DNA of 52,607 nucleotides from a virus, in the IMG/VR virus record IMGVR_UViG_3300020055_000026, positions 1-52,607 of that record; one strand, given 5' to 3'. Below, one piece after another: positions 1 through 52,607 of the stretch. How positions within the stretch are numbered: the stretch's first letter is position 1; every line of letters starts with the position of its first letter. Made by a program: the position numbers and the translations under genes. The notes beneath the pieces were generated by a model. The model was not told where the DNA came from and searched no databases. It saw nothing but the letters and a program-made list of their open reading frames with translations.

Positions 1-1261
1 TTAGCTGATTGATGTTGTCCCAACTAATTTCTTGGATGGCAGTAGCCCGCAATTCGTCAATCTGTTCCGTATATGGATCAGTTTCACCCTGCTCACGCTT
101 TACTGCTTGCTGTAGTTGGCTGAGATTGTTCATATGCTCATATGCTTCCTTAATATCCTCATAAAATGTCTCGGGCCTACCATTGATATCACCTATCTCA
201 TCTAGTTCCATCCGTGTGTCGTAAGCCTTCTGTCCTACTTCCTTGAGGTATTTGTCAGCATCTTTTAGCTCTTTTAGCTTCTTCTTCAGTAATTCAGTGT
301 GTTGAGCCTTGTGTAAGGGCTGTCCGCAAGCATAACATTGGGCAGACTCTGTTTTATTGTACTCATCCAATGCTTTATGTGATGCTGTGCGGGCTCTAGA
401 CTCTGCTGCCTCCAATGTAGCAAGTTCTTTGCGTAAATTATCAATCTGAGAGCTCTTTTCCGTCCATTGCTGTAGCTTTTCGTGCTTTCCAATTTCTAAA
501 TCAATATCAACCTGCTCTAATTCCTTTATATTCTTCTTTAGAGTCTTGATACGCTCCTTTTTAGATGTATTCCAAGCAGATTGCTTTATAGTTAGGCTAT
601 GTATGCTGGCTTCAATAGCTTCATTTGCTGTTTGTTTAGCCTTTATAGTAGCTTCTTCCTCTGTTATAGCGTCTTTGGTGTATCTAACCTGCTCTTTGAG
701 AGCCACAGCCTTCTCTGATAGCAGTGTTATACCTAATAATTGCTCAATAATAGCTCTCTGATCCATCTGCCTAAGGTTTAGGAACGGTTCTGTATAGGTA
801 TTGAGTGCTACAACGTGTTTGAACATGTCATGACTCATACCTAACAGCTCATTTATGGTCTCTTGAGTCTTTCTACTATCCCCTTGGGACTCATCTAGTA
901 GTTCCTGCTCCTGATCATTGATATAGAAGCGCAATATGTTGGGTGCTCTGCCCCTTTCAATACGATATTCAGTGTTATCTTTGACGAATCGCAGTGTAAC
1001 AAGCATATTCTTACCATTTGTCTTGTTTATCAAGTTGTTTCGCTTGATATTAGTAAGTGCTTGCCCGTATAATGCGTAACTAAGGGCATTAATGATGGTT
1101 GTTTTACCAGTTCCGTTGCGAGAACCAGTATCATCACCTCCTTGATCCAAGTTTTCACCTAGTACAAGGGTTAGTTTTTGTTCATTGAACTTCGCACCTT
1201 GGGATACATTGCCCACAGACATAAAGTTCTTCACTGTCATGTCTTTTATAGTAATAGACAT
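1..1261 (-). CDS. gp46: gp46-like recombination endonuclease ATPase subunit (SbcC/Rad50 family), partial
   Basis: Seen: an open frame on the minus strand starts at ATG 1261-1259 and runs off the left edge, so about 420 residues of the N-terminal part are present. It has an N-terminal ABC-type Walker A motif (GSRNGTGKTT, residues 46-55), a long charged coiled-coil-like stretch from about 180, and a CxxC zinc-hook motif (QCYACGQ, C309 and C312), after which coiled coil resumes. Known: this layout is that of SbcC/Rad50 and T4 gp46, which with gp47 resects DNA ends for recombination-dependent replication and host DNA degradation. The gene begins one base after the stop of gp47, so the two are probably co-translated. 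The missing part should hold the rest of the coiled coil, Walker B and the signature motif. Base composition is less AT-rich than that of the late genes to the right. Confidence 0.93.
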   Translation of the reverse strand, partial: MSITIKDMTVKNFMSVGNVSQGAKFNEQKLTLVLGENLDQGGDDTGSRNGTGKTTIINALSYALYGQALTNIKRNNLINKTNGKNMLVTLRFVKDNTEYRIERGRAPNILRFYINDQEQELLDESQGDSRKTQETINELLGMSHDMFKHVVALNTYTEPFLNLRQMDQRAIIEQLLGITLLSEKAVALKEQVRYTKDAITEEEATIKAKQTANEAIEASIHSLTIKQSAWNTSKKERIKTLKKNIKELEQVDIDLEIGKHEKLQQWTEKSSQIDNLRKELATLEAAESRARTASHKALDEYNKTESAQCYACGQPLHKAQHTELLKKKLKELKDADKYLKEVGQKAYDTRMELDEIGDINGRPETFYEDIKEAYEHMNNLSQLQQAVKREQGETDPYTEQIDELRATAIQEISWDNINQL

Positions 1262-1262
1262 A

Positions 1263-2273
1263 TTATAAATCTCGATAGATGTTTAGTAATAGAGCCTTAT
1301 CGAAGTTATCACTGTCTATAGCTTCAATTTCCTTAGCTACTATCTCGTCAACGGACTCAAAAGCACTAATATCCAGCTCTGTAGTAATTTCTTCTATCTG
1401 TTTTTGCGGTATAAGCACAATCTCCCTACATCCAAACTGGGATATATAGGTTTCTTTGATGAATTGCGCCTCTTCAAACGATATAGGCAAGTCAATAGTA
1501 ACCCTACAGTAGGTTTTAGGCCCTGCTACATTGCTCTCAGGGTCTAATAGCTTGGATAATGTAGTGTTACGATACCTTGGACAGTCCTTCCAGTTGATAT
1601 ACTTGGGCTTACCGCCCTTATCCCTATCAATAATAACCATACCACGGGCTTCATCACCCGCATCCGCATAGTTATGTGGGAAGGCATTACCTATATAATG
1701 GATCTTACCCTGCTTCTGGCGCTTATGGAAGTGTCCAGAGAACACATAGTCCTGATTCTTGAAGTGTTCGCTTCTCAAATCCCCATGCTCGGGCATTTTC
1801 ACCATGGCATTCATATAAAATGATGGTAATTCAAAGTGTCCGAACATCAAACTAGCATCTGACTCGGGTATTTTGCGCCATTCGTCCTGTACAAGCCATG
1901 GAACCATAGCAATACCGTCGTATTCAGTGTATTCGTTGATGAGAGTGACGCCTTCTATGTGTCTAGCGAACTCAGTTGATGCAATATCACGCTTATCCTT
2001 GTAATATAAGTCATGATTGCCCGTAAATATGTAGAAATTCTCAAAAGCAGCGCCTAATTTCTCTAATGAGCGCAATGTAGCGCCCATTGTAGTAAGGTTT
2101 AGGCTATTTCTATTGTGATGCCAGTCTCCACAGAAGATTCCAGCGTCACATTCGTGTTTTTGAGCTTGTTCTATAAACCAATCTACGAAATCTTCGCAAT
2201 CTTGGTTGTGAGTTCGCGAGTTAGACTTCAGTCCGAAGTGAATGTCGGTGAAGACTGCGGCTTTTTTAAACAT
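1263..2273 (-). CDS. gp47: gp47-like recombination endonuclease nuclease subunit (SbcD/Mre11 family)
   Basis: Seen: 336 residues with the five-part metallophosphoesterase signature: DIH (D10, H12), GDWH (D50, H52), GNHD (N86, H87, D88), GHF (H146) and GHFH (180-183). These residues bind the two metal ions in the Mre11/SbcD family. Known: T4 gp47 is the nuclease half of the gp46/gp47 complex that processes DNA ends for recombination and replication; its length (about 340) matches. Context: it lies directly upstream of gp46 in the same direction with a one-base gap and six bases after gp55, forming a leftward gp55-gp47-gp46 operon. No missing key residue was noticed. Confidence 0.95.
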   Translation of the reverse strand: MFKKAAVFTDIHFGLKSNSRTHNQDCEDFVDWFIEQAQKHECDAGIFCGDWHHNRNSLNLTTMGATLRSLEKLGAAFENFYIFTGNHDLYYKDKRDIASTEFARHIEGVTLINEYTEYDGIAMVPWLVQDEWRKIPESDASLMFGHFELPSFYMNAMVKMPEHGDLRSEHFKNQDYVFSGHFHKRQKQGKIHYIGNAFPHNYADAGDEARGMVIIDRDKGGKPKYINWKDCPRYRNTTLSKLLDPESNVAGPKTYCRVTIDLPISFEEAQFIKETYISQFGCREIVLIPQKQIEEITTELDISAFESVDEIVAKEIEAIDSDNFDKALLLNIYRDL

Positions 2274-2279
2274 ATATAC

Positions 2280-3062
2280 TCAGTATGAGGTTGATGATTG
2301 CTCTTGGAACTCCTGTTCTCGCTTCAAACCCATAGCCCACTCCCCTTCAGCCTGTCGGGTATAGCTAGGATTCATATTATTCATCTCAAGAATGTCGTCT
2401 CTGATGGATTGATTCTTCTTTTCAATGTTGATAATGCGTACAAACGAGTTAGTAACTGCTGCCGTGTAGTATGCGAACGGGTTAGATGACTTAGACTCGT
2501 CAAATTGTAGTCCAATCTGGGCTAATTGCAGGATAGCCTGCCCTTTCATCTCATCATTGTATGTATATCCACGGACATTGCCCTTGGTACCATACCTATC
2601 ACACAATTTCATCCACATAATAGCTAGTTTGTCAGTTGTAAAACCGTGAATCAAGCTAAATGTGCCAGTATCCAAGTCACCATCCCAGTGAGACTTGCCT
2701 ACACATACAAAATTACCATCCTCATCATACTTCCAATGTTGGAATGGTGGGAAGTTCAGCTTTACTTTATGATCCGCAATGGTTTTAGGGTTCTTTTTAC
2801 GCCCTGGCTCATTAGGAATGTGATCATATGTCATAAGTCTGAACACTAAGTCAGTCTTTTCGATAGTATCCTCAGGGATTCCAAGCCTTTTGGCTCTTGC
2901 CTTCATACCTTCAGCTACAATTTCCTCTGATATATCCCCTTCTAGTGGGATAATAGCATCATATTGATGATACTCAGGCAATGTAAAGCTACAGTATGTG
3001 GTTTTTGACTTGTGGATCTCTGCTAATATATCTTTGTTATTCAAATAGTTGGTTTTTTTCAT
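2280..3062 (-). CDS. gp55: gp55-like late-transcription sigma factor
   Basis: Seen: 260 residues from ATG 3062-3060. An in-frame ATG lies 12 bases upstream (3074), but GGAG at 3072-3069 is correctly spaced for the 3062 start and overlaps the upstream one, so I use 3062. The stretch around residues 190-225 (SSNPFAYYTAAVTNSF, then an IEKKNQSIRDD helix) is the conserved core of T4-type gp55, which resembles sigma region 2. Known: gp55 directs host RNA polymerase to late promoters with core TATAAATA. Oddity: the C-terminus (REQEFQEQSSTSY) does not show the short hydrophobic-acidic clamp-binding tail described for T4 gp55. A TATAAATA sits just upstream on the same strand. The family call is firm; the clamp point is inference. 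Confidence 0.9.
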   Translation of the reverse strand: MKKTNYLNNKDILAEIHKSKTTYCSFTLPEYHQYDAIIPLEGDISEEIVAEGMKARAKRLGIPEDTIEKTDLVFRLMTYDHIPNEPGRKKNPKTIADHKVKLNFPPFQHWKYDEDGNFVCVGKSHWDGDLDTGTFSLIHGFTTDKLAIMWMKLCDRYGTKGNVRGYTYNDEMKGQAILQLAQIGLQFDESKSSNPFAYYTAAVTNSFVRIINIEKKNQSIRDDILEMNNMNPSYTRQAEGEWAMGLKREQEFQEQSSTSY

Positions 3063-3077
3063 AAAATGCTCCATATA

Positions 3078-3085
3078 TATTTATA
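3078..3085 (-). promoter_or_regulatory. candidate T4-type late promoter before gp55
   Basis: Minus strand reads TATAAATA exactly (plus strand TATTTATA). It ends 15 bases before the chosen gp55 ATG. With the usual spacing, transcription would start near 3072, giving a very short leader. The surroundings are AT-rich, so chance is possible. If real, gp55 would drive its own late expression. Confidence 0.4.
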
Positions 3086-3113
3086 ATGATAGCATATCCC
3101 CAAGAAAAAGTCA

Positions 3114-3121
3114 ACTAAATA
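3114..3121 (+). promoter_or_regulatory. weak late-promoter-like element before the baseplate operon
   Basis: ACTAAATA differs from NATAAATA at one position and lies 20 bases before the ATG of the first baseplate gene, which also has a strong AAGGAG ribosome site (3131-3135 region). It is the only candidate in the gap between the divergent gp55 and baseplate genes. Low certainty. Confidence 0.25.
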
Positions 3122-3141
3122 ATGTATATAAGGAGAAAATA

Positions 3142-4050
3142 ATGGCAGGACCCTTTAGCAGCATGCCTGAAGTCCCGCAAATCAATCTAGGGGCAGCATT
3201 TGGCGATGCAAAAAGCACTATTATGGGTGGAATCAGTGGAGCTGAAGGAGCACTCCAAGGTTCAGCAGATTCTGACGGGGGATTTTCCCTAGGAGGAATG
3301 GTATCTAAGGGTAAAACAGCAATAGGTGGCGCTCTTTCAGGCGCAGCAGAGTCAATTGGGCTTGGAGGTATCTTTGGAGGCAAGGGAAATAACAGCCCTG
3401 CTGGGAGTACTGGAGCAGGAGCACAGTTTGCGTCACAAGGAGTGCCAGACTGGCGTGTAAAGATAATGTTACCCGATGAATTCAAAAGATTAGGCGGAGA
3501 GATATTCAAACCATTAATTGAAACAGATGGTGCGTTGGTATTTCCTTATGCACCAATGACAGCTATTGCGTATGAATCAGCTTATTCAGATTTTCATCCT
3601 ACTCATAGTAACTATACATTCAAAGCATACCAAAATAGTGCTCCATCAAAGATTACATTGGATGCTGAGTTCACTGTTGAAACAGTTGATGAAGGAAAAT
3701 ACTGGTTAGCAGCAAAACATTTCTTATTGTCAGCTGGGAAAATGGCATATGGGTCTAATGCTGTAGTGCCAGATGGCGCTCCTCCCCCAATATTGAAGCT
3801 ATTTGGATACGGAGCCCATATATGGAATGGTTTATCAGTAGTTGTTAGTAATGTAACTATACCTTTACCAACAGAAGTTGATTATATGTTTATAAAAGAC
3901 TTTGCAGGCGATGCACAAGGCACTTATGTACCAGTTAAAAGTAATATAAACCTAACATTAGACATAATAAACAGTCGTCAAAAGATTAAAACCTTCTCGT
4001 TGGATAGCTTTATACGCGGTGATTATGTTAATACTGGAGAATTCTTGTAA
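3142..4050 (+). CDS. baseplate tail-tube cap/initiator protein (gp48/gp54-like)
   Basis: Start chosen at ATG 3142 (MAGPFSSM), 302 residues, because AAGGAG lies 7 bases upstream. The longer frame from 3049 would reach back into the gp55 promoter region and has no ribosome site. Seen: residues 1-97 are Gly/Ala/Ser-rich and low in complexity. From residue 100 a folded domain begins with DWRVKIMLP, then LVFPYAP, SAYSDFHPTHSNYTFKAYQ and a C-terminal TFSLDSF segment. Known: marine T4-like phages encode gp48/gp54 proteins of this pattern, which are built on the tail-tube fold and cap the hub to start tube polymerisation. Which of gp48 or gp54 it represents cannot be settled by eye. It is the first gene of the rightward baseplate operon and overlaps gp53 by one base. 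Confidence 0.7.
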   Translation: MAGPFSSMPEVPQINLGAAFGDAKSTIMGGISGAEGALQGSADSDGGFSLGGMVSKGKTAIGGALSGAAESIGLGGIFGGKGNNSPAGSTGAGAQFASQGVPDWRVKIMLPDEFKRLGGEIFKPLIETDGALVFPYAPMTAIAYESAYSDFHPTHSNYTFKAYQNSAPSKITLDAEFTVETVDEGKYWLAAKHFLLSAGKMAYGSNAVVPDGAPPPILKLFGYGAHIWNGLSVVVSNVTIPLPTEVDYMFIKDFAGDAQGTYVPVKSNINLTLDIINSRQKIKTFSLDSFIRGDYVNTGEFL

Positions 4051-4349
4051 TGTCAGGCCCAATAAGCAATCCTTGGTATAATACTAGGACAATTAAAGAC
4101 ACATATTTAGATATTTTGACTGTTCGTCCTATTCCGGCAATGGATAGTGACCCATTATATGTAATAGAAGAAAAATATACGCATAGGCCTGACTTATTAG
4201 CTTATGATTTATACAGCGATCACCGTTTGTGGTGGGTATTTGCACAAAGAAATATGGATCTTATTCGAGATCCTGTATATGATATTGAAGCAGGGGTAGA
4301 AATACGAATTCCGCAAGCAAATGAACTTAAAAAAGCATTAGGATTATAA
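4050..4349 (+). CDS. gp53: baseplate wedge protein gp53-like
   Basis: Seen: 99 residues. The ATG shares one base with the stop of the preceding gene (TAATG), a typical coupling signal. The pattern YTHRPDLLAYDLYSDHRLWW followed by VFAQRN, a DP motif and a C-terminal EIRIP is characteristic of gp53-type wedge proteins, in which a Trp-Trp pair and the final IP strand are conserved. It is about half the length of T4 gp53 (about 196), as is usual for short marine versions that keep mainly the LysM-like core. Role from the family: it joins wedges to the hub and neighbouring wedges during assembly. Its place next to gp48/54-like, hub and gp5 genes fits. Confidence 0.8.
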   Translation: MSGPISNPWYNTRTIKDTYLDILTVRPIPAMDSDPLYVIEEKYTHRPDLLAYDLYSDHRLWWVFAQRNMDLIRDPVYDIEAGVEIRIPQANELKKALGL

Positions 4350-4352
4350 TAT

Positions 4353-6917
4353 ATGGCTCTTGACTGGTTAATGGATGGAGTAAAAGCCACCAAAAATTAC
4401 TTTTCTAAAAAAGATGATGAGATTATAGGTTATTCAACCGAATATGGAGAGGTACAGAGTACTGGATTATCTGCAGAAGAGTTAGCTAAAGATGTTGTCC
4501 CAAAAATTCCTTCTGTAGAAGAGCTAGCACCAAATGTAAGTAAAATAATTCCAAAGGTTCCCGAATTACCAACGTCTACAACATTTAATCCGGCAGTTCC
4601 AAAAGATATTTCGTCTTCACCTGTAAAACCAGTAACACCAGTTAGTGCAACACCAAAAGCAGTAGATTATAATCAAAATAAATCGCTGCCTATACCAAAT
4701 CCTTTAGATATATTTGCTAGTTTTAACTATATTATAACTTTAGCAGTATTAACAACAGACGAAGTTAACGATCCTAGTGGAACATATCGAAAAATAGTGC
4801 CTAAAAATATTATATTAAGATCAGGAGGAGGTATTGAGAACACTCCTGGAATAGTTGGAAGCAATGCCTGGGATGGAAAATTAGAATATTTTATAGATAA
4901 TCTGTCAGTTGAGTCAATAATCTCAGCAACTGAGGCAACTAGGCATACAAATGCCACTAATATTGAGTTTGATGTAGTAGAACCCTATGGTTTAGGAACA
5001 TTTATTCAAGCAATAATGAAGGCATCAAAAAATGCAGGTCATAAAAACCACTTAACAGCACCATTTTTGCTTATGATTGATTTTGTTGGCTGGGACGATG
5101 ACGGAAAATCCCCAATGGATGCTGCTACCAAAAAATCATTGAGAAGAACTATACCTATTAAGCTATCAAATGTTACTTTTACAGTAGATGAAAGCGGATC
5201 TAAATACAAAGTGTCGGCATATCCTTGGAATGAACAGGCAACATTGAATAGTGTTGAGTCTTTGCCCACAAATGCTAAAATATCTGGCAGAACTGTAAAA
5301 GAATGTTGTCAATCAGGGTTATATTCAATAGCAAATGCCTTTAATGGTGTAGAACAAGGTAAAAGAAAAGTCAATCCAGAGTATGTAGCAGATGAATATA
5401 TTATTGTTTTTCCAAAATCGCACGAAGAAGATGTGGTAAGTCAAATTAAATCATCAGCAGGTGCGACACAGAGTGCTGCTACAACAAATTATTTTCAACA
5501 ATCATCAGCTGGTGGGGTGGCTACTGTAGATGCAAGATCACCAAGTGGCGAAGAAGAAGATAGATTGTGGGCTTCTTTTCAAGATACAAATATAAAAGAA
5601 AAGACGTTCAAAGATATGCTCAAAAAAGATGTAGCAATATCAATAAAAAGAAGTAATGATGGAGAAGCGGCAAGGAAATATGCTGACTCAAAAGCTAATA
5701 CTAATAAAATAGGTGAAGCAAAAATAGTTGAAAATCCACAAGATCAAGTTAAACATCCTTTTATGGCACCGATATTAGCAGAGCTTAATTTGAATAGAGA
5801 TGGTATTTTTGATAGAAAATATATAAAGATACAAGATAATGTAGGAGAATTTACATTTAAATCAGGAACAACTATTGAAGATATGATTGAAGAATTGATC
5901 ATAATGAGTGATTATGGTAGAATGTTGATGGAACAGACACCAGATTCTAATGGTATGATTGATTGGTTTAGAATTGAGACAAACTTATTTGCTATTTCTG
6001 GAAAAGGAAAAGAAGAAGCTGAGGGCAGAAGTGCTTATATTTACATATATAAGGTTTTACCATTCAAAACACATAGTAGTAGGTTTACTCCAGTGTCAAA
6101 TATTGTTGATTTGACAACTTTAAAGAATCAATGTGTAAAAGAATACAACTATATGTATACAGGAAAAAATGATTCTATAAGAAATTTTAGTATTAACATT
6201 GATAGTGCATTTTATGTAGCTTTGAATAATACGCATCTTGGAAAGCATGGATCGAGAACAAAGATGAGCGATTCAAGAGGAAAACAATCAAAGCCTACAA
6301 ATATTGTTCAAACTAAAGGTAAAGGCGTGACATCTAATGTTGGACAGCGCTCTACGCAAACAATTCACAAAAATACCACGGGTAATCAAGGAGGAGGACA
6401 CCACGAGAATGAAAAATCAGTGGCTGCTCGCAATATGAATGATATCTTTTTGAGCAGTGCAACCGATCTTATTATGCTAGAAATGGAAATACAAGGTGAT
6501 CCATACTTTTTAATGGACTCTGGAACTGGAAATTATAAATCATCACCTACAGAATACATAAATCTATCAAGTGATGGCACGATGTATATACATAATGGTG
6601 AAGTTGATGTAATGGTTACGTTCAAATCTCCTATTGATTATGGATATGCTGGTGCTGGAGAAGGCGATAAGCAAGGCTATATGTCATTTGATAATGGCTA
6701 TGAGGTTACAGCCTATAGCGGTGTTTATCATGTAACAACAGTAACAAATAACTTTTCAAATGGCGAATTTACACAAACACTTCAATTAGTGCGTCGTCCA
6801 ATGCAGGCTGGCATTGATAATGAGTCAGCACCACCGGCACCACCAGAAGAAAAAGCTATAAAAACAAACGGATTTCAAGAAATTTATTACGCAGAAGACT
6901 ATTTAGGATTGTATTAA
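4353..6917 (+). CDS. large baseplate hub protein, probably gp27-like
   Basis: Seen: 854 residues. Residues 1-110 are linker-like, with a Pro/Val/Ser/Thr-rich stretch (about 65-105). From about 113 (NPLDIFASFNY) a beta-rich domain follows with LRSGGGIENTPG and a dense DVVEPYG/FIQAIMKA region (about 205-235) that looks like the first tail-tube-like barrel of hub proteins. A Lys/Gly/Asn/His-rich loop occurs near 650-690, and the C-terminus again looks like a beta barrel (GVYHVTTVTNNFSNGEFTQTLQLVRRP). That ending, a 'finds features then prints a tail of GEFTQTL' pattern, is common in hub proteins of the gp27 / gpD type. The position between gp53 and the gp5 spike supports gp27. It is more than twice the length of T4 gp27 (391). 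No enzyme motif was seen. The gp27 call is mainly by context. Confidence 0.55.
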   Translation: MALDWLMDGVKATKNYFSKKDDEIIGYSTEYGEVQSTGLSAEELAKDVVPKIPSVEELAPNVSKIIPKVPELPTSTTFNPAVPKDISSSPVKPVTPVSATPKAVDYNQNKSLPIPNPLDIFASFNYIITLAVLTTDEVNDPSGTYRKIVPKNIILRSGGGIENTPGIVGSNAWDGKLEYFIDNLSVESIISATEATRHTNATNIEFDVVEPYGLGTFIQAIMKASKNAGHKNHLTAPFLLMIDFVGWDDDGKSPMDAATKKSLRRTIPIKLSNVTFTVDESGSKYKVSAYPWNEQATLNSVESLPTNAKISGRTVKECCQSGLYSIANAFNGVEQGKRKVNPEYVADEYIIVFPKSHEEDVVSQIKSSAGATQSAATTNYFQQSSAGGVATVDARSPSGEEEDRLWASFQDTNIKEKTFKDMLKKDVAISIKRSNDGEAARKYADSKANTNKIGEAKIVENPQDQVKHPFMAPILAELNLNRDGIFDRKYIKIQDNVGEFTFKSGTTIEDMIEELIIMSDYGRMLMEQTPDSNGMIDWFRIETNLFAISGKGKEEAEGRSAYIYIYKVLPFKTHSSRFTPVSNIVDLTTLKNQCVKEYNYMYTGKNDSIRNFSINIDSAFYVALNNTHLGKHGSRTKMSDSRGKQSKPTNIVQTKGKGVTSNVGQRSTQTIHKNTTGNQGGGHHENEKSVAARNMNDIFLSSATDLIMLEMEIQGDPYFLMDSGTGNYKSSPTEYINLSSDGTMYIHNGEVDVMVTFKSPIDYGYAGAGEGDKQGYMSFDNGYEVTAYSGVYHVTTVTNNFSNGEFTQTLQLVRRPMQAGIDNESAPPAPPEEKAIKTNGFQEIYYAEDYLGLY

Positions 6918-6920
6918 GAT

Positions 6921-8924
6921 ATGGCAACGCAGAATAGGCAAAAAAGAGGTAAAAAACCTGATTGGATGCAAGGGGTTGGCCCTTATATAGGTAGAATCAC
7001 AAATCATTTAGATCCAGAATACATGGGTGCAATAGAAGTTGAGATACTTCATATCTCAGATACTGGTGCAGAATATGAGAATAGTGGTTATTTTATTCCT
7101 TGTACATATGTTAGTCCATTTATGGGGCAGACACCTAGAGAAGGAGTGAAAGAACAACCTGGATTTGACTTTACACAAAAAAGTTATGGGTTTTGGGCTG
7201 TTCCACCAGATGTAGGAGTCAAAGTTCTTGTTATAATGGCTGAAAACAACTATGGCTTTGGGTTTTGGATAGGGTGTGTCTCTGATAAGTTTATGAATTT
7301 TATGATGCCAGGTAATGCAGCAACAGATTACAGTCGAGGCGGAGCATATAATGGGAAACAAGTACCAGTAGCAGAGTATAATAAAGATTTAGAGCGTGGT
7401 ACAGGCAACGACCCAACACAATATATCAAAGAAGCAGACTTAGAACAAATAGCTATTCTCGAAAGGCAAGGGTTAGTAAAGCATTTAGAAGGAAAAGTAG
7501 ATCAAACAAGAGGATTAGTTAGTAGCTCTGCTAGACGAGAAGTACCTAGTATGGTATTTGGTTGGAGCACGCCAGGACCAGTAGATAGACGCCCTGGAAA
7601 ACCAAAAGCGCCATACTCTTCAGCAGAAGGATTGTCTGAATTACCATTCAATAGGCTTGGAGGAACAAGTTTTGTGATGGATGATGGTGATTCAATGATT
7701 CAGCGTGAGAAATTACCACATCGAGAGCCACCTGACTACAAGTTGATAGAAAAAAAGGAAAAAGGCGAGCCTACAAAGCCACATAATGAGCTAGTTAGGC
7801 TAAGAACACGCACTGGACATCAAATATTGATGCATAACACCGAGGATTTCATCTATATTATAAATGCTAGGGGCACGGCTTGGATAGAACTAACAAATAA
7901 TGGCAAGATAGACGTCTATTCTTACGATAGTGTTAGCGTACATACAGAAATGGACTTCAACCTGCGTGCCAAGCGGGATATCAACATAGAAGCCTCTGGA
8001 AATATCAATATCAAAGCACACGAGCAACTTAGAATGGAGTCTGGCAACGCATCACACTGGAGAGTGGGCACAGCGGAAACAAAAAAAGCACCAGGAGAGC
8101 GTGATAAGCTAGCATTAGAAGATGAAGATCCAAAAAGTCCAACATACGGGGACAGAAAGCACCGTACATTTGAAGATTTATCAGATACAGCACAACCTGG
8201 GGACAATTTATACATAGATGTAACCAGAGATGTGTATTGGAAAGTAGGAACACACCCAAAGAAGGGCGATTTCAAATTAGAAGTGTCGCAAGATGGGCAT
8301 GTTACACTAGATAGAGACTTTTATCTATATGCCAAACGCAATATACACCAATTATCTGATGAAGATACTTACCATAAGACAAAAGGGGTGTTCCATCAGT
8401 TATCAGATAAGACATTCCATCAGCATTCTAAACAAAATATGCATTTGAAAACAAATCAGCATATGAGGATATACGCATCGGTATCTGCTACAATGTATTC
8501 TCAGCAAAATTATTTAACAGCAACTTCTGTGAATCATTTGAAAGCAAACAGTCAAAATAGAATGTCGTCAGCACAAAATCATATATTTGCTTCAACAAAT
8601 TATATGAGTAATATACAGCAGTTTGGCGTTGGGGCAGCAAGTGCGTCAATAGGCACGATAGCAGAAGACGCAACCCCAGCAGAACCCGCAATATTGCCAG
8701 AATGCACACACTTTCCGTTCATTCCTATACGGATTCCGTTACACGAACCATGGCAGAGTCACGAAAACCTTGAACCACTCAAGTTCAAACCAGATAAAAC
8801 CGATTCAACTAAGAGTATAGCAGATTCTTGTGAGTTTAGCAAGCAATATGAGCAAGAAGAAATACCATATAAGCTGACACCGGATACATTTAGAAAAGGA
8901 GGAGCTTCATCAGCTACTTATTGA
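6921..8924 (+). CDS. gp5: gp5-like tail spike/central hub protein without lysozyme domain
   Basis: Seen: 667 residues. Residues 10-120 form an OB-fold-type domain (GPYIGRITNHLDPEYMGAIE, then FWAVPPDVGVKVLV and GFWIGCVSD), as in gp5/VgrG proteins. After a charged linker, residues 290-350 (RLRTRTGHQILMHNTED) start a VgrG-like strand. From about 350 to 600 come short hydrophobic/polar alternations (DINIEASGNINIKAHEQL, then many His/Gln-rich NHLKANSQ-like turns) expected for a triple-stranded beta-helix needle. Known: T4 gp5 carries a lysozyme domain between the OB fold and helix; no such domain or catalytic Glu context is visible here, as in cyanophage gp5 proteins. The last 60 residues (AILPECTHFPFIPIRIP) could bind a tip protein. 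GC content rises in the second half. Confidence 0.85.
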   Translation: MATQNRQKRGKKPDWMQGVGPYIGRITNHLDPEYMGAIEVEILHISDTGAEYENSGYFIPCTYVSPFMGQTPREGVKEQPGFDFTQKSYGFWAVPPDVGVKVLVIMAENNYGFGFWIGCVSDKFMNFMMPGNAATDYSRGGAYNGKQVPVAEYNKDLERGTGNDPTQYIKEADLEQIAILERQGLVKHLEGKVDQTRGLVSSSARREVPSMVFGWSTPGPVDRRPGKPKAPYSSAEGLSELPFNRLGGTSFVMDDGDSMIQREKLPHREPPDYKLIEKKEKGEPTKPHNELVRLRTRTGHQILMHNTEDFIYIINARGTAWIELTNNGKIDVYSYDSVSVHTEMDFNLRAKRDINIEASGNINIKAHEQLRMESGNASHWRVGTAETKKAPGERDKLALEDEDPKSPTYGDRKHRTFEDLSDTAQPGDNLYIDVTRDVYWKVGTHPKKGDFKLEVSQDGHVTLDRDFYLYAKRNIHQLSDEDTYHKTKGVFHQLSDKTFHQHSKQNMHLKTNQHMRIYASVSATMYSQQNYLTATSVNHLKANSQNRMSSAQNHIFASTNYMSNIQQFGVGAASASIGTIAEDATPAEPAILPECTHFPFIPIRIPLHEPWQSHENLEPLKFKPDKTDSTKSIADSCEFSKQYEQEEIPYKLTPDTFRKGGASSATY

Positions 8925-8925
8925 T

Positions 8926-9387
8926 ATGGCAAATAGAGAATTTAAAGAAAAACGATTATACAAAGAGATTGTAGTAAAGAATAATACAACTAGACGTGAG
9001 TTTCAACCAGGAACTAAAGTATATAAAGGCGTCAGCACTGTAGATGTTGATAGTACCAGTCCTGTTTTATTTGATTTAGCTATTATAAAGCAAGATTTGT
9101 TGAATCATTTTCATATACGCCAAGGTGAAAAGTTATCTGATCCATCATTTGGTTGTATCTTATGGGATTTATTATTTGATCCTCTTACAGAAGACACAAG
9201 AACAAGAATTATCAGTAATGTAAATCATATTATTGATAGTGAGCCTCGAGTTATAGCTGAAAATATTTTAATAGATGAATATGAAAATGGTATCACAATA
9301 TATTGTGAGCTAACATATTTGCCTTATAATATTAGCGAAACTATGCAGTTAAATTTTGATAAAAATTCAACTTTAGCTATGGCTTAA
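8926..9387 (+). CDS. gp25: baseplate wedge protein gp25-like
   Basis: Seen: 153 residues with LFDLAIIKQDLLNHFHIRQGE, FGCILWDLLFDPL and a DSEPRV motif (around residue 105), then paired strands. The EPR motif and order of elements are those of the GPW/gp25 family, an inactive lysozyme-like fold conserved in all contractile machines. Role: it ties gp6 dimers and sheath initiation in the inner wedge. It follows gp5 by one base and is 50 bases before gp6; the gap contains a late-promoter match. The N-terminal 35 basic residues extend beyond the T4 protein (132). Confidence 0.9.
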   Translation: MANREFKEKRLYKEIVVKNNTTRREFQPGTKVYKGVSTVDVDSTSPVLFDLAIIKQDLLNHFHIRQGEKLSDPSFGCILWDLLFDPLTEDTRTRIISNVNHIIDSEPRVIAENILIDEYENGITIYCELTYLPYNISETMQLNFDKNSTLAMA

Positions 9388-9411
9388 TATAATAGTAGCA
9401 TATTATAATCA

Positions 9412-9419
9412 AATAAATA
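9412..9419 (+). promoter_or_regulatory. candidate late promoter before gp6
   Basis: AATAAATA matches the NATAAATA late core. It lies 18 bases upstream of the gp6 ATG, in the 50-base gap after gp25, followed by an AAAAGGA ribosome site. Context supports it; no other gene boundary in the preceding baseplate cluster has one. Confidence 0.5.
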
Positions 9420-9437
9420 CACTAAAAGGAAAAGTAG

Positions 9438-12400
9438 ATGTCATCAACCGATAGACAAAATCGTTTGCTGTTAGCAGAAGACTGGAAACGAATATATCAA
9501 TCATACCGCAATGCAGACTTTCAACATTATGATTTTGATAGTTTGCGACGGATTATGATTAACTACCTCCGCGAAAACTACCCAGAAGACTTCAATGATT
9601 ATATTGAAAGCTCAGAATATCTTGCTTTAGTAGATTTGATTGCTTACTTAGGGCAAAATTTAGCATTTAGAATTGACTTAAATGCTCGTGAGAACTTCTT
9701 AGAGCTTGCAGACAGGCGTGATTCTGTGTTGAGGTTAGCAAGATTGCTTAGTTACAACCCAAAACGCAACATAGCAGCAAGCGGTTTGCTAAAAATTATC
9801 TCAGTTAATACAACAGAATCATTTGTAGATTCAAATAATATAAATCTACAGAATCAAAATATTGTATGGAACGATCCTAGCAACCCAAACTGGCGAGAGC
9901 AATTTATTAAAGTGCTTAATCGTGCTATTGGTGCTGACGAGGTTATTGGTAAATCTATCAAGAGAGAAAGAATTGACGGAGTGCTAACAGAGAAATATAG
10001 ATTCAATTCTATTACTTCGGGGCTACCAATATTTGACTTTGCTAAAAATATTGACGGACAGTCAGTTAGATTTGAGGTTGTACCAACTGATTTTAACAAT
10101 ATAAAGATTATAGAAGAGAATCCTTTACCAGGAAACAAGTTTTCATTCATTTATCGTGTAGATGGTATGGGTCCTGCTAGCTCAAATACAGGATTTTTCT
10201 GTATGTTCAAGCAAGGAACTATATTAGACGGAACTTTTCAAATAGATAACCCTAGTGCTAACCAAGTAGTAGCTATTGATAGTACGGATATTAATAATAG
10301 TGATATATGGCTATACTCATTAGACACTAACGGTAGACCAAAATCCATATGGACTAAAGTAGATGCTATTGAAGGTAATAACATTATCTATAATAGTTTG
10401 TCTAAAAATATTAGAGACATATACGGAATCATTACAAAAGTTAATGATAAAGTAGATTTGATGTTTAGTGATGGTGTGTTTGGTAACCTTCCAAAGGGTA
10501 ACTTTAGAGTATATTATCGTACAAGTAGAAATATGAATATGATTATTACTCCTAGAGATATGCTATCAATACCTATTACTATAGATTATGTCAGTAAGTC
10601 AGGAAAACTAGAAACATTGAGCCTTATATTAGAGCTTCAATATACAGTTGATAATGCAACTACATCAGAGACAAGTGCAAATATTAAGCAAAGAGCTCCG
10701 ATGACATATTATACACAAAATAGACTTATTACAGCAGAAGATTATCAAATTGGACCGCTAAGTATTAGCCAAGAGATTGTAAAGTCTAAAAGTATTAATA
10801 GAATTAGCTCAGGTTTATCCAGGTATTTTGATTTAATTGATGCTACAGGAAAATATAGTAAGACTAATTTGTTTGGAAGTGATGGAATATTATATAGAGA
10901 ATATTATACTTCTAAACAACAATTCTCTTTTGAAACTAAAACTGATGTAGAAGGTGTTATACTAAATGTTATAAATCCAATTTTATCAAGCCAAAAAACA
11001 AAAGATTTTTACTTTGATAATACTATACAAGTTCCATATACTGATTTAGGGGTTGAATGGCAAAATGTAACAAGTGATACAAATATGTATACAGGTTATT
11101 TTCAAAACCAAAACCAAATCAAGCAGTTATTAGGAGACTTTACAACAGGAATTTTGAGACTTATAAAAGCAGATGCAAATATAAAGTTTAAAGCACCGCA
11201 TGGTTATCATTTTGGTGAAGATGGACATTTAAAAGCAGGACATTCACATCATATTGGTGATACAGATTATAAATGGGTAAAAGCAATTTATGTGCATGAA
11301 GAAGGCACCGATCTTTTTGATGATGGCTCAGGTCCTGTTGTTATAAATGATTTTATTCCTTCAGGTGCGTTGGTGTCTGAGATTCGTCCATATGTATCAA
11401 AAATTATCAATGATGATTTGAAAATACAAATCATCGATCAGTTATTTGCTTATAAAGCATTTGCTTTGCGATATGATAACCTTAATCAACGATGGGCATT
11501 GGTGTTAGAAGATGATATGGATGTAGTAAATCCATTTAGTCTTGGAAAAGAAGGCGATACTTCACGCCAAAAGTTAGATGCTAGCTGGTTGATAAAGTTT
11601 ACAACTAATAGAGAGCTTTATACAATGGAATATCGCCAAGCAAGATACCTTTTTGAGAGTCATAAAGAGATAAAGTTTTACTTTGATAGTAGCGATAAAG
11701 TATATAACAGCCAAACTGGAAAAATAGTTAGAGATAAAATAACTGTTTTGAGTAATAATAACAAATTTAAAAGCACTGAAAATTTTACAGTAGATTTTCA
11801 CTGGGCAATTTCTGAAGAATATAGAGATGCTACAGGATATATTAATAGTAAAAAAATAGAACTATCGTTTTTTGATTCTGACGATGATGGAGTTGTAGAT
11901 AATCCAAACATTTTTAATGATTTGGTGCCTGAAACAGAATTTCCGTTAGACACTTGGATATTTCAAGAAAGAAGTGTATCTATAAACGGTGTTGAGACAT
12001 TTGAGTATATACCTCAAAAAGAGTTAGGCGTTATTGTATATCAAAACAAACAAGAACGAATTATAACAAGTACCTTAACTGAAGGACAATTGATTTATTT
12101 TGTTGATGAAGATAGATTTGAAAAGTATAATTCTAAATTACGAAAGTTAATTGTAACGCCAGATTATAGAGCATTTAGAGGCAGAGATAAGCTAAAGTTT
12201 CATTATGTGCATGCAGCAGATGATTCTATGAGAATAGACCCAAGTGCTAGCAATATTATTGATACTTATGTATTAACTAGAACATATGATTTGTATTTTA
12301 GACAGTGGCTTATTGGAGAAGTAGATAGACAACCGCTTCCTCAGTCATCTGATCAGCTTTATATTAGCTATGGACAAGAATTAGCAAATATGAAATCATT

Positions 12401-12854
12401 AACAGATGAAATAGTTTATCATCCAGCAAAATATAGAGTATTATTTGGATCAAAAGCAGATGTAAGATTACAAGCAAGATTTAAAATTGTTAAAAATCCA
12501 GACTTAGTGCTAAACGATAACGATATTAAGTCTCGCATTATTAATAGAATCAATCAATATTTTAGTTTAGAGAATTGGGAATTTGGTGAAACATTTTATT
12601 TCTCAGAGCTAAGTGCTTATGTTATAAATCAGCTAGCACCTGATGTTGTGACATTTTTAGTAGTTCCAGTGCAATCAGATCAGACATATGGTAGTTTACA
12701 AGAAATTAGTTGCGAAGTCAATGAGATTTTTATTAGTGGTGCTACTGTAGATGATTTAGATATTATTGACGCTATTACTGCAGAGCGAATTAAGGCTAAC
12801 GGTAGGGTTATTACAAATACATTATACACTAATGTAGGAATTCAAAGTTCATAA
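9438..12854 (+). CDS. gp6: baseplate wedge protein gp6-like (gpJ superfamily), enlarged
   Basis: Seen: 1138 residues. The N-terminal 110 residues (FDSLRRIMINYLRENYPEDF, YLALVDLIAYLGQNLAFRIDLNAREN, RRDSVLRLARLLSYNPKR) are a textbook gp6 start. A strongly conserved region near 415-425 (KQRAPMTYYTQNRLITAEDY) corresponds to the gpJ-like core. Known: gp6 dimers make the iris ring that opens when the tail contracts. T4 gp6 has 660 residues, so roughly 480 are extra, mostly in the second half after the core. Residues 588-605 contain six histidines (HGYHF...GHSHH), an unusual metal-binding-like loop inside the extension. Its own late promoter and AAAAGG site precede it; the giant gene follows after 13 bases. 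Confidence 0.92.
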   Translation: MSSTDRQNRLLLAEDWKRIYQSYRNADFQHYDFDSLRRIMINYLRENYPEDFNDYIESSEYLALVDLIAYLGQNLAFRIDLNARENFLELADRRDSVLRLARLLSYNPKRNIAASGLLKIISVNTTESFVDSNNINLQNQNIVWNDPSNPNWREQFIKVLNRAIGADEVIGKSIKRERIDGVLTEKYRFNSITSGLPIFDFAKNIDGQSVRFEVVPTDFNNIKIIEENPLPGNKFSFIYRVDGMGPASSNTGFFCMFKQGTILDGTFQIDNPSANQVVAIDSTDINNSDIWLYSLDTNGRPKSIWTKVDAIEGNNIIYNSLSKNIRDIYGIITKVNDKVDLMFSDGVFGNLPKGNFRVYYRTSRNMNMIITPRDMLSIPITIDYVSKSGKLETLSLILELQYTVDNATTSETSANIKQRAPMTYYTQNRLITAEDYQIGPLSISQEIVKSKSINRISSGLSRYFDLIDATGKYSKTNLFGSDGILYREYYTSKQQFSFETKTDVEGVILNVINPILSSQKTKDFYFDNTIQVPYTDLGVEWQNVTSDTNMYTGYFQNQNQIKQLLGDFTTGILRLIKADANIKFKAPHGYHFGEDGHLKAGHSHHIGDTDYKWVKAIYVHEEGTDLFDDGSGPVVINDFIPSGALVSEIRPYVSKIINDDLKIQIIDQLFAYKAFALRYDNLNQRWALVLEDDMDVVNPFSLGKEGDTSRQKLDASWLIKFTTNRELYTMEYRQARYLFESHKEIKFYFDSSDKVYNSQTGKIVRDKITVLSNNNKFKSTENFTVDFHWAISEEYRDATGYINSKKIELSFFDSDDDGVVDNPNIFNDLVPETEFPLDTWIFQERSVSINGVETFEYIPQKELGVIVYQNKQERIITSTLTEGQLIYFVDEDRFEKYNSKLRKLIVTPDYRAFRGRDKLKFHYVHAADDSMRIDPSASNIIDTYVLTRTYDLYFRQWLIGEVDRQPLPQSSDQLYISYGQELANMKSLTDEIVYHPAKYRVLFGSKADVRLQARFKIVKNPDLVLNDNDIKSRIINRINQYFSLENWEFGETFYFSELSAYVINQLAPDVVTFLVVPVQSDQTYGSLQEISCEVNEIFISGATVDDLDIIDAITAERIKANGRVITNTLYTNVGIQSS

Positions 12855-12867
12855 AGGTTAATTTTTA

Positions 12868-15800
12868 ATGGCATTAGATAACGAGCAAAACGAACCGTCA
12901 CTACCAGGCGGTGATGGTAGTTATAGAAGAGAATCTTCAAATCACTTACCAAGATTTTTTAGAACAGACTTTAATAAAAAGTTTTTAAATGCTACTTTGG
13001 ACCAGATGTTAACGCCTGGCAAAGTGGAAAAGTTAAACGGATATTATGGTAGAAAAAATGCCAAAGCATATAAAAGTGATGATTCTTATATTGCTGATGT
13101 AACAGCAAATAGAGAGAATTACCAATTTGAACCAGTAACTGTTATTAAAGATGGAGTTGGTAATGTTGATTTCTATTCTGACTATAATGATTATATTAAC
13201 ACCATTGATATTCTAAAAGGAAATATATCTGATCATAGTAAGTTGAATGAACAAGAGTATTATACTTGGAGTCCGCAAATTGATTGGGATAAGTTTATTA
13301 ACTTTAGAGAGTATTATTGGATGCCATTAGGTCCTGAGCTTGTTACAGTAGTTGGACAAACAAAAGAGATTGAAAGTACCTATGATATAAAAATAAAAGA
13401 AGAAGATGAAAATTCTGCTTATGTTTTTACACCTAATGGCTTTACTACTAATCCTACTTTTACACTTTATAGAGGGCAAACATATAGATTTGAAATAGAT
13501 GTACCAAATTTTCCAATAGCTTTTGTAACTAGAATAAGTTTTGTTCCAGGTAAGGCTACACTTATTGAGGCGTTTGAAGGCGAGCGTCGACCAGGCGTTT
13601 ATGATTACTTATATTACGATCAAGATGTAGAGCGATATGATGCTGGCGGTTGGCTTATTCCACCTCGAGAAGGATCCTTTACAGAAGAAGAACAAGAAAA
13701 CGCTTCGTTGCTATATCGAAACGGAATGACATTTTATGACGAAAATGGAAATGAAAATCCAAATATAGTGTTTGTTGAAAACGGCGTTATAGAATTTAAG
13801 GTGCCCGAAACTGCACCAGATGTGCTGTATTATATTTCTAAAGACGATGCTAATGTTTCTGGTATGATAAAAATACAAGACATTATAGAAGCTACTGAGA
13901 TTGATGTAGAGAAAGAAATTATTGGCAAAAAAGATTATAAAACAACTGGCGGTTGGAATTTATCAAATGGAATGAAGTTAGAGTTTGCTGGAGATGTGTT
14001 TCCAACAAAGTATGGCGAAGGCGAATGGTATGTAGAAGGAGTAGGCGAACGAATTGAACTAATAAACAGAGATGATTTAGAGCTTAATAGCTTGTTTGTT
14101 GATAATTTTGAAGTTGAGTTTGACGATGTGCCATTTGATTATTTTCCTTTTAGTGAAGCAATGGGATATCCTCGTAAAAAAGATTATATTGTAATCAATA
14201 GAGGAAGTAAAGATGGTAATGCTTGGAGTAAGCATAACCGATGGTTCCATATTGATGTTATTGAAAAGTCGTTAGAACTTAATGGATTATATCCTACAGT
14301 AGATCAAAACTTGCGAGCTAGGCGTCCAATTATTGAGTTTGATGCAGGGTTACATTTGCACAAGTTTGGAACATATAATAAAAAGCCAGTAGATTTAGTT
14401 GATACTTATACTAAAGATGCGTTTTCGACAATTGAAGGCAGCGTTGGTTATAATATTGATGAGACTGATGTAACCGATGGTATGCGGATATTGTTTATAG
14501 CGGATACAGATAAGCTAGTAAGGAATAAAATATTCAAAGTTAAGTTTATTGTAGTCAATAACTCTAGGCAAATTACACTTCTTGAAGAATCTGATACAGA
14601 TCCATTGTTAAATGAGACTGTATTAATAACTAAAGGTAAAACAGAGAAAGGAAAGTTTTACTATTATGATGGAATTGCTTGGAAAGAAGGACAAGCTAAA
14701 AAAGATGTAAATCAACCACCGCTGTTTGCTTTATACAGTTATGATGATATATCTTATGTAGATCCAATACACTTTAAAGACTCACAGTTTCAAGGTAATA
14801 AAATATTTTCGTATAAAGTTGGAACAGGTACTGATGATAATGAGTTAGGGTTTCCTTTATCATATCAAAATATATCTAACTCAGGTGATATACTGTTTTC
14901 CTTTGATTTAGTAAATGAAGAGTTTATTCATACTCGAGATAATCAGTTTTCGTTACAAAAAACAGAAACAGCATTTCTAAGAAAATATGTTGATAGAGAA
15001 ACTTATCATATACACAACGGTTGGGTAAAAGCTAGCAAAGATGCTAATCAAAATGTTATAAGACAATTTATTGCTACGGGATTAGGGACAGATTTTCCTA
15101 TAGATGTATATGATGACTTGTCATTTGTAAATGATGCTTGGCTAAGAGTATATTTGAATAATAAGCTACAAGTATTTGAAACTGATTTTACAACTATTAC
15201 TAATGTTAATGGAAATCCTTATGTTAGATTTTTGAAACAACTAAAAGACGGCGATGTTGTTCAACTAAAAACAAGAAGTAATAAGCCTAAAAATGAAAAT
15301 GGGTATTATGAGATTCCATATAGTTTAGAGCGTAACCCAAAGAATGAAAATATAAAAGAATTTACATTAGGCGAAGTTATAGATCATGTTGTAACAATTG
15401 CTGAGGAAGATGATAGATTTCTTGGCAACTTTCCTGGTAACTCTAATTTAAGAGATTTAGGACCAACATCGCATTATGGAAGAAAATTCCTAAAACACTC
15501 CGCACCATTCAATATAGCGGCTTACCATTTGATGGATACTGATTCTAATGTTTTAGAATCAATTCATTTTGCTAGTAAAGAGTATGCTAAGTTTAAGCGA
15601 TTGTTTTTAGAGACATCTGAAAATTTAGGTTATGATGGACCTATAAAACAACACGTTGATAAAATAATGGAAGAGATTGTCCGAGACAAAACGGATAATA
15701 TGCCATTTTATTTTAGCGATATGATTCCTATTACAGGTAGTATTGTTAATACAGAAGAAATTTTTGATGAAGATCAAGAATATTTTGCACTTAGTGAGAT

Positions 15801-18800
15801 ATACGATTTAGAAATACCAAGTTATAAAGCAGTTCAAATATATTTGAATGGTAAACAACTAATTTATAAAAGAGATTATGAATTCAATGATGAAGGGTTT
15901 GTAAGGGTATTTGCTAAAAAGAAATCAAGAGATATTATAGAGATTTATGAATATCAAAATACTGTAGGATGTTATGTACCACCTACGCCAACTAAGTTAG
16001 GATTATATCCAAAATATGAACCGCAGTTTTACATAGATGATACTGTTCAAGTTGTGCCTTATTTTGATATTACTGGACCATTTAAAGTATATGCTAAAGC
16101 AGCACCAGGATATCCTGGCGATGATAAAGTTGGCTGGTTTTACCCTCTTTATACAGCAATTGATGATGTAAAGCTAAAAGATACAGAATTGGGTGGTAAT
16201 GGAGAATTTACAGTTCATAGATTTGGCGGTATGCAGACTACTTTCTTCATGCCAAAGTCAGATCAACACATAGCAGCACAGGATCATAACGGTTATGAGG
16301 AATGGACTGAAGGGCAAGCAGTAATACAAGGGCACGATGGTAGCATTGTAGCAGCATTCAAAGATTATAGAGATGAGTTAATATTAGAATTAGAAAAACG
16401 AATCTATAATAATCTAAAAATAAATTATAACCCAAAGTTATTTGATATACACGGAATTCGCGAAGGGCTTTATCGAAAAACAGGAATCCCAAAGAAAGAT
16501 GTCGATACTGCAATGATAGGTGAGTTTTTGTCTTGGGCAAAACTTATTAATAGAACATATACAGATCATATTTACTATGACAAAGAAAATACTTTTACAT
16601 TTAACTATCATAACACAAGATTTTTGAATGGGGAAAAATTATCAGGATGGTGGAGAGAAGCATTTAGGTATGCATTTGACACAGATCGTCCTCATACACA
16701 TCCTTGGGAGATGTTAGGCTTTACAGTCAAGCCTAAATGGTGGGCAGAGCAGTATGGCGAAGCACCATATACAAGTAATAACTTCTTAATGTGGGAAGAT
16801 ATTGAGAAGGGTATTATACGCCAACCAAGATTTAAGATTGATAAACGATTTGTTCGCCCAGGGCTACGAAAAAATTTACCAGTTGATGCACACGGTGTGT
16901 TATTGAGCCCGTCAAGTTCAAATCTTATTAAGTCATATGAATATGATGACATCGACTCATCATTTGTATTTGGTGATGGTGGACCAGTTGAATCTGCTTG
17001 GAAGCGTAGTAGTGAATATCCATTTAGTTTGCTAAAGGCTTGTATTCTAAATCGTCCATTAAAAACTTTTGCTACCGCATATGATAGAATTAGACAAATA
17101 AGAAATAATGCCGATCAAATTGTTTATTCTGAAATACAGCAACCATTACAATTGTCTAAAATAGCATTTCCATCATCTGTAAATAGTCCATCGAATGTTA
17201 TTACTAGCGGTTTGATTAATTATATTGTAGAATATAGATCAGTATTGACACAAGCTCAATATGACAAATATAAATCAGATTTATCTCGTATTACAAATCA
17301 GTTATCATTTAAAATAGGAGGTTATACAGATAAATCAAAGTTCAAACTTATATTAGATAGTAGATCACCACTCAATGAAGGTAATATTTTTATACCATCA
17401 GAAAACTATACAGTTTCTTTAGGATCAAGTTATCCAGTCCAAGAGTTTATGTATAGCGGTGTTATTATTGAGAAGCAACCAGAAGGATTTTATGTAAGAG
17501 GATATGATACACAAAATCCATCATTCTCATATCATAAGCCAAATAAAAGAGATTCAGATACTTGGATAAATGTTGGCGGAATAACAGTTCCATATCTTTA
17601 TTGGGGTGAAGGCAAAATATATTCAATAGATACTATTGTAAAGTTTGATAGTAACTATTGGAGATGCGGAGTAACGCATAGATCAACTGCAGAATTTGAT
17701 GTAGATAAATTTCATAAGTTGCCAGTACTTCCAACTATCGGTGGAGTTGATGCTCAAATAAGAAAGACATACGAATATCAAATATCTCACTTAGATTATG
17801 GTAGTTTATTAACTTCACATCAAGATGTTGTAGATTTTTTATTAGGTTACGGCGAGTATCTAAAAAATATTGGGTTTGAGTTTTCAGTATTCAATGATAG
17901 TGCTTATGAGCTTTCAGATTGGCTATATGCTGCTAAACAATATTTGTTTTGGGTAACCCAAAGTTGGGATGCTGGGGCACTTATTACATTAAGTCCAGGC
18001 GCTGAGATGATAAAGTTTAAGAATAACTTTTCTACAGTGTCAAATGTATTTGATACCTCATCAGGTTACTCAGTATTGAGGGCTGATGGAACGCCACTAA
18101 AAAACAAATACCTAAAAATATTAAGAGATAGAGATAATGTCTTTACAATGAGAACATCTAACACTCGTTCAGGAATATACGCTGTAAGGATTCCAATAGT
18201 GCTAAAAGAGCATGTTGTTCTTATTGACAATAAGACTATTTTTAATGATGTTATTTATGATATGCCAGCAGGATATAGGCAAGAGCGTATCAAAGTATTA
18301 GGTTACCGCACAGATGGCTGGAACGGTTCTCTAAACATACCTGGATTTATTTATGATGCAGCTCGTGTAACAGATTGGAAAGAGTGGCAAGATTATGCTG
18401 TAGGTGATATGGTAAAATACAAAGAGTTTTACTATTCAGCTAATACAAAGATTGTAGGATCAACATCATTCAAATCAGAAGATTGGACAAGGTTGGCTGA
18501 TAAGCCTGAACCTAAACTATATGCCAACTTTGATTATAGAGTAGAGCAATTTGGCGATTTTTATGATTTAGATAGTGATAACTTAGATACTGAGCAGCAA
18601 AGAATGGCACAGCATCTAATTGGTTACCAAAAAAGAAAATATTTACAAAACATTATTAATAATGAAGTTAGCCAGTATAAGTTTTACCAAGGAATGCTAC
18701 AAGAGAAAGGAACTCGTAATTCACTAACAAAGTTATTTGATGTTTTATCAGGAACAGATACTGACAGCTTAGAGTTTTATGAAGAATGGGCTATAAAGAA

Positions 18801-21800
18801 TGGGCAGTATGGAGCAGTAGCTGGGTTTGACGAAGTAGAATATATATTAGATGAAACAAAGTTTAGGTTAGTCCCACAGCCTGTTTTATTAACAGACAAC
18901 GCTAGCGGAAAAGAAACTGATTTAATTTATAGAATTCAGTCACATGAAACTTATCTAAAACCACAAAAGTATAATCACAAACCGTTTCCTACAAAATGTG
19001 TAATAGATACATTTACTAAGAATTCAGGATATGTGTATGTAAAAGATGTAGATTATACTTTGTTTAGATATACACAATTGGTAGATTTGAATACTGCAGA
19101 TATTAAACAAGATGATTATGTATGGGTAGGAAATACTAATGATGATGACTGGGGAGTTTATAGATATAGTATATATCCAACAAAAATTGAAAAAATATGG
19201 ACATCTGAAGAAAAGAAAGATCATTTTCTAGTAAGTCTTCCTAAAATTCCTCATGATATTGAAGAAAATGATGTTATTGGTATAACAAAAGTCCAAAACA
19301 TAGAATATGAAGAGCATGAAGACTCAACTGTAAAAACAATATTTACAGATCACCCAAGTGCAGATGGTTTTTATAAAGTAACAAATAAAAGCCTAAATGT
19401 TCTAGAGTTAGAAACAACATCTGACAAATTAGCTAATATTGCAGCAATAACTGACCCGTCCGTAACAGGTTTGATATCAGTATTCAAATTAGTTAGATAT
19501 GATGGTGTATTAGATATATCAAATACACCAGAAGAAGAGTTACTTCCTAAATCAAAGTTTTGGGTTGATAATGCACACGAAGATAAATGGGCTGTAGTAG
19601 AAAAGTTAGATAATATAGAAATATCAAAGCCAATAGTAAACCCAACTGATGGTTATGACTATAAGTTTGGCGCTACTATGGCTGTGAATAAGAATAATAC
19701 TTTGATGGTAACAGGTGCGCCTTATGAAGGTGACGGAAAAGTGTATATTTTTACAAGAGCGTCGCAAGTTAGAGACTGGCAGTTAGCAGAAGTGCTAGAG
19801 CCATCATATCCTTCAGTTGCATCTGCTAATCAAGGATATGGATTTAGTGTAGATATAGACCCTAATGGAAAATATGTTATTGTTGGTGCTCCATTTGCGT
19901 CAAATATTAAGACTAACTCAGTAGGGTTATTTGATGAAGATGTAATTTATACAGCAGGACAGATAGTTGAGCATAATGGTAGTTTTTGGCAAGCGATAGT
20001 AGATGTATTTAGAGCTTCTGAAAAAATTAAGTTTCAAAGTTTTGTAAATACTAGCCAAGATTTAGTAGATTATGATTTAGATGATGACGATGATCCACCA
20101 ATCAATTATATTTTAACTGGTGATTATCCTTTAGATAGAATACATACAGATCACTTTCTATTGAGGCTCCCAGATCAAATGTATAAAGGAGTTCAAACAG
20201 GCGATCAAATAAAGTTAAAATGGAATACACTAACAAACGCAAATCAAACACAAATAGAGTTAACAGCTAGAGAACCGTTTAATGGTGAGGTTGGCGGACT
20301 TACAAGTGCTGATATTGATGGGTGGCATACAGTAGAATTTAAAATAGATGTTATATTGTATATCAAAAATTTATTAGGTAGTCCAAATATAGATGATATA
20401 GTAAGTTCTGAAACAGGTGTTGGTAGAGTTGCTTATTTTAGAAATGAAACAGGTTATGCAACAATTTATATAAATGAAGTTGTTGGAAATTTTGAAGCTA
20501 CTGGCACATTGATGCGAAATGAAGATGTTATAGGAGATTATGATTTAGCAGCACCAAACAACTCAGATAATTTTAATATATCTGAAAATTATGGAGGATA
20601 TGTTTTTGTAAAATCACCAAATTTGTTAACAGTTGGATTTACTACAGTTGAATATGGTAGAGGGTTAGTTATAGTAGATGCAGATGTTCACAATGATCCT
20701 TCACCTAGAACTGCTGAATATTATAACATTTTAGATTATATACCAAGCACAACATACGGTGATAATACAGAAATTAGTATGATAAGAACGCTGAGTTGTC
20801 AAGGAACAATGCTAGTTAACGCAGGTTTGTTTAGCGATGATCCAATCCAGCTTCCGTATTATGGAGTTCGAGGACCAAAAGTTCTTACAGATAAGCTATC
20901 TAAAGGAGATAAGCTATCTACATATTTTAACACTCTTAAGAAAACAGTAACAGTTCTAAAAGTTAGAAATACACGATTTACATTACCTCCAGAAATATTT
21001 GAAGGTGAAATTTTAACACAAGCTGGGACAGGAGCTACTGCTACTGTATTCTCAGATAAAGTTGAAATAGCAGCCGAGACAACAGATCCAGCAAACCCAA
21101 TATATGATATTCAAGTTATATGGTTGAGTCCTATTGCTAAGTTTAATAAAGCTGATGAGCTATTTGGATCTAGAAGCGGACAGTTATATATTCGTCCAGT
21201 GTTTGAACCTGTTGAAGGACCGCTAACAAAATTATCCGAAATTGGCATACCAGATAGATTCAATAATAATAGCAACTCTACAGAAGTTTGGGATTTATGG
21301 GATGGCTTTATTGATTACTCAGAAGAGTTTTATAGTTATGAAGGATTACCATATGTACCAAAATCAGTTTATGTTTATAATGGCTTTGGAGACTTCAATG
21401 ATACTGGTATAACTCCTCATGTTATTAGACAGCCCTCTACGGGGGCGACAGCTGAAGTAATGTACTTACAGCGCCTAAGTGAAAAAACGCTACGAGCGTA
21501 TGTTAAAAACGTCACAGGGCAATGGACAGTAGGTACCAAGTATGACGATGAGCAAGAGATTGAAATGGTAGCTCGCCCAGGGGAAGTAGATGTATGGGCT
21601 AGAAGGAATATATTTGATATCCCAAGAACTATGGGGCATGTTATTAGAACTTCTTTAGGTTATGAGTCTGAAGGTGTTGGAAAGATGATTATTTTTAGAG
21701 ATCCAACCAATTTACCTATTATTATAGATGAAGATACAGGCTTACAAAAAGAAGAACTTTCTGGATATGAATATTGGTTCTATTGGAATAGAGAAGTAGA

Positions 21801-24800
21801 AGGAATGTTCAATATGTCAAACGAGCCTACAAGTAGTAGCTCAGTTTGGCGTGAGGTATTCAACATACAAGCTACATCATTAGGTTATCCTTCTGATAAA
21901 GTAAATGAAGGTATGGTTTATATCTATCAAAGATTTGGTGATAATTTTGTTTTAGATAAAATGCTTGTAGCCCCAAATCGTGAGAGTGATCAGTATTTTG
22001 GTTATAATGTAAAACTTCGTGATGTTGGAAATGATTTTTATAATGCATATGTGTTAGCTAAAGGGGCTGATGAGAGTTATGATAATCCAGGAAAACTATA
22101 TTTCTTAAAGCAAGGGGAAGATGACAGAGTCTTTTATAACTGGGACTATTCAAAAGATAAAAGATTTAGAGGAGAGTTTGACGAAACTCAATCCTATAAA
22201 GTTAGAGATATTGTTTATTTGGGCGATAAACTTTATAGCGCAAAAACAAATATTATTGCTTTGCCATTTGATATAGATAGATGGACAGAAATACAGGATG
22301 ATGAATATATTGATTATGTAGGATATATACCAAATGATTTGCCTTATAACATAACTGGCCCACTAGGAGTAAAGTTAGATAGAGATACATTATATGATTT
22401 TGGAACAGTGTATGATGTATCTATGGATGGCGAAGTCATAGCAGCATATATCAAGTATGCACTAGAACCAAATGTTATTGCTATTTACAGAAATTATGAA
22501 GGACGATATCTATGGGCTGAAAACATATACGCACCAACTAAAGATGCAGGATTTGGAGAAAGCATAGCCCTAAATGAAGATGGGAGTGTGTTAGTAGTTG
22601 GAGCACCGTTTGATGACTCAGTGGATCACGATCAAGGAAGAGTATATGTTTATAAAATGATAAACGGATCTTTTGAAATTATACAAGAGATTGAATGTCC
22701 AAATGATGAAGCATTAGAAATGTTTGGAACAACAGTAGATATATCAAAAGACTTTTTATCAGTTGGTGCTAAAAATGGCGAGGACGAAGTACCTACTACA
22801 ATTGATAGTGGCGTGACAACATTTGATTTAGGATTTACAAGATTTAGATTTGTAAAGAAAAATGTTGGGGTTGTTCATATGTACCAAAACTATTTGGGCA
22901 AATACATTTATGGTGAAACTGTAGGTTATGATTTGCTTAACGAATCAGCTTATGGTTTTGGTGAATATGCAATTTATAATAATAATCATTTATATGTAGG
23001 AATGCCAGAAACTTCTAGAAGTGAAAGCTCAGAAGGAATTATTGTAAACTATCATAAAACATCAGATTATTATCACACATTGAGAGAGCCAAAGCCAACT
23101 GTAGATGTTGATAAAATGAAGAGAGTGATTCTTTATAATATAAAAGAAAATAAAATTGTAAAATATTTAGATTATGTTGATCCGTTACAAGGTAAAATTC
23201 CAGGGATAGCGGATGAGAATTTGAGCTATAAGTTGTATTATGATCCTGCTAGATATAATGAAATATATAATCCATCTCTTCGGGCTATTTATAATAAAGA
23301 AAATAGCTGGGGCAAACAGCAAGTTGGACAATTATGGTGGGACCTAAATAATGCAAAATACTATCATCCTTATCAAGAAGATGTTACTTATAGCACAAAC
23401 TATTGGAGTAAAACTTTTGATACTAACTCTATCGATGTTTATGAGTGGGTTGAATCTGACATACTCCCATCCGCATGGGATCTATTAGCTGATACACTAG
23501 AGGGATTAGCATTAGGTATATCAGGACAATCTAGATATGGCGATCAAATATACGTTGAATTACAAGAGTATGATTCAATCGCGCAAATTTTTATAAAGAA
23601 ATATTACTTTTGGGTAAAAGATAAAAGAGTAATACCTAATGTTGAGGGCAGAACTATGCATTCATATAATGTTGCCCAACTAATACAAGATCCTGCGCAA
23701 TTTGGCTATCCGTTTGTAGCAATGATATCAGACTCAAGTTTTTCTGTATATAATGCTACACAATATTTAGAAGATCAAAATATAGCTATTAGCTTCCAGT
23801 ATTGGAATATTGAGGATCAAGATATTAATATTCATAATGAGTATCAGATTCTATCTGAAAATCTTGCTATTAGTATGCCACGCCGAGACATTGAAATGAA
23901 ATGGGTTGATAGCTTAGTAGGCTATGATAAGTTTGGTAGAACTGTTCCAGACCCAGCACTAGATCCAAAATATCGTTATGGGACACTAAATGAACCAAGA
24001 CAAGGATGGTTTGTAAATCGTATTGAGGCATTGAAGCAATTTGTTGAGAGACTTAACTATGTTCTCAAGCAACACCTCATAGTAGATAATAAATCGCTAA
24101 CTAAACTACATGAATATGATAAGCCACCTTTAAAAACATCAAACTTGTATGATATTGAAGTTGATTTGCGAGCAGATTTAGATCAGTATGGAACATCAAG
24201 ACTTGAGGAAGCAAAAGTAATACTAGATGTTGTAGACGGCAGAATTGATTCTGTTCTTATAACAAATCCAGGCAGAGGTTATTTTGTATCCCCATCATAT
24301 CATATTAAGAGCAGAGGACAAGATGCTATAATTGAATTTGATTTAAATTCTGTTGGATCACTAATCCGTGCTCATGTTATCAACGGTGGTAAAAATTATC
24401 ATGATGGTGCTGAGATAGAACTAAGACGATTTACAGCACTAGTTCGAAATGATGAGACTATAGAAGGCAAATGGGCACTGTATGAGCGAGATCGTAACGC
24501 AGATTCGTGGCGTAGAATACAAAGTCAAGGTTATGATGTTAGATTGTATTGGGATTATATAGATTGGTATAAAGCAGGATTTAGTGAGGTATCAGCAGTA
24601 AAGCATATTGTGCAGTATTCATATGAGTTACCAAGTGTAGAAGATTCAATAGGTGATCTTGTAAAAATTAATCATATTGGATCAGGCGGTTGGTTGTTGT
24701 TGCGAAAAATAGACAATCAGCTAAATGTAGATTATACTGTAAATTATGAAACTATTGGGCGTGAAAAAGGAACTATAGAATTTAAGTCCTCATTATATGA

Positions 24801-27800
24801 TCCGTTTGCTGGACTTGTAAATTTTGATATTATAAACTATGACATCAATTTTTATGATGGATTACCAAGCAAAGAAATTCGATATATAGCTCAAGCAATA
24901 AAAGAAGATATTTTTATAGATGATTTAGCAGTAGAATACAATAAACTATTTTTTGCCGCTATTCGTTATGTGCTAACAGAAGGAACTAATGTAGATTGGT
25001 TATTCAAAACATCATTTATTAGAGCCAAACACAATGTTGGAACATTGAGAGAAGATATTACATTCAATAATGATAACTTGTCTAGTTATCAAGATTATAT
25101 TAGTGAAGTAAAAGCATTCAAAGCAAAAATTAGGGAATATATTTCTTCATACGAAAAAACTGACTCCACTGTTAGTAGAATTACAGACTTTGACTTGCCT
25201 CCATATTATAGTCCAGAGCAAAAGAAGATTGTACCACATGCAATAAAAATATGGGATGATAACTTATTAGGGGCACAGTTTGTTGATACATATCCAAATA
25301 AAAATTGGTATGATAATAGTTCATATGTATTAACAGAGGTTCGTATTGTAGATCCGGGCTATGGTTATCAAAGCCCTCCACAAGTAGTGCTAACTGGAGG
25401 AGGTGGCAGCGGTGCTAAGATTAGGACTCATTTAGGATCTAACGGAATAGTACGATTAGCAGAGATTATAGATGAAGGCAAAGGCTATTATTCATTACCA
25501 AAGATTACTATTAACGGATCGCTTGAAGAAGGCGGGCGTCCTGTAATATTGAGTGTAAAGATTGGCAGAGCACTACCAAGAAGTCTCAAAACAGATATTA
25601 AGTTTGATAGAATTACAGGAAAATATTTTATTACAGAATTAGAAGAAACTGATAATATTATATCTTCAGGATCGCAATATGTATTTGATTTAACTTGGCC
25701 TATGAATTTGCGTAGGGGTTTTACTAAAGTTTACGTAGATGATAATGCTTTGCTTACAAGCCAATTTACATACAAAAATGTTTTGGATACAAGTAAGAGC
25801 TATGACAGGTATCACGGACAAGTTACATTTACAGTGCCTGCCCCAAAATATTCAAAAATAAGAATAGAATATATTAAAGACGCAGAATTACTTTCAGCAG
25901 CAGACAGAGTTAATTTATACTACGAGCCAGAGGTTGGACAGTTTGGAAAAGATTTGTCGCAGCTAATGGACGGAGTTGATTATGGAGGAGTTGAAGTAAA
26001 AGCATTTGACTTTGGAAATAAAGTTGGGTGGGATACTGAGAATTGGTATGATACATCTTGGGATTCATATGATTTGACATTTACAGATCAGTCTTTCAAA
26101 GTTATTCCTAATATACTGCTTTTCCCGCAGCTAGGATATAAACTTTGGATTAATTGGGGACTTGTTGGTAGAGATATAAATTTTGCTAAAGATCCTCTAA
26201 ATCTTCCTGCTATGGCAAGCCCAAGTTTTATCAATATTTACAACAAAGGTAGCCAGTTTGAAATGGCAGATTTGATCCATGGCGAGGATGTTCAAAAATA
26301 TGCTTTGGGAACACTAACAGATCCAGATGCGTTGAGCGTGATAGACAATTATCTAATACCTAGATTTGGTGAGCTAACAGCAGATGAGATTGACGAACTT
26401 ATCAAAGATGGATTGCTAAAAGAGATTGCTTTTGAAGCACAGCAGCCATTAGAAAATGGTGAGATATATAATGTTTATTACAACGGCATACGGATTGATG
26501 ATGAGCAATATGGAACTGGCAATGAGACAAATCCAAACGCCAAAATAAAAACTATTACAGGTGATGGAACAAATATTAAGATTTTGTTAAGAGATGTTGG
26601 TATTGATCCAGAAGTAGATGATATGTTTGTGTTACGCAAGCCTTCATCTGATGGTAGCTTCCTCCCAAGTGAGTTTGATTATGATACTATGCTATCTGGT
26701 GGTAGTTTGACATACGCTAATGCTAAAGGTATTACTGCAGAAGAGATTGTAGTAGATGGTGATAATTTTATTACACCAATGACTAGCAAAGGACCAGAGG
26801 AGCAAGTGCCAGGACACTTGGTTGATACACTAGACATTACAGTATTTGAACGTCCTACGCCAGGCGTTAGCACAATCACTAGCCGCAACTTTACTACAGA
26901 CGGCACAAATAAAATTTATCCAATAGGTGTGTCTCCTCTAACAGAACACTCACTCATGGTAAAAGTAGATGGGAAGCTGAAGAAAGTAAAAACAGATTAT
27001 AAAATAAACTCAGCGGATCAAACAATAGAATTTACAAGAAAGCCTAGAGCAGGAAGAAAAGTAAGTCTTATTACATTAGATTACAGCGGCACTGATATTT
27101 TAGATGTAGATACTATTATAGCTGATGGAGTATCAGTAGGTTATTACATTAATGTTAGATGGAGTGAGGACTTATCAAGCCAAGTGTCTGTAAATGCTGA
27201 GAATCAAGATTATACACTAGTAAAATCAGATGACTCATCTTACCCAACGCCAGACAATGTAGTTATACAGTTTGCACTTCCTCCACCTAAAGGATCTATT
27301 ATACGCTACGCAATATTCAAAGGCGATGAAGGAAAATATAGTACAGTAACAGTTGATACATTTACAGCAGATGGATCTTCAATTGAATATCAGCTATCAC
27401 AAATACCAGAGCAGCAAGAGCCAACAGAATGGTACACAATGGTATTGCTAAATGGAGATTTACTAAATCCAGGTTATGTTGAGACTATTACGCTAACAGA
27501 TGCTAGGGAATATAAGTTGAAGTTATATCAAGTTCCACTATCCTCAGTTGATGTAAAGCAAATGCGAGTATTCCTAAATGATCACGAGTTGGAAAATATT
27601 AAGGAATGGAGATATAGTTCATTAGAAGAAATTGATCCATTGCTACACCCAGATCAACAAGCAGGAAGCCTAATACAATTACAACGTGGAACTGGGCAAC
27701 CTGGTGACATAATGAAAGTGTATGTAACAGGACAAGAGCATCATGTAAAAGACGCAGTAAGCTCAGGTGGTGATTATAGGTATGGATATTTTGATAAGTT

Positions 27801-29202
27801 TGGAGAGTTTGTAAAAACGCCAGGCATACTTTATATTAACAAGCCGCATAACGCAGGTGATGAAATTATGGTATATCAATTTAGCAACCATGATAGCCAA
27901 GGGATTGATTGGCAATCCTTCGACATTGAGGAGCGGACAGCATTACGACAAGGCTACATAGAAAGCTCAGCAGTGTTTATCGTTCCACACCCCACCTCAG
28001 ATATTACTTTGGATTTTGAGCTGGAGTACGGGTCCTTATATAGCGTCACACTAAACGATATTCGCATTGATGACATAAACTATGGATCAGACGACCCAGT
28101 AACAAACCCATTCGCAAAAATCAAACCAATAGAAGGCGATGGCACTAACATACTGCACCTACCAGATATTGGACCGTTCATCAAAGAGAACGATTTTATG
28201 AGGATTGAGAAAATAGGAGCTGAGATGATACACGATGCTAGTTCAAAAGATTGGTATGAGTTTAGATTGATGCAGAATGGATTTATCCCACTTAATAAGC
28301 CAGCTATTGAGGTATATTATGTTTGGGTAGCAGTAAATGGTAAACTATTAGCACCAAGTGTAGATTATCGCTTGACAAATGATAAAAAATATATTAAACT
28401 AGCAAAGAACTTGCTCATAGGCGATAATGTTCAGACAATACATTTTAGTAATCGTCCGCAGTCAGGAAAACTTGGATGGAGGCAGTTTAAGGATGTTCTT
28501 AATAGAACTCATTATATGATTATTGATGGAACAAAAAATATCGAGCTAGCACAAGATTTGCATTGGAATGATAAGACAGTAGAGCTTGTTGATGCTTCTC
28601 ATTTGCCAGATCCAGGCAAAGGCGCAAAAAATCCAGGCGTAGTGTTTATCAATAAAGAGAGAGTTGAATACTTTGAGCGTGTAAATAATAGGCTACAACA
28701 GTTGCGTCGAGGAACATTAGGAACAGGAGTCAATGCTGTTGTTCCTGCTGGAACTGAGATTTATAATGGCTCAGTGACAATGATGTTGCCTTACAAGGAT
28801 GAAACAAAAACGTTAACACATATAGCAGATGGGATATCTAATGAGTATGAATTAGATTTTGTTCCTAACAGTGTAAATGAGTTTGAAGTATATGTAGCTG
28901 GAATACGGTTGCGTAAAACACCTTTAGAGTCATATCAACTCAACAGTGATTTACGAAAACAATATGCTAAAGACGGACAGCTAGTAGCACAAGATTCTCC
29001 TGAAGGTGATGTAACATTGCCTCCAGAGTTTGCAGTAGATGGCAATAAGTTAATATTGTTACATACTCCTGAGAAAAATCAACACATTCATATAATAAGA
29101 AAGCTAGGTGCTCCTTGGACAGAAAAAGGAAAGGCACTAGGCGAGAGCGAGACCCTAATAGCAAGAATGATCAAGTCTGCACAGGTGGATCTGCCTAGAT
29201 AA
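12868..29202 (+). CDS. giant virion structural protein, 5444 residues, in the gp7 position
   Basis: Seen: one uninterrupted frame of 16.3 kb with an AAGG site before the ATG. The first 150 residues (LPRFFRTDFNKKFLNATLDQ, LTPGKVEKLNGYYGR, YYTWSPQIDWDKF) are a compact start domain. Four chitin/cellulose-binding-like segments (pattern Y..GD.V.Y....Y.A......W) occur near residues 1578, 1837, 2354 and 3103. FG-GAP/integrin-alpha-like segments (FG..[VI]..D..G..[VL].VGAP) occur at about 2265-2347 and 3042-3382. Gly-rich 'G.GY..P' segments occur near 3791-3855 and 4156-4222. The last 900 residues consist of repeated DGT/beta-sandwich units, including a duplicated segment (4531-4591 and 5055-5115). 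Context: it follows gp6, where T4 has gp7 (1032 residues) and gp8, so it probably replaces peripheral wedge proteins and adds host-contact arms. No protease or lytic motif was recognised. The structural role is firm; domain names are by eye. Confidence 0.8.
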   Translation: MALDNEQNEPSLPGGDGSYRRESSNHLPRFFRTDFNKKFLNATLDQMLTPGKVEKLNGYYGRKNAKAYKSDDSYIADVTANRENYQFEPVTVIKDGVGNVDFYSDYNDYINTIDILKGNISDHSKLNEQEYYTWSPQIDWDKFINFREYYWMPLGPELVTVVGQTKEIESTYDIKIKEEDENSAYVFTPNGFTTNPTFTLYRGQTYRFEIDVPNFPIAFVTRISFVPGKATLIEAFEGERRPGVYDYLYYDQDVERYDAGGWLIPPREGSFTEEEQENASLLYRNGMTFYDENGNENPNIVFVENGVIEFKVPETAPDVLYYISKDDANVSGMIKIQDIIEATEIDVEKEIIGKKDYKTTGGWNLSNGMKLEFAGDVFPTKYGEGEWYVEGVGERIELINRDDLELNSLFVDNFEVEFDDVPFDYFPFSEAMGYPRKKDYIVINRGSKDGNAWSKHNRWFHIDVIEKSLELNGLYPTVDQNLRARRPIIEFDAGLHLHKFGTYNKKPVDLVDTYTKDAFSTIEGSVGYNIDETDVTDGMRILFIADTDKLVRNKIFKVKFIVVNNSRQITLLEESDTDPLLNETVLITKGKTEKGKFYYYDGIAWKEGQAKKDVNQPPLFALYSYDDISYVDPIHFKDSQFQGNKIFSYKVGTGTDDNELGFPLSYQNISNSGDILFSFDLVNEEFIHTRDNQFSLQKTETAFLRKYVDRETYHIHNGWVKASKDANQNVIRQFIATGLGTDFPIDVYDDLSFVNDAWLRVYLNNKLQVFETDFTTITNVNGNPYVRFLKQLKDGDVVQLKTRSNKPKNENGYYEIPYSLERNPKNENIKEFTLGEVIDHVVTIAEEDDRFLGNFPGNSNLRDLGPTSHYGRKFLKHSAPFNIAAYHLMDTDSNVLESIHFASKEYAKFKRLFLETSENLGYDGPIKQHVDKIMEEIVRDKTDNMPFYFSDMIPITGSIVNTEEIFDEDQEYFALSEIYDLEIPSYKAVQIYLNGKQLIYKRDYEFNDEGFVRVFAKKKSRDIIEIYEYQNTVGCYVPPTPTKLGLYPKYEPQFYIDDTVQVVPYFDITGPFKVYAKAAPGYPGDDKVGWFYPLYTAIDDVKLKDTELGGNGEFTVHRFGGMQTTFFMPKSDQHIAAQDHNGYEEWTEGQAVIQGHDGSIVAAFKDYRDELILELEKRIYNNLKINYNPKLFDIHGIREGLYRKTGIPKKDVDTAMIGEFLSWAKLINRTYTDHIYYDKENTFTFNYHNTRFLNGEKLSGWWREAFRYAFDTDRPHTHPWEMLGFTVKPKWWAEQYGEAPYTSNNFLMWEDIEKGIIRQPRFKIDKRFVRPGLRKNLPVDAHGVLLSPSSSNLIKSYEYDDIDSSFVFGDGGPVESAWKRSSEYPFSLLKACILNRPLKTFATAYDRIRQIRNNADQIVYSEIQQPLQLSKIAFPSSVNSPSNVITSGLINYIVEYRSVLTQAQYDKYKSDLSRITNQLSFKIGGYTDKSKFKLILDSRSPLNEGNIFIPSENYTVSLGSSYPVQEFMYSGVIIEKQPEGFYVRGYDTQNPSFSYHKPNKRDSDTWINVGGITVPYLYWGEGKIYSIDTIVKFDSNYWRCGVTHRSTAEFDVDKFHKLPVLPTIGGVDAQIRKTYEYQISHLDYGSLLTSHQDVVDFLLGYGEYLKNIGFEFSVFNDSAYELSDWLYAAKQYLFWVTQSWDAGALITLSPGAEMIKFKNNFSTVSNVFDTSSGYSVLRADGTPLKNKYLKILRDRDNVFTMRTSNTRSGIYAVRIPIVLKEHVVLIDNKTIFNDVIYDMPAGYRQERIKVLGYRTDGWNGSLNIPGFIYDAARVTDWKEWQDYAVGDMVKYKEFYYSANTKIVGSTSFKSEDWTRLADKPEPKLYANFDYRVEQFGDFYDLDSDNLDTEQQRMAQHLIGYQKRKYLQNIINNEVSQYKFYQGMLQEKGTRNSLTKLFDVLSGTDTDSLEFYEEWAIKNGQYGAVAGFDEVEYILDETKFRLVPQPVLLTDNASGKETDLIYRIQSHETYLKPQKYNHKPFPTKCVIDTFTKNSGYVYVKDVDYTLFRYTQLVDLNTADIKQDDYVWVGNTNDDDWGVYRYSIYPTKIEKIWTSEEKKDHFLVSLPKIPHDIEENDVIGITKVQNIEYEEHEDSTVKTIFTDHPSADGFYKVTNKSLNVLELETTSDKLANIAAITDPSVTGLISVFKLVRYDGVLDISNTPEEELLPKSKFWVDNAHEDKWAVVEKLDNIEISKPIVNPTDGYDYKFGATMAVNKNNTLMVTGAPYEGDGKVYIFTRASQVRDWQLAEVLEPSYPSVASANQGYGFSVDIDPNGKYVIVGAPFASNIKTNSVGLFDEDVIYTAGQIVEHNGSFWQAIVDVFRASEKIKFQSFVNTSQDLVDYDLDDDDDPPINYILTGDYPLDRIHTDHFLLRLPDQMYKGVQTGDQIKLKWNTLTNANQTQIELTAREPFNGEVGGLTSADIDGWHTVEFKIDVILYIKNLLGSPNIDDIVSSETGVGRVAYFRNETGYATIYINEVVGNFEATGTLMRNEDVIGDYDLAAPNNSDNFNISENYGGYVFVKSPNLLTVGFTTVEYGRGLVIVDADVHNDPSPRTAEYYNILDYIPSTTYGDNTEISMIRTLSCQGTMLVNAGLFSDDPIQLPYYGVRGPKVLTDKLSKGDKLSTYFNTLKKTVTVLKVRNTRFTLPPEIFEGEILTQAGTGATATVFSDKVEIAAETTDPANPIYDIQVIWLSPIAKFNKADELFGSRSGQLYIRPVFEPVEGPLTKLSEIGIPDRFNNNSNSTEVWDLWDGFIDYSEEFYSYEGLPYVPKSVYVYNGFGDFNDTGITPHVIRQPSTGATAEVMYLQRLSEKTLRAYVKNVTGQWTVGTKYDDEQEIEMVARPGEVDVWARRNIFDIPRTMGHVIRTSLGYESEGVGKMIIFRDPTNLPIIIDEDTGLQKEELSGYEYWFYWNREVEGMFNMSNEPTSSSSVWREVFNIQATSLGYPSDKVNEGMVYIYQRFGDNFVLDKMLVAPNRESDQYFGYNVKLRDVGNDFYNAYVLAKGADESYDNPGKLYFLKQGEDDRVFYNWDYSKDKRFRGEFDETQSYKVRDIVYLGDKLYSAKTNIIALPFDIDRWTEIQDDEYIDYVGYIPNDLPYNITGPLGVKLDRDTLYDFGTVYDVSMDGEVIAAYIKYALEPNVIAIYRNYEGRYLWAENIYAPTKDAGFGESIALNEDGSVLVVGAPFDDSVDHDQGRVYVYKMINGSFEIIQEIECPNDEALEMFGTTVDISKDFLSVGAKNGEDEVPTTIDSGVTTFDLGFTRFRFVKKNVGVVHMYQNYLGKYIYGETVGYDLLNESAYGFGEYAIYNNNHLYVGMPETSRSESSEGIIVNYHKTSDYYHTLREPKPTVDVDKMKRVILYNIKENKIVKYLDYVDPLQGKIPGIADENLSYKLYYDPARYNEIYNPSLRAIYNKENSWGKQQVGQLWWDLNNAKYYHPYQEDVTYSTNYWSKTFDTNSIDVYEWVESDILPSAWDLLADTLEGLALGISGQSRYGDQIYVELQEYDSIAQIFIKKYYFWVKDKRVIPNVEGRTMHSYNVAQLIQDPAQFGYPFVAMISDSSFSVYNATQYLEDQNIAISFQYWNIEDQDINIHNEYQILSENLAISMPRRDIEMKWVDSLVGYDKFGRTVPDPALDPKYRYGTLNEPRQGWFVNRIEALKQFVERLNYVLKQHLIVDNKSLTKLHEYDKPPLKTSNLYDIEVDLRADLDQYGTSRLEEAKVILDVVDGRIDSVLITNPGRGYFVSPSYHIKSRGQDAIIEFDLNSVGSLIRAHVINGGKNYHDGAEIELRRFTALVRNDETIEGKWALYERDRNADSWRRIQSQGYDVRLYWDYIDWYKAGFSEVSAVKHIVQYSYELPSVEDSIGDLVKINHIGSGGWLLLRKIDNQLNVDYTVNYETIGREKGTIEFKSSLYDPFAGLVNFDIINYDINFYDGLPSKEIRYIAQAIKEDIFIDDLAVEYNKLFFAAIRYVLTEGTNVDWLFKTSFIRAKHNVGTLREDITFNNDNLSSYQDYISEVKAFKAKIREYISSYEKTDSTVSRITDFDLPPYYSPEQKKIVPHAIKIWDDNLLGAQFVDTYPNKNWYDNSSYVLTEVRIVDPGYGYQSPPQVVLTGGGGSGAKIRTHLGSNGIVRLAEIIDEGKGYYSLPKITINGSLEEGGRPVILSVKIGRALPRSLKTDIKFDRITGKYFITELEETDNIISSGSQYVFDLTWPMNLRRGFTKVYVDDNALLTSQFTYKNVLDTSKSYDRYHGQVTFTVPAPKYSKIRIEYIKDAELLSAADRVNLYYEPEVGQFGKDLSQLMDGVDYGGVEVKAFDFGNKVGWDTENWYDTSWDSYDLTFTDQSFKVIPNILLFPQLGYKLWINWGLVGRDINFAKDPLNLPAMASPSFINIYNKGSQFEMADLIHGEDVQKYALGTLTDPDALSVIDNYLIPRFGELTADEIDELIKDGLLKEIAFEAQQPLENGEIYNVYYNGIRIDDEQYGTGNETNPNAKIKTITGDGTNIKILLRDVGIDPEVDDMFVLRKPSSDGSFLPSEFDYDTMLSGGSLTYANAKGITAEEIVVDGDNFITPMTSKGPEEQVPGHLVDTLDITVFERPTPGVSTITSRNFTTDGTNKIYPIGVSPLTEHSLMVKVDGKLKKVKTDYKINSADQTIEFTRKPRAGRKVSLITLDYSGTDILDVDTIIADGVSVGYYINVRWSEDLSSQVSVNAENQDYTLVKSDDSSYPTPDNVVIQFALPPPKGSIIRYAIFKGDEGKYSTVTVDTFTADGSSIEYQLSQIPEQQEPTEWYTMVLLNGDLLNPGYVETITLTDAREYKLKLYQVPLSSVDVKQMRVFLNDHELENIKEWRYSSLEEIDPLLHPDQQAGSLIQLQRGTGQPGDIMKVYVTGQEHHVKDAVSSGGDYRYGYFDKFGEFVKTPGILYINKPHNAGDEIMVYQFSNHDSQGIDWQSFDIEERTALRQGYIESSAVFIVPHPTSDITLDFELEYGSLYSVTLNDIRIDDINYGSDDPVTNPFAKIKPIEGDGTNILHLPDIGPFIKENDFMRIEKIGAEMIHDASSKDWYEFRLMQNGFIPLNKPAIEVYYVWVAVNGKLLAPSVDYRLTNDKKYIKLAKNLLIGDNVQTIHFSNRPQSGKLGWRQFKDVLNRTHYMIIDGTKNIELAQDLHWNDKTVELVDASHLPDPGKGAKNPGVVFINKERVEYFERVNNRLQQLRRGTLGTGVNAVVPAGTEIYNGSVTMMLPYKDETKTLTHIADGISNEYELDFVPNSVNEFEVYVAGIRLRKTPLESYQLNSDLRKQYAKDGQLVAQDSPEGDVTLPPEFAVDGNKLILLHTPEKNQHIHIIRKLGAPWTEKGKALGESETLIARMIKSAQVDLPR
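26458..26640 (+). repeat. internal duplication in the giant protein, copy 1
   Basis: Codes for residues 4531-4591, with IRIDD, a NPNAKIK segment, then GDGTNIK and a V(D)DMFVLRK end. The same order is found 524 residues later. The two are clearly alignable at protein level but diverged at DNA level. Confidence 0.75.
28030..28212 (+). repeat. internal duplication in the giant protein, copy 2
   Basis: Codes for residues 5055-5115, with IRIDD, NPFAKIK, GDGTNIL and NDFMRIEK in the same spacing as copy 1. This copy sits in a patch of higher GC (about 27,890-28,150) than the surrounding gene. Confidence 0.75.
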
Positions 29203-29205
29203 ATA
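29198..29205 (+). promoter_or_regulatory. candidate late promoter before the 200-residue structural gene
   Basis: GATAAATA overlaps the stop codon of the giant gene and lies 17 bases before the next ATG. This matches the NATAAATA late core and the spacing seen before gp6 and the first YGYGQ gene. Confidence 0.5.
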
Positions 29206-29222
29206 AAATAACGGGATATAAT

Positions 29223-29825
29223 ATGAAAGACAACAGTGGAATATTAGTTGAAGGATATATCAAAATTTATGATCCAGAAACTGAGCAAGTATTTATAGAT
29301 AAAAGAAATGCTATTCATTATGAGAATATGAGTATAGCACTTGCTCAAAGTTTAAGTAACGCAGGATCAGGTTTTATATATTCTATGAGTTTTGGTAATG
29401 GAGGAACAAGTGTTGACCCAACAGGAATTATTACCTATCTTACTCCAAATTCTACAGGAGTTAATGCGTCTCTTTACAATGAGACTTACTCAAAAGTAGT
29501 AGATGATAGAAGCATTAATAATACAGATCCATATAGAAATAAAACAGAAGTAAGGCATGTTAGTGGCACAAATTATACAGATGTGCTTGTAACTTGTTTG
29601 TTAGATTATGGCGAGCCTGCAGGGCAAGATGCTTTTGATACAGCATCTGATAATAATAATTTATTTGTATTTGATGAACTAGGCTTACGAAGTTGGAATC
29701 CAGATGGGCAAGGACTACTTATTACTCATGTATTATTCCACCCAGTACAAAAAAGTCTAAACAGATTGATTCAAATTGATTATACAGTGAGAGTACAAAG
29801 TCTCTCAGGATTGATAGGAGAGTAA
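29223..29825 (+). CDS. virion structural protein, baseplate-associated (function not resolved)
   Basis: Seen: 200 residues, mostly beta and turn, beginning GILVEGYIKIYDPETEQVF and containing SMSFGNGG (about 55-62) and a C-terminal RLIQIDYTVRVQSL strand. This start and the FGNGG turn are typical of small baseplate or tail-tip proteins in marine T4-like phages, though I cannot match it to a T4 protein. It occupies the gp8/gp9 position between the giant protein and the fibres, and is one base before the first fibre gene, so it may link fibres to the baseplate. No signal peptide or membrane segment. A late promoter precedes it. Confidence 0.6.
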   Translation: MKDNSGILVEGYIKIYDPETEQVFIDKRNAIHYENMSIALAQSLSNAGSGFIYSMSFGNGGTSVDPTGIITYLTPNSTGVNASLYNETYSKVVDDRSINNTDPYRNKTEVRHVSGTNYTDVLVTCLLDYGEPAGQDAFDTASDNNNLFVFDELGLRSWNPDGQGLLITHVLFHPVQKSLNRLIQIDYTVRVQSLSGLIGE

Positions 29826-29826
29826 T

Positions 29827-30237
29827 ATGCCATATCAGATTTTATTTACAGATTATGTAAACAAGTTAGGCATAGTAGTAGAAGACGGAACTATCAATCA
29901 AGAAACCTCACTAAAATTACCAGGGCGAAATGCTACTGCTTACGGCACAGTAATTGCTGAAAACTTTTTACATTTATTAGAAAATTTTGCTGCTTCCACA
30001 GAGCCATCCGTTCCTGTTCAAGGACAGTTGTGGTATGACTCAGGTGATGACGCAGGAGAGCTAAGAGTTTATAACGGCACTGACTGGGTAACTGTAAATG
30101 GCGTAAACAAATCATTAGAGACTCCCACAAATCCTAGAGAAGGTGATTTGTGGATTGATAGAAACAATTTACAACTAATGATGTTTACGGGTGAAGAAAA
30201 AGGCGCTGAGTGGGTGTTGATTGGACCGCAATTCCAA
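29827..30237 (+). repeat. fibre attachment domain, copy 1 of 3
   Basis: N-terminal 137 residues of the collar fibre. Copies 2 (31964-32359) and 3 (34053-34440) start the next two genes. All three share VEDGTI/TDGVI, LKL.G.N..GYG, NEN/AENF..LLENFA, GQLW[YF]D and GD.W.D, in the same order. Each copy is itself a tandem of two LW.D...L....G..W units. Confidence 0.85.
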
Positions 30238-31959
30238 GGCGGTGTTGTAACAGGATCAACTCCAAAAGCAGTTGTTGGCATTGACGATAATACTTATAAT
30301 ATTTTACAAATAGACATCAATGCTATGCCAGCAATGATTATATCTACATATGAGTTTACACCTAAAGTAAAAATACCAGGTTTTGTTACATTATATCCTG
30401 GTATGAATATGAGCACAAGATATGAGCCAGGGCAAAAGCCACTAAAGTATTTTGGAGTATCTGAAAAAGCTGAAAGTCTTATCGTAAATAACCAATCAGT
30501 TCCTGCTGGTAACTTTATGCGTAAAGATGAGATTAGCTCAACTTCGTTTTATTTGAATGTACAACATGATACCGGAATCAATTATGGACTAAATGCTGCT
30601 CTTAATGTAGGCGTTGATGGACAAGTAGGTGTTGTAAAAAGTAAAGTAGCAGGTGCTGGAGTTGATATTAGAGTTCGAGGCGATTCCTCTGACTTGTATG
30701 CTGTTAGAGCTACATCAGCAGAGTCACCAGTAACATTTACACAAGTAATTAGAGTTGGTATCAACAACAGAAACCCATCTACTACATTAGATGTAGCAGG
30801 CGATGTAAGAATATCTATACCAGTAGAAGATGCAACACAAGGAAACTTAGTTATTGATAGCACTAAAGATAGTACCTTAATCAGCAATGGATCTATTGTA
30901 ACTGCTGGCGGTATTGGTGTTGCGAAAAGTATTACTATTGGTGAAAAACTTAAAGTTGGATTTTTGGGTGCTAGTTATAATGATGGTGAGATTGAAACAC
31001 GCAGAGTTATACCAGATAAAGACGCCTCACAAATTATTGACAAAGCAAATGATATGTCATACATTGGAACTAAGGATCTAAAGTATGGCGAGATACACGC
31101 TCAAAACTTTTATGGAGATTTGACAGGTACTGTAAATGGATCAGTATCAGGTAGAGCAGGTTCAGCAAATCAACTGGCAGCAGCAAGCACATTCTCATTC
31201 GCAGGTGATGTAGAGCTTGAAGATGAAGTTATATTTTTAGGTAAAGGCGGATTAGTTCCGTTTGTTACAAGACTTAGTAACGGATTTATATCGTCAAAAG
31301 AACCTGTGGAAGAGATACAAAGAGATGATGAGCTTCTAGTCAATAGAATTAGAACTGACATTGGTGTTAAAAAAGTAACAGTCCAAAAATTGCTTAGTGC
31401 GGTTCCAATTATGCCTATTGGTAGTATTGTTCCGTATGCAGGTGAAGAATCACCTCCAGGATGGCTGTTATGCGATGGACGAAAAGTGTTAAGATCAGAT
31501 TATGTAGAGTTATTTGAGACTATTGGATTTTTATATCAAGGTGGAGTAGCAAGCACAGATGGAATGTTTACTTTGCCAGACTTGAGAGGAAGATTTCCTT
31601 TAGGGATGCATAACATGGGCGGAATTGCTCCGTATGTTGAGGTTGTAGGAGAGTCTGCTGCTGAGGTGTTGGGAGCGCATGGCGGTGCTGATGAAGTAGA
31701 TATTTTAGAAGAAAATTTACCAGATCACAAGCATACCTTGTTCCACAATAATATGCAGTATTATGCTTTAGCTCAAAAGCAATATAACATTGCTGATTCT
31801 GAAGTAGATGATTATCACTTCTACACACAAACATCAGGATCATTAGATGGTGTTGGTATGAAGAATACGCAAGGTATAAAAACAACAGGATCTTTAGGGC
31901 AACCAATTAATAAAATGAATCCGTTTTTGACATTGAATTATATTATATACGCAGGATGA
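29827..31959 (+). CDS. short tail fibre with C-terminal tail-collar domain (gp10/gp12-like)
   Basis: Seen: 710 residues. Residues 1-137 form an attachment domain with ENFLHLLENFA, GQLWYD and GDLWID; the same domain starts the next two genes. The middle is fibre-like (repeated GDVRIS/GGIGVAKSI turns). Residues 529-600 (MPIGSIVPYAGEESPPGWLLCDG, then LPDLRGRFPLG) are a phage tail-collar domain, followed by an LPDHKH histidine pair and the usual NPFLTLNYIIYAG end. Known: this C-terminal layout is found in T4 gp12 and related trimeric receptor-binding fibres, where the His pair can hold a metal ion. Ribosome site GGAGAG. Probably the irreversible-attachment fibre. Confidence 0.85.
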   Translation: MPYQILFTDYVNKLGIVVEDGTINQETSLKLPGRNATAYGTVIAENFLHLLENFAASTEPSVPVQGQLWYDSGDDAGELRVYNGTDWVTVNGVNKSLETPTNPREGDLWIDRNNLQLMMFTGEEKGAEWVLIGPQFQGGVVTGSTPKAVVGIDDNTYNILQIDINAMPAMIISTYEFTPKVKIPGFVTLYPGMNMSTRYEPGQKPLKYFGVSEKAESLIVNNQSVPAGNFMRKDEISSTSFYLNVQHDTGINYGLNAALNVGVDGQVGVVKSKVAGAGVDIRVRGDSSDLYAVRATSAESPVTFTQVIRVGINNRNPSTTLDVAGDVRISIPVEDATQGNLVIDSTKDSTLISNGSIVTAGGIGVAKSITIGEKLKVGFLGASYNDGEIETRRVIPDKDASQIIDKANDMSYIGTKDLKYGEIHAQNFYGDLTGTVNGSVSGRAGSANQLAAASTFSFAGDVELEDEVIFLGKGGLVPFVTRLSNGFISSKEPVEEIQRDDELLVNRIRTDIGVKKVTVQKLLSAVPIMPIGSIVPYAGEESPPGWLLCDGRKVLRSDYVELFETIGFLYQGGVASTDGMFTLPDLRGRFPLGMHNMGGIAPYVEVVGESAAEVLGAHGGADEVDILEENLPDHKHTLFHNNMQYYALAQKQYNIADSEVDDYHFYTQTSGSLDGVGMKNTQGIKTTGSLGQPINKMNPFLTLNYIIYAG

Positions 31960-31963
31960 ATAA

Positions 31964-34012
31964 ATGAGTTATAGAATTAATAGAACTGATGGCGAGTTAC
32001 TAATTGACTTGACGGACGGCGTCATAGATAAGTCTGTAACGGATCTTACACTAATTGGTAAAAACTATAAAGGGTTTGGTGAATGGCTCAATGAAAACTT
32101 CATCAAACTACTAGAAAATTTTGCCTCTACATCACAGCCTCCCAATCCTCTGACTGGACAGTTGTGGTATGACAAGCAGGATCAAAGGCTAAAGATTTTT
32201 AATGGAACTTATTTTCGTTCAGCAACAGGCACTATAGTCAATAGCAGCCAGCCTACAAATTTAGTAGCTGGTGATATATGGATTGATAACGCAAATAATA
32301 GATTATACTTATACGATGGTGTAGATTTAACACTAGTAGGTCCTACTTATGATGTAGGACAAGGGCGTACAGGTTTTGAAGCTGATACACAATTAGATAT
32401 CAATAATACAGCACATACCATTATGAAAATGTTTATAGGTGGTAAATTAGCTGGAATATTAGCAACAGAGGAATTTTGGATACCATATGATCACATTATT
32501 CCTACTTTAGATCCAGACCCAGAGGATACTTTCAAACCACCACGACAAAGACTCAAAAAAGGTTTCAATGTTGTAGATAAAGAAGCAGAATCTGGTGTAG
32601 ATGGATTTTGGTGGCGGGGGACTTCGGATCAAACCAAGGCGTTACTTGATGATTACGGTAATAGAAAAGAGTCTAAGCACTTTTTGCCAACAGATGGAGA
32701 TGCTATTACAACAGGTTATATATCAATTAAGAACTCACAGGGTTTGATTATTGGTGTAGGTGATAGGCCTCATATTCAAACAAAAATATTTGGTAATACT
32801 ACTTACATGGATAATTTAGAGGTTGATGCGAACTTTAGCTTGAGAGTAAAAAATGCTCAATTTAAAAATAGTAACATTGAAGCATTTAGAGTTGATGCTT
32901 CAGAATATAAAGTGACGATGTTTGCTGATTTGCCTATTACATATCAGCCCTTAACTAATTTGTATGATTTTAGTTTATTGAGTGCTCGCCCTAAATTAGA
33001 GTTTTGGGGAGATGCCTTTTTAGCAGGTAATCAACACTTTGCTGGAAATGTCAGCATACAGGGCGATTTAGATGTTGCAGGTACTACAGTTTATGTTAAT
33101 ACTGAGAATTTGTTTATACAAGATAAGAATATTGAGTTAGCTATTGATTCTGATGGCAATATAGTAAATGATGCTTTTGTAGATGAAGGCGGGTTTATTC
33201 TAAAAAGTCTCGATGGCGATAAACAATTTTTATGGGATGTTACTTACAAAGCATGGGAAGCTAATCAGCATATAAATCTTATAGCTGGGCCTAGTATTAC
33301 CGATCCGTCTTTTATGATAGATGGTGTACCAATTTTATCAGCTACTGCTTTAGCAGCATCTGTAACAATAGCACCAGGTATGACAAAGCTAGGAACATTG
33401 ACTGACTTGACAGTTGATAATGTTTTTATAAACGAAAACAAAATAGAAACTGTAGGGGTTGGTGTATATGGACTTAAGATAGACCCAAAAGGTGATATTA
33501 GTGTAACATCACAGAAAATAGTTGATCTTGGGGATCCAGTCAATGACAAAGATGCTGCTCATAAACAGTATGTAGAAGAAACTATAGCAAGCCAAGGCGT
33601 TGTATTAGCATTTGACATCAATGGTTTGATGGTAGGTAACGATCCTCGAACAGCACCATATAATGCTGGTACGATTGAGAATGTAAGAATAATAGCAGAG
33701 CAGATGAGATCAGCTACATTAGTATTACCAGGAACAGTGCTAAAGGTGTTGGCAACATCTATCAAAGAGATTTCAGCTACAATTCCTGTAACAATTGGGT
33801 ATGGCGATGATACTACAATACAGTTATCTAAAGTAACAGTTAGAAATTTTGATAATACTGGGACAGTAAATGTTATTGAGGATATTGCAGCTAATAGTAC
33901 AAGTGATGGCGTTAGTGCGGACATCAGTTTTGAAGTTGATCGGTTTGTTTATAAATTTGAAAGCGATGGTTTTAACTGGATCAATCCTGAAGTAGAACAG
34001 TTAGTTATCTGA
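31964..34012 (+). CDS. tail fibre paralog 2
   Basis: Seen: 682 residues. The first 130 repeat the attachment domain of the preceding gene (ENFIKLLENFA, TGQLWYD, GDIWID, LVGP). Near residues 365-405 lies a fibre core found in many marine phage fibres (GDLDVAGTTVYVNTENLFIQ, ELAIDSDGN), and at about 517-545 the trimer-shaft motif DLGDPVNDKDAAHKQYV. The C-terminal 130 residues are beta-rich with no collar domain. Probably a long or side fibre subunit that shares the baseplate attachment site with its neighbours. It starts four bases after the first fibre gene, with AGGA as ribosome site. Confidence 0.75.
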   Translation: MSYRINRTDGELLIDLTDGVIDKSVTDLTLIGKNYKGFGEWLNENFIKLLENFASTSQPPNPLTGQLWYDKQDQRLKIFNGTYFRSATGTIVNSSQPTNLVAGDIWIDNANNRLYLYDGVDLTLVGPTYDVGQGRTGFEADTQLDINNTAHTIMKMFIGGKLAGILATEEFWIPYDHIIPTLDPDPEDTFKPPRQRLKKGFNVVDKEAESGVDGFWWRGTSDQTKALLDDYGNRKESKHFLPTDGDAITTGYISIKNSQGLIIGVGDRPHIQTKIFGNTTYMDNLEVDANFSLRVKNAQFKNSNIEAFRVDASEYKVTMFADLPITYQPLTNLYDFSLLSARPKLEFWGDAFLAGNQHFAGNVSIQGDLDVAGTTVYVNTENLFIQDKNIELAIDSDGNIVNDAFVDEGGFILKSLDGDKQFLWDVTYKAWEANQHINLIAGPSITDPSFMIDGVPILSATALAASVTIAPGMTKLGTLTDLTVDNVFINENKIETVGVGVYGLKIDPKGDISVTSQKIVDLGDPVNDKDAAHKQYVEETIASQGVVLAFDINGLMVGNDPRTAPYNAGTIENVRIIAEQMRSATLVLPGTVLKVLATSIKEISATIPVTIGYGDDTTIQLSKVTVRNFDNTGTVNVIEDIAANSTSDGVSADISFEVDRFVYKFESDGFNWINPEVEQLVI

Positions 34013-34017
34013 TTTGG

Positions 34018-34025
34018 GGTAAATA
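34018..34025 (+). promoter_or_regulatory. weak late-promoter-like element before fibre paralog 3
   Basis: GGTAAATA, one mismatch from NATAAATA, in the 40-base gap before the third fibre gene, followed by an AGGGG ribosome site. Suggestive only. Confidence 0.25.
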
Positions 34026-34052
34026 CAATATAATAGTTAGGGGTAACACAGA

Positions 34053-35597
34053 ATGGCGTATATTATTAATACATATAATACTGCTCAACTTACAGTAGTT
34101 GAAGATGGAACGATTGACCAAACTACTGATTTGAAGCTAGTAGGTAAAAATTATGCAGGTTACGGTGAGATACAAAATGAGAACTTTGTATTCTTGCTTG
34201 AAAACTTTGCTGGAAATAATGAGCCACCTAAAGCCTTACAAGGACAGCTTTGGTTTGATGCAGCTAATCTAAAGTTGAAATTTTGGGATGGCAGTAAGTG
34301 GCGTTTAGCAGGAGGTTCTGAAGTATCTGAAGTTCCCCCAGCTGGTTTGTCAGAAGGTGATTTTTGGTGGGATGATAAAAATGATCAACTTTACTGCTGG
34401 AATGGTGATGAATACATTTTAGTAGGACCACAAGGAGTTGGTGACAGTATTACAAGATTCCAAAGCCGTTCCATCAGAGATACGGCAGGAGTTTCTCGCC
34501 CAGTTATTTGCTCTGTAGTAGATGATGAAGTAATTCATATTATTAGCGGAGTTGATTTTACTATTGGGCCTGAAGACGCACCAAAATATCCAGGCTTTGA
34601 TGTAATTCACTCAGGGCTTACATTAAAAAATACAGTCCACTCAGCAGCAGGACAAACATCTACGCATCATAGATGGTGGGGTACTGCTACGAACGCAGAT
34701 AGATTAGGTGGTTATACACCAGATCAGTTTGTGCAAAAGACAGGGGCTACTTTTCCAAATATGGTAGGCTTTGGCGATGAAGGTGTTGCTATTGGCGATA
34801 GTAATGATTTACGATTGAAAATTATTAATGGCGATCAAGCACTTATTGCTAATGAGCAAGGTACAAATATGTACTTCCAAGTTAGAGATGTAAGTGGTAA
34901 TTTAAGAATGCCATTTAGATTAATTGATAACGCAATTCTTCCAGGATACGATGTAATGTTTAGTCCAGGATCATTGAGCGCTTCGTTTGCTTCCGCAGTA
35001 GGAAGATCAGTAGATGTTGGAAGTATATCATATCCATTCCAAAATATGTTTGCTACATCTTTTAAAGGAAATGCCGACACTGCATCTAAATTAGCGGTTG
35101 GCGCAACATATCATGAAGCATCAGCTACAGCACAAGCCAATTCAATCGCAGCAAGAAATGCGACAGGAGATTTGGTAGCAAATATTTTCCATGGTGTAGC
35201 AACCTCAGCTAGGTTTGCTGATTTAGCTGAAAAATATGAAGCTGATCAAGATTATTCACCAGGTACTGTATTAGTATATGGTGGATCAAAAGAAGTAACA
35301 ATGAGTACTCGAAAAAATGACAACAATGTTATTGGAGTTGTATCAACTAACCCGGCACATTTAATGAATGATGATATTGACGGTGTTGCTGTAGCATTAC
35401 GCGGAAGAGTCCCTTGTAAAGTTATTGGACCAGTGAAAAAAGGTGATTTTATCATTACATCTGATCGTCCAGGCGTTGGTAAAGCATTTAGCTTCCAAGA
35501 TACTGGATCAGTCAAACCAGATTTTTATGCCATTATTGGTAGAAGTTTAGAGGATAACAATTCAGAAGATATACGGTTAGTAGAAATAGTAGTATAA
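34053..35597 (+). CDS. tail fibre paralog 3 with possible maturation C-terminal domain
   Basis: Seen: 514 residues. The first 130 are the shared attachment domain (ENFVFLLENFA, QGQLWFD, GDFWWD, LVGP). A central beta part contains RWWGTATNADRLGGYTPDQF. The last 130 residues (from about 386: ARFADLAEKYEADQDYSPG, then NNVIGVVSTNPAHLMN and VALRGRVPCKV) resemble the C-terminal part of fibres that carry peptidase-G2-like self-cleaving chaperone domains. That resemblance is by pattern only, and the cleavage residues cannot be named. If correct, the C-terminus is removed after trimer folding. Confidence 0.75.
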   Translation: MAYIINTYNTAQLTVVEDGTIDQTTDLKLVGKNYAGYGEIQNENFVFLLENFAGNNEPPKALQGQLWFDAANLKLKFWDGSKWRLAGGSEVSEVPPAGLSEGDFWWDDKNDQLYCWNGDEYILVGPQGVGDSITRFQSRSIRDTAGVSRPVICSVVDDEVIHIISGVDFTIGPEDAPKYPGFDVIHSGLTLKNTVHSAAGQTSTHHRWWGTATNADRLGGYTPDQFVQKTGATFPNMVGFGDEGVAIGDSNDLRLKIINGDQALIANEQGTNMYFQVRDVSGNLRMPFRLIDNAILPGYDVMFSPGSLSASFASAVGRSVDVGSISYPFQNMFATSFKGNADTASKLAVGATYHEASATAQANSIAARNATGDLVANIFHGVATSARFADLAEKYEADQDYSPGTVLVYGGSKEVTMSTRKNDNNVIGVVSTNPAHLMNDDIDGVAVALRGRVPCKVIGPVKKGDFIITSDRPGVGKAFSFQDTGSVKPDFYAIIGRSLEDNNSEDIRLVEIVV

Positions 35598-35600
35598 ATA
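35593..35600 (+). promoter_or_regulatory. candidate late promoter, perfect TATAAATA
   Basis: Exact TATAAATA overlapping the stop of fibre paralog 3, 17 bases before the next ATG, with AAAGGA between. The spacing is the same as at 9412 and 29198. Strongest late-promoter candidate in the window. Confidence 0.6.
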
Positions 35601-35616
35601 AAGTAAAGGATTAAAA

Positions 35617-36594
35617 ATGCCAATTAACTATAAAGCTAGTGGTGCTACCATCTATGCCGAAGACTATAACAGGCTTCAAACTAAAGTTGCTGCTATACTT
35701 GGACAAGGTGGAGGTATTCACGGAGCAGATTATGGTTACGGACAAACTATAAAAAGTTCGCAAGTGTCAGCAGTTAATGATTTAGTAACTGTAGAGCAAA
35801 TGAACAATTTGCGACAAGATATAATGACTTGTTGGTTCCATCAGTCATCCGACGCATTCCCATTGTTATCAGTAGCTACAACAGATACCATTACTGCTGG
35901 AGCAGGAACTACATCAGCTATAATAGCAGAAGCAGTCAATAAAACTTATAATGATTATACTTGGGTAGTAAATAAAATTGATATTGATCGATTATCAGCT
36001 ACTCCTGGTGCTATGAATTTAGTGAATGATAAAGCATCAATGTCATTTAGTAATTGGAACTCATACAGAGTGCATGAAGTAGTTGTAACTTTTGTAGACT
36101 CTAATCATAAAAGATATTTTTTCAATAGTGGCGGAGAAATTAGACTTCAGTCACAACATATTGGATCTTTTTCATCAACGACTAAATCATATGTATGGCA
36201 GGAACTATTGTCATCGGCTGGAGTAACTAAGTTCGGTTATGATAATTATATTTCAGCAACATCAGCACCAAGTGTATTATTGCTAAAAAACCCAAATGCC
36301 TCGGCTGTATATGCTGAAAATTATTATAAGATATATTCTAGTTCTCCTTCAGCAAGCACATTATTATTTAAAATTGTGTTCAATGATGTTGATACTGGTG
36401 ATAGGCCAGTTAATTCTCCTCCAGGACCATATGGTGCTTTAGTAGATGAGAATGTTACTGGAACAACTAAGAGCACACTATCAATATATTATCCGTCCAT
36501 GACTTATGTCGATCCAAGAGCAACAGCAAATAGTTATACTGGTGTAACACTTACAGTACCAAATACAACATCTAGACAAGGAACATCCATCTAA
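35617..36594 (+). CDS. YGYGQ-type virion protein, copy 1 (putative fibre/adhesin)
   Basis: Seen: 325 residues. Pattern: INYKASGATIYAEDYN, YGYGQ (about 43-47), a MNNLRQDIMTCWFHQ helix (70-85), then beta-rich sequence with NWNSYRVHEVVVTF, a SNHKRYFFNSGGEIRL core and a STLSIYYPS end. A homologous gene follows directly. The CWFHQ motif and the FFN.GG core are shared. I know proteins of this pattern only as structural proteins in marine phages; the function is unresolved. No enzyme motif. Late promoter and AAAGGA site precede it. Confidence 0.6.
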   Translation: MPINYKASGATIYAEDYNRLQTKVAAILGQGGGIHGADYGYGQTIKSSQVSAVNDLVTVEQMNNLRQDIMTCWFHQSSDAFPLLSVATTDTITAGAGTTSAIIAEAVNKTYNDYTWVVNKIDIDRLSATPGAMNLVNDKASMSFSNWNSYRVHEVVVTFVDSNHKRYFFNSGGEIRLQSQHIGSFSSTTKSYVWQELLSSAGVTKFGYDNYISATSAPSVLLLKNPNASAVYAENYYKIYSSSPSASTLLFKIVFNDVDTGDRPVNSPPGPYGALVDENVTGTTKSTLSIYYPSMTYVDPRATANSYTGVTLTVPNTTSRQGTSI

Positions 36595-36603
36595 GAGATT
36601 ATT

Positions 36604-37500
36604 ATGCCAATATCAAGTAGAAATACAAGCCAGACTTTGTCAGCAACACATTACAATGAATTGAGGAATAAGATTGTAACAATTTTAGGAACTGGTTCAG
36701 GTAGCTATGGTTATGGACAAGGGACTACTAGCTCTACAGTTGCTGCAGGAGCAGGCGGTGGGCATGTATCAGCATCGCAAATGTCGCAACTAAGATCAGA
36801 CATTTATAAATGTTGGTTACATCAAACAGGATCAACTTTTAGCTTACAAGTACCAACAGGAGGTACTGATGTATATAGAGCAGGAGGCTCAGGAGATTCG
36901 GATTACCAAAAGACACATAATGCTTATATAGCAGCAATTAATTCTTGTGAGACTAATAGGTTAAATGCCAACCCAACGCAAATGACGCTAGTTACCGGTT
37001 TAGCAGGTAAATCAATTGGAGCTAATTGGAACACTTCTAGGGTTATAACACATACAGTAACTTTTTCAAACTCAAATCATAGGCGATGGTTTTTCAATGC
37101 AGGTGGATATATAAGATTTTCCATAGGAATGTCATATTCAGGATCTCAAACAAAGACACTTGATTGGGTGAATATATGTTCAAGATTTAATGGTTATACT
37201 TATGCCTATTCCCAATGGAATAATGGCTCAGGCACAGGAACACTTTCTACTTATACTGGCGGTAGTGCTAGCTCAGTATATAATGATAATTATGCAAATA
37301 TGGCAGTGTCATTCCCAAATGCAAATAGCATAACCTTTACACAAAATTATGTTGATGCTGATGTTGGAAGAAAATCTGGAAATCCATATTGGGTTGCAGC
37401 ATATGATGAGCAAGTGTTAGGTACTATAAACTCATCAGTGTCTGTTTATTATCCAACAGGGTCCTCATCAGTTTCATTAGCTCGCCCTTCAGTAGGATAA
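36604..37500 (+). CDS. YGYGQ-type virion protein, copy 2 (paralog of the preceding gene)
   Basis: Seen: 298 residues, starting 9 bases after its paralog. Shared elements in the same order: MPI start, LSATHYNELRNKI, YGYGQ, MSQLRSDIYKCWLHQ, NWNTSRVITHTVTF, SNHRRWFFNAGGYIRF, NYVDADVG and a SSVSVYYP end. The rest has diverged strongly, which suggests an old tandem duplication with separate binding partners. A beta-sandwich adhesin or decoration protein is likely; the target is unknown. Confidence 0.6.
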   Translation: MPISSRNTSQTLSATHYNELRNKIVTILGTGSGSYGYGQGTTSSTVAAGAGGGHVSASQMSQLRSDIYKCWLHQTGSTFSLQVPTGGTDVYRAGGSGDSDYQKTHNAYIAAINSCETNRLNANPTQMTLVTGLAGKSIGANWNTSRVITHTVTFSNSNHRRWFFNAGGYIRFSIGMSYSGSQTKTLDWVNICSRFNGYTYAYSQWNNGSGTGTLSTYTGGSASSVYNDNYANMAVSFPNANSITFTQNYVDADVGRKSGNPYWVAAYDEQVLGTINSSVSVYYPTGSSSVSLARPSVG

Positions 37501-37555
37501 CCACTTTTTATACTACCGTTTGTTGAATAAACTATATACATAAAAGGAGTTATGT

Positions 37556-37903
37556 ATGGACGAACGGCTAGAAAAAGCATTAGAGTTTTCCAATTTTATG
37601 GTTACTCTAAACAACCAAAAAAGAATTTTCCAAGAAACATACTATCAAGATATACTCCATTATCATAAAGGCGCTCAGTTTTCTGTAAATCAACAGTTAA
37701 TTTGTTTTGTCAAGATTATGCTAATGGAGGAGCAAGAGTCTGTAGTTTTAATTGACGATAATGATCGGCCCGTTGAGATTGAAGATTTGCAAGCGTTCTA
37801 TGATACAATTTTAAGTGTATATGTTGAAGCTAGTAATTCATATATGAGCAAATATAATCATCTAATCAAAAATAGATCAATAGAAAAAATGGTAGAACTA
37901 TGA
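37556..37903 (+). CDS. conserved small protein at the start of the modification operon (unknown function)
   Basis: Seen: 115 residues, largely helical and acidic, with an AAAAGGAG ribosome site. It has MDERLEKALEFSNFMVTLNNQ near the start, a central strand VVLIDDNDRPVEIEDL (about 65-80) and a C-terminal NRSIEKMVEL. No enzyme motif, signal peptide or membrane segment. Its stop overlaps the next start (ATGA), so it is translated with the glycosyltransferase genes. It may be a chaperone or adaptor for fibre proteins or for the enzymes downstream, but nothing in the sequence decides this. Confidence 0.6.
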   Translation: MDERLEKALEFSNFMVTLNNQKRIFQETYYQDILHYHKGAQFSVNQQLICFVKIMLMEEQESVVLIDDNDRPVEIEDLQAFYDTILSVYVEASNSYMSKYNHLIKNRSIEKMVEL

Positions 37904-38805
37904 AAAGTCGTGGGGCTCTTGTTGTAGCAAGAAATAACCCAAATATTGATTATTTAAAACAAGCAGCATTTCTAGCTCAAAGATTAGATCATTATTTAAA
38001 TATTCCTACATCAGTTATTACTGATAGCCCAGAATGGGTAGTGGTAAATGGTTATGCAGATATATTTGATAGAATTATACCAATCGTATGGGAAGATAAA
38101 GAATCATTACCAGGTAAAAATGTTATGGCTAGAACAAGCCCTCATTATACTTGGGAAAATGTTAGGCGATATTATGATGGTGTTTTGTCACATAAAGCAT
38201 TGCCATTTAAAAATGAAGCTAGAACTTCGGCATATGACGCTACACCATATGATGAAACAATTCTAATAGACAGTGATATGTTTATTATGAATGATGATTA
38301 TAAACATTGCTTTGAACAAGATCATAACTTTCTCATCTATGATAAAAGTTATGACTTAGCAGGGTTTAGAAACCCAATGGAATTTAAATATATTAGTCAG
38401 CCTAGTATTAAGTTTTATTGGGCAACAGTTGTGTTTTTTAGAAAGTCTAAAGAAAATGAGATCTTCTTTGAGTTGTTAAAGCACATACAAGATAACTGGT
38501 ATCATTATAGAGCTATTTTCCAAATACCAACAGCTTTATATCGTAATGATTTTGCATTTAGTATAGCAATTCATATTATGAACGGGTATGAAGAAGGAAC
38601 ATTTTCAATGCCAATGCCAGGCAAGTTATTTTTTACAGCAGATAAAGATATTCTATGGGATGCTGACAGGGATCGTATAAATTTTTTATTGGAAAAAGAA
38701 GATTATCCAGGAGAATATACAATATGCCAATGGCGTAATGAAAATATTCATGTTATGAATAAATTTAGTTTAGAACGATATATTGATAAGGTGTTGCATG
38801 TCTAA
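37900..38805 (+). CDS. glycosyltransferase-like protein A (GT-A fold)
   Basis: Seen: 301 residues. N-terminal Rossmann-like half (RGALVVARNN..., PTSVITDSPEW), then TPYDETILIDSDMF with the DxD-type motif D124-S-D126, which in GT-A enzymes binds metal and nucleotide sugar. The C-terminal half is aromatic-rich (IKFYWATVVFF, NWYHYRAIF). Its neighbour at 38798 has the same SPYDETIVLDAD pattern, so the two are paralogs. No membrane segment. It overlaps both neighbours (4 and 8 bases). Substrate and acceptor unknown; modifying fibres or host surface glycan is inference from position. A bacterial GT8-like assignment is possible. Confidence 0.65.
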   Translation: MKSRGALVVARNNPNIDYLKQAAFLAQRLDHYLNIPTSVITDSPEWVVVNGYADIFDRIIPIVWEDKESLPGKNVMARTSPHYTWENVRRYYDGVLSHKALPFKNEARTSAYDATPYDETILIDSDMFIMNDDYKHCFEQDHNFLIYDKSYDLAGFRNPMEFKYISQPSIKFYWATVVFFRKSKENEIFFELLKHIQDNWYHYRAIFQIPTALYRNDFAFSIAIHIMNGYEEGTFSMPMPGKLFFTADKDILWDADRDRINFLLEKEDYPGEYTICQWRNENIHVMNKFSLERYIDKVLHV

Positions 38806-39664
38806 AGGTTTTGTAATATATGCCAGTGGAAAAGAATATGTAAAGCAGGCTTATATTTGTGCTATTAGTATAAAAGAAAAAGGAAACTCATATCCAGTAA
38901 CAATTGTTACTTGTGATAAGATAGATGACGAGCAGAAAAAGGTATTTGATAGCGTAGTACCAATACCTTGGCACGAGCATGACAATACTCGATATCAAGT
39001 TTTGAATCGATGGAAGACTTACCACGCCTCACCTTATGATGAGACAATTGTATTAGATGCTGATACTGTAGTAACACAAAATATTGATGATTGGTGGAAG
39101 TTTTTTAGTAAGTATGAGTTATTTTTTCCATCTAGAGTTTATACATATCGAGGCGAGTTAGTTACAGGACATTATTATCGTAAAGCATTTGTAGAAAATA
39201 ATTTGCCAAGTATATATACAGGAATACATTATTTTAGAAAAGATGATTTGGCGCATGAATTTTTTAAATGGTTAGAACTTATATCTAATAACTGGGAATT
39301 GTTTTATGGGCAATACTGTAAAGATTATTATCCACCAGCACCAAGTATGGATGTATCTACAGCAATTGCAATTAAAATTTTAGAGTTAGATCAAACAGTA
39401 ACTAATAATAAAACTAATCTTATAAATTTTGTTCATATGAAAGAACGAATACAAGGTTGGGCAAATATTCGATCTACTTGGTTGAAGCACGTTGGGGTTT
39501 ATTTAACAGAAGATTTAGATTTAGTGATCGGTAATCATTTTCAAAGAGGTGTTTTTCATTATGTTGATTCTGATTTTTTATCTAAAGAAATAGTTGATAT
39601 ATATGAAAGGAAATATTTTCCTAACAAAGTTTATGAAGAAATAGTACAAGGTATTGTATCATGA
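38798..39664 (+). CDS. glycosyltransferase-like protein B (GT-A fold), paralog of A
   Basis: Start chosen at ATG 38798 (MSKGFVIYASG), 288 residues, because AAGGTG lies 7 bases upstream; the ATG at 38783 would lie inside the previous coding end. Seen: KGFVIYASGKEYVKQAYICA opening, VTIVTCDKI, then SPYDETIVLDADTV with D87-A-D89 as the metal/nucleotide-sugar motif. Near 144-150 comes YTGIHYFRKDD, where GT8-type enzymes place acceptor residues. The end overlaps the next gene by four bases. Same fold and probably the same pathway as protein A. Confidence 0.65.
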   Translation: MSKGFVIYASGKEYVKQAYICAISIKEKGNSYPVTIVTCDKIDDEQKKVFDSVVPIPWHEHDNTRYQVLNRWKTYHASPYDETIVLDADTVVTQNIDDWWKFFSKYELFFPSRVYTYRGELVTGHYYRKAFVENNLPSIYTGIHYFRKDDLAHEFFKWLELISNNWELFYGQYCKDYYPPAPSMDVSTAIAIKILELDQTVTNNKTNLINFVHMKERIQGWANIRSTWLKHVGVYLTEDLDLVIGNHFQRGVFHYVDSDFLSKEIVDIYERKYFPNKVYEEIVQGIVS

Positions 39665-40263
39665 GTTATGTTTGTTTTAATGTTCGAGAAGGAAATATAT
39701 TAGCAATAACAAATAATAAACCAGATGATTTAGATTTTGACTGTGAATGGAAATCTATAATAGTTGATGTTGCTGAGGTTGAAGATATTCTATTAGGAAA
39801 TGAAGACTACGCAAATTTTATAGTAATATATGATCGAACGTATCTTGGTTATAAATTAAAGCGTAAAGAAATTATACCAGTTGATGAATTAAATATACAA
39901 GAAATTGTTTATAAAATTCCACAAGTTCATAAGGACTTAGATGCTGATATTAAGATAATACAAGATATTGATACAACTTGTTGGAAAGTTTATGTTGGTA
40001 AAGATGCCGCTGGAAAACTTAGAGCAGAGTTTGCTAGTTTAAAGTTAGTTTTACATTTTTCAGTAACTCAATATAACAATCCTAATATATTATATCGTAT
40101 ATTAAAAGTAGATTTAGAGAAATTAGTAAATGAGCATCATTGTGTCCTTCATTTTGAAGAAGACTGGGAATATGATCCATATTTTCCAGTGAGTATTTTT
40201 ACAGTAAGACGATTTGACAATTACACATATCAAAGAGTAGTGGATTATGGAGAAAGTATTTAA
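39661..40263 (+). CDS. small protein sharing the N-terminal domain of a radical-SAM neighbour (unknown function)
   Basis: Seen: 200 residues. Residues 1-70 (MSYVCFNVREGNILAITNN, ..DILLGNEDYANFIVIYD, YKLKRKE) match in pattern the first 65 residues of the radical-SAM protein at 43942 (MSYVYYNNDGSIIAASND, ..KLLVGEHLPSEYNVYKN, LVYKKE). The rest is alternating strand-like sequence with VLHFEEDWEYDP near 165-176. No catalytic motif recognised. ATGA overlap upstream, 17-base overlap downstream. A partner or docking protein for the enzymes is plausible but unproven. Confidence 0.6.
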   Translation: MSYVCFNVREGNILAITNNKPDDLDFDCEWKSIIVDVAEVEDILLGNEDYANFIVIYDRTYLGYKLKRKEIIPVDELNIQEIVYKIPQVHKDLDADIKIIQDIDTTCWKVYVGKDAAGKLRAEFASLKLVLHFSVTQYNNPNILYRILKVDLEKLVNEHHCVLHFEEDWEYDPYFPVSIFTVRRFDNYTYQRVVDYGESI

Positions 40264-41176
40264 GGTATTGGATTACGATATAATTTATTTAAGTTATGAT
40301 GAACCAAATGCTGAACAGAATTATGCTGATTTATGTAAGAAAATACCATGGGCAAAAAGAGTTCATGGCGTAGAAGGCTCGGATGCGGCACACAAAGCCT
40401 GCGCAAATTTATCTGAGACTGATAGATTTGTTACTATAGACGGCGATAATAGAATTAGAGAAGATTTTCTTACGCAAGAGATTAATTTTGGCGATCATTA
40501 TGAGCTAGAAGATAAAGTTATTAGTTGGTGTGGGTATAATGTTATCAACGGACTTATGTATGGTAACGGCGGAGTAAAATGTTGGCCCAAAGATTTTGTG
40601 CTAAATATGCGAACACACGAAAACGCAGATCCAAATAATCCACACGCTCAAGTAGATTTTTGCTGGGATGTAGAATACATTCAAATGAATTCTTGTTTCT
40701 CTGATATTTACAATAACGCAACACCACAGCAAGCATGGCGAGCAGGATTTAGAGAAGGCGTAAAGATGGCACTAGATCAAGGAGTAAAGCCATCTTTGGA
40801 AGACTTCAAAAATAACCACTGGAAAAACCTCCACAGGCTGTTTATTTGGCTTATGGTGGGTAACGATGTTGAGAATGGAATGTGGGCGATCTTGGGCGCT
40901 AGACAGGGCCTATACAAGACGATGTGCACCGACTGGGATTATGTTCAAGTAAGAGACTTTACTTACCTAAATAAATTATGGAATGAAGAAGTTAGTAAGC
41001 TAACCGAAACAGATGCTGAAGGAGAGATTATTTGGTTTGGCAGATTATTAGAAGAAGAATTAGATTTACCAATTGATAGAAAACCTTTAACAGAAAAGCA
41101 AAGTATATTTTTCAAAACAGTATATCAAAACCCATCTAGGATTTCAAGAGCAGTAATTGATCCGGAGATAGGATGA
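40247..41176 (+). CDS. glycosyltransferase-like protein C (YDIIYLSYDEP family)
   Basis: Seen: 309 residues. Opens YDIIYLSYDEPNAEQNY, then KRVHGVEGSDAAHKAC and FVTIDGDNRI (D65-G-D67 as DxD-type motif), with VINGLMYGNGGVKCWPKDFVLNM at about 102-125. These elements recur in the same order in the C-terminal domain of the protein at 49302, so they form a distinct family. It is GT-A-like by the DxD region, but the donor and acceptor are unknown. GC is raised in its second half. It overlaps both neighbours. Confidence 0.6.
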   Translation: MEKVFKVLDYDIIYLSYDEPNAEQNYADLCKKIPWAKRVHGVEGSDAAHKACANLSETDRFVTIDGDNRIREDFLTQEINFGDHYELEDKVISWCGYNVINGLMYGNGGVKCWPKDFVLNMRTHENADPNNPHAQVDFCWDVEYIQMNSCFSDIYNNATPQQAWRAGFREGVKMALDQGVKPSLEDFKNNHWKNLHRLFIWLMVGNDVENGMWAILGARQGLYKTMCTDWDYVQVRDFTYLNKLWNEEVSKLTETDAEGEIIWFGRLLEEELDLPIDRKPLTEKQSIFFKTVYQNPSRISRAVIDPEIG

Positions 41177-42597
41177 GAGAAAATCAGCGAGGAGATCAAG
41201 TCTCGCTAGTTGAAGGACGATATGTTTCAAAATATTTTAAAGATAGTAAAGAGACACTAACGGATCTCAATGCCGTTAGTCCGTCATTCTGCCTAGCAAA
41301 ATGGTTCAATGTATCAATTCATATCCCAACAGGGCAGACTCACAGTTGTTATCATCCTCAGTCTCACGCTATACCATTAGACGAGTTAGCGGCTAATCCA
41401 GATGCTATACACAACACTAGCCATAAAATACAGCAGCGGCATAAGATGTTGGAAGGAGAGCGTCCAAAAGAGTGTAGTTACTGCTGGGATATTGAAGATC
41501 AAGGCAATATAAGTGACAGAGCTTACCGCAGCAATGATGTTCAAGAGGAAGGACTAATACAAAAAGCATTAGACAACATTCAGCACCCAACTCCACGCTA
41601 TATGGAGGTAAATTTTAATCAGGCTTGTAACTTTAAGTGTGCATATTGCTCACCGCATTTATCTACTGAATGGCTAAAGGAGGTACAAGAGTATGGCGGT
41701 TACAAATTATCATCAGGAACGCATAATGATAAAGGTTGGGTAGATAGATTAGGGATTGACAATAGCCCAGACAATCCATACGTTCAATCGTTTTGGGAAT
41801 GGTGGCCCACTGTATATAAGGATCTAAAAACATTTAGAATGACAGGCGGTGAGCCACTAATGGATAAGAATACTTTCAGAGTATTTGATTATGTAAAACA
41901 AAATCCAAATCCAGAACTTAATTTGTGTATTACAAGTAATTGTTGCCCACCAGGCAATCAATGGAATAAGTTTATGGTTGCTATAAAAGAGATAGCAAAT
42001 GAAGAAACGCTCAATCACTTTCAACTATATTGTAGCTTAGATACTTGGGGAGAGCAAGCAGAATATATCCGTAACGGTTTAGATTATGAGATATTAAGAA
42101 AAAATATTGTACAATTTTTAACAGAGTGCAAAAATCATAGCTTAGGATTTATAATTACATCAAATTTGCTCAGTCTTCCTAATTGGTGTAAGTTTATAGA
42201 GACTATTCATGAGCTACGATGTAAAGTAAATAAAGAGAGACAACTAATATGGTTTGATACTCCAATGCTACATCATCCTAATTGGCTAAGTATGAGATTA
42301 GCAACTCCAGAGATGTTGAATAATTTACAACTTAGTATAGATTTTATGGAAAATAATAAAGAGACTTCCAATAATAGATTTAAAGGTTTTAAGGATTTTG
42401 AGATTGATAGAGTAAGACGATTATATGATTGGGCTAAACATCCTTTTAGTGCTGAAGAAGATGAGAAACATAAGATAGACTTTTATTTATTTTTTACTGA
42501 ACATGATAAAAGGCGCAATACAAATTTTACAAAAACATTTCCAACTATGATAAAATTTATGAACCAGTGTAAGGAGTATTATGAGCAAAGGAGATGA
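41173..42597 (+). CDS. radical-SAM protein 1 with N-terminal twitch-like cluster domain
   Basis: Seen: 474 residues. Residues 30-110 hold four Cys (C40, C59, C101, C104, the last two in CSYCW), as in twitch-type domains that bind an auxiliary iron-sulfur cluster. Then comes the radical-SAM core with C152-x3-C156-x2-C159 and a GGEP motif (225-228), which bind the 4Fe-4S cluster and SAM. It is strongly similar to radical-SAM 2 (both have NPYV/IxxFWxWWP and FR/LRxTGGEPLM). Known: such twitch radical-SAM proteins occur in marine T4-like phages; substrate unknown. ATGA overlap upstream, 17-base overlap downstream. Confidence 0.85.
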   Translation: MRENQRGDQVSLVEGRYVSKYFKDSKETLTDLNAVSPSFCLAKWFNVSIHIPTGQTHSCYHPQSHAIPLDELAANPDAIHNTSHKIQQRHKMLEGERPKECSYCWDIEDQGNISDRAYRSNDVQEEGLIQKALDNIQHPTPRYMEVNFNQACNFKCAYCSPHLSTEWLKEVQEYGGYKLSSGTHNDKGWVDRLGIDNSPDNPYVQSFWEWWPTVYKDLKTFRMTGGEPLMDKNTFRVFDYVKQNPNPELNLCITSNCCPPGNQWNKFMVAIKEIANEETLNHFQLYCSLDTWGEQAEYIRNGLDYEILRKNIVQFLTECKNHSLGFIITSNLLSLPNWCKFIETIHELRCKVNKERQLIWFDTPMLHHPNWLSMRLATPEMLNNLQLSIDFMENNKETSNNRFKGFKDFEIDRVRRLYDWAKHPFSAEEDEKHKIDFYLFFTEHDKRRNTNFTKTFPTMIKFMNQCKEYYEQRR

Positions 42598-43945
42598 TCA
42601 CGTTCGAGAAGCAAGAGATGTTGCAAAGAGACTGAATGCAGTAGGTCCAGGGTTTTGTGCTATGAAGTGGCTACATCAAACTTTATATTTACATACAGGT
42701 GATAATCATAGTTGTTATCATCCACGTCCCCATCATATTCCTTTACATACTCTAAAAGATAACCCGTCTGCTTTGCATAATACTAACTGGAAAAAAGAAC
42801 AACGAAAAACAATGTTAGAGGGTGGACGCCCTGCTGAGTGTTATTATTGTTGGAATATTGAAGATTTAGAAGGAGATCATTTATCAGATAGAATGTTCCA
42901 TAGCTCTAGCTCGTTTGCTGAGCCAATGATTGAAAAATTAGCAGAGCTTCCTTGGGATGCTAATATAAATCCAAGATATTTAGAAGTATCGTTTGGCAAT
43001 GGTTGTAATTATAGATGTGGTTACTGCTGTCCACAAGCAAGCACAATGTGGATGGAAGAAATTGAGACATACGGCAATTATGATTTGACATATAATCAAT
43101 ATGGAACAGAGTTTTTGCGAAGCGGAAACTACTATGGACCAAATGAAGATAATCCATATATTGAGGCGTTTTGGAAATGGTGGCCCAGTTTGAAAAATGA
43201 TTTATGGACACTTCGTATTACTGGCGGGGAGCCACTAATGAATCCTGGAGCTATGAAGTTTTTTGATTTATTAGAAAATGAACCATCGCCTAACTTAGAG
43301 ATTAGCTTAAATAGTAATTTAGGTGTTACTACAAAAAAGATTGATAGGTTGTTTGATCGGATACGAAGTTTATTAGATCAAAATAAAATTAAGAAATTTA
43401 GACTCTTTACAAGTATTGATACATGGGGACCACAAGCTGAGTATATGCGTACTGGAATGAAGTTAGATCATTGGGAGCGCAATCTTAGAAAAGCAATGGA
43501 GATGGAATTTGAAGTAAGTCTTATGTGTACATTTAATGTTTTATGTGTTACAAACTATAAATCGTTTTTATATAAAATGAAAGAATGGAGAGCTGATTAT
43601 GGCAAAGAGGCTATTTCATTTGATGTTCCATATCTTAAAGAACCACCTCATTGGATGATTAATATTTTGCCCGAAAGTTTTATGGAATATATGCATGATA
43701 CTTTAGAGTTTATTAATAGTGACTCTGATTTTTTACCAGCAGAGTATGAGAGATTTAAACGAGTCACAAATTATATGAAAACTAATCCAGTTGAGCATAG
43801 TAAAATTTTACAAGGACAAAGAGATTTTTATTCATTTTTTACAGAAAATGATAAACGATTAGGAACTGATTTGTTAGCTACATTTCCTGAGTATAAAGAT
43901 TTTTATTATCATTGTAAAGATGTTTATGAGAACTACGAAAAATGA
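42581..43945 (+). CDS. radical-SAM protein 2, paralog of protein 1
   Basis: Seen: 454 residues; AAGGAG 5 bases before the ATG. N-terminal cluster ligands C26, C45, C87, C90 (CYYCW), radical-SAM C142-x3-C146-x2-C149, and GGEP at 215-218. The same long spacer as in protein 1 lies between the Cys motif and GGEP. The high likeness over the core indicates a tandem duplication. One enzyme may act on the product of the other, or on a second site. No RiPP-type precursor peptide fits between the genes because they overlap. Confidence 0.85.
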   Translation: MSKGDDHVREARDVAKRLNAVGPGFCAMKWLHQTLYLHTGDNHSCYHPRPHHIPLHTLKDNPSALHNTNWKKEQRKTMLEGGRPAECYYCWNIEDLEGDHLSDRMFHSSSSFAEPMIEKLAELPWDANINPRYLEVSFGNGCNYRCGYCCPQASTMWMEEIETYGNYDLTYNQYGTEFLRSGNYYGPNEDNPYIEAFWKWWPSLKNDLWTLRITGGEPLMNPGAMKFFDLLENEPSPNLEISLNSNLGVTTKKIDRLFDRIRSLLDQNKIKKFRLFTSIDTWGPQAEYMRTGMKLDHWERNLRKAMEMEFEVSLMCTFNVLCVTNYKSFLYKMKEWRADYGKEAISFDVPYLKEPPHWMINILPESFMEYMHDTLEFINSDSDFLPAEYERFKRVTNYMKTNPVEHSKILQGQRDFYSFFTENDKRLGTDLLATFPEYKDFYYHCKDVYENYEK

Positions 43946-45504
43946 GTTATGTATATTATAATAATGACGGCTCAATAATAGCAGCATCAAATGATTTGTT
44001 AACAGATTTTGCAAATGCCAACATTTTAGAAATTGAGTTTGAAAAAATAGAAAAATTGTTAGTTGGAGAGCATTTACCATCAGAGTATAATGTTTATAAA
44101 AATAAACTAGTCTATAAAAAAGAGAAAGTAGAATCAACATGGAAGTTAAAGGCTATTACATTTTTTTATAAATATTTGAGAAGAGTTGAATCATATTATA
44201 ATACCTATCATGACATACTTAAATATAAAGTAGCATTAATGACAACGACACCATATAGTCCCCCATCTAAATCTCTTTATCATCGTCCCCCATCTAAACC
44301 TATTCATCCAACAAGATGTGTTAATCCATATCTAAATTTAACAATACATCCAAGTGGTAAAGTTAAAGTATGTTGTATGAGTCATAAGTGGCTCACTACT
44401 GATTCTGGAGAGACTACTTTAAATAATGCTAGTTTGTTAGATTTTTGGAATTCAAAAGACAGAAAACGATTTATAAAACAATTAGAGAGTAAAATACAAG
44501 TTCCTGAATGTAAGGCTTGTTGGACTGAAGAAGCAGCAGGAAAAGATAGTAAAAGATTGCGAGATAATGCAGCATACAAACACATACCACACGATGAACA
44601 GTCTTTTCCAATAGTATTAGATTTAGGTATGGGAAACTTATGTAATTTAAAATGTCGTATTTGTTCAGCAGTTCATAGTACACCTATGTTAGCTGAAGAA
44701 GCTGAAATGTTGCAGCCAAACGATGTTGTTGGTTATATGAATCAAGATAAGTTCCGTATTACTCGTGAAAGTTTTGATCCTAATAATTCGTATGTTTGGG
44801 AAGATATAAAACCATTTCTAAAAAATGCTATGAGGTTTGATTTCTCAGGCGGAGAGCCTTTTTATATTGATTCGCATTGGCGTATAATAGATCATTGTGT
44901 AGAGAATGATTATGCGAAAGAACAAATAGTTCATTACAATACAAATGGATCAATATTTCCACAAAAGCATATTCACAAGTTAGATAAATTCAAATTAGTT
45001 GATATACAAATAAGTTCAGATGGTATAGGTAAACAATTTGAATATTTGAGAAGTGGTGTATCATTTGAATTGTCAGAACAAAATATAGATAAGTTTTTAG
45101 AAAGAAAAAAAGAAAGTAAAACTAATTGGTTATTAGGTGCTTGTCTAAGTGTAAGTGCTTTCAATGTTTTTGATTTTTTTGAAACTTATGAGCATTATAC
45201 AGCAAAAGGTTTAGGGGTATATGTTAATTTTGTTCATGATAATGGTGGAATACGAGTGCTACCAACAGAAGTTAAAAATCATTTGATAGATAAACTTCAA
45301 AGGACTGAAAGTAAGTATAACAAAGCAGATTGGCGTAAAGTAAAAAACTCAATATCAAGTATATTGAATAATACTGAGTTCGTAGAAGAAGATTGGCTTT
45401 GGTTTTGTAATAGATTTCAAAGTTTAGATAAAGTGAGAGAGGAAAGTTTTGAACAAACTTTTCCAGAATACTATAAGTTATTAAAGGAATATATAAATGT
45501 TTAA
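43942..45504 (+). CDS. radical-SAM protein 3 with extra N-terminal domain
   Basis: Seen: 520 residues in three parts. Residues 1-65 are the small domain also found as the N-terminal part of the 200-residue protein at 39661. Residues 65-120 are a linker with a repeated PPSK motif. Residues 126-205 are a twitch-like domain (C126, C144, C145, C190, C193; HPSGKVKVCC and CKACW). The radical-SAM core follows with C234-x3-C238-x2-C241 and SGGEP (302-306). It shares the NPSG/HPSG...VCC element with radical-SAM 5. The fused first domain may recruit a partner or substrate. Confidence 0.85.
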   Translation: MSYVYYNNDGSIIAASNDLLTDFANANILEIEFEKIEKLLVGEHLPSEYNVYKNKLVYKKEKVESTWKLKAITFFYKYLRRVESYYNTYHDILKYKVALMTTTPYSPPSKSLYHRPPSKPIHPTRCVNPYLNLTIHPSGKVKVCCMSHKWLTTDSGETTLNNASLLDFWNSKDRKRFIKQLESKIQVPECKACWTEEAAGKDSKRLRDNAAYKHIPHDEQSFPIVLDLGMGNLCNLKCRICSAVHSTPMLAEEAEMLQPNDVVGYMNQDKFRITRESFDPNNSYVWEDIKPFLKNAMRFDFSGGEPFYIDSHWRIIDHCVENDYAKEQIVHYNTNGSIFPQKHIHKLDKFKLVDIQISSDGIGKQFEYLRSGVSFELSEQNIDKFLERKKESKTNWLLGACLSVSAFNVFDFFETYEHYTAKGLGVYVNFVHDNGGIRVLPTEVKNHLIDKLQRTESKYNKADWRKVKNSISSILNNTEFVEEDWLWFCNRFQSLDKVREESFEQTFPEYYKLLKEYINV

Positions 45505-46750
45505 TGGTAGCAAATATCAAGTCCATTGGGAACCATCAGATAGATGTAATAGTCGGTGTCCAATGTGCCCAAGGTATGATGACAGAGGTTATGAGACAAA
45601 GCATTTAGCAAATACTGAATGGACCTTAGCTCAGTTTAAGAAAGCATGGCCCTTAGATTTTTTATCTGTGAATCTTAAGAAAATATTATCGTGTGGTAAT
45701 TTTGGAGATCCTTGTGCCTGTCGAGAGTTTGTGGATATTTATGAGTATGTTAGGGAAATAAATCCAACAGTTGGTTTAGCTTGTAACACAAATGCTAGTC
45801 TTAGGCAAACAGATTGGTGGGCTAGGTTAGGTGCTGTTATGACAAAAGAGCAAAATGCAGGAAACTACTGTACGTTTAGTATAGATGGTTTGAAGGATAC
45901 TAATCATATATATAGGCGTAATACAGATTTTGATAGGATTATAGAAAATGCTAAAGCATTTATTGATGCAGGCGGAGTAGCTCATTGGGATTTTATAGTA
46001 TTTAGGCATAATGAGCATCAAGTAGAAGAAGCTAGAGATTTAGCTCGATCAATGGGATTTGAAAACTTCAATGTAAAGAAAACAACCCGTTGGCAACGAT
46101 ATGATGATGGTATTGGCAGTTATAAAGTATATCACAATGGCGAATACAAATATGATTTGCAACAACCATCTGATAAAGCATTTAGACATCACTTTGAAGA
46201 TGCTACTATGTTCCAAGGGGAAGAGAGACAATCTTTTAGACCCAGTGATTTTCAAAATATGGTTGGGAGACATAATTCTGAAAGAAGATGGGTAGGTGAT
46301 AGTTGGCAAGACATTGATTTACATAAGTTAAATATTGCGTGTCGTAGCTCAGCTGGGGCTCGTATAAATTATTATAATGAGATTTATATTTCAGCAGATG
46401 GAACTGTTCATCCTTGCTGTTATTTAGGAAGTGAGATAGTAAAAAGTCATAATGAAGTAGCAGATCAAAATTATTTAGATATGTTACAACTTGATGGCGG
46501 TTATGAGATGTTTAATATGCATAAGTATAACTTATGGGATATCTTAGATAGAAAAACATTTAGGGAATATTTACCTAGCTCGTGGGATTTAGAAAAAGGA
46601 AATGTTTCAATGCGTCCTCAAAAATGTGGAGCGTGTTGTGGTGTTGAATGGAATTGTTTAGATTACGGTGAGCTTGGCGATAAAAATGAAGGTTACTTTG
46701 TAAAAGAAGATACAAAAATTGAAGCACAGGAATCAGAAAATGAAATCTAG
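45497..46750 (+). CDS. radical-SAM protein 4 with C-terminal SPASM/twitch-like cluster region
   Basis: Seen: 417 residues; AAAGGA before the ATG, 8-base overlap with radical-SAM 3. The core motif C17-x3-C21-x2-C24 is right at the N-terminus, followed by SCGNFGDPC (65-73) in place of GGEP, and SIDGLKDTNH (128-137). The C-terminal third has C282, C307-C308 (DGTVHPCC) and C377-x2-C380-C381 (KCGACC), as expected for auxiliary-cluster ligands of SPASM or twitch proteins. It is a different subfamily from 1, 2, 3 and 5, but matches the partial gene at the right edge. Substrate unknown. Confidence 0.85.
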   Translation: MFNGSKYQVHWEPSDRCNSRCPMCPRYDDRGYETKHLANTEWTLAQFKKAWPLDFLSVNLKKILSCGNFGDPCACREFVDIYEYVREINPTVGLACNTNASLRQTDWWARLGAVMTKEQNAGNYCTFSIDGLKDTNHIYRRNTDFDRIIENAKAFIDAGGVAHWDFIVFRHNEHQVEEARDLARSMGFENFNVKKTTRWQRYDDGIGSYKVYHNGEYKYDLQQPSDKAFRHHFEDATMFQGEERQSFRPSDFQNMVGRHNSERRWVGDSWQDIDLHKLNIACRSSAGARINYYNEIYISADGTVHPCCYLGSEIVKSHNEVADQNYLDMLQLDGGYEMFNMHKYNLWDILDRKTFREYLPSSWDLEKGNVSMRPQKCGACCGVEWNCLDYGELGDKNEGYFVKEDTKIEAQESENEI

Positions 46751-47948
46751 CAATTATTGCGTACTGCCATTTAAAAGTTTTAGCACAAATCCATCAGGTG
46801 AGATCAGAGTATGTTGTAATAATGGACACATGCCAGCCCCGTATCAAAAAATATCTGAAACTGAAGATGTATTGAATAGTAGGTTTATCCAAGATATTAG
46901 GCAACAGTTTATTAATAATGAAAAACCAAGCATATGTGATAGATGCTGGAAACAAGAAGAAGCACAAGTTCGTAGTTTTCGTCATTATGCAAATAATGAT
47001 TTACTTTTTGGTATAAAAGATGATGACGAGTCATCTAAGGCTAACGTTAAAGTTTCTTTTGAAGATATAGAGTATTGCGATATTAGCATAGGAAATCATT
47101 GTAACCTTGCTTGTAGAATGTGCAACCCTTTTAGTAGTAGTCTAGTTGGTAAAGAATTTGCTTCTATGGAAGGACTTCCAGAACCAAATTTAATAGGCCC
47201 AACACCAGATGAGAAGAAAAAAATATATGAGATTTTAGAAAAAGCAGTAAATTTAAATACTGTTTATTTGTTAGGCGGTGAGCCGTTGATTACAGATTTA
47301 CATGAAGAAATATTAGATTTATTAATTGATTCAGGTAAAGCTCAGAATGTTGTTCTTAGGCTTAGCACTAATTTGCAAACAAATAAACTAGATAAGTTTA
47401 TTGAGAAATGGGTTAAGTTTAGGCAATTAGCGATTCAAGTTAGTATAGATGGTTATGACAATATGTATGAGTATATTAGATGGCCCGGCAAATGGAGTAA
47501 AATAGATGAGAATTTTAGACATTTGATAGATGCTACAAAATTATCAAAAAGAAAATTGCTCCCAAGTATCGCAACTACTATTCAAAATATAAACTGCCAT
47601 AGTATTTTAGATTTGGTAGAAAATTATTGTATGACAAATAGATATCCAGTATCGTTTTATTTTATACCAGTAACTTCAGGCGAGGATTTATATATGACTC
47701 CAAAGAAGACTTTGATGGAGGTTTTTAAGAGACAAGAAAGGTTACAGCACAAACTGGGAGGATATATACCTTTAAGTGATTTAGAAAAATATTTAACAAG
47801 TGCTATGAGTCGAAAACCTACTAAAGATGAAGTAACGAAATTTTTTGACAAGTATAAAAAGTTTGATATTAGACGAAAACAAAATTTATTTGAGGCTGCT
47901 CCTTTTATGGAAAATTTAGCTAAGGAGTTTAAGATTAAGACATGGTGA
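46740..47948 (+). CDS. radical-SAM protein 5 with N-terminal twitch-like domain
   Basis: Start at ATG 46740 (MKSSNYCVLP), 402 residues; AGGAA upstream, and the ATG at 46719 lies deep in the previous gene. Seen: C7, C25, C26 (NPSGEIRVCC) and C66, C69 (CDRCW) in the N-terminal domain, then C121-x3-C125-x2-C128 and GGEP (179-182). The order and spacing match protein 3 without its extra first domain. It overlaps the previous gene by 11 and the next by 7 bases. Same class, substrate unknown. Confidence 0.85.
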   Translation: MKSSNYCVLPFKSFSTNPSGEIRVCCNNGHMPAPYQKISETEDVLNSRFIQDIRQQFINNEKPSICDRCWKQEEAQVRSFRHYANNDLLFGIKDDDESSKANVKVSFEDIEYCDISIGNHCNLACRMCNPFSSSLVGKEFASMEGLPEPNLIGPTPDEKKKIYEILEKAVNLNTVYLLGGEPLITDLHEEILDLLIDSGKAQNVVLRLSTNLQTNKLDKFIEKWVKFRQLAIQVSIDGYDNMYEYIRWPGKWSKIDENFRHLIDATKLSKRKLLPSIATTIQNINCHSILDLVENYCMTNRYPVSFYFIPVTSGEDLYMTPKKTLMEVFKRQERLQHKLGGYIPLSDLEKYLTSAMSRKPTKDEVTKFFDKYKKFDIRRKQNLFEAAPFMENLAKEFKIKTW

Positions 47949-48601
47949 TAAAATCATTAGAAGTTGTAAATAAGAATCCTGCAATATTGCATGTAGAAAT
48001 TTATCCATTTACTAGTAAAGAGATTTTAGGTAGGTTGATGAATAGAAACAATTATGAAACTCAAACCCAAAGGGGTGGATATGGAGAGTTGTCTATATCT
48101 TCTTCTAGAATGCCTATGAAGCAAGATTCTGAGTTACACAAAAAAATTAATAAACCAGAGTTTAAAAAAGAGTTTGGTTTTGAGGTATCGTGGCAATTCT
48201 TACAATTAGAAACTATCCGATACCCAATGACAACGCCTTATAAAAATCGTTATAAACGATATTATGAGCAATTGTTGGAACATGAGTTTAGAGTAGAACC
48301 TACAATAGATTTGTCAGGTTACTATTTAGATTCTCATATAGATAATAGATATATAATGTGGTCTGGTAGTATAAATTTAATAGAAAATCAAAACTCAACA
48401 GTTCTTTTTGATAAGGATCAACAACTTGGTAATGGACATCTTAACTCAACACCAATATATGAAGGAAGTAGAAAACGTTGGGAAGGAACTTGTTGGTTAA
48501 ACACCGAAATTACTTGGCATGGTGTTACGCCAGTCCCAGAGGGCGCTGATAGACATACACTACTTCTTAATCAGTTTTTAATATCACCGCCCGTCTGTTA
48601 A
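47942..48601 (+). CDS. 2-oxoglutarate/Fe(II) oxygenase-like protein
   Basis: Seen: 219 residues. The C-terminal half shows the double-stranded beta-helix signature: iron ligands H132-I-D134 (LDSHIDN) and H193 (TWHGV), and R204 (ADRHTLLLN) positioned to bind 2-oxoglutarate. Known: enzymes with HxD...H...R hydroxylate or otherwise oxidise C-H bonds; T4-like marine phages often carry them. Context: it is translated with the radical-SAM genes (7-base overlap) and ends 5 bases from the oppositely directed dehydrogenase gene, so it probably works in the same pathway. The AAGGAG upstream is 20 bases away, so initiation may depend on coupling. Confidence 0.75.
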   Translation: MVIKSLEVVNKNPAILHVEIYPFTSKEILGRLMNRNNYETQTQRGGYGELSISSSRMPMKQDSELHKKINKPEFKKEFGFEVSWQFLQLETIRYPMTTPYKNRYKRYYEQLLEHEFRVEPTIDLSGYYLDSHIDNRYIMWSGSINLIENQNSTVLFDKDQQLGNGHLNSTPIYEGSRKRWEGTCWLNTEITWHGVTPVPEGADRHTLLLNQFLISPPVC

Positions 48602-48606
48602 AATGG

Positions 48607-49251
48607 CTAAATCCAGGTACTTCCGTCTTTATTAAATGTTTTGCCATTATCTTTAGGTTCTATTTTTTCTATAACATTGAGTATTGCTTCAGCATCTTTA
48701 ACCTCATCACCTTTTGGAAACCAAATAGGATTGATAGCAAAAAATATTCCAGGATGTGCAGAGGCAAACCCTCTCATAATAAACAAATGCATAGATTTCA
48801 TAGATCCGTACCCGGCATAACCCCAATGATTTGGATCCTTCCCGTCAATCAAACCTGTTAGCATCCAACCAACTTTTGTTGATTTATTTATAGAGTTTGT
48901 TAGCTTGTGAACTAACCGATATGACATCATACTATCTCTTTTCAATATATCTGCCCAGCTATCTTCTGAAAACATACAGTTAGGCCTAAACCATTCATTG
49001 TTAGGACCGCCTCCTCCATTTTGATTAAAGAAAATTAGATCATAAGTTTTCTGTGATAAGTTTTCAGATATTGTATCAACTACTGGTCCAGTATATTGCT
49101 GCCAATCTACTTTGTGAGGATTGACATTTGGAGTGCCTGAGAAATTGTCAGAGCTTGTAATCAAATCAATGTGATAATTTTTTGTTAGTAAGTAACGGGT
49201 AAAGTCTGCTCCCCATTTACTACCACAACCAATTAATAGAGCATTTTTCAT
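48607..49251 (-). CDS. short-chain dehydrogenase/reductase-like protein, antisense in the operon
   Basis: Seen: 214 residues with a Rossmann start GCGSKWG (G8, G10, G14), a Gly-rich NQNGGGG (about 76-82) and the SDR catalytic pattern Y148-GSM-K152. Shorter than typical SDRs (about 250), so part of the substrate loop may be missing. Ribosome site AAAGG 6 bases before ATG 49251. It is the only minus-strand gene right of 3100 and faces the 2OG oxygenase with a 5-base gap, leaving no room for a terminator between them. A late-promoter match lies upstream at 49291-49284. It may oxidise or reduce a sugar intermediate; that is inference. Confidence 0.65.
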   Translation of the reverse strand: MKNALLIGCGSKWGADFTRYLLTKNYHIDLITSSDNFSGTPNVNPHKVDWQQYTGPVVDTISENLSQKTYDLIFFNQNGGGGPNNEWFRPNCMFSEDSWADILKRDSMMSYRLVHKLTNSINKSTKVGWMLTGLIDGKDPNHWGYAGYGSMKSMHLFIMRGFASAHPGIFFAINPIWFPKGDEVKDAEAILNVIEKIEPKDNGKTFNKDGSTWI

Positions 49252-49268
49252 TAGGTGCCTTTCTTCTA

Positions 49269-49276
49269 AATAAATA
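49269..49276 (+). promoter_or_regulatory. candidate late promoter, rightward half of a divergent pair
   Basis: AATAAATA on the plus strand, 26 bases before the repeat-glycosyltransferase ATG. It shares the 50-base gap with the opposite-strand match at 49284. Confidence 0.4.
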
Positions 49277-49283
49277 CTACTAT

Positions 49284-49291
49284 TATTTATT
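49284..49291 (-). promoter_or_regulatory. candidate late promoter, leftward half of a divergent pair
   Basis: The plus strand reads TATTTATT, so the minus strand carries AATAAATA, 33 bases before the dehydrogenase ATG. Two opposed late cores within 23 bases suggest a bidirectional late promoter, though the gap is AT-rich. Confidence 0.4.
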
Positions 49292-49301
49292 AAACCTTTT
49301 T

Positions 49302-50951
49302 ATGTATGATATATTTTATATAGGCCCAAAGAACGATTCTTACCAAAAGCTAAAAAATAAAATTCTAACATTACGACAAGCTGATACTTTTGAGAGTGCT
49401 AATAAAAAATGCATTACTAAATTCTTTTGGTGTGTTTGGGATGATATTATAATAGAGGATGATTTTACATTTGATTATGCACCAGATGAGTGGAGTCAAG
49501 ATGTACCTCATGTTTTTAAGAATGGTGCGTTATATGATGGTGTATGGTTAGTTCCAAAGAAAAATACTATAAGAACTAAAGAGATTGAGTATAGATTTTT
49601 AGTAAGTAAAAAAGAAATCCCAATTGTTGCAAGCACTCCTCGACCTTATGAGATTTTTATTATCGATACTATGGAGCAGTATGAGCAAGCATTGGCAAGC
49701 TCTAAGACAGAAATGTTTTTTGGTGTTTCATCTATGGTTGATATAATTGATATGCCTGACGTTTATTTTAGAGTAAGCAAAGCTGAAGAATATAATAGGA
49801 AAGAAAATCATGCTTGGTTAAACGATGTATGTGGTGAACTAAAATATGATGGATTATACTTATTTTCCAAACATAAACCTGTATCAAAAAAAGAGATAGA
49901 ATATAGACATCTTGTTTATAAAAAAGAATACGAAACTATAGCAACAAGAGCAAGTAAATATCCAATATATACAATTGATACATATGATGACTATGAACAT
50001 GCTCTAAATACTTGTAAAACTGAAATGTTTTTTGGAACAAGTAAGGGCATTGATATATTAGATTTTGATTTTGATATTTTTTATACATATAGGGGCAATG
50101 AGTTTGAATATGAAAGAAAAGAAAATCACGCCTTCAAAAATATATGTAACGGGGAAGAAAAATATAATGGTATATTCTTGTTATCAAAACATAAACAGTT
50201 GTCAAAAAGAGAGCTACAATTTAGACATATTGTATATAAAAAGGAATGGAACATTGTAGCTAGTAAGCATAAGCCATATGATGTAGTGTTTATGAGTTAT
50301 GATGAAGAATATGCTGATGAGAATTATGAGAATTTATTAAAGAAAGCACCTCACGCTACCCGTGTTCATGGAGTAAAAGGAATTCACCAAGCTCATATAG
50401 CAGCAGCAAAACAGTGTTCATCAGAAATGATTTGGATTGTAGATGCTGATGCTATAATAATGGATGATTTTAATTTTGAGTTGTTTGTAGAAAAATGGGA
50501 TAGAGAAACTGTTCATGTTTGGCGCTCTAAAAATCCTATAAATGATTTAGTGTATGGTTATGGCGGGGTAAAACTTTTTCCAAGAGAGCTTACAATCAAT
50601 ATGGACACTAGTAAGCCAGATATGACAACTAGCATTACACACAAGTTTAAGGCAATGCCAGCAATATCAAATATTACAGCATTCAATACAGATCCGTTCA
50701 ATACTTGGAAGTCTGCGTTTAGAGAATGTTGCAAGCTAAGTTCAAAAATTATTGATAGGCAAAGGGCTAAGGAAACAGAAGAAAGATTACATATATGGTG
50801 TACTGTAGGGGATGATAAAGAGTTTGGAGAATATGCTATATCTGGAGCTAAAGCAGGAGCAGCATATGGCTCTAGAAATAAAGAAAATTTAGAAGCACTA
50901 AAGAAAATAAACGATTTTGATTGGTTAAAGAATTATTATAATGAAATCTAA
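49302..50951 (+). CDS. glycosyltransferase-like protein D with three degenerate N-terminal copies of its domain
   Basis: Seen: 549 residues; no clear ribosome site before ATG 49302. Residues 326-549 (YDVVFMSYDEEYADENY, TRVHGVKGIHQAH, IWIVDADAIIMDDFNF with D381-A-D383, YGYGGVKLFPRELTINM) match the glycosyltransferase-like protein C. Residues 1-321 are three units of about 100 residues that start YDIFYIG, YEIFIID, YPIYTID and end YRFLVSKKE, YRHLVYKKE, FRHIVYKKE. Unit 1 still shows FFWCVWDDIIIEDDF at the place of the DAD motif. So the protein is one apparently intact domain plus three decayed copies lacking the metal motif, perhaps for substrate or partner binding. Confidence 0.65.
   Translation: MYDIFYIGPKNDSYQKLKNKILTLRQADTFESANKKCITKFFWCVWDDIIIEDDFTFDYAPDEWSQDVPHVFKNGALYDGVWLVPKKNTIRTKEIEYRFLVSKKEIPIVASTPRPYEIFIIDTMEQYEQALASSKTEMFFGVSSMVDIIDMPDVYFRVSKAEEYNRKENHAWLNDVCGELKYDGLYLFSKHKPVSKKEIEYRHLVYKKEYETIATRASKYPIYTIDTYDDYEHALNTCKTEMFFGTSKGIDILDFDFDIFYTYRGNEFEYERKENHAFKNICNGEEKYNGIFLLSKHKQLSKRELQFRHIVYKKEWNIVASKHKPYDVVFMSYDEEYADENYENLLKKAPHATRVHGVKGIHQAHIAAAKQCSSEMIWIVDADAIIMDDFNFELFVEKWDRETVHVWRSKNPINDLVYGYGGVKLFPRELTINMDTSKPDMTTSITHKFKAMPAISNITAFNTDPFNTWKSAFRECCKLSSKIIDRQRAKETEERLHIWCTVGDDKEFGEYAISGAKAGAAYGSRNKENLEALKKINDFDWLKNYYNEI
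49305..50264 (+). repeat. three tandem protein-level repeats (about 100 residues each)
   Basis: Units cover residues 2-112, 116-216 and 220-321 of the glycosyltransferase-like protein D. Shared landmarks in order: Y.I(F/Y).I start, TEMFFG or FFW at mid-unit, KENHA(W/F)(L/K)N in units 2 and 3, Y(D/N)G(L/I/V).L..KK/SKHK, and the (Y/F)R(F/H)(L/I)V.KKE end. Confidence 0.8.
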
Positions 50952-51483
50952 ATATATTTTTATAACAGGCGCTCCAGGAAGCAAGTGGAGTAGCTACAGC
51001 CAAAAAATAAGGCAATGGGATACAATAGATAACTCAGATTGTAATCAGCTTCGATCTTATACCCACAATCAATTCTCAGGACATAAAGGGGTGTACTTTG
51101 GCCCTGAGATGGAATACGGCGATTGGCTCAAAGATGGGTTTTATCCTAACAAACTAGAAGAAGATGTAAAGTCAATATGGACAGGAGATGGGCAAAAAAT
51201 ATTGATGAGCCATAATTGGTGTTATTACTTTGATGAAATTTTATATGCTTATCCCACAGCAACAATCATAACAGTGCAGAGAAAAAATGATAAGTGTTTT
51301 GAATGGTGGAAACAGGCAGGTGGTTGGGGAATTACATACCCTAGCTATAGTTGGTATAAAAATGATGATAGGATGAAAGAAGAAATTAGTAAGCAAAATA
51401 AATGTATTGAAGATTATATTGAGAAACATAAATTAGAGAGAACATATTTTGAAGATATAACATCAACTATAAATATAAAATGA
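50941..51483 (+). CDS. P-loop protein, sulfotransferase-like
   Basis: Seen: 180 residues. It opens KYIFITGAPGSKWSS, a strand followed by a phosphate-binding loop (residues 10-18) whose Ser-Ser end resembles the PAPS-binding loop of sulfotransferases more than a kinase GKS/T. A later strand ATIITVQRKNDKCFEWW could be the second PAPS-contacting segment. Short for a sulfotransferase, so the assignment is tentative; a nucleotide kinase is the alternative. It overlaps both neighbours (11 and 4 bases). Sulfation of a glycan or peptide would fit the operon, but that is inference. Confidence 0.45.
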   Translation: MKSKYIFITGAPGSKWSSYSQKIRQWDTIDNSDCNQLRSYTHNQFSGHKGVYFGPEMEYGDWLKDGFYPNKLEEDVKSIWTGDGQKILMSHNWCYYFDEILYAYPTATIITVQRKNDKCFEWWKQAGGWGITYPSYSWYKNDDRMKEEISKQNKCIEDYIEKHKLERTYFEDITSTINIK

Positions 51484-52184
51484 AAAATATTGAATGGCAA
51501 GACGATAGAGATATATATGGAAGAATGTTGTTACTTACAGATTCTTTTTTGTTTAATGGGTTGCGTAATGCTGTAGATCATTATGATGCAGATTTTACAG
51601 ATGCATTAACCTGGGGGCAGCTAAAAAGTAAAAGATGGTTATTACAAGAATTGCACAAATGCAATAAAGAAGATTTAGGAACTGTCTTTTTATGTGCTGG
51701 TTGGTATGCTATTTTAGCTGGTATGCTATTTGAAGATAGTTTTAATATAGATAGAATATTATCATTTGACATTGATGTAGATTGCGTTCCTATTGCTGAA
51801 ACAATCAATAAAAAATATGTATCAAAAGATTGGCAATTTAAAGCACTCCAATACGATATACATGATATAACATATAAAGATTTTTCTTGGACATTTTGGA
51901 GTAATAAAAATAATAGGATGAGCTATCCTATAACTGAATCTGCTGATACTGTTATCAATACAAGTTGTGAGCATATTGATAACTTTAAATTGTGGTATGA
52001 TTCTTTACCTTTTGGCATATTACTAATACTACAAACAAATAATTATTTTGAAATAGAAGATCATATTAACTGCTCAGAGTCATTAGAGAATTTTGCAGCC
52101 AGTACACCAATGGATAAAGTGTTATATGAAGGTGAGTTAGATTGTAACAAATATACAAGGTTTATGAGGATAGGAATAAAGTAA
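51480..52184 (+). CDS. class I SAM-dependent methyltransferase-like protein
   Basis: Seen: 234 residues. Motif I-like strand and loop VFLCAGWYAILAG (69-81; the Gly-rich loop is changed to CAGWYA), then ILSFDIDVDCVPIAE (93-107), where the acidic D97/D99 at the end of strand 2 would hold the SAM ribose. A DTVINTSCEHID segment (156-167) fits motif IV. The order is that of Rossmann methyltransferases. The first 45 residues are extra. ATGA overlap with the preceding gene; the next ATG follows the stop directly. Substrate unknown. Confidence 0.6.
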   Translation: MKNIEWQDDRDIYGRMLLLTDSFLFNGLRNAVDHYDADFTDALTWGQLKSKRWLLQELHKCNKEDLGTVFLCAGWYAILAGMLFEDSFNIDRILSFDIDVDCVPIAETINKKYVSKDWQFKALQYDIHDITYKDFSWTFWSNKNNRMSYPITESADTVINTSCEHIDNFKLWYDSLPFGILLILQTNNYFEIEDHINCSESLENFAASTPMDKVLYEGELDCNKYTRFMRIGIK

Positions 52185-52607
52185 ATGTACAAGTATTCAG
52201 ACATCCGCCAAATCCACTTAGAGGTTACCCAAAAATGCAATGCCTCCTGTCCAATGTGCGATAGGAACCAAAATGGGGGTGATATTAATCCACATATAAA
52301 TCTAGATGAACTAACATTACAAGACTGCCAAAAAATATTTGAGCCAGAGTTTATACAACAATTAGACGCTATGTATATGTGCGGTAATCTTGGAGATCCA
52401 ATAATTGCTAAAGATACAATAAAAATATTTGAATATTTTAGGGATCACAACGAAAAAATGTGGCTGTCTATGAACACAAATGGCGGCGCACGGGACAGAG
52501 AGTGGTGGCAAATGCTCGCTAGGATACTTAGAAAGCCCGCTGTTGTGATTTTTTCAGTAGATGGGTTAGCTGATACTAATCATTTATATCGTCAAGGTGT
52601 GATATGG
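52185..52607 (+). CDS. radical-SAM protein 6, partial (cut by the window edge)
   Basis: Seen: 141 residues before the sequence ends; ATG lies immediately after the previous stop, with AGGAATA upstream. Core motif C18-x3-C22-x2-C25 (KCNASCPMCDR), then MCGNLGDPI, MNTNGGARD and SVDGLADTNHLYR. These match radical-SAM 4 in order and spacing, so a C-terminal SPASM-like part probably follows outside the window. The gene shows that the modification operon continues rightward. Confidence 0.85.
   Translation, partial: MYKYSDIRQIHLEVTQKCNASCPMCDRNQNGGDINPHINLDELTLQDCQKIFEPEFIQQLDAMYMCGNLGDPIIAKDTIKIFEYFRDHNEKMWLSMNTNGGARDREWWQMLARILRKPAVVIFSVDGLADTNHLYRQGVIW

Follow-up and report, generated by a model that had tools for sequence, protein, structure and literature searches.

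The window, by which we mean the whole 52,607-nt stretch of viral DNA analyzed here, ends in an array of radical-SAM and accessory genes that sits after a 5444-aa open reading frame and a set of tail-fiber genes (Table 1). In a PHROG scan, fibC and fibA matched tail, tail collar and tail fiber families, while fibB, outside that scan, is named by position. The two proteins between the fibers and the array, t1 and t2, are 37% identical to each other, and their family alignment has invariant residues at G40, Y41, H75, N170 and W194; a PHROG scan of t1 gave no match. With gt2 and r5 taken to start at the ATG codons visible in the sequence, neighboring genes overlap at ten junctions in a row, h0 being the first gene and ox the last, and matches to a T4-type late sigma factor, baseplate and tail-fiber proteins lie upstream. 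These features bear out the late-operon placement proposed in an earlier sequence-only reading, and we read the region as the opening section of a long late operon carried by a T4-like phage. A search for late promoters with CTATAAATA, allowing at most one mismatch, found 51 sites versus 49.7 expected and thus no enrichment, and no tRNA genes were found. A Pfam scan of gt1, mt, sdr, ox and h4 returned no supporting match (best E-value for gt1 0.27). The opposite-strand orientation of sdr is the same in other phages.

Table 1. Genes of the fiber region and the radical-SAM array, with positions in the window
Gene	Position	Strand	Description
fibC, fibB, fibA	29827-31959, 31964-34012, 34053-35597	+	Three tail-fiber/collar-type genes, upstream of the array
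t1, t2	35617-37500	+	Paralogues of ~300 aa between fibers and array
h0	37556-37903	+	ORF; small conserved protein at the head of the overlapping gene chain
gt1	37900-38805	+	Glycosyltransferase-like, DSD motif; sequence-only label
gt2	38798-39664	+	Putative, mannosyltransferase-like; PF11051 26.5 bits (cut-off 22)
h3	39661-40263	+	Kept in some loci (15/41 r2 loci)
h4	40247-41176	+	GT-A-type (nucleotide-sugar transferase fold) predicted, invariant DxD
r1	41173-42597	+	N-twitch radical-SAM; NF033640 309 bits; C152-C156-C159; N-terminal C40, C59, C101, C104
r2	42581-43945	+	N-twitch radical-SAM, r1 paralogue; NF033640 310 bits
r3	43942-45504	+	N-twitch radical-SAM, N-terminal extension of ~120 aa; NF033640 265 bits
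r4	45497-46750	+	Radical-SAM, C-terminal SPASM; PF04055 32.4 bits, SPASM 25.2 bits
r5	46740-47948	+	N-twitch radical-SAM; NF033640 269 bits; PF04055 45.5 bits
ox	47942-48601	+	Conserved; oxygenase is a guess only; in 10/41 r2 loci
sdr	48607-49251	-	Rossmann-like dehydrogenase by eye; opposite strand
rep	49302-50951	+	GT-A-like h4 paralogue with degenerate repeats in front; opens second module
sulf	50941-51483	+	Sulfotransferase-like, in this phage placed after rep and before mt; PF17784 21.7 bits (below cut-off 22.8)
mt	51480-52184	+	Methyltransferase-like from sequence
r6	52185-52607	+	SPASM-type radical-SAM, r4 paralogue; cut by window end; PF04055 33.6 bits

Each of the six radical-SAM ORFs has the intact CxxxCxxC originally noticed in it, with r6 left open at the window end. 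The Pfam family PF04055 matches all six and exceeds the gathering score for r2, r4 and r5; the weakest match, r1 (19.7 bits, E-value 0.0011), is absent from the five matches of another scan. By motif and PF04055 match, r1-r6 belong to the radical SAM superfamily, with cluster binding predicted for them. The sequence-only reading had seen N-terminal auxiliary-cluster cysteines in four proteins; these are r1, r2, r3 and r5, which all scored above the curated cut-off of 170 bits for NCBIfam NF033640 (‘N_Twi_rSAM’, twitch domain-containing radical SAM protein), a name that carries no function. It had also seen at least one C-terminal auxiliary-cluster set, which is found in r4, where the SPASM match (PF13186) exceeds its cut-off of 21.5 bits. 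In a 68-row alignment, C26, C87, C90 and the SAM cysteines C142, C146 and C149 are invariant, and C45 is nearly so. Scores against NF033640 fall below the cut-off for r4 (35 bits) and for r6 (44 bits truncated, 64 full-length); full-length r6 has C255, C274, C275, C338 and C342 after the core and no PF13186 match at an E-value of 0.01. A SPASM-type match of 31.5 bits lies ahead of the core in r3, at residues 126-194. The idea that the N-terminal extension of r3 is a domain common to h3 was dropped because BLASTP gave an E-value of 0.54 and the extension occurs, among 79 loci, only in near-identical relatives. Viperin scores (NF038283) are at most 40 bits versus a cut-off of 180 for the array proteins scanned, a set excluding r7, r9 and r10. 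Comparing r1-r5 with four relatives (a subset of the genes in each) gave dN/dS values of 0.045-0.317, signs of purifying selection, those for two of the relatives being rough since dS exceeds 1.

The six genes had been described as three paralogous pairs, of which two stand: r1-r2 (34% identity, E-value 1.7e-100) and r4-r6 (36% over truncated r6; 29.6% and 177 bits versus a relative's full r6). The third, r3-r5, was rejected. The best partner of r3 is r9 (107 bits) and that of r5 is r10 (140 bits), with only 91 bits between r3 and r5, and a tree of the 12 proteins, based on 17 of the 79 loci, agrees. The pair fails because the ‘..G...CC plus C..C’ motif on which it was drawn is common to all N-twitch (NF033640) proteins. 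The count of six holds for the window and is a truncated view, because the contig ends there; at least 12 genes are present in a near-identical record (locus L010, with r4 100% identical) that runs 25 kb further and includes full r6 (354 aa) and r7-r12, with CxxxCxxC in all twelve radical-SAM proteins. A full-length 354-aa copy of r6 lies at L085:2132-3196. Within the continuation, r7, r9 and r10 score above the NF033640 cut-off and r8 narrowly below it (166 versus 170 bits), and other genes have very weak matches (E-values of ~0.01, below cut-offs) to nitroreductase, PLP-enzyme, PP-loop and APH families.

Directly ahead of r1 lies h4, for which an AlphaFold2 model reached a pLDDT of 91.9, and in which D65 and D67 are invariant in 58 alignment rows. 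The first 26 Foldseek matches listed for this model are to SunS/ThuS, WrtF, RmlT and a ppGalNAc-transferase, at TM-scores of only ~0.3; VIA-align gave a best Z of 10.1 over 138 residues, with nucleotidyltransferases (IspD, MobA) up to 8.9. The model thus points to a GT-A-type fold with a DxD motif, glycosyltransferases being the best matches, and sugar transfer is predicted. Its paralogue rep scores 21.3 bits against PF00535, slightly below the cut-off of 23.3, and clusters with h4 in an analysis of 20 loci plus the window. Loci L195-L262, whose matches are weak and partial, were left aside.

Across many viral contigs, we found a recurring unit of a tail fiber, two glycosyltransferase-like genes, h4 or its paralogue rep, and then r1-r2. 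Taking the nearest labeled ORF within 300 bp and ignoring unlabeled ones, h4 or rep is next upstream of 37 of the 46 non-redundant r1 genes, and six of the nine others have no labeled upstream gene at all. Likewise, r1 is directly upstream of r2 in 37 of 43 non-redundant cases; gt1 and gt2 each occur in 29 of the 41 non-redundant r2 loci and h0 is labeled in 27 of them (proteins were made non-redundant at 90%, and several loci come from one contig, e.g. L008, L089 and L107). The h4, r1 and r2 module is often followed by r3, r4 and r5, and gene content downstream of r2 differs between phages. A second module, module B, consists of the GT-A-type rep with mt and r6, and r9, r10 and r12 further on; the nearest labeled gene ahead of r6 is mt in 25 of 36 non-redundant cases, and in six more mt lies further upstream. 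What is new is this arrangement into recurring modules (GT-A-type gene with r1 and r2; mt with r6, accompanied by a GT-A-type gene and r9).

Homologues of part of the array also occur in bacterial genomes of the phylum Bdellovibrionota. Homologues of r2 were found in 59 of 240 such genomes and of r9 in 30, and none of r9 in 398 sampled Pseudomonadota, an empty result that is weak alone, yet the same query matched the 30 Bdellovibrionota. Those of module B are 41-46% (r6) and 52-59% (r9) identical to the phage proteins and often adjacent: near r9 homologues, r6 and r12 homologues each occur in 10 of 14 loci, and five loci, among them the L308 contig, have an h4 or rep homologue. Several bacterial loci group homologues of r6, r9, r10, r12, the GT-A-type gene, mt and plp in common with the phage array; t1, in contrast, is absent from 239 of the 240 genomes. 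The T4 capsid gene had no match in 16 such genomes tested, and the presence of module B homologues in bacteria without it argues that module B at least needs no virion target.

The surroundings of these bacterial genes include putative genes of glycan metabolism, some of them named by eye. Of 30 r2 loci, 7 have a GT2- or GT4-type gene no more than ~1.5 kb away, versus 0 of 30 loci of serS, a weak control, and the same queries matched beside r9 in 1 of 14 loci; the six queries came from five r2 and one r9 neighborhoods, four being named by eye. Pfam confirmed a GT4 and a carbamoyltransferase gene at locus L189, and four further r2 homologues likewise have Pfam-supported neighbors of the GT2, GT4 or DegT type. 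Ten bacterial neighbors picked by eye and scanned comprised four of glycan families, five without a match and one flavoprotein. One bacterial locus, L194, has PqqD and YcaO genes, which are hallmarks of peptide pathways.

The AlphaFold2 model of r2 (pLDDT 94.5) matches radical-SAM folds, though only across the core (residues ~85-407). Listed matches include BlsE (Z 13.0) and DesII (Z 12.2), which act on sugars, and within ~1.5 Z of these SkfB, anSME and SuiB, which act on peptides, as well as MoaA and viperin. Because sugar and peptide enzymes score nearly equally, the fold does not choose the type of substrate, and picking a chemistry from it was abandoned with so many radical-SAM enzymes tied among the matches listed. 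A sequence search for solved relatives of r4 came back empty, and for r2 the one hit was viperin, at an E-value of 0.54.

The earlier statement that single twitch genes are known in marine phages, with no described function for a set this large, no longer holds as to size, because published phage genomes already include 11-12 radical-SAM genes, though the passages concerned assign the sets no function. The Campylobacter phages CP220 and CPt10 have 11 and 12 radical-SAM proteins, five of the genes forming a module called interchangeable, and the passages describing them give no function for the set (PMC2853527). In CP220, sugar-nucleotide transferase domains are annotated within this module, which is ~11 kb distant from an annotated tail fiber gene, a sixth radical-SAM gene being ~4 kb distant, and one gene matches r4 at 28%; unlike our array, CP220 has no r2-, h4- or mt-type match by tblastn, and its module includes an amidinotransferase. 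The host recognition cluster described for pelagimyophages is a hypervariable island in which tail fibers occur together with glycosyltransferases and cassettes of radical-SAM genes (PMC7029224); the cluster is bounded by vrlC and gp14. Pelagibacter phage Mosig EXVC030M has MoaA-like genes near annotated tail fibers and an r4 match of 26% over half its length, but no r2, h4 or mt match and a different annotated order. TARA_ERS488813_N000010, a marine T4-like genome of 183 kb, encodes 12 radical-SAM proteins as well as an A-type Fe-S carrier, and the section describing it gives no pathway for the set (PMC5332604); its likeness to the array is one of gene number and T4-like background. A-type Fe-S carrier genes occur in 5 of 17 related records. 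Large phage sets have been noted since 2010, without explanation in the passages cited here; the recurring units and bacterial homologues turn them into a few testable enzyme teams.

The sequence-only reading had seen in the array a multi-step pathway for modifying a virion or host surface molecule. This remains the best reading with respect to the pathway, with either the virion or the host surface as its possible target. We favor it because glycosyltransferase-like genes are constant neighbors in the phages and turn up again next to some of the bacterial homologues. Also on the side of a glycan are the place of h4 or rep ahead of r1, the invariant DxD and best fold matches of h4, the GT2 and GT4 genes near bacterial r2 homologues, the clustering around r9, the BlsE and DesII matches of r2, and the signs of purifying selection. 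In its fuller form, the reading is of a pathway carried by the phage that assembles a surface glycan and edits it by radical chemistry, on the fibers or the host surface; we hold its chances to be evenly balanced, with substrate and chemistry conjectural. The GT-A-type proteins would attach a sugar to some carrier; radical-SAM enzymes, acting in fixed pairs and perhaps using their auxiliary clusters to relay electrons, may then abstract hydrogen so that sugar residues are epimerized, deoxygenated or otherwise rebuilt, and methyl-, sulfo- and amino-transfer would finish the product. Carried on fibers, or replacing or capping a host surface glycan, it could change adsorption, superinfection or recognition. 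If the product is a glycan, it would give phages a chemically new means of altering their own surface or that of the host, and would offer radical-SAM chemistry on sugars. Several observations weigh against a glycan: the ties among r2 folds, the low TM-scores of h4 and its resemblance to the peptide-glycosylating SunS/ThuS and ppGalNAcT, nucleotidyltransferases within 2 Z, the lack of Pfam support for gt1, mt, sdr and ox, and the PqqD and YcaO genes at L194.

Some of the same observations would fit radical-SAM enzymes and glycosyltransferases acting on a virion protein (t1/t2 or a fiber), with crosslinks, epimers and glycosylated side chains such as RiPP maturases make: the tight order from fibers through t1/t2 to the array, SkfB, anSME and SuiB among the best r2 fold matches, SunS/ThuS and ppGalNAcT among those of h4, and the PqqD-YcaO locus. 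We consider this unlikely, given that t1 homologues occur in 1 of 240 Bdellovibrionota genomes versus 59 for r2 and 30 for r9, and that a search for a small RiPP precursor peptide near the enzymes found no candidate, no listed small-ORF family having the enzymes' spread. In 16 bacterial loci, none of 100 intergenic small ORFs was conserved in three or more loci; of the twelve most widespread families listed among 210 phage small ORFs in 49 loci, two were placed inside the array: one, of 74 aa and found in 10 loci, lies upstream of r6, and the other, of ~110 aa and found in 3 loci, has twitch-type cysteines. No PqqD match was found among the array proteins scanned. The very weak enzyme matches in the continuation, and the nitroreductases, aminotransferases and carbamoyltransferase annotated around the MoaA-like genes of Mosig, would suit a diffusible metabolite that acts inside or near the infected cell, either resembling an antibiotic or being a modified nucleotide of the kind viperins make; with viperin scores so far below their cut-off in the proteins scanned (r7, r9 and r10 lying outside) and glycosyltransferase-like genes behind tail fibers as the fixed neighbors, such a pathway seems improbable. 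Least probable is that these are interchangeable auxiliary genes aiding the fitness of the infected cell, e.g. at low oxygen, as the section on CP220 and CPt10 proposes for those phages (PMC2853527): variable content downstream of r2 agrees with this, but order and partners are conserved over diverse viral contigs and the array lies behind tail fibers.

Returning to the surface-glycan pathway, phages and Bdellovibrionota may share an undescribed glycan assembly line made of fixed N-twitch and SPASM teams that remodel sugar residues, each headed by its own GT-A-type glycosyltransferase, with two parallel teams in this phage (h4 with r1, r2 and r4; rep with mt, r6, r9 and r10), an extension that we put forward tentatively and with more doubt than conviction. 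In the r9 tree, whose outgroup branch is very long, most phage copies are nested among bacterial ones, and in the r6 tree bacteria (plus one phage) fall on one side and phages on the other; for these reasons we make no firm claim on the direction of transfer. The Bdellovibrionota contig L308 runs from pheT into a phage-type island, a hint that the hosts or donors may include bacteria of this kind.

The window carries a conserved and modular array of radical-SAM genes that also has a counterpart in bacteria. The left and middle parts of this 52.6-kb virus record are T4-like and encode tail fibres along with a late sigma factor and components of the baseplate wedge and hub, and a plus-strand chain running from h0 to ox has each gene overlapping the next at ten junctions, a count that assumes the ATG starts of the glycosyltransferase-like gt2 and of r5 as read from the sequence. 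An ORF check confirmed the positions that the sequence-only reading had assigned to the six radical-SAM ORFs (r1 to r6, the last cut by the window end). By the curated cut-off of the N-twitch radical-SAM family NF033640 (170 bits), r1, r2, r3 and r5 are members, with r4 and r6 below it; r4 has a C-terminal SPASM domain. Aligning 68 N-twitch proteins from this study shows no variation at six cluster cysteines (C26, C87, C90, C142, C146 and C149). For r1 to r5, compared with four relatives that do not all contribute every gene, dN/dS ranges from 0.045 to 0.317; two of these relatives have dS above 1. Next to the chain, sdr (a Rossmann-like dehydrogenase by eye) is a minus-strand gene within the plus-strand operon, an orientation kept in other phages, and the translation of rep, a paralogue of the GT-A-type gene h4, shows by eye several degenerate GT-A-like segment copies ahead of one complete copy. 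An ORF of 5444 aa, located between the genes for the baseplate and those for the fibres, may correspond to the VrlC-like protein of related phages.

Coordinates of array genes, neighbouring features and small ORFs
Feature	Record or locus	Position	Strand
5444-aa ORF	window	12868-29202	
h0, start of overlapping chain	window	37556	plus
gt2, assumed ATG	window	38798	plus
r5, assumed ATG	window	46740	plus
ox, end of last gene of chain	window	48601	plus
sdr	window	48607-49251	minus
rep	window	49302-50951	
Bacterial genes running into phage-type island	L308	6573-19998	
~74-aa protein upstream of r6	L047	9750-9971	
~74-aa protein upstream of r6	L094	7952-8176	
~110-aa ORF	L014	18139-18468	
~110-aa ORF	L016	17472-17807	
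~110-aa ORF	L030	17789-18118	

The array continues in a second record, L010, whose r4 is 100% identical to that of the window and which extends 25 kb beyond the window end, adding a complete r6 and six further radical-SAM genes (r7 to r12). Some genes lying between and behind these match Pfam families very weakly, at E about 0.01 and always below the cut-off: two match nitroreductase, and others APH, PLP-dependent decarboxylase/aminotransferase or PP-loop. Across 21 related virus records, the number of PF04055 matches ranges from 1 to 19, the highest being 19 in a 281-kb record and 17 in a 235-kb record. Sets of this size have been described: the Campylobacter phages CP220 and CPt10 (2010) have 11 and 12 radical-SAM proteins, with a five-gene module termed interchangeable (PMC2853527), a T4-like marine genome has 12 such genes and an A-type Fe-S carrier gene (PMC5332604), and the host recognition cluster of pelagimyophages contains radical-SAM cassettes together with glycosyltransferases (PMC7029224). 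The passages considered from these three papers give the radical-SAM set no function beyond general metabolic benefit. An A-type Fe-S carrier gene (PF01521) also occurs in 5 of 17 related records here (G005, G012, G016, G666 and G667). These are five of the six longest, and the two fragments closest to the window lack one.

Scans of the viral collection gave 79 loci for r4 (best 80 of 524 confirmed stretches), 80 for r2 (best 80 of 151) and 17 for r9. Among the matches listed for r4, r9 and r2, made non-redundant at 90%, the nearest labelled gene upstream is r1 for 37 of 43 r2 proteins, h4 or rep for 37 of 46 r1 proteins and the methyltransferase-like mt for 25 of 36 r6 proteins; for 6 more r6 proteins mt lies farther upstream. 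The 41 loci with a non-redundant r2 among these matches include r4-labelled genes (30), gt1 (29), gt2 (29), h0 (27) and a type-A fibre (21); because many loci stop inside the island, all of these counts are lower bounds. Many contigs share the order fibre, t1/t2 (paralogous ~300-aa proteins), h0, gt1, gt2, h4 or rep, r1, r2. Of the three paralogous pairs proposed from sequence, r1-r2 and r4-r6 are borne out as paralogues in separate clades across phages, but r3 and r5 do not form a pair, r3 being nearer r9 and r5 nearer r10 in a quick tree with 32 of 106 inner branches open. Best matches add the pairs r9-r10 and r11-r12. This type of array is nearly absent from a collection of 50,697 phage records, in which tblastn matched 2 records with r2, 4 with r4, 3 with r9 and none with h4, mt, t2 or gt1.

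When the N-twitch alignment was used to scan genomes of bacteria and archaea, at least 12 strong loci emerged, titled as Bdellovibrionota members in nine cases and as Deltaproteobacteria, Beijerinckia and Neomarinimicrobiota in one case each, along with at least 68 additional weak ones. We read the Neomarinimicrobiota locus as phage because gt1, gt2, h4 and fibres of phage type lie on its contig, and because two contigs of the genome combine T4 capsid genes with N-twitch matches. In the phylum of G030, which we take to be Bdellovibrionota (the contig is titled Bdellovibrionia), r2-type proteins occur in 59 and r9-type in 30 of 240 genomes (E 1e-40), and the identical search, run on 398 genomes from the phylum that includes Beijerinckia, found r9 in none. 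At the fourteen r9 loci that match best (52-59% identity), homologues of other genes of the second module (module B) lie close by: r6 in 10, r12 in 10, a GT-A-type gene in 5 and mt in 3. Not always adjoining r9, r6 is found in 13 of the 14 genomes (E 1e-20; best match 41-46% identity). The G030 island lies within a 936-kb contig, in the vicinity of serS, the neighbours being named by eye. None of 16 Bdellovibrionota genomes tested had a T4 capsid match, and so module B works, or is at any rate retained, outside T4-like phages. One exception is L308 (listed as L278 among the fourteen), where housekeeping genes, by eye presumably rsmI, trmD, pheS and pheT, run up to pheT and are directly followed by a phage-type island of r9, rep, r12, t1, h0, gt1, gt2, h4 and radical-SAM genes. 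L308 may be a phage-derived insertion or a chimeric assembly; t1 matched none of the other genomes among the 240. Single Bdellovibrionota genomes can have more than 30 N-twitch matches, weak ones included (31 in G023, the genome of loci L266 and L267, and 32 in G028), with about 16 on one G023 contig, 14 of them over the cut-off.

No family among 100 intergenic small ORFs was present in three or more of 16 bacterial loci, and of the twelve most widespread families among 210 such ORFs from 49 phage loci, most lie by position behind the array on the opposite strand and two inside it, which speaks against an ordinary RiPP system, though not against modification of a large protein. One of the two is a conserved protein of ~74 aa whose gene immediately precedes r6 in 10 of the 49 loci, with none between mt and r6 of the window, which abut; the other, a ~110-aa ORF with a CC and C..C twitch-domain pattern in three loci, is perhaps a split-off auxiliary-cluster domain. 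The r2 model (mean pLDDT 94.5) matched best, over the core only, BlsE and SkfB (both Z 13.0), anSME (12.3), DesII and MoaA (both 12.2) and a viperin-like protein (11.7), so that its predicted fold is the core common to these enzymes and leaves the chemistry undecided. For the h4 model (pLDDT 91.9), the top Foldseek matches, with a TM of about 0.3, are SunS/ThuS, WrtF and RmlT, and VIA-align paired it with both glycosyltransferases and nucleotidyltransferases with Z from 8 to 10, most alignments spanning about 140 residues.

We give a glycan substrate about an even chance, and infer both the reactions and the final location of the product. In 7 of 30 r2-homologue loci, versus 0 of 30 serS loci, a gene of GT2 or GT4 type occurs within about 1.5 kb (Fisher p 0.011). 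We count this as supporting evidence only, since r2 neighbourhoods supplied five of the six queries and an r9 locus the sixth, four of the queries had been named by eye, and the serS context is conserved. Beside r9, the same queries matched in 1 of 14 loci. Among ten neighbours picked by eye, Pfam identified GT2, GT4 or DegT domains in four and one flavoprotein, with no match for the other five. Confirmed neighbours include an ABC-2 transporter together with genes for GT4 and carbamoyltransferase at one locus (L189), and PqqD and YcaO genes at another (L194).
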